Assembly (NCBI RefSeq): GCF_026151205.1 | Contig: NC_087083.1 | Span: 8,243,460 to 8,307,459, forward strand | Direction of reading: 5' to 3' | Length of the DNA stretch: 64,000 nt | DNA from: Bolinopsis microptera | Taxonomy: Eukaryota; Ctenophora; Tentaculata; Lobata; Bolinopsidae | Shown here: one piece after another, positions 1 to 64,000 of the stretch | How the letters are laid out: every line of letters starts with the position of its first letter | Position numbering within the stretch: the stretch's first letter is position 1 | Position numbers and translations under genes: made by a program | Notes under the pieces: model-generated | What the model was told of the DNA's origin: nothing | The model's database searches: none | What the model saw: only the letters and a program-made list of their open reading frames with translations

Positions 1-3000
1 TATTTAGCACTGAAGAAACAGGCCATGTGAGCTCCTGATAGAATTATCACTATCAGACACTGCCAACATAAGAACAGTTTTGCTCTTATATAAAATCGTT
101 CAAAATGTCCACGATTTATTTTATGATATAATTTTTATCAATAATCCCTTAGATTGAAACTATTTCATCTAGGGTCCGGTACAGCTGAAGCATGCGAACA
201 TAGCGGAATACCTATATCAATAAACTGTGGCGAGGAGATGATAAATATCAAGCATGCGGCCTATGGTGTATACTCCAATGAGAACACTTGTGGACTTTCT
301 TATGGTGGAGACTGTATCTCAGAAACTTCACTTCAGGTCTGAACTTGTTAACAATATATATATGTGCAAACTTATTTATTGTATTACGTGTATGAATTCA
401 TTGTAATGGTGTTAGAAAAACTGAGTCAATAATAATCTTTAACCACAAAATTGCTATTCATCATGTTGAGTCAACATTGTTGACACTGACAGTAGATCTC
501 AAACAATTTCCTCTCTTCAGGCGATGAAGGAACGATGTGATGGAAAGAATTCCTGTGCAGTAGAAGCACTAAACAGTATATTTGGAGATCCTTGTGGTGG
601 AATTTACAAATACTTAACTGCTACCTGGGAGTGCCATTCAGGTTAAATTTTAAATTATTTATGAAATGTTAAATGACGATTAATTTAACTGCCATATTAA
701 ACTATTTGCAATATCATCCTGGTAACTGAAAATAAAGAATACAGCCATATTTCGTCGAAATGTTTTCACATATTATTATGAGCTTATTAATGAGACGCGG
801 TCAGAAAACTAAACTTAGTCTGATTTTAATTCACCAATCCTTTCTAAAATCCAGGATTGAAAGTAGACGGTGGTTGGGGAGATTATGGAGATTGGTCGAC
901 ATGTTCAGTGGAATGTGGAGGAGGAACACAAAAAAGAACTAGGAACTGCGACAGTCCCCTTCCAGCTAATGGGGGAGCGGAATGTGAGGGAGATACTGAA
1001 GAAATACAGAGTTGTAACGAGCAAGCTTGTGCAGGTTAAACCTTTTACAGTTTAATTAATTGTAGTTTTTACAGTTAATTATGTTAACTATTTAGCACTA
1101 AAGAAACAGGCCATGAGAGTTCCTGCTCAAATTATCAGACACTGCCATCATAAGAACAGTTTTGCTCTTATAAATCGCTGAAAATGTCCACGATTTATTT
1201 TATATGATATAATTTTTATCAATAATCCCTTAGATTGAAACTATTTCATCTAGGGTCCGGTACAGCTGAAGCATGCGAACATAGCGGAATACCTATATCA
1301 ATCAACTGTGGCGAGGAGATGATAAATATCAAGCATGCGGCCTATGGTGTTTACTCCAATGAGAACACTTGTGGACTTTCTTATGGTGGAGACTGTATCT
1401 CAGAAACTTCACTTCAGGTCTGAACTTGTAAACAATAGATATATGTTTAAACTTATTTACTGTGTTTCGTGTATGTTCATTTTAATGGTGTTGGAAAAAC
1501 TATGTAAATTATAATCCTTGACCACAAAATTGCTATTCATCATGTTGAGTCAAGATTGTTGACACTGACAGTAGATCTCAAACAATTTCCTCTCTTCAGG
1601 CGATGAAGGGACGATGTGATGGAAAGAATTCCTGTGCAGTAGAAGCACTAAACAGTATATTTGGAGATCCTTGTGGTGGAATTTACAAATACTTAACTGC
1701 TACCTGGGAGTGCCATTCAGGTTAAATTTTAAATTATTTATAAAATGTTAAATGACGATTAATTTAACTGCCATATTAACCCATTAGGGACGATAGGGTC
1801 GTTTACGACCCACCTTTTCTAGAGGCTATAGAGGACAAACCATAATACTAAACGCAACGAATCTTTCGCACATATGCTCAAAATTTATTGGGCTACATTA
1901 TTGACTTTCCAGTCGAGACCCAATTAATTACTAACAACTAAATAATTAGGCTAATTAGTCGTCATAATTGGAAAATATTTCACTTTACTTCTTGCCTTGA
2001 TTGGGACATTAAAACTTTATGTAGGCTTATTTTGTTGAGGACAAAATAGTTGCGGGCAACGATTTCCTTGAGACATAAGAAAAGCCCGTGATAATCAGAT
2101 GTTCACAAACAGAGCTAGACGCTGTTTACTAACTGCGGTCGCATACGACCCACTCGTCCGGGTCGCAAACGACCCATCACGGTTTTTCGGCTTTAACTTC
2201 TGAAACAAAGACGTTAGGATAAAATAAAAACTGTAGCATAAGTTAAAAACATATGGTCAATACTGTGTAACTCTAACCTTTTAAAAATAAAGAATTTGGG
2301 TCATTAACGACCCACTCGGCTCACTTGCTTATTACTACATATGTCCATGTAACTTCTTGAATTCAGCCTAAAGCATGACATCATAAGTTCAAAATTGCCT
2401 CTCAGCAAGTGATAATCATCATAGACTGCGAAAAATCGGTTAAATGGGTCATTAGCGACCCACTAGGACCACAAAATTGATTAATTAAATATAATGTTGT
2501 CAAACTTTTACAAATATTAGTATAAAAACATGTTATATCTTGGTCATTACTCCTGTACGTTGATTTAAATTTTAAAATTGATCAACTGGGTCAATAACGA
2601 CCCACTCGGAAGTTGAACCACCTCATCAATTATTATCAGTATCATGCTGTTCCACCATCAAGAAAGACACTCGTAGGTCTTAATTCCACGCAAACCACGG
2701 GTGGCTGACTACTAGCCCTTCTGAGATCCAGGGCCAACTGAAGGGCCGTCATCACTCATCAAAGAGCTGCGAGAATAACACTACTGCATATGCCTGGAGT
2801 TGCGTCCTGACTATAATACTATGGTGCGTGGAAATCTGTACCGAAAGGACCGTGGCCGTGCCGCAAAAGAAAAGGAATCGGCCCTCGTTCCTAACTTGCT
2901 ATAGCTAGGTAATAGCCATGCTGTTGTTGTTGCTTATAGATTCTGTTACCTTTTTCGTCAATTTCGAATCTTGGTAAACGACCTGCTACAACCCACCGCT

Positions 3001-6000
3001 TGAGACCCAGGGTCCCACGGTGATCAGATCATGTCACTCAAGGAAAATCCCCTGAACGAAGTATACGAGATATCCTGTAACCTTGGGTAAATACTGAAAG
3101 ACGAGTGGTCAAATTGCATATTCTAATCCAACATGCCAATATGTTTTTTTCATTCCTAGAAAGTACGAGAATAACTAAACAACTGCTGCATTCAGATGGC
3201 TACATCTACAGCTCTGTGAAGAAGGACAAGGAAAAAGCCCCCCCCCCCCCCCCCCCCCCCATTTGGCTGGTGGTGCTGCAACCTGCAATCTCTCAGACAA
3301 CTACCTCGTTTTGGGTAACAAACCCCGCAACAACGAAGCAGCTTTCAAAACGAAAACAAGTATTACGTAATCGGCCGAGAGGGAGGGGAGTTTTCAAATG
3401 ATTAAGCTTGTGTAATTTTGACATAATAGCTATGTGGTGGGGGGGCGTAAAAATTGTCCAATAAGTGATTACGTAATATATGAACGGCCCCTAAGAAGTA
3501 AAGAAAGGGAGCTGCGAAGAGAGTAGATGCAGCCATCTGAAATCTGAATCCAGCAGTTGTATAGTTCTTCTTGGACGTTCTAGGAATCGGGAAAAGATAG
3601 GCAAGTTGTTTGCTGTCTCACGACATTACGGTCGTGTACTAACAGCTGATAAACTCACCTACCTATCAATCCAATTCTGCCCATTATTCGTCAGTCATTG
3701 GGTGACGTGATCTGCAGATTACCGTGAGACTCCAGATCTCAGAAGGGCTAGTAGTCAGCCACCCGTGGTTTGCGTGGAATTAAGACCTACGAGTGTCTTT
3801 CTTGATGGTAGAACAACATGATACTGATAATTAATGTCGTGGTTCAACTTCCGAGTGGGTCGTTATTGACCCAGTTGATCGATTTTAAAATTTAAATCAA
3901 CGTACAGGAGTAATGACCAAGATATAACATGTTTTTATACTAATATTTGTAAAAGTTTGACAACATTATATTTAATTAATCAATTTTGTGGTCTTAGTGG
4001 GTCGCTAATGACCCATTTAACCGATTTTTCGCAGTTTATGATGATTATCACTTGCTGAGAGGCGCTTTTCAACTTATGATGTCATGCTTTAGGCTGAATT
4101 CAAGAAGTTACATGGACATATGTAGTAATAAGCAAGTGAGCCGAGTGGGTCGTTAATGACCCAAATTCTTTATTTTTAAAAAGTTAGAGTCACACAGTAT
4201 TGACCATATGTTTTTAACTTATGCTTTTTATTTTATTTTATCCTAACGTCTTTGTTTCAGAAGTTAAAGCCGAAAAACCGTGATGGGTCGTTTGCGACCC
4301 GGACGAGTGGGTCGTATGCGACCATAGCTGTATCTTTTAAAGTAAACGAGATACAGATTAGCTTTTTTGGATATCTCATTTTTGCTGTAAAGTGACCTAG
4401 TGTGTTAAACGGCATCAAAATCGGCAAACTTTAAAACTCGTCGTCCCTAATGGGTTAAACTATTTGCAATATCATCCTGGTAACTGAAAATAAAGAATAC
4501 GGCCATGTCGTCGAAATGTGTTGACGTATTTTATTAGATTTAATGAGACACGGTCAGAAAACTAGGTTTGATTTTAATTCACTAATCCTTTCTAAAATCC
4601 AGGATTGAAAGTAGACGGAGGCTGGGGAGATTATGGAGATTGGTCGACATGTTCAGTGGAATGTGGAGGAGGAACACAAACAAGAACTAGGAACTGCGAC
4701 AGTCCCCTTCCAGCCAATGGAGGAGCGGAATGTGAGGGAGATACTGAAGAAACACAGAGTTGTAACGAGCAAGCTTGTGCAGGTTAAACCTTTTACAGTT
4801 TAATTAATTGTAGTTTCTACAGTTAATTATGTTAACTATTTAGCACTAAAGAAACAGGCCATGTGAGCTCCTGCTCGAATTATCAGACACTGCCACCATA
4901 AAAACAGTTTTGCTCTTATAAATCGTTGAAATTGTCCACGATTCATTTTATGATATAATTTTTATCGACAATCCCTTAGATTGAAACTATTTCATTTAGG
5001 GTCCGGTACAGCTGAAGCATGCGAACATAGCGGAATACCTATATCAATCAACTGTGGCGAGGAGATGATAAATATCAAGCATGCGGCCTATGGTGTTTAC
5101 TCCAATGAGAACACTTGTGGGCGTTCTTATGGTGGAGACTGTATCTCAGAAACTTCACTTCAGGTCTCAATTTGTTAACAGTATAGATATATGTTCAAAC
5201 TTATTTATTGTATTACGTGTATGTTCATTGTAATGGCGTTGGAAAAACTGAGTCAATAATAATCTTTAACCACAAAATTGCTATTCATCATGTTGAGTCA
5301 ACATTGTTAACACTGACAGTAGATCTCAAACAATTTCCTCTCTTCAGGCGATGAAGGAACGATGTGACGGAAAGAATTCCTGTGCAGTAGAAGCACTAAA
5401 CAGTATATTTGGAGATCCTTGTGGTGGAATTTACAAATACTTAACTGCTACCTGGGAGTGCCATTCAGGTTAAATTTTAATAAAATTATTTATAAAATGT
5501 TAAGTGACGATTAATTTAACTGCCATATTAAACTATTTGCAATATCATCCTGGTAACTGAAAATAAAGAATACGGCCATGTCGTCGAAATGTTTTGACGT
5601 ATTTTATTAGATTTAATGAGACACGGTCAGAAAACTAAGTCTGATTTTAATTCACTAATCCTTTCTAAAATCCAGGATTGAAAGTAGACGGTGGTTGGGG
5701 AGATTATGGAGATTGGTCGACATGTTCAGTGGAATGTGGAGGAGGAACACAAACAAGAACTAGGAACTGCGACAGTCCCCTTCCAGCAAATGGGGGAGTG
5801 GAATGTGAGGGAGACACTGAAGAAACACAGAGTTGTAACGAGCAAGCTTGTGCAGGTTAAACCTTTTACAGTTTAATTAATTGTAGTTTCTACAGTTAAT
5901 TATGTTAATTATTTAGCACTAAAGAAACAGGCCATGTGAGCTCCTGCTCGAATTATCGGACACTGCCACCATAAAAACAGTTTTGCTCTTATAAATCGTT

Positions 6001-9000
6001 CAAAATGTCCACGATTCATTTTATGATATAATTTTTATCGACAATCCCTTAGATTAAAACTATTTCATCTAGGGTCCGGTACAGCTGAAGCATGCGAACA
6101 TAGCGGAATACCTATATCAATCAACTGTGGCGAGGAGATGATAAATATCAAGCATGCGGCCTATGGTGTTTACTCCAATGAGAACACTTGTGGACTTTCT
6201 TATGGTGGAGACTGTATCTCAGAAACTTCACTTCAGGTCTGAACTAGTTTATAATAGATATATGTTCAAACTTATTTACTGTGTTTCGTGTATGTTCATT
6301 TTAATGGTGTTGGAAAAAACTATGTAAATTATAATCCTTGACCACAAAATTGCTATTCATCAAGTTGAGTCAACATTGTTAACACTGACAGTAGATCTCA
6401 AACAATTTCCTCTCTTCAGGCGATGAAGGAACGATGTGATGGAAAGAATTCCTGTGCAGTAGAAGCACTAAACAGTATATTTGGAGATCCTTGTGGTGGA
6501 ATTTACAAATACTTAACTGCTACCTGGGAGTGCCATTCAGGTTAAATTTTATGTTATTTATAAAATGTTAACTAATGATTAATTTAACTGCCATATTAAA
6601 CTATTTGCAATTTTATCCTGGTAACTGAAAATAAAAAATACAGCCATGTCGTCGGAAAGTTTTCAAATTAATAAACACGATCAGAAAACTCAGCTGAAGC
6701 ATGCGAACATAGCGGAATACCTATATCAATCAACTGTGGCGAGGAGATGATAAATATCAAGCATGCGGCCTATGGTGTTTACTCCAATGAGAACACTTGT
6801 GGACTTTCTTATGGTGGAGACTGCATCTCAGAAACTTCACTTCAGGTCTGAACTAGTTTATAATAGATATATGTTCAAACTTATTTACTGTGTTTCGTGT
6901 ATGTTCATTTTAATGGTGTTGGAAAAACTATGTAAATTATAATCCTTGACCACAAAATTGCTATTCATCAAGTTGAGTCAACATTGTTGACACTGACAGT
7001 AGATCTCAAACAATTTCCTCTCTTCAGGCGATGAAAGAACGATGTGATGGAAAGAATTCCTGTGCAGTAGAAGCACTAAACAGTATATTTGGAGATCCTT
7101 GTGGTGGAATTTACAAATACTTAACTGCTACCTGGGAGTGCCATTCAGGTTAAATTGTAAATTATTTATGAAATGTTAAATGACGATTAATTTAACTGCC
7201 ATATTAAACTATTTGCAATATCATCCTGGTAACTGAAAATAAAGAATACAGCCATATTTCGTCGAAATGTTTTCACATATTATTATGAGCTTATTAATGA
7301 GACGCGGTCAGAAAACTAAACTTAGTCTGATTTTAATTCACCAATCCGTTCTAAAATCCAGGATTGAAAGTAGACGGTGGTTGGGGAGATTATGGAGATT
7401 GGTCGACATGTTCAGTGGAATGTGGAGGAGGAACACAAACAAGAACTAGGAACTGCAACAGTCCCCTTCCAGCCAATGGGGGAGTGGAATGTGAGGGAGA
7501 TACTGAAGATAAACAGAGTTGTAACGAGCAAGCTTGTGCAGGTTAAACCTTTTACAGTTAAATGTAGTTTTTACAGTTAATTATGTTAACGTTTTAGCAC
7601 TAAAGAAACAAACCATGAGAGTTCCTGCTCAAATTATCAGACACTGCCATCATAAGAACAGTTTTGCTCTTATAAATCGTTGAAAATGTCCAAGATTTAT
7701 TTTATATGATATAATTTTTATCGATAATCCCTCAGATTAAAACTATTTCATTTAGGGTCCGGTACAGCTGAAGCATGCGAACATAGCGGAATACCTATAT
7801 CAATCAACTGTGGCGAGGAGATGATAAATATCAAGCATGCGGCCTATGGTGTTTACTCCAATGAGAACACTTGTGGACTTTCTTATGGTGGAGACTGTAT
7901 CTCAGAAACTTCACTTCAGGTCTGAACTTGTAACAATAGATATATGTTCAAAATTATTTATTGTATTAGGTGTATGTTCATTGTATTTGTAATGGTGTTG
8001 GAAAAACTGAGTTAATAATAATCTTTAACCACAAAATTGCTATTCATCAAGTTGAGTCAACATTGTTGACACTGACACTGACAGTAGATCTCAAACAATT
8101 TCCTCTCTTCAGGCGATGAAGGAACGATGTGATGGAAAGAATTTCTGTGCAGTAGAAGCACTAAACAGTATATTTGGAGATCCTTGTGGTGGAATTTACA
8201 AATACTTAACTGCTACCTGGGAGTGCCATTCAGGTTAAATTTTTTATCATTTATAAAATGTTAACTGCAGATGATTAATTTAACTGCCATATTAAGCTTA
8301 ATGAGACACGGTCAGAAAACTAGGTTTGATTTTAATTCACTAATCCTTTCTAAAATCCAGGATTGAAAGTAGACGGTGGTTGGGGAGATTATGGAGATTG
8401 GTCGACATGTTCAGTGGAATGTGGAGGAGGAACACAAAAAAGAACTAGGAACTGCGACAGTCCCCTTCCAGCTAATGGGGGAGCGGAATGTGAGGGAGAT
8501 ACTGAAGAAATACAGAGTTGTAACGAGCAAGCTTGTGCAGGTTAAACCTTTTACAGTTTAATTAATTGTAGTTTTTACAGTTAATTATGTTAACTATTTA
8601 GCACTAAAGAAACAGGCCATGAGAGTTCCTGCTCAAATTATCAGACACTGCCAACATAAGAACAGTTTTGCTCTTATAAATCGCTGAAAATGTCCACGAT
8701 TTATTTTATATGATATAATTTTTATCAATAATCCCTTAGATTGAAACTATTTCATCTAGGGTCCGGTACAGCTGAAGCATGCGAACATAGCGGAATACCT
8801 ATATCAATCAACTGTGGCGAGGAGATGATAAATATCAAGCATGCGGCCTATGGTGTTTACTCCAATGAGAACACTTGTGGACTTTCTTATGGTGGAGACT
8901 GTATCTCAGAAACTTCACTTCAGGTCTGAACTTGTAAACAATAGATATATGTTTAAACTTATTTACTGTGTTTCGTGTATGTTCATTTTAATGGTGTTGG

Positions 9001-12000
9001 AAAAACTATGTAAATTATAATCCTTGACCACAAAATTGCTATTCATCATGTTGAGTCAAGATTGTTAACACTGACAGTAGATCTCAAACAATTTCCTCTC
9101 TTCAGGCGATGAAGGAACGATGTGATGGAAAGAATTCCTGTGCAGTAGAAGCACTAAACAGTATATTTGGAGATCCTTGTTGTTGTAATATGGTATTTAG
9201 AGATATCTTTTAGGATATCTTAGTTTTAGTATAACGTTTACGGGACGTAGAATTTAGTATGTGTTTCCGGGTATATATTAACCAATGTTTTTATATGTTC
9301 GTATTTGGGAGTTACACATTTTGAGTGTAAGTCGGTTGGCTGGCAGAACTACTGTCAGACTAACTGTCTGTAACGAGCCGTCCGCTCACTTTGCACCTGA
9401 CTAACAGCCAGACCTGTGGTTGGTCCTCGCGGACACAGGGTGACTGCTAGTGGAGTGCTCATTGGCGAGACGGCGTGTCACGTGGTACAAGCAGATGCGT
9501 TGTGCCGTCACGCAGTATGGCGTGACGAAGTTTTGAGAGTATACCCGGAGAGCCGGATGTGGAGAGCTCACTTCTTAGTTGCCTCTTAATAACTTTAAGG
9601 GATTCGAATTAACGGTAGCCAGTTTTACTGAGCACTACCAGTTGTGATTTGACACGTCGTGTGATCTATAATCACGTTAATCGATTAGAGCGAACACTTG
9701 GAAGTTTTTATCTGTTGACGTTCACTTTGTATTACTTTTCCTTTTAATTAATTATCCTTTTTAATATACTCGTTTCATTTCTACCTTACGGTACGCCCTG
9801 CCGTTCGTTGTATTACTTTTCCTTTTAATTAATTATCCTTTTTAATATACTCGTTTCATTTCTACCTTACGGTACGCCCTGCCGTTCGTGCTTCGTGACT
9901 AGAGCTTGACTAGCACACACTAAACACTAAGAGAACTCCGTTTTCTATATCTGGAGGCCACGGTGGGATCCGAACCCACGCCCCGGAGGACCAGAGATGT
10001 TGTAATATGGTATTTAGAGATATCTTTTAGGATATCTTAGTTTTAGTATAACGTTTACGGGACGTAGAATTTAGTATGTGTTTCCGGGTATATATTAACC
10101 AATGTTTTTATATGTTCGTATTTGGGAGTTACACATTTTGAGTGTAAGTCGGTTGGCTGGCAGAACTACTGTCAGACTAACTGTCTGTAACGAGCCGTCC
10201 GCTCACTTTGCACCTGACTAACAGCCAGACCTGTGGTTGGTCCTCGCGGACACAGGGTGACTGCTAGTGGAGTGCTCATTGGCGAGACGGCGTGTCACGT
10301 GGTACAAGCAGATGCGTTGTGCCGTCACGCAGTATGGCGTGACGAAGTTTTGAGAGTATACCCGGAGAGCCGGATGTGGAGAGCTCACTTCTTAGTTGCC
10401 TCTTAATAACTTTAAGGGATTCGAATTAACGGTAGCCAGTTTTACTGAGCACTACCAGTTGTGATTTGACACGTCGTGTGATCTATAATCACGTTAATCG
10501 ATTAGAGCGAACACTTGGAAGTTTTTATCTGTTGACGTTCACTTTGTATTACTTTTCCTTTTAATTAATTATCCTTTTTAATATACTCGTTTCATTTCTA
10601 CCTTACGGTACGCCCTGCCGTTCGTGCTTCGTGACTAGAGTTTGACTAGCACACACTAAACACTAAGAGAACTCCGTTTTCTATATTGTGGTGGAATTTA
10701 CAAATACTTAACTGCTTCCTGGGAGTGCCATTCAGGTTAAATTTTAATAAAATTATTTATAAAATGTTAACTAATGATTAATTTAACTGCCATATTAAAC
10801 TATTCGCAATTTCATCCTGGTAACTGAAAATAAAGAATACAGCCATGTCACATGTCGTCGAAATGTTTTGACGTATTTTATTAGATTTAATGAGACACGG
10901 TCAGAAAACTAGGTTTGATTTTAATTCACTAATCCTTTCTAAAATCCAGGATTGAAAGTAGACGGAGGCTGGGGAGATTATAGAGATTGGTCGACATGCT
11001 CAGTGGAATGTGGAGGAGGAACACAAACAAGAACTAGGAACTGCGACAGTCCCCTTCCAGCAAATGGGGGAGCGGAATGTGAGGGAGACATTGAAGAGAT
11101 ACAGAGTTGTAACGAGCAAGCTTGTGCAGGTTAAACCTTTTACAGTTTAATTAATTGTAGTTTCTACAGTTAATTATGTTAACTATTTAGCACTAAAGAA
11201 ACATACCATGTGAGCTCCTGCTCGAATTATCAGACACTGCCACCATAAAAACAGTTTTGCTCTTATAAATCGTTCAAAATGTCCAAGATTTATTTTATAT
11301 GATATAATTTTTATCGACAATCCCTTAGATTAAAACTATTTCATCTAGGGTCCGGTACAGCTGAAGCATGCGAACATAGCGGAATACCTATAGCAATCAA
11401 CTGTGGCGAGGAGATGATAAATATCAAGCATGCGGCCTATGGTGTTTACTCCAATGAGAACACTTGTGGACTTTCTTATGGTGGAGACTGCATCTCAGAA
11501 ACTTCACTTCAGGTCTGAACTTGTTTACAATAGATATATGTTCAAACTTATTTATTGTGTTACGTGTATGTTCATTGTAATGGTGTTGAAAAAACTGAGT
11601 TAATAATAATCCTTGACCACAAAATTGCTATTCATCATGTTGAGTCAAGATTGTTGACACTGACAGTAGATCTCAAACAATTTCCCCTCTTCAGGCGATG
11701 AAGGAACGATGTGATGGAAAGAATTCCTGTGCAGTAGAAGCACTAAACAGTATATTTGGAGATCCTTGTGGTGGAATTTACAAATACTTAACTGCTACCT
11801 GGGAGTGCCATTCAGGTTAAATTTTAATAAAATTATTTATAAAATGTTAAATGACGATTAATTTAACTGCCATATTAAACTATTTGCAATATCATCCTGG
11901 TAACTGAAAATAAAGAATACGGCCATGTCACATGTCGTCGAAATGTTTTGACGTATTTTATTAGATTTAATGAGACACGGTCAGAAAACTAGGTTTGATT

Positions 12001-15000
12001 TTAATTCACTAATCCTTTCTAAAATCCAGGATTGAAAGTAGACGGTGGTTGGGGAGATTATAGAGATTGGTCGACATGCTCAGTGGAATGTGGAGGAGGA
12101 ACACAAACAAGAACTAGGAACTGCGACAGTCCCCTTCCAGCAAATGGGGGAGCGGAATGTGAGGGAGACATTGAAGAGATACAGAGTTGTAACGAGCAAG
12201 CTTGTGCAGGTTAAACCTTTTACAGTTAAATTAATTGTAGTTTCTACAGTTAATTATGTTAACTATTTAGCACTTAAGAAACAGGCCATGTGAGCTCCTG
12301 CTTGAATTATCAGACTCTACCACCATAAAAACAGTTTTGCTCTTATAAATCGTTCAAAATGTCCACGATTTATTTTATGATTGATGATATAATTTTTATC
12401 GACAATCCCTTAGATTAAAACTATTTCATCTAGGGTCCGGTACAGCTGAAGCATGCGAACATAGCGGAATACCTATAGCAATCAACTGTGGCGAGGAGAT
12501 GATAAATATCAAGCATGCGGCCTATGGTGTTTACTCCAATGAGAACACTTGTGGACTTTCTTATGGTGGAGACTGCATCTCAGAAACTTCACTTCAGGTC
12601 TGAACTTGTTTACAATAGATATATGTTCAAACTTATTTATTGTGTTACGTGTATGTTCATTGTAATGGTGTTGAAAAAACTGAGTTAATAATAATCCTTG
12701 ACCACAAAATTGCTATTCATCATGATGAGTCAAGATTGTTGACACTGACAGTAGATCTCAAACAATTTCCCCTCTTCAGGCGATGAAGGAACGATGTGAT
12801 GGAAAGAATTCCTGTGCAGTAGAAGCACTAAACAGTATATTTGGAGATCCTTGTGGTGGAATTTACAAATACTTAACTGCTACCTGGGAGTGCCATTCAG
12901 GTTTAATTTTATATTATTTATAAAATGTTAACTAATGATAAATTTAACTGCCATATTAAACTATTTGCAATATCATCCTGGTAACTGAAAATAAAAAATA
13001 CAGCCATGTCTTCGGAAAGTTTTCAAATAATATTCATCTTAATAAAACACGATCAGAAAACTCAGCTGAAGCATGCGAACATAGCGGAATACCTATATCA
13101 ATCAACTGTGGGGAGGAGATGATAAATATCAAGCATGCAGCCTATGGTGTTTACTCCAATGAGAACACTTGTGGACTTTCTTATGGTGGAGACTGCATCT
13201 CAGAAACTTCACTTCAGGTCTGAACTTGTTTACAATAGATATATGTTCAAACTTATTTATTGTGTTACGTGTATGTTCATTGTAATGGTGTTGGAAAAAC
13301 TGAGTTATAATAATCCTTGACCACAAAATTGCTATTCATCATGTTGAGTCAACATTGTTGACACTGACAGTAGATCTCAAACAATTTCCTCTCTTCAGGC
13401 GATGAAGGAACGATGTGATGGAAAGAATTCCTGTGCAGTAGAAGCACTAAACAGTATATTTGGAGATCCTTGTGGTGGAATTTACAAATACTTAACTGCT
13501 ACCTGGGAGTGCCATTCAGGTTAAATTTTAAATTATTTATAAAATGTTAAGTGATGATTAATTTAACTGCCATATTAAACTATTTGCAATATCATCCTGG
13601 TAACTGAAAATAAAGAATACAGCCATGTCGTCGAAATGTTTTGACATATTATTATTAGCTTAATGAGACACGGTCAGAAAACTAAGTCTGATTTTAATTC
13701 ACTAATCCTTTCTAAAATCCAGGATTGAAAGTAGACGGAGGCTGGGGAGATTATGGAGATTGGTCGACATGTTCAGTGGAATGTGGAGGAGGAACACAAA
13801 CAAGAACTAGGAACTGCGACAGTCCCCTTCCAGCCAATGGGGGAGCGGAATGTGAGGGAGATACTGAAGAAACACAGAGTTGTAACGAGCAAGCTTGTGC
13901 AGGTTAAACCTTTTACAGTTAATTGTAGTTTTTACAGTTAATTATGTTAACTATTTAGCACTAAAGAAACAGGCCATGTGAGCTCCTGCTCAAATTATCA
14001 GACACTGCCATCAAAAGAACAGTTTTGCTCTCATAAATCGCTGAAAATGTCCACGATTTATTTTATATGATATAATTTTTATCAATAATCCCTTAGATTG
14101 AAACTATTTCATCTAGGGTCCGGTACAGCTGAAGCATGCGAACATAGCGGAATACCTATATCAATCAACTGTGGCGAGGAGATGATAAATATCAAGCATG
14201 CGGCCTATGGTGTTTACTCCAATGAGAACACTTGTGGACTTTCTTATGGTGGAGACTGCATCTCAGAAACTTCACTTCAGGTCTGAACTAGTTTACAATA
14301 GATATATGTTCAAACCTATTTATTGTGTTACGTGTATGTTCATTGTAATGGTGTTGAAAAAACTGAGTTAATAATAATCCTTGACCACAAAATTGCTATT
14401 CATCATGATGAGTCAAGATTGTTGACACTGACAGTAGATCTCAAACAATTTCCCCTCTTCAGGCGATGAAGGAACGATGTGATGGAAAGAATTCCTGTGC
14501 AGTAGAAGCACTAAACAGTATATTTGGAGATCCTTGTGGTGGAATTTACAAATACTTAACTGCTACCTGGGAGTGCCATTCAGGTTAAATTTTATATCAT
14601 TTATAAAACGTTAACTGCAGATGATTAATTTAACTGCCATATTAAGCTTGATGAGACACGGTCAGAAAAATAAGTCTGATTTTAATTCACTAATCCTTTC
14701 TAAAATCCAGGATTGAAAGTAGACGGAGGTTGGGGAGATTATGGAGATTGGCCGACATGTTCAGTGGAATGTGGAGGAGGAACACAAACAAGAACTAGGA
14801 ACTGCGACAGTCCCCTTCCAGCCAATGGGGGAGTGGAATGTGAGGGAGATACTGAAGAAACACAAAGTTGTAACGAGCAAGCTTGTGCAGGTTAAACCTT
14901 TTACAGTTAAATTTTATTGTAGTTTTTACAGTTAATTATGTTAACTATTTAGCACTAAAGAAACAGGCCATGTGAGCTCCTGCTCGAATTATCAGACACT

Positions 15001-18000
15001 GCCACCATAAAAACAGTTTTGCTCTTATAAATCGTTCAAAATGTCCACGATTCATTTTATGATATAATTTTTATCGACAATCCCTTAGATTAAAACTATT
15101 TCATCTAGGGTCCGGTACAGCTGAAGCATGCGAACATAGCGGAATACCTATATCAATCAACTGTGGCAAGGAGATGATAAATATCAAGCATGCAGCCTAT
15201 GGTGTTTACTCCAATGAGAACACTTGTGGACTTTCTTATGGTGGAGACTGCATCTCAGAAACTTCACTTCAGGTCTGAACTAGTTTACAATAGATATATG
15301 TTCAAACTCATTTATTGTGTAACGTGTATGTTCATTGTAATGGTGTTGGAAAAACTGAGTTAATAATAATCCTTGACCACAAAATTGCTATTCATCATGT
15401 TGAGTCAACATTGTTAACACTGACAGTAGATCTGAAACAATTTCCTCTCTTCAGGCGATGAAGGAACGATGTGATGGAAAGAATTCCTGTGCAGTAGAAG
15501 CACTAAACAGTATATTTGGAGATCCTTGTGGTGGAATTTACAAATACTTAACTGCTACCTGGGAGTGCCATTCAGGTTAAATTTTATATTATTTATAAAA
15601 TGTTAAGGCCACAGCTAGGGGGGGGGGGGGGGGGGGGGGGTCCGAGGTCAATTTTGAGATTTTGAGATATGTTGTAGAGCTCGATCTAAATTTTCAAATG
15701 CTTTTGTCCTTACCGAAAACAAAGTTTCCTATTTGAAGATATCGCGCGTTGAATTTTGAGGTTTACCTGTAATTCTATTGTAAATAAAAACTTTAAATAA
15801 AATTGTGTTCAAAATCTATCTTCTTTTTCAGTTTATGACTTAGAACCTTGTAACTTGGCAACAATGTTCTTCAAGGTATTTTGAGTTTTTGTTATGTAAC
15901 GATTTATGATATCTTGCTCCAAAGCTGAGATTAACCATGAGTGCGGGTTACAAAATTTACAAAATTTAAAATGGTTAACCTCATAAAACGAGTTAGGAGC
16001 AAAATTACAACAATCGTTACAAAACAAACTTTTAAATTTATGTCAGGAACATAAATTCCAAATTTGAGGTGAAATGGATAAAAGCTCTAGGAGAAGATAG
16101 GTTTTTGAGGTGGTAAATAAATTGTTCAGGAGAGTCAACAGTCAAAAGACTGATTCTGAGAAAATATGTTAACCTCAATTTTCCAACAAATAAAGGACAT
16201 ATAATAGTTCTGTTCACATTGGATGGCTAATTGATACCCATTGATAAGTTTAACTTGTGATGAGAGCAACAAAATGTTAAGAACTGGTTATTTGTGAGGT
16301 TAACTGATTAAAAAGGCAATAGTTAACCTCAATTTTACGACAAACTAGGCGCTCTGGGGGGCTAAGGGTGGTGTGCAAGCGTCAGATAGTACGTGGTCTG
16401 CCAACTGGCAAAAAACGTTTTTTCGACCTCGGACCCCCCCCCCCCTGTGGCCTTAACTGATGATTAATTTAACTGCCATATTAAACTATTTGCAATATCA
16501 TCTTGGTAACTGAAAATAAAGAATACAGCCATGTCGTCGAAATGTTTTCACATGTTATTATGAGCTTAATGAGACACGGTCAGAAAACTAAGTCTGATTT
16601 TAATTCTAATCCTTTCTTAAATCCAGAATTGAAAGTAGACGGTGGTTGGGGAGATTATGGAGATTGGTCGACATGCTCATTGGAATGTGGAGGAGGAACA
16701 CAAACAAGAACTAGGAACTGCGACAGTCCCCTTCCAGCCAATGGGGGAGCGGAATGTGAGGGAGACACTGAAGAAACACAAAGTTGTAACGAGCAAGCTT
16801 GTGCAGGTTAAACCTTTTTTACAGTTTAAATTAATTGTAGTTTTTACAGTTAATTATGTTAACTATTTAGCACTAAAGAAACAGGCCATGTGAGCTCCTG
16901 ATCGAATTATCAGACACTGCCAACATAAGAACAGTTTTGCTCTTATATAAAATCGTTCAAAATGTCCACGATTTATTTTATATGATATAATTTTTATCAA
17001 TAATCCCTTAGATTGAAACTATTTCATCTAGGGTCCGGTACAGCTGAAGCATGCGAACATAGCGGAATACCTATATCAATCAACTGTGGCGAGGAGATGA
17101 TAAATATCAAGCATGCGGCCTATGGTGTTTACTCCAATGAGAACACTTGTGGACGTTCTTATGGTGGAGACTGTATCTCAGAAACTTCACTTCAGGTCTG
17201 AACTCGTTTACAATAGATATATGTTCAAACTTATTTATTGTTTTATGGTATTCGGGTGTCGTGTATGTTCATTGTAATGGTGTTGGAAAAACTATGTAAA
17301 TTGTAATCCTTGACCATAAAATTGCTATTCATCAAGTTTAGTCAACATTGTTGACACTGACAGTAGATCTCAAACAATTTCCTCTCTTCAGGCGATGAAG
17401 GAGCGATGTGATGGAAAGAATTCCTGTGCAGTAGAAGCACTTAACAGTATATTTGGAGATCCTTGTGGTGGAATTTACAAATACTTAACTGCTACCTGGG
17501 AGTGCCATTCAGGTTAAATTTAAATTATTTATAAAATGTTAGGTGACGATTAATTTAACTGCCATATTAAACTATTCGCAATATCATCTTGGTAACTGAA
17601 AATAAAGAATACAGCCATGTCGTCGAAATATTTTCACAAATTATTATAAATTATGAGCTTAATGAGACACGGTCAGAAAACTAAGTCTGATTTTAATTCA
17701 CTAATCCTTTCTAAAATCCAGGATTGAAAGTAGACGGAGGCTGGGGAGATTATGGAGATTGGTCGACATGTTCAGTGGAATGTGGAGGAGGAACACAAAC
17801 AAGAACTAGGAACTGCGACAGTCCCCTTCCAGCCAATGGGGGAGCGGAATGTGAGGGAGATACTGAAGAAATACAGAGTTGTAACGAGCAAGCTTGTGCA
17901 GGTTAAACCTTTTACAGTTTAATTAATTGTAGTTTCTACAGTTAATTATGTTAACTATTTAGCACTAAAGAAACAGGCCATGTGAGCTCCTGCTCAAATT

Positions 18001-21000
18001 ATCAGACACTGCCACCATAAAAACAGTTTTGCTCTTATAAATCGTTCAAAATGTCCACGATTCATTTTATGATATAATTTTTATCGACAATCCCTTAGAT
18101 TAAAACTATTTCATCTAGGGTCCGGTACAGCTGAAGCATGCGAACATAGCGGAATACCTATATCAATCAACTGTGGCGAGGAGATGATAAATATCAAGCA
18201 TGCGGCCTATGGTGTTTACTCCAATGAGAACACTTGTGGACTTTCTTATGGTGGAGACTGTATCTCAGAAACTTCACTTCAGGTCTGAACTTGTTAACAA
18301 TATATATATGTGCAAACTTGTTTATTGTATTACGTGTATGAATTCATTGTAATGGTGTTAGAAAAACTGAGTCAATAATAATCTTTAACCACAAAATTGC
18401 TATTCATCATGTTGAGTCAACATTGTTAACACTGACAGTAGATCTCAAACAATTTCCTCTCTTCAGGCGATGAAGGAACGATGTGATGGAAAGAATTCCT
18501 GTGCAGTAGAAGCACTAAACAGTATATTTGGAGATCCTTGTGGTGGAATTTACAAATACTTAACTGCTACCTGGGAGTGCCATTCAGGTTAAATTTTATA
18601 TCATTTATAAAATGTTAACTGCAGATGATTAATTTAACTGCCATATTAAGCTTAATGAGACACGGTCAGAAAACTAAGTCTGATTTTAATTCACTAATCC
18701 TTTCTAAAATCCAGGATTGAAAGTAGACGGAGGCTGGGGAGATTATGGAGATTGGTCGACATGTTCAGTGGAATGTGGAGGAGGAACACAAACAAGAACT
18801 AGGAACTGCGACAGTCCCCTTCCAGCCAATGGGGGAGCGGAATGTGAGGGAGATACTGAAGAAATACAGAGTTGTAACGAGCAAGCTTGTGCAGGTTAAA
18901 CCTTTTACAGTTTAATTAATTGTAGTTTCTACAGTTAATTATGTTAACTATTTAGCACTAAAGAAACAGGCCATGTGAGCTCCTGCTCGAATTATCAGAC
19001 ACTGCCACCATAAAAACAGTTTTGCTCTTATAAATCGTTCAAAATGTCCACGATTCATTTTATGATATAATTTTTATCGACAATCCCTTAGATTAAAACT
19101 ATTTCATCTAGGGTCCGGTACAGCTGAAGCATGCGAACATAGCGGAATACCTATATCAATCAACTGTGGCAAGGAGATGATAAATATCAAGCATGCAGCC
19201 TATGGTGTTTACTCCAATGAGAACACTTGTGGACTTTCTTATGGTGGAGACTGCATCTCAGAAACTTCACTTCAGGTCTGAACTAGTTTACAATAGATAT
19301 ATGTTCAAACTCATTTATTGTGTAACGTGTATGTTCATTGTAATGGTGTTAGAAAAACTGAGTTAATAATAATCCTTGACCACAAAATTGCTATTCATCA
19401 TGTTGAGTCAACATTGTTGACACTGACAGTAGATCTCAAACAATTTCCTCTCTTCAGGCGATGAAGGAACGATGTGACGGAAAGAATTCCTGTGCAGTAG
19501 AAGCACTAAACAGTATATTTGGAGATCCTTGTGGTGGAATTTACAAATACTTAACTGCTACCTGGGAGTGCCATTCAGGTTAAATTTTATATTATTTATA
19601 AAATGTTAACTGCAGATGATTAATTTAACTGCCATATTAAACTATTCGCAATATCATCTTGGTAACTGAAAATAATGAATACAGCAATGTCATCGAAATA
19701 TTTTCACATATTATTATGAGCTTAATGAGACACGGTCAGAAAACTAAGTCTGATTTTAATTCATTAATCTTTTTTTAAAAATCCAGAATTGAAAGTAGAC
19801 GGTGGTTGGGGAGATTATGGAGATTGGTCGACATGCTCAGTGGAATGTGGAGGAGGAACACAAACAAGAACTAGGAACTGCGACAGTCCCCTCCCAGCCA
19901 ATGGGGGAGCGGAATGTGAGGGAGATACTGAAGAAACACAGAGTTGTAACGAGCAAGCTTGTGCAGGTTAAACCTTTTACAGTTAATTGTAGTTTTTACA
20001 GTTAATTATGTTAACTTTTTAGCACTTAAGAAACAGGCCATGAGAGTTCCTGCTCAAATTATCAGACACTGTCAACATAAGAACAGTTTTGCTCTTATAA
20101 ATCGTTCAAAATGTCCACAATTTATTTTATATGATATAATTTTTATCGATAATCCCTCAGATTAAAACTATTTCATTTAGGGTCCGGTACAGCTGAAGCA
20201 TGCGAACATAGCGGAATACCTATATCAATAAACTGTGGCGAGGAGATGATAAATATCAAGCATGCAGCCTATGGTGTATACTCCAATGACAACACTTGTG
20301 GACTTTCTTATGGTGGAGACTGTATCTCAGAAACTTCACTTCAGGTCTGAACTTGTAACAAATAACAATAGATATATGTTCAAAATTATTTATTGTATTA
20401 CGTGTATGTTCATTCATTGTATACAAAATTGCTATTCATCATGTTGAGTCAAGATTGTTGACACTGACAGTAGATCTGAAATAATTTCCTCTCTTCAGGC
20501 GATGAAGGAACGATGTGATGGAAAGAATTCCTGTGCAGTAGAAGCACTAAACAGTATATTTGGAGATCCTTGTGGTGGAATTTACAAATACTTAACTGCT
20601 ACCTGGGAGTGCCATTCAGGTTAAATTTTTTATCATTTATAAAATGTTAACTGCAGATGATTAATTTAACTGTCATATTAAACTATTTGCAATTTTATCC
20701 TGGTAACTGAAAATAAAGAATACAGCCATGTCGTCGGAAAGTTTTCAAATAATATTCATCTTAATAAAACACGATCAGAAAACTCAGCTGAAGCATGCGA
20801 ACATAGCGGAATACCTATATCAATAAACTGTGGCGAGGAGATGATAAATATCAAGCATGCGGCCTATGGTGTTTACTCCAATGAGAACACTTGTGGACTT
20901 TCTTATGGTGGAGACTGTATCTCAGAAACTTCACTTCAGGTCTGAACTTGTAACAAATAACAATAGATATATGTTCAAAATTATTTATTGTATTACGTGT

Positions 21001-22972
21001 ACCTCTCTTCAGGCGATGAAGGAACGATGTGATGGAAAGAATTCCTGTGCAGTAGAAGCACTAAACAGTATATTTGGAGATCCTTGTGGTGGAATTTACA
21101 AATACTTAACTGCTACCTGGGAGTGCCATTCAGGTTAAATTTTTATCATTTATAAAATGTTAACTGCAGATGATTAATTTAACTGTCATATTAAACTATT
21201 TGCAATTTTATCCTGGTAACTGAAAATAAAGAATACAGCCATGTCGTCGGAAAGTTTTCAAATAATATTCATCTTAATAAAACACGATCAGAAAACTCAG
21301 CTGAAGCATGCGAACATAGCGGAATACCTATATCAATAAACTGTGGCGAGGAGATGATAAATATCAAGCATGCGGCCTATGGTGTTTACTCCAATGAGAA
21401 CACTTGTGGACTTTCTTATGGTGGAGACTGTATCTCAGAAACTTCACTTCAGGTCTGAACTTGTAACAAATAACAATAGATATATGTTCAAAATTATTTA
21501 TTGTATTACGTGTATGTTCATTCATTGTATACAAAATTGCTATTCATCATGTTGAGTCAAGATTGTTGACACTGACAGTAGATCTGAAATAATTTCCTCT
21601 CTTCAGGCGATGAAGGAGCGATGTGATGGAAAGAATTCCTGTGCAGTAGAAGCACTAAACAGTATATTTGGAGATCCTTGTGGTGGAATTTACAAATACT
21701 TAACTGCTACCTGGGAGTGCCATTCAGGTTAAATTTTATATTATTTATAAAATGTTAACTAATGATTAATTTAACTGTCATATTAAACTATTTGCAATTT
21801 TATCCTGGTAACTGAAAATAAAGAATACAGCCATGTCGTCGGAAAGTTTTCAAATAATATTCATCTTAATAAAACACGATCAGAAAACTCAGCTGAAGCA
21901 TGCGAACATAGCGGAATACCTATATCAATAAACTGTGGCGAGGAGATGATAAATATCAAGCATGCGGCCTATGGTGTTTACTCCAATGAGAACACTTGTG
22001 GACTTTCTTATGGTGGAGACTGTATCTCAGAAACTTCACTTCAGGTCTGAACTTGTAACAATAGATATATGTTCAAATTTATTTATTGTGTTACGTGTAT
22101 GTTCATTGTAATGGTGTTGGAAAAACTGAGTTAATAATAATCCTTAACCACGAAATTGCTATTGATCATGTTGAGTCAACATCGTTGACACTGACAGTAG
22201 ATCTCAAACAATTTCCTCTCTTCAGGCGATGAAGGAACGATGTGATGGAAAGAATTCCTGTGCAGTAGAAGCACTAAACAGTATATTTGGAGATCCTTGT
22301 GGTGGAATTTACAAATACTTAACTGCTACCTGGGAGTGCCATTCAGGTTAAATTTTATATTTTATAACTTTATAAAATGTTAACTAATGATTAATTTAAC
22401 TGCCATATTAAACTATTTGCAATTTTATCCTGGTAACTGAAAATAAAGAATACAGCCATGTCGTCGGAAAGTTTTCAAATAATATTCATCTTAATAAAAC
22501 ACGATCAGAAAACTCAGCTGAAGCATGTGAACATAGCGGAATACCTATATCAATCAACTGTGGCGAGGAGATGATAAATATCAAGCATGCGGCCTATGGT
22601 GTTTACTCCAATGAGAACACTTGTGGACGTTCTTATGGTGGAGACTGTATCTCAGAAACTTCACTTCAGGTCTGAACTTGTTAACAATATATATATGTTC
22701 AAACTTATTTATTGTATTACGTTTATGTTCATTGTAATGGTGTTGGAAAAACTGTGTCAATAATAATTTTTAACCACAAAATTGCTATTCATCATGTTGA
22801 GTCAACATTGTTGACACTGACAGTAGATCTCAAACAATTTCCTCTCTTCAGGCGATGAAGGAACGATGTGACGGAAAGAATTCCTGTGCAGTAGAAGCAC
22901 TAAACAGTATATTTGGAGATCCTTGTGGTGGAATTTACAAATACTTAACTGCTACCTGGGAGTGCCATTCAG
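1..22972 (+). CDS. Giant modular SUEL-lectin / TSP1 protein gene, rhamnospondin-like, both ends outside or not found
   Basis: Probably a secreted or surface carbohydrate-binding protein. Each lectin is two exons (L1 about 54 codons, L2 about 40) and each TSP1 one exon (60 codons). L1 enters in phase 1 and leaves in phase 0; L2 and TSP1 leave in phase 1, so modules can be added or lost in frame. L1/L2 keep the eight-or-so cysteines and the YG, DPC and KYL motifs of rhamnose-binding lectins (YGV instead of YGR). TSP1 has the [17 protein letters not shown] core. L1 exons: 173-336, 1254-1417, 5000-5163, 6073-6236, 6694-6845, 7756-7919, 8760-8923, 11349-11512, 12434-12597, 13066-13217, 14117-14280, 15109-15272, 17032-17195, 18119-18282, 19112-19275, 20181-20344, 20788-20939, 21301-21452, 21893-22044, 22518-22669. 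L2: 521-641, 1600-1720, 5348-5468, 6420-6540, 7028-7148, 8113-8233, 9106-9180+10690-10735 (split), 11695-11815, 12780-12900, 13399-13519, 14463-14583, 15455-15575, 17392-17512, 18467-18587, 19458-19578, 20499-20619, 21013-21133, 21607-21727, 22226-22346, 22852-22972. TSP1: 855-1034, 4603-4782, 5676-5855, 7362-7541, 8361-8540, 10950-11129, 12030-12209, 13723-13902, 14711-14890, 16627-16806, 17722-17901, 18715-18894, 19787-19966. No signal peptide, membrane segment or terminal exon is visible. Confidence 0.93.
1780..4454. mobile_element. 2.7-kb TTAA-flanked piggyBac-like non-autonomous element with long inverted arms
   Basis: Perfect 14-bp terminal inverted repeats (CCCATTAGGGACGA) are flanked by TTAA on both sides (1776-1779 and 4455-4458). 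Removing the element and one TTAA restores the intron seen between L2 and TSP1 in the other modules, which serves as an empty site. Long inverted arms lie at about 2139-2770 and 3706-4322. Inside are repeated pseudo-palindromes of the form TGGGTCGTTAACGACCCA (for example 1796, 2158, 2297, 2446, 2587), likely transposase-binding sites. No transposase reading frame is visible. TTAA target and CCC/GGG ends fit piggyBac; the superfamily is inferred. Confidence 0.85.
6541..7148 (+). CDS. Lectin module lacking a preceding TSP1 exon (first lectin-lectin junction)
   Basis: After the L2 exon ending at 6540 the intron runs into a shortened L1 (6694-6845, 152 instead of 164 bp) and L2 (7028-7148), with no TSP1 between. 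The junction joins the pre-TSP1 intron (motif CGATCAGAAAACT) directly to CAGCTGAAGC inside L1. The CAG there can serve as a new acceptor; the split codon becomes G|CT (Ala), so the frame continues as Ala-Glu-Ala-Cys. The same structure recurs at 13066, 20788, 21301, 21893 and 22518. Use of the new acceptor is inferred from phase and the AG, not from transcripts. Confidence 0.82.
9106..10735 (+). pseudogene. Lectin L2 exon split by an LTR element
   Basis: The exon begins normally at 9106, is cut after 9180 within the codons for Gly-Asp-Pro-Cys, and resumes at 10690 (TTGT is duplicated at 9177-9180 and 10686-10689), ending at 10735 before a normal GTTAAAT donor. The resumed part carries one extra change (GCTTCC for GCTACC). 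As written the exon cannot encode the lectin second half. Skipping L2 alone (121 bp) shifts the frame; skipping L1 plus L2 (285 bp) would not. Confidence 0.9.
9181..10685 (+). mobile_element. Miniature LTR retroelement: LTR, 48-bp tRNA-like spacer, LTR
   Basis: Two nearly identical long repeats, 9181-9949 and 9998-10685, both starting TGTTGTAATATGG, flank only 48 bp. The first LTR is 81 bp longer because of one internal tandem duplication (TGTATTACTTTTCC... about 9728-9890); otherwise I noticed one substitution (CTTGACTAGC versus TTTGACTAGC). A 4-bp TTGT target duplication flanks the insertion. The spacer begins TC then TGG, a typical primer-binding-site start, and its complement folds like the 3' half of a tRNA: T-stem GTGGG, loop TTCGGAT, stem CCCAC, acceptor strand, CCA. 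No gag or pol is present. LTR identity implies a recent insertion. The ends are TG...TA rather than TG...CA. Confidence 0.85.
15607..16452. mobile_element. 846-bp TTAA-flanked MITE in a lectin-TSP1 intron
   Basis: Ends GGCCACAG...CTGTGGCC, followed inwards by a 20-plus G run (from 15618) and matching C run (to about 16445), then inverted TCCGAGGTC/GACCTCGGA. TTAA is duplicated at 15603-15606 and 16453-16456, and its removal restores the paralogous intron. The interior has no convincing reading frame. The TTAA target suggests piggyBac-type mobilisation, but the ends differ from those of the 1780-4454 element. Confidence 0.85.
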
Positions 22973-22980
22973 GTTAAATT
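20620..22980 (+). repeat. Tandem block of four TSP1-less lectin units
   Basis: Four successive L1'-L2 pairs (20788-21133, 21301-21727, 21893-22346, 22518-22972) repeat at roughly 0.5-0.6 kb, including the same deletion junction, so they arose by duplicating a unit already lacking TSP1. The first pair has a collapsed 73-bp internal intron (20940-21012) that still starts GT and ends AG. Each pair adds 91 residues in frame. This is the 3' end of the visible array; intron-like sequence continues to about 23,045 and then diverges. Confidence 0.85.
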
Positions 22981-23122
22981 TTACTAAAATTATTTATAAA
23001 TGTTAACTAATGATTAATTTAGCTGCCATAACACAATATTTGCAATATTTATGTGGGAAAGCGAATGCTTTCATTCTTGGTTTCATATGGGAACGGCAAT
23101 TTTAGCACATACCATTTATTGA

Positions 23123-23233
23123 GGGGGGGGGGGGGGCTGGCTGACCATATTAAAGTACATTAAAATGTAGGTCTTTACCGATTTAGGGCCGGGATATACT
23201 TAATTATACTTAAATGGTCAGCCCCCCCCCCCC
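23123..23233. mobile_element. Short G-tract-terminated MITE
   Basis: About 110 bp bounded by a 14-G run and a 13-C run, with inverted inner ends GCTGACCAT and ATGGTCAGC. No clear target duplication is visible, so exact ends are uncertain. Confidence 0.6.
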
Positions 23234-24732
23234 AACTCCATTTTTGTATGGAGGAAGTAGACATTAAATATTAACAAGGTCTATCCTACTCAATTTTTGG
23301 GTTTTGACAGTTTGTTTACAGCTTTATTTTTTAACAGAGTGATAGTGACAAAAAGGAGCTGAAAACATACAGATAGAAGAACATGTAGAATTAGAGACAA
23401 ATATCTCTAAACATTTTATAAAGTATTACAAAATTGCACTAAAGATGCATGTTATTTCGGAAAAATTATAAATCGCATGATCTATAATACATGATCAATA
23501 TATGTTTACTTAAGACAATATACTAGTATTAACAGCACTTCAAAATATTTATTGAGTAAATGATGGACATGTTTTAATTTGGTTCAGTCAGTTCGAAACC
23601 TGACTGCACAGCATGTAAGTTTGCGTCTAATTTCTCAATGAATAAGGGGTTGTTCACATATTATGTAATAAGTGAACGATGGTGTAAAAACGAAACGGCT
23701 ATTACACGGCAACCGGCTTGACTGGCCTTAACGGGGCGCTCCCTGGTCAAAGGATAGGGCGACTAGAACTAACTGAGCCTGTATTAAACAAGGTCTAAAA
23801 CCTAATAAACTGCTCCCGATAAACGAGGAGTAAGGAACGATATATCTGTTTTAAACGAGATATGTGCTGGTAATATAGTGACAACTCCCGATGAACGAGG
23901 AATTAACACTAAAAAGCTAAAATGTACTGCTCCCGATGAACGAGGAGTCAAATAAACGCAACTGTATAAAACGAGCTACGGATGCACCTGTCTGAAACAA
24001 GATACAAACCTAATATTTAAACTCCCGGTAAACGAGGAGATGAGGACTCAGCAACTCGCGGTAGTGGCTGCACGTAGATCTGACAGTGAACTCCGGTGAG
24101 CTGCGATGTGGTGACTCAGTCTGTTTAAAAACAAGAAAGGTGGAAGGCTGCCGGAGTCTGTATTTTAAACAAGACTTAAATTTAGTGTACTGTACCAAAT
24201 AAAACGCTCTCGTATAACGGTCGAAAACTTTATAACTCAAAACCCGACGAATGCCCGGTTACATTTACAGAAGTGTCTATTTCCCAAAATCTCTCCCTTA
24301 TCTCTAAAATAGGGCTCGTAAAAATGTGATAAATAAACAAACGGCCGAACGAACTAAAGATAAGAAAGTAAATGTACGAATATGAAATAGAAACGTGAGA
24401 TAACATTAAAATAAAAGTGGCAAAAAAACGATGAATTAAATATTAAAATGTGAAATAAAACCTAAACTGAGGACTACAAAACTAGGCATGTTAAGCAAAC
24501 TGCTTACAAATATTTCGTATTCCTACAGTTGCTTTGCAAGCCCTGTATTGTAGAAACAGTATGTAATTCTACTAAAGTACTATCGATACTTTCGACTCAA
24601 GAACATTGTATAATTTATATGAGAAAGTTATTATGTGATGATCATTTAAACAATACAATATCAGTCAATATAATACGTAAAACCCAGTAACATTAGTAAG
24701 TAACTTCAAACATATCTACTACAAAACTAAAG
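23234..24732. other. Non-coding interval with spaced hairpin repeats
   Basis: No supported gene. From about 23,810 to 24,040 a near-palindrome of the form ACTCCCGATGAACGAGGAGT recurs four times (near 23812, 23886, 23931, 24020), each able to form a short stem. It lies just downstream of the stop codon of the minus-strand helicase gene and could belong to its 3' UTR or to an unrecognised repeat. Near 23,645 is a stretch (GTTCACATATTATGTAATAA) resembling the end of a common MITE type. Confidence 0.5.
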
Positions 24733-26910
24733 TTAATAATGTTCTATCAAGCGAGCTACAGGCTCCAATTTCTCTAATAAACGGTAAATGTTATCATCTG
24801 CTTCATTATAATATTCACTATCTGTACTATCTAAACTATCTTCATCTGATGATAACGGGTGGTGTAGTATCAGAACAGAGCACTTAACCCGTGCTCGTGA
24901 TATTGCGGTGTAAAGAACACGCAGATCATGATCCTTATCTCCCTCCAATTCAAGCACCGCAATAACAGCAGGCCACTCACTTGAATAGCAATCCCAACAC
25001 TTACACGGTATCATTTCGTAACCTTCAGTTCTCAGAGTCTCTACAGCAGTCTGTGCAATCATAAAACCATAATCGTCGTAGTATATTATTCCTATATCAG
25101 TATAATCTAAATCATTTGTCTTCAATAACATCTTAAATTCATTTATCAAAAGGTCTTTCATCAATATTTTACTGGAATCGCAACAGAGTCCCTCCATAAA
25201 ATGTATCGTAATTAATGGTCCATGTATGAAATGTCCATACTCCTGTTTTGGGCACAATTTCGCTCTCGCAGCGCTTTTTGCAGTATGTAAATCCCTGGAC
25301 ATTTCTAAAACAATTGATATGTCGTAGGTGTTCCTCAAGTTTTTATACAAATAAACTCGCTGCTCATCCAACAACAACGCCAGTTCAGCTAAATGTTCGC
25401 CATAATTCTGTTCGCCATAATACAGATACCATAGAGACTGTATCATGTCACATGCTACCCACATGTGTTGTTCATCAGATAACTTTCTTAGAGTAACAAT
25501 AAAATCTCGCAGCGTAACGTCAAAGTAAGAAAAATAGTTCATGAAAACCTGCATATCGTCTATAAATACACTACTGTCCGTTTGAGATGCCATCAGATTC
25601 GATATCTTTTCCACATGTCCCGGGGCATTGATAAATTCTGGTTCTATCTTGATGATAACAACTTGGTAGAGTTCCTTAATTCTACTTTCTGCATTTATTG
25701 TCTCGTCAACTCCTGTGAACCAGCCGTCTTGAAATTCACCCGTGATCGTCTGATACCTTACCCTTGCGTTACCCAGTGCAGTTTCATACAAGTTAGCATT
25801 ATTACCTTCACCAGCAAATGTGATGACCACGATCTTGTTCTTCTTATAAGATAACGCTAACTGTAGAATCTTACCGCACATTATAACTGTTTTACCAGTC
25901 CCAGCCGGTCCATTTATCCACATCAACTTTTCTTTTGATTTTAATGTATTGTCTTGTTCAGCAGTCAAATATTTGATACCGACAAAATCTCTAACGTAAG
26001 GAGGAGCTTCTACTACACCAGGATTTGAATTAACATTTCTCACTCCCTTTTTCTCACACGTGACAATTGCATTCCTCAACTGCTCATCAATATCTCGGAT
26101 ATTCCATCCCAAAGAACATCTCCTTTTATCCCATTTATTATCCTTGTTAGCCCGCAAAGCGAGAAGGATGTTCTTGGTCTCCTCAAATGTTTCAGGACAC
26201 TGTAGTTTTTCAGAAGCTTTGTCTGTGATGTTTTTCTTCCACCAACGGCGGAATTTCTCGTCATTATAAGCTGGTTCCTTGTATTCATTTGGTGCAACAA
26301 CAACCTTGAATACTGGAGGGATAACACTTCCTAACATTTCAGCAATCCCCAGGATAAGTTTTTCTGTTCGACTCGCTTGAAGTTTTCCATACCCCAGATC
26401 AGATTTGTTTTTCTTGACTTCAATAATAACGAAATATTTTTTTCCCATTATGACGAAGTCACACTCCCCTTCTTTAACATTGTCGTCTCGATCACATGGT
26501 TTCCCTTCTTTCTTGCCTTTTATATATGAATGGTCTCCAACGAAAATCTGGTAATCACTGTGAAGGTATTCCAAACTTTGAAGTACTATGATTTCCTCAC
26601 GTTGCTTCATTCTCTCAAGAACCCTAAAAACCTTAACCTCAGCCTCAAACCCATCTTGGTTATCTTTAATATCTTCACAGTATTTCTTAATTTCTGGCTT
26701 TGATTTCTTGACCTTGTTGACAGATTTCCAATCAATTTTATCGACGAATTTAGATATCGGCAATGGTGGCACCATAACCGGGTAATAGACAGATCGTTGT
26801 TCAGGATTCTGTTTGGGTAGTGGTTGAAATGTTTGGATGTAGTTTTCACGTATATCTTTACCGTCTGTTTTCAGTTCTGCAACCCGAGCACCTGATAAAT
26901 TGTTTGGCAT
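24733..26910 (-). CDS. Intronless NERD-like nuclease / superfamily-1 helicase fusion, 725 aa
   Basis: A single open frame from ATG at 26910. Residues about 88-195 look like a NERD or PD-(D/E)xK nuclease-related fold: Asp151 in GECDFVIM, then Glu164 and Lys166 in VIIEVKK, then a conserved-looking Gln in GKLQASRTEK. A superfamily-1 motor follows: Walker A GPAGTGKT (334-341), Walker B VFIDDMQ (448-454), a motif III-like CDMIQSLW (487-494), LRNTYD (525-530), and a UvrD-type C-terminal motif LYTAISRARVK (666-676). The C-terminus is acidic. The helicase half resembles the DUF2075/Schlafen-type group. Probable role: nucleic-acid processing or defence, inferred only. Single-exon structure contrasts with the intron-rich neighbours and suggests a retrocopy, transfer or element-borne origin. 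No signal peptide. Confidence 0.85.
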   Translation of the reverse strand: MPNNLSGARVAELKTDGKDIRENYIQTFQPLPKQNPEQRSVYYPVMVPPLPISKFVDKIDWKSVNKVKKSKPEIKKYCEDIKDNQDGFEAEVKVFRVLERMKQREEIIVLQSLEYLHSDYQIFVGDHSYIKGKKEGKPCDRDDNVKEGECDFVIMGKKYFVIIEVKKNKSDLGYGKLQASRTEKLILGIAEMLGSVIPPVFKVVVAPNEYKEPAYNDEKFRRWWKKNITDKASEKLQCPETFEETKNILLALRANKDNKWDKRRCSLGWNIRDIDEQLRNAIVTCEKKGVRNVNSNPGVVEAPPYVRDFVGIKYLTAEQDNTLKSKEKLMWINGPAGTGKTVIMCGKILQLALSYKKNKIVVITFAGEGNNANLYETALGNARVRYQTITGEFQDGWFTGVDETINAESRIKELYQVVIIKIEPEFINAPGHVEKISNLMASQTDSSVFIDDMQVFMNYFSYFDVTLRDFIVTLRKLSDEQHMWVACDMIQSLWYLYYGEQNYGEHLAELALLLDEQRVYLYKNLRNTYDISIVLEMSRDLHTAKSAARAKLCPKQEYGHFIHGPLITIHFMEGLCCDSSKILMKDLLINEFKMLLKTNDLDYTDIGIIYYDDYGFMIAQTAVETLRTEGYEMIPCKCWDCYSSEWPAVIAVLELEGDKDHDLRVLYTAISRARVKCSVLILHHPLSSDEDSLDSTDSEYYNEADDNIYRLLEKLEPVARLIEHY

Positions 26911-27923
26911 ATAACAAACGGTTGATAATTCAGCGCTTTATAGATATTATTATTAACAACACATAAAAGGATAGTGGGTATCTATCTAATTCTGTGGATT
27001 TTGACCCTCAGGGAGATAAAATTGCAACAGTAAAAGAGGACATTAATCTTACCAATTAGGTCTGATTGGAGGGTTGTTGAACTTGAAGGTTCGTTTTCAG
27101 TCATTTTGATCTTTCTAGCACATTCTAGAAATTGTTTTGTAAGTCAGATTTTATAGACAGTGTGATAAATAATAAAAGAATTCGTCTTAAATTTTATTGA
27201 TTTTCAACGAGTAAAATTAGTACTTGTGTTTTCAGCTAATTAAAATGTGGTGAATTTAAGATTAGCCACAAAAAGTAATGACACAGCAATTATTCAATAA
27301 AATACCAATATATTGTAAATCATCATAAATAACTTAAATTCTACTTTAACAATCTCGAGCTATATAAACTGTTTTCCTAGACCGCAAATAAGTTCAACAA
27401 TAATTCTTACTCTGTTGGCTAAGCTAACAAATTCAACAGGGTCAACACAGTTCAACATGTTGACACGTGCAACACTTTTAACATGAGTCAAACACATTTA
27501 AAACAGTCCACGAAGAGGTTATTGAAAACATGACATAGTCATAATCAAGACTTCAGTAAGTCAATACATTGATAAAATTGAAAAAAAAAGAGAATATATA
27601 TTCTCAAAACTATAACGTTTGTAGTACTCCCATTCGATGAATAACTCATTAAAAATACAAAAATATGTTTATTAAACTAAACGCCGATAACCACAATAGT
27701 TCGATGATTTAAATCATACTAAGAAAACTAACTATTGTCAACAATCATTGCTCCATTAGATGCCAAAATAGCTTATTTACTTAATAAAGCAATATCTTCT
27801 TGACCTTTCTGAAGATTAAATATATGATAAACATCCCCCTGGCCCCCACAATATTAATCACAATCACAAACATCATATTAGTATATAATCATTACCTTTA
27901 AGTTTCGGCTAACAATAAGATTT
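26911..27923. other. Intergenic: helicase upstream region and glucosidase II alpha 3' flank
   Basis: AT-rich, no reading frame or RNA gene recognised. Both flanking genes read on the minus strand, so the part near 27,900 should hold the 3' UTR of the glucosidase gene (an AATAAA is present on the plus strand near 27,783, which is the wrong strand) and the part near 26,911 the leader of the helicase. Confidence 0.6.
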
Positions 27924-30900
27924 TCAAGAAAATTCAATGTCCCACTCGTCGGACAGAACAAGGTTAGGTTTCTTTAAAGTAATCGAGTGTGAGGATTTGC
28001 TGAAAGTTGAGATTATCGGACTTCCTGTGGGGATTGGAATCATCAATTGGATAATTAGATAATTGATTAGTAAGTATATCATAATTATATGTATTATAAT
28101 TAACAAGCATATCATCACGTTCTTATGAACTTATCGAAGATTCAATCGGCTAAATCAGCCAAATTAAACAATGCTCCAAATTAATTTCCATTAAAACTAA
28201 ATCAAATTTCCATGAAAATATGTATAGAAAATTATATAAAGATTTGAACAAATGAAGAAAAAAAAGGTAAAAAGCTTTGTTACCGTTATGAGAAGCAGAT
28301 AGCGAGTTATCAACTCCCAGAATAACTACTCTCTCCACACCGGCTGACTTGTAATGAGCCTCTTTTACACCAGACCTGGAGAAAGTACACGTGATGTAAC
28401 ATGTGATATAACGCGTGATATAACACGTGGTGTAACACGTGGTGTAACACGTGATATAACACGTGTTATATCACGTGGTGTCATTGTGACCTGGATATAC
28501 TGATATACACCATGTTATTGACTATTGGGATAAAATTCGAATTTAATAATCACCGCGTAGCGGGTTAAAATACGTATATAAAAAGATAAAATATTCAAAA
28601 ACTAAAAATAATGGATATTATCTCTGACCGGCACGATAGTTTATTGCCCGTGAAGCTGAGGTTCTGAAAACTAAACTTGTTGTTTTTGTAGTCGAACGAT
28701 TTGCCATCGTCAACATACGCTTCACCCTTCGCTTCACCCTGTGGTTATCATATAATTAATTAATTATTACAGACATAATTAATCAATTATAACTTTTTAA
28801 CTCAACGAATGTACATAGTACATCAAAATGGCAGTATTACATTAAAACAACGCGCTTGCGAAGATAAAATTTAATGCCAAATCAGTGATTTTCACAGAAG
28901 AAAATTCAGAAAAATATCACGTGACGCCACAAACCACGTGACGTCACACGTGCAGTGACCATTTACACGTGCCATGACGTCACAACCCACCTTGTTATCA
29001 AGAGCCACGATAATAGTGTATGGATCAGACTCCATTAATTGGGAAGACCGTCTGACTCTCATTTTAGTTAATAATATACTTCCTGAGATAAAAATAGTAG
29101 TAGTGAAATATAGTTCAGAAAATCACTTTAAACAGAAAAGTTGAATATTGTCTTTGGACTTTTGAAATGTGATTTGGAACATTAAAATAACGTTGTTCGA
29201 ATCTCATGCAGAAAAAATGTATTTCAGAGTAAATGTGAACAGTAACGCTCCCCGGGGGGGGGGGGGGTATGCAACGACCATTAATGACCATTAATGACCA
29301 TTAATGACCATTAATGACCATTAATGACCATTAATGACAATGTCAGTTTTGTCAAAATTTCATCTACTGACATTAATGGTCATGTTTTTTCCAGCACTTC
29401 TTAGAGCGAAAAGGACGGACGCCTGCATCACTTAGACCCTACCTTAAGTTAACTAACTACAAGTATATGTTATTATTTTACATTTACAATTAGAGGTTCG
29501 AAAGAGAAAACTTAGAATAGAATCTTCCGTGGTTAGGCAGACCTTCCAGAATATCACTTGAGTGGATTCCAGAGTGAGTTAGGGATTACATTTATTAAGT
29601 TCGAATGTAATGAAGAACAAATTTTGCGGCCACGGTATTTAAACCAGATAACAGTTGGTGACTTATAGTTATCAATAATAATAATTCAAAGGGCAATTTA
29701 GGAGTATCAGATCGTATCAATAGTAAAATAACAATCAATAATAAAATAATTATAACACGGGTATTAAAATTAAATACTTCGTTCCCGTTCTTATATCATA
29801 TCAAGATTTATATTTTAGCCAAATCATTATGCTAGTCGATTATATAGTAATTACACAGTAGATGAACTATTCAACTTTAGCACTTCATGAAATACATCGT
29901 CATCAGTCTGAATCGGACAACAAAAAAGCTGATCTTTTCCTAGGATTAGAAAGAACAATTCGTTTACAGTTCAATACTCTGCCTTTGGCAGTTTAAAGTT
30001 TCGACCCAAAATCGAGCACTGTCATCATGATAGTGACAAATTGATGCGACAGGAATTCGTCTAGATCTACAGTTGCCCTTTTTTGAAGCAGAGACACTCA
30101 TTGATAAGATGGTACCGAGGCAACGAAGGGGACGTTTAGCATTTTTTGGAACAAAGGTAGCACTTAATGAGTCGCCCTTTCGAATTGTTCGACGTTGACA
30201 GGGCTTAGAAGAATTTTTGCAGCCCGGTTGGTATGGCACAGAACCCTCGAAACAGCCGGTACCAAAAAATTTCGATCTCCGACTTTTATTTCCAAATATC
30301 GTCTTACGATGGCATAGAAGGTACTGTGAGGAGGTATTGAAAATCCAAATTATCAAAAGCAATCAACACAAATAAAGGAAATCAATACAATTCAAATCCA
30401 CGCAAACTGCAAACAAGCATGTATACTAAGTCAACTGCAAACAAGCATTTATACTAAGTCAACTGTAAACAAGCATTTATACTAAGTCAACTGCAAACAA
30501 GCATTTATACTAAGTCAAATGCAAACAAGCAAACAGACAAGACAAGTTACCAACGTATAACAGAATGGTGCTTAGCACTCATTCCGAAACCGAGGTCCGA
30601 GCCTCTATTAGGCGAATATAAATTCGTTTTCTCAAACGAGACTCTGGCAATCGATGTAGGGGGCCTGGGGGCTGTGAGAAACTTTATAGAAGTGATACAA
30701 AGTGATCATAATTGTAAATTTCTTGGACATGTTGCTTCCAAGATAGTTCAGAATTTCAATTATTTAATGACCATTAATGACCATTAATGACCATTAATGA
30801 CCATTAATGACCATTAATGACCATTAATGACAATGTCAGTTTTGACAAAATTCCATCTACTGACATTAATGGTCGTTGCATACCCCCCCGCTCCCCAATG

Positions 30901-33900
30901 TAATTTGAGCTACTCTCGGAGGACAGAATTATTTAATTCAACAGTGTATACAAGAATTACTATTAGTGTATACAAGAAGTGTATACAAGAATTACTATTA
31001 GTATCATATGGAGATGTAAAATGTGTACATACATTTTACATCTCCATATAATACTAATTCTTGAATGACTTAAATGCATTTTAATATGTTTTTAATGTAG
31101 AAGCGTGCAATAAACGTAATCATTTATTTAATTATTACATTACCTCCTTTAATAAAGAGTGGAGTAGAGGATAGCTTAACAGAAATGTGCATAGTTCCAG
31201 GAGAGTATTTAGTATAACTGTGATAATCGTACCAGACCTGACACAATATTTACTTGAGTTTCACTGAGCTGTTATCTGACGAAAATGCTCAAGAAAAATT
31301 GACTTTGAAGTCAAACATATCAGAACTTCACCAGATGTGATTAAAAACATTAATACTTGAGTTAAGAACTATATTTTGTGTTAAGGAAACCTGTGGACCA
31401 GGGAGAGTAACCAAATGACTCTTCTCGTTGGACTCCAGGACAGGTGAAGATAACAGACTGTCTCCCAGCAGGAACTCTTCTTGGTTTGAGTAAAGGGAGG
31501 TGTCGGAGGGATGGTCGTACCATAGCGGTCTGCAATATAACTTACTCTTATCATTACTTATCATTACTTAGTACCATAGCGGTCTGCAATATAACTTACT
31601 CTTATCATTACTTATCATTACTTAGTACCATAGCGGTCTGCAATATAACTTACTCTTATCATTACTTATCATTACTTAGTACCATAGCGGTCTGCAATAT
31701 AACTTACTCTTATCATTACTTATCATTACTTAGTACCATAGCGGTCTGCAATATAACTTACTCTTATCATTACTTATCATAACTTAGTACCATAGCGGTC
31801 TGCAATATAACTTACTCTTATCATTACTTAGTACCATAGCGGTCTGCAATATAACTTACTCTTATCATTACTTATCATTACTTAGTACCATAGCGGTCTG
31901 CAATATAACTTACTCTTATCATTACTTATCATAACTTAGTACCATAGCGGTCTGCAATATAACTTACTCTTATCATTACTTAGTACCATAGCGGTCTGCA
32001 ATATAACTTACTCTTATCATTACTTATCATTACTTAGTACCATAGCGGTCTGCAATATAACTTACTCTTATCATTACTTATCATAACTTAGTACCATAGC
32101 GGTCTGCAATATAACTTACTCTTATCATTACTTAGTACCATAGCGGTCTGCAATATAACTTACTCTTATCATTACTTATCATTACTTAGTACCATAGCGG
32201 TCTGCAATATAACTTACTCTTATCATTACTTATCATAACTTAGTACCATAGCGGTCTGCAATATAACTTACTCTTATCATTACTTAGTACCATAGCGGTC
32301 TGCAATATAACTTACTCTTATCATTACTTATCATAACTTAGTACCATAGCGGTCTGCAATATAACTTACTCTTATCATTACTTATCATAACTTAGTACCA
32401 TAGCGGTCTGCAATATAACTTACTCTTATCATTACTTAGTACCATAGCGGTCTGCAATATAACTTACTCTTATCATTACTTATCATTACTTAGTACCATT
32501 AAGGTCTGCAATATAACTTACTCTTATCATTACTTATCATTACTTAGTACCATAGCGGTCTGCAATATAACTTACTCTTATCATTACTTATCATTACTTA
32601 GTACCATAGCGGTCTGCAATATAACTTACTCTTATCATTACTTATCATAACTTAGTACCATAGCGGTCTGCAATATAACTTACTCTTATCATTACTTAGT
32701 ACCATAGCGGTCTGCAATATAACTTACTCTTATCATTACTTATCATTACTTAGTACCATAGCGGTCTGCAATATAACTTACTCTTATCATTACTTATCAT
32801 AACTTAGTACCATAGCGGTCTGCAATATAACTTACTCTTATCATTACTTAGTACCATAGCGGTCTGCAATATAACTTACTCTTATCATTACTTATCATTA
32901 CTTAGTACCATAGCGGTCTGCAATATAACTTACTCTTATCATTACTTATCATAACTTAGTACCATAGCGGTCTGCAATATAACTTACTCTTATCATTACT
33001 TAGTACCATAGCGGTCTGCAATATAACTTACTCTTATCATTACTTATCATTACTTAGTACCATAGCGGTCTGCAATATAACTTACTCTTATCATTACTTA
33101 TCATAACTTAGTACCATAGCGGTCTGCAATATAACTTACTCTTATCATTACTTAGTACCATAGCGGTCTGCAATATAACTTACTCTTATCATTACTTATC
33201 ATAACTTAGTACCATAGCGGTCTGCAATATAACTTACTCTTATCATTACTTATCATAACTTAGTACCATAGCGGTCTGCAATATAACTTACTCTTATCAT
33301 TACTTAGTACCATAGCGGTCTGCAATATAACTTACTCTTATCATTACTTATCATTACTTAGTACCATTAAGGTCTGCAATATAACTTACTCTTATCATTA
33401 CTTATCATTACTTAGTACCATAGCGGTCTGCAATATAACTTACTCTTATCATTACTTATCATTACTTAGTACCATAGCGGTCTGCAATATAACTTACTCT
33501 TATCATTACTTACTGGTTATATTACATAACTTACTCTTATCATTACTTCCTTGTTATATTACCTCTTAAAACATGAAATTGCTGCTCATCACTTCTGATA
33601 ACTTGAAAAAGCTCAACAATTGAGATTCAAAACATACATACATTGTATACGTACATTGTATATTAGCATAATATGACGTCATTACCCATTAAGAGGCAAA
33701 TAAAATGACGTCATCAAATTGTCACGTGACATTAACTAACCTCATAATAGGGGAATTATCAACAGAGGCTTTATAAAATTGGGTATAAATGTAAGGTAGA
33801 AGCTGATAACGCAGGATAAGTGCATCTCTTATCAAAGCTGTGTTTTCTTCACCTGAAACACAAGAATTTATTTTTAAAAGGAAAATTATTGGATATTACT

Positions 33901-36900
33901 TTAACGAAACTGTTCCTTAAATATAAATCGTGTATCAATCCTTCGCGGGTACTTGAGTACCAAACAAATTAATTAGCTTTTAAAATACATGCGGAAGAAA
34001 ATGCCTTATTCAATAAATAAAAATTAAAAAATGTCATAATAAGATGAATTAAAACAATTAAAAAATATAAATATAAGTTAAAAGATAAAAGCAACTCACC
34101 AAACAACCAGGGTTCCCGGCGTCTGGTATCAATGTGTGCGTGAGCGCGAAGGAAGGGTTGTAATACTCCAACCTGGTGGAGAATACTTTAGATATCATAT
34201 ATTATATACACCCTTATATATATAATATAAGTATATATACTCTTTATAGAGCTAGACAACAATTTGTTGATTTTATTAATGATAAATGTAAAAAAGTGGT
34301 ACATGATCTGGACATGCTTAAGATAATAGACATTGTTTAAAGATACTATTTAAGTAAAAAGAAAAGCACAGATATTCCCAACTTAAGCACTCCTTCTAGA
34401 ATAACAGCAGTAAGAAACCCACTGGATACTGAAAATGTAGCTCACCTGGTACCACCTAACTAGTAGCTCCGTGGCTGGGCTCCCGAAGAAACCCCCAACA
34501 TCCGCCCCCACGAAGGTGTATCCCGCTACGTTTAAAGAGAGTAACATTGGGATGGACATCTTGAGGTGCTCCCACGAGGCGTAGTTATCCCCCGTCCAGA
34601 TGGGTCCTGAAGTAGGAATAGGTATAAGATAAATCACGTGACGTTATCACACCGTCACGTGACGTCATCACACATTCATACCGTCACGTGATGTCAACAC
34701 TCTGTCACGTGACGTCATCACACATTCACACCATCACGTGACGTCAAAACTTTGTCACGTGACGTCATAACACTGTCACGTGACGTCATAACACTGTCAC
34801 GTGACGTCATAACACTGTCACGTGACGTCATAACACTGTCACGTGACGTCATAACACTGTCACATTATGTCACGTTCGGAAACTCAACATCATGATAAAT
34901 AAAATAAATACCCCTCACCTATCCTATGGGATCCTACAAAGAACGCTCGGGACAGCACGAAGGGGCGAGCAGTATTCTGAGATCGGAGAACTTGTCCATC
35001 ACTAGATGCTTTGTGCATGTAGTGTCCGTATATATTGTGGACATCACGGTGCTCCCACTGCTCTGCGTGTAGGTTGTCTTTAGGCATGCTCACCTGAGGG
35101 GAGTGGGAGTTGAAGGTTCTAGGAAGTTTTCTTGGTTTCCTGGTCCATCTCAGAGTTAAAACCACTTTAAAACGATCGCATTTGATTTTAGGATTTTTAA
35201 TTACTAATGGCGAGGATGGCGAAAAAAAACCTCACAGTATTGGTAATACCAGGGTAAATGTATGGAGACATGTTTCGGATAAATGGTGAAGGATAATGAT
35301 CCCCCTTAGCAATCTCAATAACATTACCAATAGACTTCAGAACACATAACACTAAAATTTGTCTAAATTAGTCTAAAATTTAGCTAAAATAGTCCCACCT
35401 CAGGTCCATTAAACACACTGGGCTCGTTCATATCATTCCAAGTGAAGAGCGAGGGAGAAGAGCCCTGGTAATTGTCGTATGAGAATTGTTCTGCCCACCA
35501 CTGTCGGGCACAGGGCGAGGTGTAGTCTATCCACGAGCTGGTACCTGGCAAAGTGTGACGTCATACAACGCGTTGTGTGGCTTCATGTCACGTGGTGTGA
35601 CGTCATAGCTGCACGTTGTAGGACTTCATATCAATTGTTTACATTGTGACGTAATGACAAATTTGTTAAGTTGTGGATTGTTTTCAGTGGTTTAACATGA
35701 GGACAACAGCTGATGTTATTCCTTACCAGGCCAGCAGTGTCCCTCAAAGTTCCCGCCGTCCTTGTTTTGAACGTAAATCCCACAAGTGGAGTGATCCTTC
35801 CCCGCTTTGTACAAACCCCAGTTCTTGTCAACCTGGCATATGGGGCGTCAATCGATGATAGTGAGAATTTGATGTTGAGAGAAGTCGCCATTTGATTGGA
35901 TCGTAAATACACAAAACTGTTTGAGATGACAGTTTTCATTGAAAACTGTTATTTATTAACTTAACTTTAAGTTGAAAACGTTTTAGTTTACTAAAGTTAT
36001 CGTTACTTCCAATTTAGACAAATCATACACTTATCTTGTTCATAAGATGATTAGATAAAATGTTTAGATAAAATGTGTCAAAAGACAAGTTTTATAATGA
36101 GAAGTAAGACATACCTTTATATGAGGATCTATAATAGTAACCATGTTTCTACCTTTACCAGCTAAAGTACTCAACATTTCCTTGCTGTCAGGAAACTTCC
36201 TAGCATCCCATGAGAAATACCTGAAACAAATATACTTCGTACACACTTTCAAACACAAGGAAATATTTTTCATTGTTAGATGTCAAACACAAGGAAACGT
36301 TTTGTTTTGACATATGGATACTTACTGAATTGTATCAGGGGGTATCAGTAGAGTAATCCTTACCTGTGGCCTCAGGGCCATAGTAATGGATAGCAAAGTG
36401 ATGAGCAGGTTACATGATCACTTGATTAAATAACCAGGACCTCCGGCGTGACACCCGAGTAGGCCAGCTCTGATTTTTCTACTGTCATCAAAATTTAAAG
36501 GAAGAAAACCAATTCAGATGATAAGCATCTAATCATGTGGTCACACGTTGTCAAATGTTTAAAGTGATTTACCTTCTACCATCATTATGTTACAACGTGT
36601 GACCGTATGTTACAACGCAACGTGTGACCACATGATCAGATGTTTCAATTGATTTACCTTTTACCATCAGTATGTTCGATATCTAGCCAGATTACATCCA
36701 TTGGTATATCGTACTTATCAAAATTAGCGTCAACTCTGAAATTATTGATTGTCAGTAACCGAAAAAACATCCTTCGTATCAAATCTAGGAAGAATTGCTG
36801 TACAATATAAATAGTGTGTAGCAGTGAGAACAAGGACGATTAAATAAACTGGAAATATGAGTTTTCTATTCAAGATCACTTGATGTAAAATATAACATTT

Positions 36901-39900
36901 CCAATGGATGGCTACAAGACCTCGTTTTAATTATAACACCAACAAAGAGCTTTATTACTCAGATGTTAATCAAATAATGTTGATCAAGGTTCAAACTTCA
37001 ATACGTGTTGGTATCCCAGAAAGCAGAAACGCTATTAATTAATTGGAACACGTTTTTGACGTAGAGGTAGGTCGCGCGGCGCTGAGTGCGCGCCAATTAA
37101 CCGATAAAACAGTTTTGTTTACATACAAGCGATCCAACAAAACTAGCAATACCAGAAGATGAATCCGAGATTTTGGAACAGTTTGAGACAACTTTTTATA
37201 GATGTTTTTTGGCTGTATTTGTCCGTAAACTAAGTCGCATTTGCTCTGGTATGATAGGATGGCATGTGTACTGACATTTCCAGCTAGTTTTGAAATATTT
37301 ATCGAATTCATGGAATGAATGAAATGAACAAAAAATGAACATTGTCTCAGAATGTCCTAGACTGAGCTGAAACCGATTGGGATCGATTGCTATTGATACC
37401 AGGAGTGTCCCCGGGAAGTTTGGTGGGTCCAGCTTGTTCAGCGATTTTAGGGTAAAGTTCATTTTTGTTCATTTCGTTCATTTCGTGAACCAGGGGATCA
37501 TTTGGCACTTCTGAGTGGCTGAACATGTTAGTAAACATACCCCTCCACCATACCAGATAGATTTTAAGTCAACCCAGGCATAACTACTGCCCCAAAAGCC
37601 TGTTCCAAAGTTGTCTCAATTCTGTTCCAGAATCCCAACTACTCTGAAACCAAAATGGAACATTGCCCCCAGAGCCTTTTCTGAGCTTGCTAGGGCCACC
37701 AAACTTTTCATGGACACTCCTGGTATCAATACCAACAGACTCTGATCGGTTTCAACTCATTTTAGGCGATTTTAGGGTAAAGTTCATTTTTGTTCATTTC
37801 GTTCATTTCATGAACCAGGGGATCATTTGGCACTTCTGAGTGGCTGAACATGTTAGTAAACATACCCCTCCACCATAGCAGATAGATTTTAAGTCAACCC
37901 AGGCATAACTACTGCCCCAAAAGCCTGTTCCAAAGTTGTCTCAATTCTGTCTCAATTCTGTCTCACTGTTCCAAAATTGTTCCAAAATCTCGGATTCATG
38001 AACTCAGCAATACCCCGCTAAAACTTGTCATGCCGCGCTTGTACAGTAGAAGTGCTTACCCTAGAACATCCTTTTGGTCGTTATAATTCCATCTACACTG
38101 GTGATAAGAGATCGCAAAAAGCTGAAATGATTCGTTTAGTTTTTACTACTTTGTCACAAATGATGAACGAAATGAGAAGGATATAATTGAAAAGCGGACT
38201 TAGGTTGTAAACAAACCCACTTTAGTTATTATATGAACAAACCAGCCTTAGTTATAAACAAATTAACTTTATCATAATCAAACCAACCGGTGGCAGATAG
38301 CTAGGCCCGAACACATTACTGTATTGTCTTGTTACATCTTTAGGAGTAGGTCCTGAATATTTAGGGTGATTAATAAATTAGGAAAACTATTTTAAACGGA
38401 TCAAGTCTACCAAAATTTCATTAACCACATTATATCATAAATAATATCTATCAGCTTTCTTAAAGGAAAGAAATTGAAATTAGTCCGTTATCATATTTAT
38501 TAAATGTGATAACGGGCTAATTTCAATGTCCTTCCTTTCAGAAAGTTGATAAAATGAGGGAATTTAAGAAAACTAACCGAGGAACAAGAAAAGGTCAAGC
38601 AGCCCACTCTCAGACATAAAATGGGTATCTATTCTGCTGACTTCATCCGATGACATAATTGAGGATAGCACCCGCCCCACTATTGACTGGGACAAGGATG
38701 GGTTGTTACATTTATTGAGTGGGTCTTAGAATTAAGATAATTTTGGTTGCCCGTTTGTTTAAAATCAGTAATAAGATATTTTCTGTGTACAAATTCAGTT
38801 CCACTACATTAACTGATAAGAATATTGGTATCAATAACCAACTATCAAATATCACATGAAACTAACTAACCTTTTCATTACTATAGTTAATATCGACCCA
38901 AGTTTCCGCAGCATTGAGCCACATCATACCAACACTGTGTTTTGGGCTGAGAGCGTGGACGTAGGGGATTGCACCGTAAAGGGCCATTGGGTTGTCGAGT
39001 TCGTACTCGAACACGTCCAAATTGTATAGCCGGTATGGGTCTGTGCTACTGAAAGTGGGGTATAGTATTTACTAACTGGTACTTGGGACAGTATGACGTC
39101 ATAGCACGTGGTGTGACGTCATGACACGTAGTGTGACGTCATATCACGTGATGTGACGTCATAGCACGTGGTATGACTTCATATCCTCTCTAGAGTTTGT
39201 CCCAACTTCCCTCAGTAACATAATGTAGATAGCTTTGTCTTGGTCGGCCTTGCTGTTCTCTACAATGCAAAGTTTCCCATAAGACTAAATCACTGGCCAG
39301 TAGCTCAGGATGTCTGATGCAGTGTCCCGCCATTTTTAATCTCCTGCCTCGTAACTTGTTTGACAGCCTAGGTAGGCTACTATACAAAGTAACATTGCTG
39401 TCCTTCCATGAGATATCCAGCACCATACGGCATACGCAACATCTTTGTGAATGTCCCGTCCAGTTTTTGTCAGTGTCCAGGTTTCTGATTCTTAGAGCAG
39501 TACTGACTCACAAGCCGCAATGCTATTATCTTGAACATTTTCCCACTGCCTTTGAGAGCAAGTGGTGTGACTTCATTAAACGTGGTGTGACGTAATATAA
39601 CGTGGTCATGGGACATGGTGTGGCGTCATATCGCGTGGCGCAGTGTGACTTCATATCACGTGGCGCACTGTGACTTCATATCATGTGGTGTGACGTCATA
39701 TCACGTGTTAATAATAAACAATCCAACCACTAACCCAGTCCCTTTGAGAGCCAGCGTGTCCGCGTGTTCAGGTAACCCGTACAATTTATCAAATCCGGTA
39801 AAAGTAACGTCCAGTGATATCGCTCTGGGTCCTCTGAAATAAATATAATAATTATAAAATAATAAATAAAACGGTTAGCTAGGTCACGTGATGTGACTAC

Positions 39901-42900
39901 ACGTGTATCGTTACAATGGTCACGTGACGACACGTGTACGACACAAGAATTTAAGTACTTTTTAGTATCAAAGAAAATATTTTAACGACAAACTGACTGA
40001 GTAACTTTAATTAAAGCATGTAGACTGCTTCACAATATTTCTATTTCACTAACCTAGGATTCTACTCATGAGAATAAGACGTGGTACTGTGATATGTTTC
40101 ACTAACCTAGGATTCTACTCATGAGAATAAGACGTGGTACTGTGATATGTTTCACTATATTTCACTAACCTAGGATTCTACTCATGAGAATAAGACGTGG
40201 TACTGTGATATGTTTCACTATATTTCACTAACCTAGGATTTGAGTCGTGATGAGAGTTGAAACTCTCCTCCCAGTCCATTTTAGCTATCTCCTCAGCTGA
40301 TATTCCCAAATCATCCTCCTCATTCTCGCCCTCCTCTCCTTCCTGATGCTCTTCCTCATTCACTTCACTGGGGGAGTATGGTGGTAAAGTGAAAGTGAAG
40401 TCTGATTAGCTTCAACCTTCATTTCACTATATAGTTTGAGCTACTATTATATTGTTCTATATCATAAGCCTTCGAGTTTTGAGTTCAAGAGCTATCATGT
40501 TCTGAATATTATATTATTATGAGAGATGCTAATTAATTATAAGAAATTTTATACCATTTAGTAAATTAAATTGCTGCAACCTCATTCAACTCCATTACTA
40601 AAGCAAAAAGCGGGAGTTTCGCGACAGGGATTATATAATATGGTTTACTACAATTAAATACTTATCAACATTCAAATATAATGCAGCTAATATACAGTCT
40701 TGATGTACTAAGAGAGATAAGAATTTTGCAGATAATAAATATATATATTTCAATGTCAACAAAGTAACTTTTAAATCAGGAGGTAAGATGCGAGCTGTGC
40801 TTAGCTCATAACTATTAGAATATTATAAGGAGTAACAGCACAGCAAATACACACAAATTTGTGATCGGTTGAACAGCAATTCAGCCCCTTTAAAACTTGC
40901 TTCTAGAAGATTCGAAGTTTTGCTACGAAATCATTAACATTAAGCAAAGAAGAAAAATATAATCTATTTAAAAACGAACGTTTCACACAAAGTAAACAGA
41001 AATTTTTCAGGGAAAATCCTTACTAAAAAAACAGCAGATGTTGCTTTCTGTGGTTAAGAAAATGCAAAAATAATGTTGAGATTTGTTAATAAAAAAGATT
41101 ATGAAGGAGCATATGTATGATGGCAAGTTAAGGTTGTCGTACCTTGGATCACTCTTAAAAGTACTAATGAGGTTGCTCCCTAAGGACAAGGCTTTGTTCC
41201 CTAAATCTGACAATTTCTGTCCTACACGAGACATTAGCGATCTGCGAGAAAAACTATCGTTACCATAGCAACGTGTATATCGTTACCGTAGCAACGTGTA
41301 TATCATAGCAACCATGCAGGGTGTAGCCACCTTGCTATGGTAACATACATTTAATGTAAGTCGAGATATTATATATAGCATGTACCGCAAGAAAGCAAAA
41401 ATAGGCTCTCTTGAATTGTGGTCGTGAGCTTGTGATACCCTAATGGACTACTTTTTTGTTCTTTGGTGATCCAAATCAGAGCAAAGACTACGGGTTAGAT
41501 GCTTCGAGAAAATTTTTATAATTGATGCACGCTGAATGTAATAGTAAAGATCTAAGTCTTGGTCTAAAAGTAAAGCTTAAATCAATCTATTAAACACATT
41601 AATAGAATCTTATACTACTCCTGAAAAACCGATAACGCAATATTAAGTTATAAGTCAATAATCCCAATAATGTATTATACAACAATATAATTATAACATT
41701 CAATTTATATTAGCGGATCTAACAGAATACCCAGCATTATATGCCATGACAAGAGCATCCCGTTAATCAGAGCGACACCCAACAAAATACCCAACAGTTT
41801 TACTTTCACTTTCATTTTCACTTTCACTTTCACTTTCACTTTTATTTTAACTTTCTCGATAACACTTTCGACATAATATCTTGAGTCTAGAGTGACAGCC
41901 TCCAACATAGCGACTGTCACAACTATAAAAAGGATTATGAAACTGAACTCTGGTATCAGAGGGACAACTCTCAAACTTCCACATTTTAGTTTCGGGTAAT
42001 TAGCGGGTAATTCATTGTGGGCCGCTCTGTTCAGTGTACAAAGATTATCTAATTTAACATGCAGATCAAGTCACTAGCTAAAAATGAATAAATAAATAAA
42101 TTCCAACATTTATTAAGTTATTAGACGGTTCAAAATAAAAAATATACCCAAAGAAGATGTACATTTAAGTCATTCAAGCGAAACTTAGTATGGAATAATC
42201 AAAATTATGCACTTTAACGTCAGTTCAGAATTTATTATATTATATGGACAAATATAAGGAATACCAGGAATATTATGAACAGATAATAATAATATACCTA
42301 TAATATATAATATATAATAATAACTATACAATATAACTAACAAATAATAATAATATACCTATATAATGTACAGGGTGGGCCAAAAGTCAGTACCCATACG
42401 TTGGCCTTTATAGCTCAGTCACTGAGTGCCCAATTTAAATACTTCTTTCTGGTATGACTTAGTACCACCACTGGTTCGAGGAATTTGTCAACTCGAAAAA
42501 TATTCGCGTTCATTTTTTTCAAATGGAGGTTCATTTTCACATTTATTTGATAGTTTGGATAGTCGGATCAAGCTAAATGTTATTGAATTGTGTTTGGCCA
42601 TTCGAATTACGTTTGTCCTGAAAGAATTAGAACAGTAGCTTCTCAGATAACCGAGATATGAAGCATAACGAGTTTATTCATTACGTGTGATCAGATGATT
42701 GGTTTACCTAATCACGTGATAAGGTGACCCCGTTAACTACCCCGTTAAACATTATGGGAATTGTTAAGGGTGCCCAATTAAGGTGTCGTGTCACGGTGTC
42801 ACATAATCATCCAGTCAATTTTGTTAACGAGATACAGAAAATGCTTGATAACTTCGTCATTTCTAATCCGTTTTGCCTCATGTTTTCAGATCATATGCAA

Positions 42901-44692
42901 CATTTGATAATCTACCGTCTCTAAAAAAATTAGGCGTTCAGCATGTTCAGAGAAAACAATATAGGTGTTTTAATATTGATTGGGCGTGGTCTAAAATATT
43001 CGAATTTTCAAATTTTGACGACGGAATCCTCGAACCAGTATATTCAGTATGCCATCTGCAAAGCAACAGCTCTCAAATATAAAACACGGCGGAGCTATTA
43101 AGGCCAACGTATGGGTACTGACTTTTGGCCCACCCTGTACAATATAACTAACGGTTTAAGAAGCTGCGTCTCCACGTGAAAGAGGCCACGTGCGTTAACA
43201 CTCGCCACCAGGGTCTCCTGCGCGTAAACGTCAATACGCAGGGGGTTGTAGTTCAACACTGCTTTGTGGGAGGAGAAAGAGACTGTAGCAGTCTGACCTG
43301 ACTTACTGAGAGTACAGCTGAAAGTAAGGGTTAATGTTAATTCCTTAATATATAATATATACTGTCTTATGATGTACAATGTACATTGTACAATGTACAC
43401 TACAAGTTAGAATAGGATGAGGGTATTAAATGTACATAGTAGAATCAGACTTCTTTCTAAAAGTGAAAGTGAAAGTAGTTTCTACTTTCTAACCTCTGAT
43501 CCTGTAATGGCGCCTCCCCCAAACTATCAACAGGACTGTACCGGGGGTGGACTGGTTCCTTCTCTTGTGCTGTTAACCGTATAGTGCTATCCTGCGGAAA
43601 ATTTGCATTGAAGGAACAGTGACAGAAACTTAAAACTAGAAACTGGAAAAAGTGAGAGCTTTCTATGAAGATAATGATTAATGTACGTTAATTTAAGTAA
43701 CATAACAACAGTAAGAGCATAATTAACAAGGTGCACGTAAATTAATTGTGTAACCCAGGTACAGCCTCTCTAAAAAAGTTTTAAAAAGCATAATTAAAGT
43801 AAGCTCGCCACCTTGAGCACCCTCAATATAACAGTGTGAGCGTGTTATTAGGTAACTTATATAATATAAGTTATATTAATTAAGTAATTACTCTACTTAA
43901 TTACTGATCATGGGCATACTAACAGGGGGCGCAGCGACCTCACTTCACACTACTAGACTAGATAACCTAAAAGCAGATACTGGGCTGAAGTCAGTAGATG
44001 AGATAGCTAGACTGATGGAAGACAGAAAGCTGTGGAGAACTGTTGTCAAATGATCTCGGGAATACTACCCGCCTTAAGTCAAGTCAAGTAAGTCAGTAAT
44101 TACTGATTAAGAAAAGTAAGCTCCCCGCCTTGAGCACCCTCAATATAACAGTGTGAGCGTGTTGTTAAGTAACTTATATATAAGTTATATTAATTAAGTA
44201 ATTACTCTACTTAATTACTGATTAAATTAAATAAGCTCGCCACCTTGAGCACCCTCAATATAACAGTGTGAGCGTGTTTCTCCATCTCGTGCTTCACAGT
44301 GAAAGTAACAGAACTCGAGTTAACTTGATTGATTGTCTCAGGGTTCACGTAGTAACCGCTCTTATTCTCCTCCATACCTCGTAATCTCCTGGAGTAGTGT
44401 CAAGTGAAAGTGAAATAGAAAGTGAAATAGAAAGTGAATCAGAATGTGAAAGTTGATAAATCACATTATGTGTTCATGCATTTGAAGGGAATTGTAAATC
44501 ATGTTACCAGCTGTATCATTTAAAAGTTATTTTGTTTCTTCTTTTGAGATATATTTAAAATCAATACTGCGAAAGTGAAAAGAAATTGATGACGTACTTG
44601 CAGAAGCCGCTCTGGTCGCATGTCTTGAAGTTGTTTCTGTTGACTGCATCTGACAATAGCAACAAGAAACTAACCAACCACCACCAGGACAT
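27924..44692 (-). CDS. GANAB: Glucosidase II alpha subunit (neutral alpha-glucosidase AB), complete, 25 exons
   Basis: Glycoside hydrolase family 31 enzyme of the ER lumen that trims the two inner glucoses of N-glycans in the calnexin cycle. Coding exons, 5' to 3': 44598-44692, 44244-44388, 43494-43591, 43153-43317, 41143-41241, 40233-40367, 39735-39833, 38871-39048, 38578-38686, 38288-38352, 38060-38121, 36658-36735, 36115-36220, 35727-35832, 35399-35544, 34919-35093, 34446-34606, 34100-34172, 33741-33852, 31391-31529, 31144-31237, 28991-29082, 28629-28738, 28284-28375, 27924-28024. They sum to 2,835 bp and every junction keeps phase, giving 944 aa, the length of the human enzyme. The start [16 protein letters not shown] is a signal peptide, followed by [11 protein letters not shown]. 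The nucleophile Asp is in [10 protein letters not shown] (exon 15), the acid/base Asp in WTGDN (exon 17), with GADVGGFF after it. Exon 5 corresponds to the segment alternatively spliced in mammals. No C-terminal KDEL; retention is via the beta subunit in known enzymes. Confidence 0.97.
28388..28485. repeat. CACGTG/ATATAACACGTG minisatellite in GANAB intron 23
   Basis: About eight near-copies of a 12-bp unit (AACACGTGATAT, AACACGTGGTGT) including the palindrome ATATAACACGTGTTATAT. Each copy holds an E-box CACGTG. It belongs to a set of related arrays in other introns of the gene. Confidence 0.8.
29254..30888. mobile_element. 1.6-kb G-tract-ended DNA transposon with 8-bp target duplication, in GANAB intron 21
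   Basis: Terminal inverted repeats of a G run followed by TATGCAACGACCATTAATG; the right end is the reverse complement. CGCTCCCC is duplicated at 29246-29253 and 30889-30896. Both subterminal regions carry tandem GACCATTAATG units (29270-29340 and 30765-30830) followed by the same ATGTCAGTTTTG... stretch (in the same, not inverted, orientation). A 29-31 bp tandem repeat sits at 30402-30530. A 132-codon minus-strand frame (29964-30362) matches nothing I recognise. 8-bp duplication would fit a hAT-type transposase. Confidence 0.78.
31519..33513. repeat. Minisatellite built from the GANAB exon 20 splice acceptor, about 39 copies
   Basis: Units of 54 or 44 bp (the 44-bp form lacks one TATCATTACT) repeat over 2 kb in intron 19. 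Read on the gene's strand, each unit carries TTATATTGCAG|ACCGCTATGGT, identical to the true 3' splice site and first bases of exon 20 at 31529. Only the last copy continues into coding sequence. Units are arranged partly as a higher-order 44-54-54 pattern, with two variants reading ACCATTAAGG (near 32488 and 33364). Each unit also has an AGAGTAAGT, similar to a 5' splice site. Confidence 0.95.
34632..34876. promoter_or_regulatory. Array of E-box/CRE composite sites filling GANAB intron 16
   Basis: About nine tandem copies of a roughly 20-21 bp unit with core GTCACGTGACGTCAT (for example TCACACCGTCACGTGACG, CATAACACTGTCACGTGA). GTCACGTGAC equals the published CLEAR/E-box palindrome and TGACGTCA is the cAMP-response palindrome. 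Binding is inferred from motif identity alone; a minisatellite without function is equally possible. Confidence 0.6.
36545..36735 (-). repeat. Duplicated 3' edge of GANAB exon 12 with its donor
   Basis: The exon 12 end and donor (CATACTGATGGTAAAAG|GTAAATCA, true donor at 36658) reappears at about 36558-36585 as CATAATGATGGTAGAAG|GTAAATCA, followed by similar flanking sequence (AACATTTGACAA..., AACATCTGATCA...). Confidence 0.75.
37154..38005. mobile_element. 852-bp inverted-repeat element in GANAB intron 11
   Basis: AGCAATACC is duplicated at 37145-37153 and 38006-38014. Inside, ATGAATCCGAGATTTTGGAACA-type inverted ends face each other, and a block of about 190 bp (from TTTTAGGGTAAAGTTCATTT) is present twice in direct orientation at 37445 and 37772. 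No reading frame supported. Confidence 0.7.
39066..39181. repeat. CACGTG/TGACGTCAT array, GANAB intron 7 (first of two)
   Basis: Five variants of TGACGTCATAGCACGTGGTG in a row; a second looser group with the same core lies at 39560-39711 in the same intron, and single copies occur at 35556-35625, 39884-39940, 33673-33730 and 28917-28980 in other introns. Confidence 0.7.
40048..40245 (-). repeat. GANAB exon 6 donor triplicated into intron 6
   Basis: The exon 6 end and donor AATCCTAG|GTTAGTGAAA (true site 40233) recurs three more times downstream, near 40052, 40106 and 40169, in 54-61 bp units that include CTCATGAGAATAAGACGTGG. Each copy has an intact GTTAGT donor. Confidence 0.88.
41262..41344. 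promoter_or_regulatory. Cluster of RFX X-box-like palindromes in GANAB intron 4
   Basis: GTTACCATAGCAAC (41262-41275) and GTTACCGTAGCAAC (41282-41295) match the X-box consensus GTNRCC-N(0-3)-RGYAAC exactly, and an inverted near-match TTGCTATGGTAAC ends at 41343. They lie within about 20-100 bp of the exon 5 acceptor (41241). RFX proteins control ciliary genes in animals; an intronic enhancer or internal promoter is possible, but no start site is shown. Confidence 0.55.
41797..41854. repeat. CTTTCA hexamer microsatellite
   Basis: About nine imperfect hexamers in GANAB intron 4. The same motif in either orientation (GTGAAA) recurs near many junctions of the gene (40385, 43460, 44400, 46815, 51670). 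Confidence 0.85.
42371..43137. mobile_element. Tc1/mariner-like MITE, copy 1, in GANAB intron 4
   Basis: 767 bp with inverted ends CAGGGTGGGCCAAAAGTCAG, over about 45 bp, and TA on both sides (42369-42370, 43138-43139). Nearly identical to the copy at 53634-54401 in opposite orientation. CAGGGTG ends and TA target fit the IS630-Tc1-mariner group; no transposase frame. It ends 15 bp from the exon 4 donor (43153). Confidence 0.88.
43800..44290 (-). repeat. GANAB exon 2 donor edge, three copies
   Basis: The exon 2 end (CACTGTTATATTGAGGGTGC then TCAAG|GTGGCG, donor at 44244) with about 110 bp of flank recurs near 44,119-44,160 and 43,801-43,845. The nearest copy has lost the GT (GCGGGG); the farther copy keeps it. 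The copies are separated by a shared TAAGTTATATTAATTAAGTA block and, in one gap, by a LINE fragment. Confidence 0.88.
43937..44053 (+). pseudogene. LINE ORF2 C-terminal fragment
   Basis: A 38-codon frame ending at a TGA reads ...[17 protein letters not shown]... then RTVVK, resembling the extreme C-terminus of non-LTR retrotransposon proteins. It is sandwiched between the first and second copy of the exon 2 edge repeat in GANAB intron 2. Remnant only; clade unknown. Confidence 0.55.
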
Positions 44693-44967
44693 GCTACCTT
44701 GGTGATAAATAATCTTTATAAAGGAGCAGCTGTGATATGTTTTTTTAATTTATCAGCTTAATCAATAAAGGAGGGTCACTTTGTTGTCTCCTTATTATCG
44801 CTTTTAATTGACTGCAATACTTTCATATGTTTTGAACAATTTTCAATGACGTGGTTAGTACCTGACACTTGTGTAAGTTGCTTTAATCATATGAGCGGTA
44901 TACAAGCACATTGTTTCATTTCGTTTCATTTCATCATGAGTTACAAATTTTATAATAATTGAGTATA
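44693..44967 (-). promoter_or_regulatory. GANAB upstream region
   Basis: Short interval between the GANAB start codon and the foldback element. A TATAAA-like CTTTATAAAG lies at 44715-44724, about 25-30 bp upstream of the ATG, close for a TATA box unless the leader is very short. Nothing else recognised. Confidence 0.4.
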
Positions 44968-46531
44968 ATAGATGTGGATACTCATGGGGAGGTGATACGT
45001 GTTTGTTTACTTTAATAGTAAGCCCCTGTTAGGCGGGTTGAAGACTGGCTTATAAACCAGTACAGTCCCCAAATCAACAACAAAAAAGGTGATACATATT
45101 TTGTATTATGGAACGCTTACATAACACTTGTAACGCCTTCTTGTTACCCTCCTTTGAAGGCCCCGAATTATTTTCTTAACGGAAGCTCAAAAATAACCCG
45201 AGAAATCGACCTTCTTATTAACTCATTTTGATGACTGTTTCTGACCTAAAATTGCACGAAAAATCAATTTAGCTAGGTTTCAGAACCTATAAACACTTCC
45301 TTATCCCTCCCACGTTTATTGCAGCTTTGCAACTTGAGTGAAGACCAGAGTACGAAAACACACAGCAGGTAAGCGCTTACCAAAAATGAGTTGCTTATAA
45401 GCAACTCATTTTTGGTGACTGTTCCTCGCCTAACATTGCACGAGAAATCGATTTAAGTTCCTTTCACAGCCCAACAACACTTCCTTATCCCTCAAAATTC
45501 ATGTTTTACTCAAAAGAAGAACATTATGATCCTGCAACATAAGAACAAGGAGATCGTCTCCTTAACAAATCGAACAGGTACTATCACAAGTTCCAGACAA
45601 GAGCATGACAACAAAGTCAAAAGAAACACAATGAAGGAAGGTTACGAACACCACAATATAACAATCAAACTAACAACTGAATTAAATTTGTTCTGACGAC
45701 GGGCAGCCATAATGTGCTCCGTGATTCTAACCGAGCGACCAATTGTAATAGAGGTGTTATGTCACGTGACACCGATCGTGCTCTTCTCTGGAACTTGTGA
45801 TAGTACCTGTTCAATTTGTTAAGGAGACGATCTCCTTGTTCTTATTATATTGCAGGATCAGAATGTTCTTCGTTTGAGTAAACATGAATTTTGAGGAATA
45901 AGGAAGTGTTGTTGGGCTGTGAAAGGAATTTAAATCGATTTCTCGTTCAAGTCACTAAAAGTGAGTTGCTTACCTGCTGTGCATGTGTGTTTTCGTACTT
46001 TGGTCTTCACTCAAGTTGCAAAGCTGCAATATACGTATCGCAAAGAACATTTCTACCTGAAAATTCTGTTAGTACCAGTTTGATCAGTTAAGGTGAGGAT
46101 TGCCTCGATCTTTCGGTTTCAACCCTAGGTCAAGAGCTGTAGAACCGAAGGATCAACACATAATATGTTGCTTGTTGCTTGTATCAACTAAAAAACATCA
46201 ATTTTGAGGGGTAAGGAAGTGTTTATAGGTTCTGAAACCTAGCTAAATCGATTTTTCGTGCAATTTTAGGGCAGAAACAGTCATCAAAATGAGTTAATAA
46301 AAAGGTCGATTTCTCGGTTATTCTTGAGCTTTCGTTCAGAAAATAATTCGGGGCCTTCAAAGGGGGGGGGGGGGGGGGGGGGGGGGGGGGTAACAAGAAG
46401 GCGTTACAAGTGTTACAAGCGTTCCATAATACAAAATATGTATCACCCCTTCAACCCGCCTAACAGGGCACGGGGGCTTACTATTAAAGTAAACAAACAC
46501 GTAACACCTCCCCATGAGTATCCACATCTAT
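44968..46531. mobile_element. 1.56-kb foldback element between WDR12 and GANAB
   Basis: Inverted arms at about 44968-45610 and 45780-46531 begin and end with ATAGATGTGGATACTCATGG and its complement, with a 170-bp centre. The right arm has a 27-nt G run (46364-46390) where the left arm has CCCTCC. The left arm contains a perfect 36-bp palindrome at 45380-45415 (half-site CCAAAAATGAGTTGCTTA). No reading frame. Resembles a foldback or MITE dimer; family unknown. Confidence 0.82.
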
Positions 46532-46861
46532 AGGAAAGAGAAGACACTACAGTCAGAATAAAGTTAAATGAAGTTAAAATGGGTAATAAGTTAATGAACA
46601 AAATAAAAACCATAAAAATTCACCCCTAAAGCTGAACTGTCAAACATTATTAATCTTTGAAAAAATTCCGCACAATTAGATTGCACAGTAACACAAGATC
46701 AACAGGTCAAATTTACCAAATAACCAATCTGTCCCACGACTCCAATCTGGTAAACTCCAAAACAGATCCAATTATTTCAGTGCAAATCATGTATCTAAAC
46801 GCCAAGGTTAGAGAAAGTGAAACAGAAAGTGAAACAGAAAGTGAAACAGAAAGTGCTGTAT
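46532..46861. other. WDR12 3' flank with 12-bp tandem repeat
   Basis: A GAAAGTGAAACA unit repeats about four times at 46811-46856, ending just beyond the WDR12 stop codon. The rest is AT-rich with no gene seen. Confidence 0.65.
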
Positions 46862-49800
46862 TTAAAGGTTAGAGATGTGAAGTTTTGAGTCCGCACCACC
46901 ACTGATAACACGCCCTTCCAACCAATCACAGCACAGTACTTTGTCTTCGTGGGTACCTGGTAACAGTGTTACGGTTAGCTTCGACAAAATAGCGAAACAT
47001 TATGTTTAGTATTATGTGGCATTGCAATTATTTTAAATGTGTGTCAAACCTATTGTTTCGCCGAACAAAAATTGACATAAGAATTAAGAACGTAAGCACT
47101 ATAACTACCTATACCCCCCCCCCCCTCCCCCCAGCTAACCAGTCTCCCCCCTCATACACAGGTTGCAGTATAAACAATGTTGGTGTACCAAACCAAAGTC
47201 TATTGTTCACGGTAAATAGTCATTTGTCATGGTACTTTAGTTCAATGTAGTGCGCTTATCATTGTTACATAACTAATTACTACACTAATAGTTACTTAGT
47301 CACTGTGTGATTATCTAACTAATTAATTAATTAAACCAGTATTATCTAACTAATTAATTAATTAAACCAGTATTATCTAACTAATTAACTAATTAAACCA
47401 GTATTATCTAACTCACTTATAACAGCAAGATGAGACCTAGGGCTCCTGATATCCCACAAGAGAGTCCTGCCATCGTACGAGCCGGATACCATCTCCACAT
47501 CACTGGTAGGTGACCACTTAACACATGACACCCACATGTCATGTCCCTGTAGTGTGCTGTGTACTATTGTACCGCTTGAGCCACGAGGATCAAACAACCT
47601 GTTGGGTTAATTAATTATATAATAAATTAATTAGATAAATAATTAATTATACAATTAATTAATTAGATTAGTATAATTATCATAGTGCATACATTGCACC
47701 GGGAAGGTGATATTTGTTCCTTTAATTTGTACACTTGATTTGTACACTTGATCACACAGGTCAGTAACAGTAATTATACATATTATTATTATTACTTTCT
47801 TTTTGTACGACCGCCCACGTGTAAATCATATGAGAAATAGGAAGTTGCATAGTAACCATGGTAAGATGGTAACGGTGCGGTGTTGAAACACGCGCGTGCA
47901 ATGATTGTTTTAACGTTTTTTAAATAAGAATTTTAGTCATGGATCTGACGACATTCCCGTCTATATAACTTCCGCCCCGGGGTTTGAGACTTGGAATACC
48001 TCAAGGGACCCATTAGAAACAAATTTGGCTTGGGTAGAAATTTTGGCTATGGTGCAGTTTTGCGCAATTGACCACGCCCTTTTTTGGCGCTTTTGCAACT
48101 TTAGAATCAAAATAACTCCGCTTCTAATTGGAATTAGAAGCTCAGCTTGGCTTTAAAGTTGTTCAGAATCATCACATTTAGGGGGGTAGAGCATAATCTT
48201 AAAGTCAACAGACATCGGGTTGTTGAGTTATGTGACCACACCCTTATTTACCCTCGCGAGTCGTGATTTTCACACTAAATACGAGATATCTCGGCTTCTG
48301 ATTGAGCTACGTGCTCATCCTGGGCATTAAAATGTTCAGAATCATCACATTGAGTAGGGTAGAGCACAATTTCAAAGTCCTCAGATGTCAGGTTGTTGAG
48401 TTATTAGGCCCCAACCTGTTTTTACGCTCTCGCGGGTAGCGATTGCAGCGCTTAAAATCAAAATAACTCAGCTTCCAATTGAAGTTAGGAGCAAAACTCG
48501 GGGCAGCAAAATGTTCACAATCATCACATTGAGTGGGGTAGAACGTAGTTTCAAAGTCCTCAGACGTCAGGTTGTTGAGTTATTAGGCCCCGCCCAAATG
48601 TTTACGCACTCGCGAGTCCCGATTCGGACGCTTAAAATCAAAATAACTCTGCTTCTGATTAGAGTTAGGAACTAAACTTGGGCATAAAAATGTTCAGAAT
48701 CATCACATTGAGTGGGGTAGAACGTAGTTTCAAAGTCCTCAGACGTCAGGTTGTTGAGTTATTAGGCCCACACCATAGTATTTATGCTCTCGCGAGTCGC
48801 GAGTGGACACTTAAAATAAAAATAGCTCGGCTTCTGATTAGAGTTAGGAACAAAACTTGGGCATAGAAATGTTCAGAATTATCACATTGAGTGGGGTAGA
48901 ACGTGGTTTCAAAGTCTTCAGACGTCAGGTTGTTGAGTTATTAGGCGGAACCCTATTTTTACGCTCTCGCAAGTCGACACTTAAAATCAAAATAACTCGG
49001 CTCCTGATTAGAGTTAGGAACAAAAGTTGGGCATGGAAATGTTCAGAATTATCATATTAAGTGGGGTAGAACATGGTTTCAAAGTCTTCAGACGTCAGGT
49101 TGTTGAGTTATTAGGCGGAACCCTATTTTTACACTCTCGCAAGTCGCGAGTCGACACCTAAAATCAAAATAACTCGGCATTAAAATGTTTAGAATCATCA
49201 CATTGAGTAGGGTAGAGTACAATTTCAAAGTCCTCAGATGTCAGGTTGTTGAGTTATTAGGCCCCAACCTGTTTTTACGCTCTTGCGGGTAGCGATTGCA
49301 GCGCTTAAAATCAAAATAACTCAGCTTCCAATTGAAGTTAGGAGCAAAACTCGGGCAGCAAAATGTTCACAATCATCACATTGAGTGGGGTAGAACGTAG
49401 TTTCAAAGTCTTCAGACGTCAGGTTGTTGAGTTATTAGGCGGAACCCTATTTTTACGCTCTCGCAAGTCGACACTTAAAATCAAAATAACTCGGCTCCTG
49501 ATTAGAGTCTGGAACAAAAGTTTGGCATGGAAATGTTCAGAATTATCATATTAAGTGGGGTAGAACGTGGTTTCAAAGTCTTCAGACGTCAGGTTGTTGA
49601 GTTATTAGGCAGCACCCTATTTTTTGAAAATTAAATTAATAACCAGAAAAAGTAAGTTTCGCCCAGAGCAAACAGTGAATACTCTATAAATCCCGTACAA
49701 CCACACTCTTTCCCACTCAATGTGATAATTCTGACCATTTTTATGTCCACGTTTAGTTCCTAACTCCAATCAGAAGCCGAGTTATTTTGATTTTAAGTGT

Positions 49801-52800
49801 CGACTCGGGACTCGCGAGAGCGTAAAAATAGGGTTCCGCCTAATAACTCAACAACCTGACGTCTGAAGACTTTGAAACCACGTTCTACCCCACTTAATAT
49901 GATAATTTTGAACATTTCCACGCCCAAGTTTTGTTCCTAACTCTAATCAGAAGCCGAGTTATTTTGATTTTAAGTGTCGACTCGCGAGAGCGTAAAAATA
50001 GGGTTCCGCCTAATAACTCAACAACCTGACGTCTGAAGACTTTGAAACCACGTTCTACCCCACTTAATATGATAATTTTGAACATTTCCACGCCCAAGTT
50101 TTGTTCCTAACTCTAATCAGAAGCCGAGTTATTTTGATTTTAAGTGTCGATCTCGCGACTCGCGAGAGTGTAAAAATAGGGTTCCGCCTAATAACTCAAC
50201 AACCTGACGTCTGAAGACTTTGAAACTATGTTCTACCCCACTTAATATGATAATTCTGAACATTTCCATGCCCAACTTTTGTTCCTAACTCTAATCAGGA
50301 GCCGAGTTATTTTGATTTTAAGTGTCGACTTGCGAGAGCGTAAAAATAGGGTTCCGCCTAATAACTCAACAACCTGACGTCTGAAGACTTTGAAACCACG
50401 TTCTACCCCACTCAATGTGATAATTCTGAACATTTCCATGCCCAAGTTTTGTTCCTAACTCTAATCAGAAGCCGAGTTATTTTGATTTTAAGTGTCCACT
50501 CGCGACTCGCGAGAGCGTAAATACTATGGTGTGGGCCTAATAACTCAACAACCTGACGTCTGAGGACTTTGAAACTACGTTCTACCCCACTCAATGTGAT
50601 GATTCTGGACATTTTAATGCCCAAGTTTAGTTCCTAACTCTAATCAGAAGCAGAGTTATTTTGATTTTAAGCGTCGAATCGGGACTCGCGAGTGCGTAAA
50701 CATTTGGGCGGGGCCTAATAACTCAACAACCTGACGTCTGAGGACTTTGAAACTACGTTCTACCCCACTCAATGTGATGATTGTGAACATTTTGCTGCCC
50801 GAGTTTTGCTCCTAACTTCAATTGGAAGCTGAGTTATTTTGATTTTAAGCGCTGCAATCGCTACCCGCGAGAGCGTAAAAACAGGTTGGGGCCGAATAAC
50901 TCAACAACCTGACATCTGAGGACTTTGAAATTGTGCTCTACCCTACTCAATGTGATGATTCTGAACATTTTAATGCCCAGGATGAGCACGTAGCTCAATC
51001 AGAAGCCGAGATATCTCGTATTTAGTGTGAAAATCACGACTCGCGAGGGTAAATAAGGGTGTGGTCACATAACTCAACAACCCGATGTCTGTTGACTTTA
51101 AAATTATGCTCTACCCCCCTAAATGTGATGATTCTGAACAACTTTAAAGCCAAGCTGAGCTTCTAATTCCAATTAGAAGCGGAGTTATTTTGATTCTAAA
51201 GTTGCAAAAGCGCCAAAAAAGGGCGTGGTCAATTGCGCAAAACTGCACCATAGCCAAAATTTCTACCCAAGCCAAATTTGTTTCTAATGGGTCCCTTGAG
51301 GTATTCCAAGTCTCAAACCCCGGGGCGGAAGTTATATAGACGGGAATGTCGTCAGATCCATGACTATTTGTGGTAATTAGTAATTACGTCGTGTTCAGTG
51401 CGAGCTGCATTTTAATGGGCTGTATACTCGGATGTGACGGATATTTTTTGATGCTATAAAAACTGAGTACCAAAGAATACTATTACTTTCCTCCCTGTGA
51501 TCACGGGCTTTATAGTTATTATATATAAGAGTAACCATTAAACTGACCTGACGTATTTGTCGGATGAACCTGTAGCAATAAGCTGTGACCTGTCTGACCA
51601 AGCCACACTCTGAAGAGACGAGGTCACTGTGATAGTTCTCGCGCTGCAATATAAACAGTTTAGGTTAACGTGAAAGTGAATTAATGAAATTTAAGGATAT
51701 ATGTTAAAATTTAAATCGATATATTTTGAAGCTTCGAAAACACTTCACTGAAATATTTTGAAGTTACAATAAGTTCAACACACGATGCTCAAAGTGAAAC
51801 AACTTCACATTCAAATTATTTTTATGTTCATGTCAAACTGGAAGCCAAGTAAAAGTGAAAAAGCCCAACAAACCATGACATGAGCTGAGTGTCCCATATT
51901 TTGACAGACATATCGCAAGAAGAAGTTATCAGCTGAGAGTTATCTTTCCAGCACACGCCTGTTACTGCTTGCGTGTGACCACCTTGAGGAGTGTGATTAT
52001 GTAAGGTATGTAAGGTATGTAAGGTATGTAAGGTATGTAAGGTATGTAAGGTATGTAAGGTATGTAAGGTATGTAAGGCTAGGTATGTAAAGGTACACGC
52101 TTGTTACTGCTTGTGTGTGACCAGCTTGAGGCGTGTGATTATGTGTTTACCAACTAATAAAACCATTAACTGTGCATGGAACATAGTAATAATGTTACGT
52201 AAGTGAACCACTTAAAACATCAAAGGCTGAAACATGATTATAAAATGAAGTCCCTATCTCCCCATCGTTAACCCGTAAGGGGTTGCACCAGGGGCGGTGG
52301 TAACAGAACTTCAAGACTCTCGGAGTCTGTTGTCGATATCTATGTATAATATATTTATAGTATATAATTTGGGAGTCTCTCTCTCCAGCAGCAGGAGTTG
52401 GAGAATGGGGACGCGTTGTGAAAGCCACCGCAAGGAAGGCTTACAGTCGACGCCGACCAATCAAAAGAAGATTATAAAATGTTTGAAATCCTCGAAAAAA
52501 TCAACAACTTTAATTGTTGGTTGGTTCATCTTCAATTAATCGACCAATTTGTACATCCTCATTCAAATTACTAATAATTTCAAAGAATCTATAAATCTCA
52601 AAACATGCTATTTAGTTCTAGAGACACAGTTCCAAACAAAGTACCTAATGTCAAAAGAGGGGTTCTGAGGAGGGCTGATTGGGGGGAGCCAGCGTTTTTC
52701 TTGCGTTTGCTGCGTGGGTCACTATCACATGGCTCGTTGAGGGAAGTAGACCACACCTGAACATGTTCAAACGATTTAATGTTTAAAATGATGAATTGGA

Positions 52801-53601
52801 TTGTATTTTTGAGATCACTACAGTCAACGCCCTCGTTTTTTGTAAAAGTTTTGTAAAAGTTTTTTACTTGTAAAAGTCTACTACTGAAACGTGAGTTTCA
52901 AGGCTACACTTTATTTATATAGGTTTAGAGATACCAATTAAGAACATTACCTTCAAATGAGTATCCCATGAACCACTGGCAACCTGTTCTGTTGAAGGGC
53001 TTACAGCACAACAATTCACTGTCTCTGTATGTCCTTTCAAGGTATACAGAGATGTACATTCAGTGTCATCAACAGCAACAAAGCTCAGATTCTGATCTAA
53101 AGACGATGTCACTAATAAATGTTTCTGCTTTTCATTTTCTTTGTACTGCTTGATATATCCAATGCTTTTGATAGGTTTGCTGTGTATTTCATATGTTTTA
53201 TTGGATCCATCTAAACTGATGACTGCTAATTGTCCATTGTACAGTCCAGCAAAACAAAGAGGATCTATTGCTACCACCCCACCAATCCAATCGTCTAGAT
53301 CAATAACAACAGATTCCTCGGGAGCCTTTCGCTTTTCTTGGTACTCTATTTCCAATGCTACCTCACCAGAGAAATTGGAACTCTCACAGTATTTTCTGAG
53401 AGTATTTTGAAGGATTTCATCACCAACTCGGAAGCTGAATTCAGTGTCTGATTCTGATATTTCAAGAAGGTTCTTGATCAGATCCTGCAATTCAACTTGA
53501 GACGAGTTGCTTGAAACCGAGAAAACATTCTGATCGATCACATACTGTTCTTCTGTTGTTTTCAGTTTAATCTGAATTTGCTGGTCGGCTGCAGTTATCA
53601 T
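46862..53601 (-). CDS. WDR12: WDR12 / Ytm1 ribosome-biogenesis WD40 protein, complete, six coding exons
   Basis: Nucleolar subunit of the PeBoW (Pes1-Bop1-WDR12) complex needed for 27S/32S pre-rRNA processing and 60S subunit maturation. Exons 5' to 3': 52951-53601, 52645-52756, 51880-51982, 51548-51643, 47417-47598, 46862-46956; they total 1,239 bp, join in phase, and give 412 aa (human about 423). The first exon encodes the N-terminal NLE domain (IQIKLKTTEEQY... to EVALEIEYQEK) and the first WD repeats; exon 2 encodes the basic KRKKN insert followed by RTPLLTL; the remaining exons give WD repeats ending KVLCCDW and SGGADSKLHI. The start at 53601 (MITAADQQIQIKL) is preferred because upstream sequence reads into a MITE 32 bp away; a TTTGCAG just upstream may be a 5'-UTR acceptor. 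Exon 5 is separated from exon 4 by a 3.9-kb intron holding a large palindrome. Confidence 0.96.
47308..47412. repeat. 31-34 bp AT-rich tandem repeat beside WDR12 exon 5 donor
   Basis: Three copies of TAACTAATTAATTAATTAAA followed by CCAGTATTATC, ending next to the exon 5 donor at 47417. Non-coding. Confidence 0.8.
47934..51366. repeat. 3.4-kb palindromic satellite in WDR12 intron 4
   Basis: The two halves are inverted copies starting TAGTCATGGATCTGACGACA and meeting near 49,620-49,710. Each arm begins with about 700 bp of diverged units and continues with roughly eight 170-200 bp units sharing AGACGTCAGGTTGTTGAGTT and GTGGGGTAGAACGT. Small frames such as the one ending RRQVVELL are by-products of the unit. 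No target duplication beyond TTT is visible. Confidence 0.9.
51983..52145 (-). repeat. WDR12 exon 3 acceptor edge duplicated, plus 9-bp minisatellite
   Basis: On the gene strand the true acceptor at 51982 reads CACACTCCTCAAG|GTGGTCACACGC. A second copy at about 52090-52140 reads CACACGCCTCAAG|CTGGTCACACACAAGC and continues into exon-like sequence (AGTAACAAGCGTGT). Between them lie about nine units of TAAGGTATG. Confidence 0.85.
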
Positions 53602-53633
53602 TGCTAAACTGCAAAAGTCAAGGTGAAAACATA

Positions 53634-54401
53634 CAGGGTGGGCCAAAAGTCAGTACCCATACGTTGGCCTTAATAGCTCCGCCGTGTTTTATATTTGAGA
53701 GCTGTTGCTTTGCAGATGGCATACTGTACTTACTGGTTCGAGGATTCCGTCGTCAAAATTTGAAAATTCGAATATTTTAGACCACGCCCATTCAATATTA
53801 AAACACCTATATTGTTTTCTCTGAACATGATGAACGCCTAATTTTTTCAGAGACGGTAGATTATCAAATGTTGCATATGATCTGAAAACATGAGGCAAAA
53901 CGGATTAGAAATGACGAAGTTATCAAGCATTTTATGTATCTCGTTAACAATATTGACTGGGTGATTATGTGACACCGTGACACGACACCTTAATTGGGCA
54001 CCCTTAACAATTCCCATAATGTTTAACGGGGTAGTTAACGGGGGCACCTTATCACGTGATTAGGTAAACCAATCACCTGATCACACGTAATGAATAAACT
54101 CGTTATGCTTCATATCTCGGTCATCTGAGAAGCTACAGTTCTAATTCTTTCAGGACAAACGTAATTCGAATGGCCCAAACACAATTCAATAACATTTAGC
54201 TTGATCAGACTATCCAAACTATCAAATAAATGTGAAAATGAACCTCCATTTGAAAAAAATGAACGCGAATATTTTTCGAGTTGACAAATTCCTCGAACCA
54301 GTGGTGGTACTAAGTCATACCAGAAAGAAGTATTTAAATTGGGCACTCAGTGACTGAGCTATAAAGGCCAACGTATGGGTACTGACTTTTGGCTCACCCT
54401 G
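53634..54401. mobile_element. Tc1/mariner-like MITE, copy 2, 32 bp upstream of the WDR12 start codon
   Basis: 768 bp, same family as 42371-43137 and inverted relative to it; TA at 53632-53633 and 54402-54403. It occupies the place of the WDR12 promoter or leader, so either the promoter lies inside it or the leader is spliced across it. Confidence 0.88.
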
Positions 54402-54703
54402 TATAATAATCAAATCCGAAGATCAAGACAATTAACATGTAAGTTCTTCAGAAGTTACTTTCTTATTTCAAAAACCTCTCCCAGTAGAATTAAATCTTTA
54501 GACTTTAAATGAAAGTATCAACGAAAGTATAAATGATGTATATATATCATGAATAATTCGATGGCTTTCAACTCCTTATGAAATAGTTTGGGCCTGCACC
54601 ATCTGTCATATCACATGACAGTGCTGTGTAGTTTTTTTGCACTCTGATTATCAAATTCTCTGATCTTCAGCTATTATTGCTATTGCAACAGGGGCTGAGA
54701 TAG
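54402..54703. other. Spacer, nothing recognised
   Basis: About 300 bp of AT-rich sequence upstream of WDR12 without a supported gene, RNA or repeat. Confidence 0.5.
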
Positions 54704-55092
54704 GGGGGGAGCCAAGTGGATATTTGTAGATATTTGTAGATTAATGTAGGATGGATAATCCACGAAAAAAGTGGATGACATTCTACAAATTTATACATTT
54801 ATCTCCAAAAATTCAGTAGAATTTCCGGGCACATATTTGAGATTACATTTTTTGTAGATAAATGTAGATATTTGTAGATTATTGTCAATGGATAATTCAC
54901 GAAAATTCTACAAATTCTACAAATTTATACATTTATCTCCAAAAATTCAGTAGAATTTCTGGGCACATATTTGAGATATACATTTTTTGTAGATAAATGT
55001 AGATATTTGTAGATTATTGTAATGGATAATTCACGAAAAAGTGGATGACATTATCCAAATATCTACAAATATCCACTTGGACCCCCCCCCCC
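54704..55092. mobile_element. 389-bp G-tract MITE with 8-bp target duplication
   Basis: TGAGATAG is duplicated at 54696-54703 and 55093-55100. Ends are a G run, then CCAAGTGGATATTTGTAGATA, and the complement with a C run on the right. The interior is several copies of a TTTGTAGATAAATGTAGATA-like unit in both orientations. Confidence 0.85.
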
Positions 55093-55339
55093 TGAGATAG
55101 CACTGCTTCCATTTGGTGCTGTAAAACAGCAGTAAACAATGGCAAATAAGAACTTAAGGGGCAACTTGAGGGGTAATATATATACCATAGGGTACCTTTT
55201 CATATCTCATATCTTTGAAGTGTTTTGGCAGGGTCAATTTTTTTTTATCTCACACTTATTTTACTTCGGAGTATTCCAACAGCCACATTGTTACACAAGT
55301 GTAACTAGCCAATTACAGGAAGCCGAAGGATTTAATTAG

Positions 55340-55597
55340 GCCAGTGACGGTTAAGGTAGTGTGTACCATACTTTCTTCGCCCGAGACTTCGCTGCAATGG
55401 ACAGCTTCTCATTTAACCCTCACACACGATTTCTCGAATATTCGGCTGAGTAGACCGGGGGGCTGCATAGACCACTCAGGATCTTTAGCTGAATGTCGAC
55501 GACACTCACCCCACGACTAGGCAGGCAGTGGGTTTCGAACTCACAATCTCACGATTACAAATCCGATGATTAACCAACTACGCTAATTGGCTTTCAC
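55340..55597 (-). mobile_element. tRNA-derived SINE
   Basis: Read on the minus strand, the head (from about 55,592) has an A-box TAGCGTAGTTGG and, about 35 nt on, a B-box-like GAGTTCGAAACCC, in tRNA order. The anticodon-stem region pairs poorly, so it is a SINE head rather than a working tRNA. An unrelated tail of about 170 bp follows. The 3' boundary is approximate. Confidence 0.7.
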
Positions 55598-55645
55598 TCT
55601 TTGAATAGATTAACAACCTAGTAAAAGTTTTGTTTGGACACCGGT

Positions 55646-56185
55646 CTCCATCACGATACAAAATTAGGATTTTGGAATTTATTGTATAACCTACAGCTGA
55701 TGAGCTACAAAAATAAGATCTGGATTGACAGCATCGAAACAAATCTGCAATGCAGAACTGTCAGTAACAACAAGGAGACCAAGATACTCGGTGTGATCAC
55801 AAAGATCAAAAACAGTGGGCTGCTCCTAGACAAAAACAACTTTTTATTCGGGCACAACACGAGTAAAAATCTGGACAGCCGAATAATGGACTACATTCAC
55901 GGCAGCTCACCACTCTTTGCGAACATCCAAAAGATCATGGGTGGTGGCAGTGGTGAGGCCTGTCGTTTCTGTAACAGCTTCATTGATTCCCCCGTACACC
56001 AGCTCCTATTGTGTCTGGAGGTGCAAGACACCAGTTACCTGCAACTGAAAGAAGAGCTGGGTGGGGCAGACTCACATTCCTATCTAGATGAAGTGTTAAC
56101 AAAAAGCAGCACACAAAAAGCATTCATTAGGAGAGTCGAATTTCTTTGGGGACAAAATGATGCTCTCCAGGATTTATCCGACTAG
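55646..56185 (+). pseudogene. 5'-truncated LINE ORF, C-terminal end (LINE C)
   Basis: About 180 codons with a C-terminal CCHC-like knuckle, C-x2-C-x8-H-x4-C in CRFCNSFIDSPVHQLLLC, as at the ends of several non-LTR retrotransposon proteins. No reverse transcriptase domain remains. The strand is opposite to LINEs A and B, and the protein differs from theirs, so it is a separate family. Confidence 0.65.
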
Positions 56186-57464
56186 AAAGATCATGAAATA
56201 AAGACTCTGCAAACATCTCAGAGAAATATTACCACCATAAAGAACAAAGAGGGAGTATCCTGGACCCCGAAATCCACCACTTTTCTGTACTTTCAGAGGT
56301 ACCAATGTGGCAGGAAACCAGGGCTCATGCTGCCGCTGAGCTAAAGCAGTAGAGGGGATGGCGGCTTCTCTAGGATCTAACACGTCCTGAAGCAGACCAA
56401 CACTATGTCCCAACGCACTGGTGTTGGGATGTCTGCCCCCGGTGCCTATCCGGGTCAATAAAGCAGTCAAGCATCATGTATGTTATGTTGAGCATTCTCA
56501 ACCAACAAATGTGGGAACTCCCACGAAAGACCAAAACAGATCTAAAGAGACACTTAACAACATTGGAAAATAGACTTCAATTTGTTTATATAATTTATAA
56601 AGCGTATATTATTGCCCACGTTAAGGGGCCTGTTAATAATTTATTAAATTATTAGCTATTTTAGATTTAATAATAATAACAGCTGCTAAGTAAATCGGTT
56701 TGAAGGAACAGACAGCAAGCTAGGTCTAGACACTCTGATGACGAGCCTACCATCCATCCAGAGTCTAAAATCTTCACTGTCTCGCTTGGTTTTGCATGTC
56801 AGGCTATTATGTAATATTGGTAGCAGTGGACAATTTCCGTTACCTCTGGATTGTGCTCAGCCAATTGCAACACTTGAATTACTTTATTGTATATATACTG
56901 TTTGACTCTGTTGTATTGTTTTGCATGTCAGGCTTCTTTCTCGGACTCTCACACAGGTACTGATGAGCACAAGCAGCAATGTGACCTACGTTCATTGTAT
57001 GTTATGACACGTCGTAGCCAAGCACTGTTCAACCATTGTATTGATGCAGCTGAAATAGAAGGGCTACGTTACATCACACTTAGATGAAAAAAGACAATTT
57101 TTGAGAAAAGACAATTTTATTATTCATCCATCATCACTAGCTCAATACACAATCAATTAATAAATTTAAAATATCCGAATAAACTTGATTTCAAAGTAGG
57201 TGATACAAGTATGCTAGCAGCTAGCGCGCTTGTATTTACTAATAATACACGCTGTTAGGTCTGACCACACCACCACTCACATGCCACAGCTGGTGAAAGG
57301 ACCCAGGCGCTATTAAGCTTTTATGAGCCCTGGTTGACTGCTGAGAGTGGCGACGTGTCTGACATTAATTTTGTTTTCCTTATAAAGAACTTATAAATTA
57401 AGTTATATAATTGTTATGCGATATTTAAGTCACAGCTGCTCGCAATACATTATTAAATTGACTC
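56186..57464 (+). other. LINE C 3' region and two unidentified exon-like frames
   Basis: After the LINE C stop, UTR-like sequence runs to about 56,560. Two plus-strand frames follow: 56694-56903 (SIQSLKSSLSRLVL) and 56935-57087 (LYVMTRRSQALFNHC), the latter preceded by TTGCATGTCAG, a possible acceptor. The phrase TTTTGCATGTCAGGCT occurs twice (56795 and 56921). I do not recognise the protein; these could be exons of an unknown gene or chance. Confidence 0.3.
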
Positions 57465-57904
57465 AGAATAAAACAAATATTCAGAATAAAACAAAATATT
57501 CAAATCTCTTTATTCAACAATATTAAATCATTATAGAACCTAATTTGTGGCTTGATCGTTATGTTAGGGCTATTCTGTTAGCTGATGCTGACAGGCACTG
57601 CATGGGGCAGAGACTTAGGACCATTACGCTGGAGGCTTACAATGACCCTTTTTGAACCCCATGGCAGTGCTAGTTTTATTATGGTACAAATTGTAAATCG
57701 AAGTTATGAAAACGATCAAGTCACTCCTGTTTTACACTATCAACAGCTACTTAAAACAACCTAGATTGTACAACTCACTTTGAAGATTAAACTGTTAAGT
57801 GATGAGTGATTGGGCTCATTAAACATTTTAGTAGCGGAGACATGCGGATCAGCTTCTTGAGGTTCTAATAGTTCATTCAGACAAGAAGTTTTATTTTTTC
57901 AAAT

Positions 57905-58507
57905 TTAGTCGTTCAAGCTGCCTGAGTTCAGAAAGTTTGCCAAAGGGGCCCAGGTATTCTTGTCACCTTTACCCTGAGACGAGAGAATGACTTTTTTTAC
58001 CTTTGATTTGAATACACCATGAGTGATTTCAAGGTCGTTCAGTGCCAACATCTGACGGAATGAATTCCAAAGGCAACTAGATTTGTAAACGAAACTGTTT
58101 GAGGGCATGGTTGTTATAAGAAGAGTTTCTTTGCCGGGTCTTTTAGACCAACAGAAAAGTTCAAATAGTGCAATTGGTGTTCGATATTTAAAGACTTTAA
58201 AAAGTTCATTGCAGCAGTGATACGCGTATAAATTATGCAATGTCATGAGTGATTGACGGGCAAAAATTGGCTTGGTGTGCTCTCTCTCAAAGAATTTGCT
58301 AGTAAGTTTCTGTTCACTGATAGGTCTAGTCCTAGCACATGTCATAAATTTATCAAGGTATGCTTTTTTGTCACCAAACATGATACGAACACACTTTTTC
58401 TGGGCTACAAATAGTGGTTGAAATTTATTATTACTTGCACCTCCCCAAACGGTAATGCCATAAGATAGGTGACTTTCAAAAAGTGTGTGGTACAGGTCCT
58501 TATGGAT
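57905..58507 (-). pseudogene. LINE A ORF2, C-terminal segment
   Basis: Reads from the MITE junction through YGITVWGGAS and FGDKKAYLDKF to a stop at 57905. It aligns along its length with the C-terminus of LINE B, whose frame it matches apart from the insertion. Confidence 0.85.
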
Positions 58508-59109
58508 CCCAGGTCAATATCATTACATATTTCGCATATTAATATACGACATATTTCGAAGGAAAACCACGACATAACAAAATTATTGTTAAATTTTGTT
58601 ACAAATTAATTTAATTTCAGAAATAGTTGATTACAGAATTCCTTTAAAAAAAATTTTTCGAAAAAATTTCTTGAAAAAATTTTGCGAATATTTTGATATT
58701 TTCATGACATCCGAAATCATGACATCCGAAATCTTGACATGTCATGATTTACAAATATCTGAGAAGGTTCACGCATATTTTTACCTGTATTTTACAGGCA
58801 AAACTTGACATGAAAAACGTCCCCGCATATTTGATAAGATGAGCGCATATCTGACATGGATCTAAATATCTGACGGGGGATATCATATAAAAAATATCCT
58901 TGTGTTTGAAAAATTATATCAAAAAAGTTAAGAATTTTTTAATAAATTTTTCTAGGACTCGCCTGTAGCAGGCTTTGTCCCCCTGGATCGGGCTCTGCCA
59001 ATTTGGATCATTGTGGGGCCCAAAAATGCCCCATCGGGTGATAAAAACCATGACATATTTCACCCAGATATAATAATATACGACATATTTTTAATGATAT
59101 TGACCTGGG
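58508..59109. mobile_element. hAT-like MITE inserted in LINE A
   Basis: 602 bp with inverted ends CCCAGGTCAATATCATTA and an exact 8-bp duplication TTATGGAT (58500-58507 and 59110-59117). The interior repeats CATATTT and CATGACATCCGAAATC motifs; no reading frame. Confidence 0.9.
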
Positions 59110-60630
59110 TTATGGATAGATGATGGAATTTTATCCTTAATCATGTATAGCCTCCCAGAACAGGACGAGAGTTTTCTAACTAGTTTGTCTCTATAGGGAT
59201 TGAAAGTTAGGCCTTCGTCGACAATTACTCCCAGGAATTTCGTTTCCTGCACCTTTGAGAGAGGTAGGTCGTTGAGGTAAAGTCTATTTTCAATTAATAA
59301 AGATTGATCATCAAGTTTTCTTTTAGCTGTATTGAATTCTATGTAGCAACTTTTCTTGGCGTTAACATGTAATTTATTAGCCAATGTGTACTCGTGGACT
59401 GATCGTAGGACCCTATTTGCATTATTGTAGGCCTCTGCTCTAGTTTTGGCAACTACAAATATGTTTGTATCATCAGCAAATAGGACATAGCTAGTGTTAT
59501 CGAGTTGAGAGTTTGTTAAGTCATTTATGTATATTAAAAACAGGAGAGGCCCAAGGCAGCTCCCCTGTGGAACGCCATAGAGAACAGGAAGTCTGTCTGA
59601 TACTTCGCCCAGGACGGACACACACTGCTCTCTGTCCGACAAGTAACTTTCCAGTAACTTAAGTGGCACTCCTCTAATCCCATATATTTCAAGTTTCTCA
59701 AGCAAAATTGTGTGGTCTATTGTGTCAAAGGCCTTGCTTAGATCAATAAAAATTCCTAGAACATGAAGACCTTGCTTTAGGGCCTTTTGGATGTGAAAAA
59801 CTGAGTAGTTAAGTGCATGTGATGTTGAGTGACTCTTTCGGAATCCGAATTGACTGTCGTGAAGGATTCCTTGACTAACCAAGAAGCTGTAAAGACGTTT
59901 GTATATTATCTTTTCAAAAATTTTACCAAAAATTGGAAGTGTGGAAACAGGCCTGTAGTTCTCAATCAGTTCTTCGTTATCTTTTTTGTATATTGGGGTT
60001 ATTTTGCCAAGCTTCAGAACTGACGGAAATATCCCTTGAGATATTAGGCGATTAAATTGAACAACAAGAGTTGGGCTAAGAATACCCGACAGTTTTTTGA
60101 TTACTCTTATGGGAAAGTCGCTAGCTTTCCCACTCTTCAAGTTGGCTATAATTTCAGAAATTTCATCTTCACTACAGTCATGGAAGTAAATTGAATCGGG
60201 AGTTTTTGGTGGCATGAATTCGAGGAAAGAGGGAAGAGGTTCTAAAAGAAGGCCATTATGAGTATTTTCATTCATTTTTGAGGCAATAGAGGCAAAGTAC
60301 TCATTAAATTTGTTGGCTATCACCCGTCTTTCAACAACATGGACTCCATCTACCATAAATTGGGGTTTGATGGTTTTTTTCCTTTTCCCTCTTATCTCAT
60401 TTATTACTTCCCACATCTTTTTAGAACTATCAGAATTTTCAAGAATTTTGTTACAGTTATAGGTATCTTTTTGGTTTTTTATTATCTTTTTAAGACAGCG
60501 TCTGTAATCACGAAAAATTTTGTGGAGTTTCAGATCTCCAAGCAACTGGCTTGAAGTCAGGGAGCTTTTTTGAGTTCACCCAGTTATCATACAGCTGACC
60601 TTTCTTTTCAATTGCTTCAATTATGCTGTC
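59110..60630 (-). pseudogene. LINE A reverse transcriptase segment
   Basis: Open from 60545 to the MITE. RT motifs in order: ENYRPVSTLPIFGKIFEK, GFRKSHSTSHAL, GIFIDLSKAFDTIDH, GVPQGSCLGPLLFLIYIND and the active-site FADD in VLFADDTNIF. Sequence just upstream (60546-60630) continues the homology in another frame (KKGQLYDNW), so there is a frameshift near 60,540. Confidence 0.9.
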
Positions 60631-63586
60631 AATGAAACGAAAAGTTTTCAATGAAACGAAAAGTTTTATTTTACATTCCTTTAATCATAAATAAAATAAG
60701 AGCTTAAACCACGAACTAGTTAGCTAGAAGTAAACTTGAGGAAATATTTTTGGTGATTGTATATAATTATTTAAAAACTTTCTTTGGTTGTTAGTATTTT
60801 TATTATGGTAAGTGGTTGAATTTAGTGAGACAAGGTCAGTTTCTCTATTATCTTAGAAAAATTTCTACTTTACAGTAGGCAATGCTGAGTGGCAGGAATG
60901 AGGGACCAAAACGCTTGGGGCTAACAATGGCCCATTTACAAACCACTTCAGACATGGCAGTGATGTCATTTATGCTTAATTCGTCTGAAACTGACCCTAC
61001 TGCACTTCTAACATTCTATAAAAATCTCTTCTAAAATAGGTATAAAAATGCATAACACAAAACACACAAATAAAATGTTTATAATCCTTATATAATAAAT
61101 TTCTATAGAACTTTTAAATTTCTATAAAACTAATAAACCTATTATATATATTCATTTTGCACCCAGAGAAAGATGTGATCACAGAGGTAGTTTCGATATT
61201 ATGTTCATGACAAGGTATGGGGCTGCTGCAAGTTATATTTTGCTAAGATACTACCGCTTTTTCAAGCTTAAGTAATCTAGGCAAGGTCAATTTTAAAGTT
61301 TTTGAATTTTGTCGAACGCTGTTTAAAGCTAAGTTCCAGTCATTTGGTTCTCCTTCCTTTTGAGTGTGAGTGATGGTGATTCTTATGGTTGATTTGAGGT
61401 GATTGGGCTTATAACAGGTGAATGTAATTAGCATGAGATTTTGTCGTACTGTATTCCATATTGTCCCTGCCCTGTATATGTAGCTGTCTGATGGTTTAGG
61501 TGTGAGAATGAGTGTCTCTTTGCCAAGTCTGCCAGATGTTTCAAAGAGGGAGTATAGTGATATAGGGGTTCTATATTTCAAGACCTTGAAGATGTCATTA
61601 ATACAATGTTAGAAGTACAGATTATGCACATTCATGATTTCATGAGTGTTGAAGAGGGGTTTTGTATGCTCCTTTCTGTAGAATTCCTTGCCCAGGATTT
61701 GCTCCCCGTAGGGTCTGCATCGTGCACTAGTTTTAAATTTATCCAAGTATGCTTCTTTATCTCCAAACATTATGCGGGCACACATTTTCTGTGCTTTGAA
61801 CAGAGGTTCAAGTTTTTTGTTAGATGCCCCTCCCCAGACAGTTATACCATATGCAAGATAGCTTTCAAACAGAGTGTGATATAGATCTTTATGGAGTGAT
61901 GTGGGAATGTTATTTTTAATTCTATTTAGCATGCCACAGCAGCTGGCTAGTTTTTTTGCTAATTTCCTTCTATGTGCGTTCCAGTTTAGGTCTTCATCGA
62001 TTGTTACACCTAAGAATTTAGTTTCATGTACTCTCTCCAGGGGTATGCCATTGATATTGATTTCTTGATCAGAGGGTGTATCTTTATCTTTGTTGGATCG
62101 AGAGTTTGAGAATTCAAGGTAACAGCTCTTGCCAGTGTTTATGTGAAGTTTATTGGCAAGCATGTAGCGGTGTACGGAATTTAGGACTTCATTGGCTTTT
62201 TTGTATGCTAGGTTTTTACTTTTTGCAGCGACGAAGATATTTGTGTCATCAGCAAATAGAACAAATTTAGAGTTCTTTTCAGAGTTTGTAAGATCGTTTA
62301 TGTAAATTAAGAACAGAAGGGGCCCTAAGCAGCTCCCTTGTGGCACTCCAAAAAGCACAGGTAGAGTATCAGATATTTCATTGAGCACACCAACATATTG
62401 TTTACGGTCAGAAAGATAACTTTCCAGGAGTTTGTGTGCCCGTCCTCTGATCCCGTATGTGTTTAATTTTTTGAGAAGTATTGAGTGATCTATTGTATCA
62501 AATGCTTTACTTAGGTCGATAAAGATTCCTAAAACATGATTACCGGCTTTGAGTGACTGCTGAATGTGGTGAATAGAGTAGTTGAGTGCATGTGATGTTG
62601 AATGACCCTTTCGAAACCCAAACTGGCTATCGTGCAGTATTCCCTGACTCGAGAGAAAACCATAAAGCCGTGAGTAGATAACCTTTTCAAAAATTTTACC
62701 AAAAATTGGGAGAGTGGAAATTGGACGATAATTTTGTAAGTGTTCTTCGTTATCTTTTTTGTAGATGGGGCTAATTTTACCTATCTTAAGGATGGCGGGA
62801 AAGCATCCTGTTGACATAAGGTTGTTGTATTGTATGGAAAGCACTGGGCTGAGAATGTGTGAGGCCTTTTTAATAACACTAATGGGGAAATCACTAGCTT
62901 TGCCATTTTGTAGCTCAGAAATGATATGAGATATTTCACTCTCAGTGCAGTCTGTTAAGTACATCGAATTTGGGTTAGTTTTTGGTAAAAATTCAACAAA
63001 TGAAGGAAGTGGCTCAATTTTCATTTCCCCATCAACTTGTTCATTCAATTTCGATGCTATTGAGGCAAAGTACTCATTAAATTTGTTGGCTATGAGTCTA
63101 CGTTCTGTGATGCGTACTCCGTCGACACAGAATTGAGGCTTTATGGTTTTTTTGCATTTTCCTCTTAATTCATTGATAACTTCCCAAGTCTTTTTGCTGT
63201 CTCCTTGATGATCCATAATCTTAGTACAGTAATATTTCTTTTTTTGACTTTTTATTACACCTTTAAGACATCGACGATAGTTTGAAAATTTTGTGTGGAG
63301 ATCAATATTTCCATCTGGACTAAATTCTTTTGACTTTTTCGAGGCTATCCAGTCATCATACAGCTCCTCTTTAGTTGAAATAGCTTCTGAAATTCCATCT
63401 GTCATCCAAGGATTGTTAATTGGATTTCTTTTGGAGACTTTGGGTTTATCTAGTTTGCAGTTAGAGTCAATTGTATGTGTGAAGATGTTAAAGAAGGTTT
63501 CAAAGTTGGTACTGTTTGCCATGATATCTTCTTTGGATTCAAGGTCTGTAATTAAAGTATCAACATTTTTCTTGGAGAAGCTGTAG
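60631..63586 (-). mobile_element. LINE B, 5'-truncated, inserted in LINE A
   Basis: Same family as A. Flanked by TGTC at 60627-60630 and 63587-63590; removing it joins A precisely in frame (NPWISD to SIIEAIEKK). It ends in two copies of TTTTCGTTTCATTGAAAAC, a LINE-type tail repeat. The 5' end starts within the linker between endonuclease and RT. Confidence 0.9.
61243..63586 (-). pseudogene. LINE B ORF2 (linker, RT, C-terminal domain) with one premature stop
   Basis: Open from the 5' truncation to a TAA at 61609-61611, then open again in the same frame to 61243. RT motifs: NYRPISTLPIFGKIFEK, GFRKGHSTSHALNYS, GIFIDLSKAFDTIDH, GVPQGSCLGPLLF, VLFADDTNIF. LINE A has a Tyr-Ala-Tyr-His stretch where B has Tyr-Phe-stop-His, so the stop is a single local change. 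It lacks the endonuclease domain. Confidence 0.9.
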
Positions 63587-64000
63587 TGTCGGATATCCAG
63601 GGATTACTTATAGGATTTCGTTTGGTGAGTTTGGGTTTGTCGAGTTTACAACAGGAGTCAATAGCTGAGCTAAAAATTTCAAAAAATTCGTCAAATTCAA
63701 TTGGATTTTCATTGTTTGTTAGTATGCATTTCTTAGATAGCAAGTGTTTTGTTAGTAGTTCAACATTTCGGTTTGAGAAATCATAGCTTTGCAATTGCTT
63801 AGGCTTAGGGGAAGTTTTCCTAGAAGTTAAATGACTGATGTCAAAGAAAGCAAAGATTGGTTTATGATGGGAAGAAGTGTCTTCAATAACTCCAGAGAGG
63901 GTTACCAAGTCAATCTCATCAGTAAAAATGTTGTCAATGCAGGAGCTTTGGCCTACATTTACTGAGTGAGTGGGACGAGATATAAGAGGAAAGTAACCAT
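63587..64000 (-). pseudogene. LINE A endonuclease C-terminus and linker, open to window edge
   Basis: The frame from the edge reads ISRPTHSVNVG, CIDNIFTDE and SGVIEDTSSHHKPIF, the usual end of an AP-type LINE endonuclease (SHH in place of the common SDH), then a linker ending NPWISD where LINE B interrupts. Confidence 0.82.

Follow-up and report, generated by a model that had tools for sequence, protein, structure and literature searches.

Intron i17 of the glucosidase II alpha (GANAB) gene carries a minisatellite of 38 decoy splice acceptors, each unit repeating the 3' splice site of the next exon together with that exon's first coding bases. The array belongs to a known kind of repeat, the minisatellite that duplicates an intron-exon boundary, or 'mirage', and it probably represents a recent, largely neutral repeat expansion, in which the exon-proximal site would be picked by exon definition and stray products would be degraded. 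All positions given without a contig prefix refer to the window, i.e., the whole 64,000-nucleotide stretch of Bolinopsis microptera DNA that was analysed.

An acceptor minisatellite in the glucosidase II alpha gene

The array intron spans 31530..33740 on the minus strand (2,211 nt, donor GAG|GTTAGT at 33740), between an upstream exon at 33741..33852 and a 139-nt exon at 31391..31529, which is the source of the repeated acceptor and of the 13 exon bases that follow it. The 38 decoy units occupy 31530..33481 (minus strand), each composed of 31 or 41 nt of intron end and 13 nt of exon start, and the array joins the exon directly at 31529. At its upstream edge lie two minus-strand copies of a 37-bp intronic repeat (33489..33562). 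Each unit repeats the acceptor TTATATTGCAG, and TTGCAGACC was found in 39 minus-strand copies between 31529 and 33481, corresponding to the 38 decoys and the real site, with no copy on the plus strand of the 64-kb window. This confirms the array as it was presented in the preliminary description, namely as a 38-unit acceptor minisatellite just before its exon that includes the first coding bases of that exon: the exact 13 bases are present in 36/38 decoys, while units 3 and 20 read ACCTTAATGG instead. Furthermore, a search of the 264.65-Mb assembly for the boundary 24-mer TTATATTGCAGACCGCTATGGTAC retrieved 39 exact occurrences, of which 37 fall in the window and the remaining 2 at a duplicate locus, compared to 0 for a reversed-pattern control, which excludes chance. 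The confinement of this 24-mer to two homologous loci also led us to reject the array as a mobile element.

The array has grown hierarchically. Units measure 54 bp in 28 cases and 44 bp in 10, a donor-like AGAGTAAGT is found in all of them, and they fall into only four distinct sequences (14, 2, 10, and 12 copies) that are arranged in the order aabcddcdacdacdacdaabcddcdacdacdacdaaaa. Compared with itself at a shift of 868, the array matches exactly over 979 nt, its longest such stretch; this match, together with the presence of only four unit sequences among 38 copies, shows very recent growth.

The host gene was mapped by tblastn with a human GANAB sequence as the query. Copy A of the gene extends over 27924..44689 on the minus strand, bounded by the stop codon and the N-terminal exon match, with exons corresponding, with gaps, to human residues 14-48 and 141-872. 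No exon was found by tblastn for human residues 49-140, and the number 20 that had been assigned to the array exon is therefore not established; introns i4-i22, of which all 19 were mapped, follow our own numbering. Removal of i4-i22 joins 20 exons into a frame of 743 residues, the best PDB match of which is neutral alpha-glucosidase AB (8d43, E 1.1e-254, residues 11-741). As judged from this match, the array-bearing gene is glucosidase II alpha, in agreement with the location first proposed.

The splice phase had been read correctly as well, since the array exon is in phase 2 (ATG AG|A CCG CTA TGG TAC = MRPLWY). The full C-terminus is obtained only from the 31529 site, and all 38 decoys lead at once to an in-frame stop, as had been anticipated for every wrong acceptor. 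The expected reading of Pro-Leu-Trp-Tyr followed by a stop applies to 36/38 decoys, whereas the other 2 read Pro and then stop; the loss of residues had been put too low, at about 160 compared to the 204-207 counted here. The mini-exons that had been considered possible, from a decoy acceptor combined with a decoy donor, would be 38 nt (28 cases) or 28 nt (10 cases) long and would carry the stop as well.

Given the stops in 38/38 decoys, a role as extra in-frame coding sequence is excluded. Two further uses of the decoys were considered and rejected. Recursive splicing finds no substrate, as joining the upstream exon to a decoy yields ...AG|ACCGC, which contains no GT and rebuilds no donor. 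Splicing within a single unit would span only 16 nt from the donor to the next acceptor, which is too short for an intron.

Decoy and real sites carry the same local signals

Splice-site matrices were derived from the gene's own 19 introns with a leave-one-out procedure. Scoring of the individual units, which the preliminary description had proposed as a check, gave one and the same PWM score for all 39 acceptors (38 decoys and the real site), and at 1.09 bits this is the lowest of 19, with the other acceptors ranging from 2.5 to 14.4; this value is reached or surpassed at 133/941 of the gene's other AG sites. The candidate donor noted in each unit was corroborated: AGA|GTAAGT reaches 3.74 bits, within the range of the true donors (3.1-10.6), and in a U1 duplex model its pairing energy equals that of the true donor of i17 (both -6.8 kcal/mol), while its matrix score is equalled or exceeded at 157/1136 GT sites, the array copies themselves among them. 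Each unit also contains a branch-point-like TACTAAG, located 39 nt before the next acceptor (29 nt in the 44-bp unit), which by a simple count ties for the best branch-point-like word among the 19 introns. With this word and a donor-like site in every unit, the decoys are better equipped than random AGs.

Local sequence thus neither excludes the decoys nor marks out the real site, and the single score shared by 39 acceptors leaves no local reason for the last one to win. The rule that the first AG after the branch point is used would favour the first decoy. Since the 39 copies are nearly identical, only position and downstream context distinguish them. GC content is 51.8% in the exon and 31.9% in the array; over the first 60 nt downstream, it is 51.7% for the real acceptor versus 35% for a sampled decoy, and a true donor 139 nt downstream exists for the real site only.

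These properties could be read as regulation, with decoys that compete with the true acceptor, a part of the transcripts that decays, and a copy number that sets enzyme output. We regard such a splicing rheostat as unlikely and do not favour it. The early stops from 38/38 decoys and from all mini-exons would suit it, although in AT-rich introns stops would arise by chance anyway. It would likewise be in line with a decoy acceptor that scores as well as a real one that is itself the weakest of 19, with a TACTAAG in every unit, with a decoy donor whose modelled U1 pairing matches that of the true donor, and with the difference of 38 versus 2 decoys between the two gene copies described below. 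However, recent homogenisation accounts for the unit sequences without any need for selection, and the rheostat requires leakage from the decoys, while amphioxus relatives of the array are described as lacking aberrant mRNA (PMC3087553, PMC3902484).

A second gene copy with two decoys

A copy of exons 4-23 (our count), termed copy B, is located at C12:8604000-8630000 and is colinear with window positions 24482-41113; the limits of the duplicated region are 24482-41113 in the window and C12:8604206-8629296, and the array exons of the two copies lie about 337 kb apart. The 20 exons align without gaps, with 2202/2233 bases identical; over the 744 codons, 25 changes are silent and 6 are replacements (dS 0.054, dN 0.0034, omega 0.064), with no stop in copy B. 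Taken at face value, these estimates indicate strongly purifying coding divergence and a gene kept under constraint, while the same pattern would also fit two former alleles.

The counterpart of i17 in copy B is 564 nt long and consists of about 8 copies of the 37-bp intronic repeat, followed by 2 decoys, the first of which has the variant acceptor TTATGCTCCAG, and then the exon. The number of decoys is therefore 38 in copy A versus 2 in copy B. Moreover, TAAGTAATGATAAGAGTAAGTTAT is common to the 37-bp and the 44/54-bp units. The likely history starts from an old 37-bp intronic repeat; a duplication then took in the acceptor together with 13 exon bases, and copy A later underwent an expansion. 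This acceptor-containing duplication likely either predates the split of the copies or is common to them through gene conversion.

N-terminal exons were found for copy A only. The A/B homology stops at window position 41113, and the next 10.7 kb of copy B matches the window over 161 bp only. Intron i5 measures 10,258 nt in copy B and 686 nt in copy A, with big insertions in copy B. Copy B may represent either a truncated paralog or a diverged haplotype that was misplaced.

This bears on a second alternative, slightly less probable than the rheostat, according to which copy A is a noisy copy under relaxed constraint that tolerates mis-splicing since copy B supplies the enzyme. The intact frame of copy B over 20 exons and its mere 2 decoys, about 337 kb away, would be compatible with such a division, yet copy B has these 2 decoys itself and could be a haplotype placed wrongly in the assembly. 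Furthermore, a search of C12:8604000-8640000 for N-terminal exons of copy B was negative, the exon-1 region yielded no match besides its own, and the exon at 43.1-43.3 kb has one other match only, in a 2-kb fragment on C7.

Boundary duplications at other sites

The process that produced the array has also affected other boundaries. When a 24-nt word of each boundary was compared with its own intron (at least 18 of 24 positions identical), copies were found for 3/38 boundaries in copy A (i17 acceptor, 38 copies; i4 donor, 3; i10 donor, 1) and for 2/38 in copy B (i4 and i17), compared to 1/684 boundary words tested against other introns and 0/56 words from exon interiors. The i4 donor minisatellite (40044..40240, minus strand), with the real donor at 40232 and copies at 40169, 40106, and 40053, is present in copy B too. 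At i10, a single duplication of an 86-bp segment (36563..36667, minus strand; real donor 36657, copy 36572) is present in copy A and absent from copy B, and thus looks like either an early, recent stage of array formation or a segment that B has lost.

A further donor minisatellite was identified at an exon end of a DDX42-like helicase gene (L049:996-1557, i.e., C1:14022122-14022663, minus strand), where 17 exact copies of ...GCTACCCCT|GTAAG follow each other in steps of 29-43 bp. The best match of this exon is DDX42 (8dpe, E 1.7e-43), and the repeat was not found elsewhere in the assembly. Only the first donor keeps the frame, and the other 16 lead to a stop, as do the donor decoys of i4 and i10. 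Across the four arrays, a stop thus results from 58/58 decoys (38+3+1+16), and only the exon-nearest site is productive.

In an automatic survey of loci from three other families, 1/53 and 0/51 boundaries had copies, i.e., 1/104, the one case being the DDX42-like donor array, with the boundaries called from match edges by a matrix of 18-19 sites, so that some are certainly wrong; the first part used 61 of 87 matches and the second 37, taken from 50 of 73. The three boundary arrays of the glucosidase gene may therefore not be typical. Tandem arrays make up 14.1% of this gene's other intron bases, and at such a density an array that overlaps a boundary needs no special cause. An enrichment of arrays at boundaries was not supported (2/38 boundaries in a TRF array versus 14.1% intron cover); the third boundary case, i10, is absent from the TRF table.

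These additional boundaries allow for a broader claim, in which boundary minisatellites are recurrent, fast-evolving loci of splicing noise in this genome and the glucosidase array acts as a heritable rheostat. Each extra decoy would send more pre-mRNA to decay, and copy number changed by slippage would tune ER glucosidase output. We consider this combination more doubtful still than either of the preceding alternatives. A special design is also disfavoured by the weakness of the decoy acceptor and by the boundary duplications at other sites and in another gene.

Least probable, and in our judgement very unlikely, is an assembly artefact, with the array or its copy number being wrong. An exact self-match of 979 nt at a shift of 868 is of the repeat type that assemblers misjudge, and one amphioxus mirage is described as misassembled in a draft genome (PMC3087553); nevertheless, copy B independently contains boundary repeats of like make-up, the DDX42-like gene has such repeats with a different sequence, and contigs of 15-26 Mb suggest long reads, which are able to span 2 kb.

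The window contains several other repeats. Intronic minisatellites built on CACGTGACGTCA-like palindromic words are located at 34634-34863, 39094-39183, and 39562-39707. Two arrays of about 178-bp repeats (48101-49624 and 49712-51199) have consensus units that are reverse complements of each other and are thus arranged head-to-head. Dispersed repeats at 15603-16456 and 42361-43146 are present in at least dozens of copies on many contigs, with 93-98% identity among the matches listed. Moreover, the dispersed repeats at 57463-58507, 59110-60630, and 63587-63900 adjoin one another at other loci, while in the window they are split by a repeat of about 3 kb (60629-63593) that is about 99% identical to copies elsewhere; the region 57463-63900 has the appearance of nested mobile elements.

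Proposed origin and implications

The favoured reading, a recent and largely neutral boundary minisatellite, would begin with a short tandem duplication that fused the last 31 intron nt to the first 13 exon nt. An internal 10-bp slippage would have created the 54-bp form of the unit, and replication slippage or unequal exchange would have multiplied first the units, then 152-bp triplets, and finally a block of 868 bp, the exact duplication of which shows a recent lengthening of the array. That the array overlaps the boundary by a few exon bases may be a mutational accident invited by this gene's introns. The exon-proximal acceptor, the donor 139 nt downstream, and the exon-like composition between them would still define the exon, and the repeats would for this reason remain intronic. 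Stop-bearing products of other choices would probably be removed by NMD, and the array would then be near-neutral and free to change its length.

The array amounts to a natural experiment on 3' splice-site choice, in which one acceptor with its surroundings is present in 39 near-identical copies. Branch-point scanning predicts the use of the first acceptor, exon definition that of the last, and the 2-decoy duplicate and the mirror-image donor array of the DDX42-like gene provide ready controls. If the decoys leak, the length of a minisatellite would be linked to enzyme dose; if they do not, exon definition would strongly override identical local signals. The length of the array, the contrast of 38 versus 2 decoys between duplicates, and the mirror-image donor arrays make the locus more useful than a single curiosity.

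Comparison with known systems

Mirages are described in a study of amphioxus globin genes as minisatellite-like duplications of intron-exon boundaries, a name first given at Adh3, where somatic instability was reported (PMC3087553). According to the same source, the BflGb6 mirage, of 6 units in one haplotype and 3 in another, repeats the 3' end of an intron and the 5' part of an exon, the BflGb9 mirage involves the donor side, and RT-PCR suggested that regular splicing is undisturbed (PMC3087553). Further amphioxus mirages were found in troponin C and PGBD5 (PMC3902484). Copy numbers given for haplotypes or assemblies are 6 and 3, 7 and 2, and 6 and 3, and splicing is described as undisturbed by the mirages of Adh3, globin, troponin C, and PGBD5 (PMC3087553, PMC3902484). 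With 38 units, the glucosidase array differs from these cases, where the numbers given, Adh3 not included, reach at most 7 (PMC3087553, PMC3902484).

The glucosidase array shares with the mirages a minisatellite-like tandem structure (38 units of 44/54 bp), units that span the boundary (31/41 nt of intron end and 13 nt of exon start), copies that keep splice signals (one PWM score for 39 acceptors), and an unstable copy number (38 in copy A versus 2 in copy B, as compared between the two gene copies). It differs in its 44/54-bp unit and in the gene concerned. The mirages of the cited papers come from cephalochordates, a matter of distribution and no defining trait; searches for the COX1 family and for mir-124 yielded no match here, an outcome that carries no weight for or against such an affiliation. 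A literature search, with subscription journals mostly outside its scope and hence weak as evidence of absence, returned no boundary minisatellite in a glucosidase gene.

A minisatellite in human IFI6 (6-16) reportedly yields multiple splice donor sites (NAR, 1995, cited in PMC2572611). As in the present case, a splice site is multiplied at an exon edge, and the DDX42-like and i4 donor arrays come closest to it. The i17 array, by contrast, multiplies acceptors, while those of i4, i10, and the DDX42-like gene multiply donors, and the use of several sites is implied for IFI6. NAGNAG tandem acceptors, which lie 3 nt apart, resemble the array in placing several competing 3' splice sites at one exon; however, the spacing in the array is 44/54 nt, and none of its alternatives keeps the reading frame open.

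Tandem duplications that carry splice signals have been discussed as a route to intron gain (PMC3087553, PMC2812944), and in human segmental duplications, minisatellites are reported to change the structure of genes (PMC2812944). Tandemly duplicated splice signals, as found here, are likewise raw material for new exons and introns, although in the glucosidase gene they remain within an intron that was already there, with no sign of a new one. To the known mirages, the present analysis adds a duplicate with 2 decoys, two donor-boundary duplications in the same gene, and, in a DDX42-like gene, an independent donor array of 17 copies.
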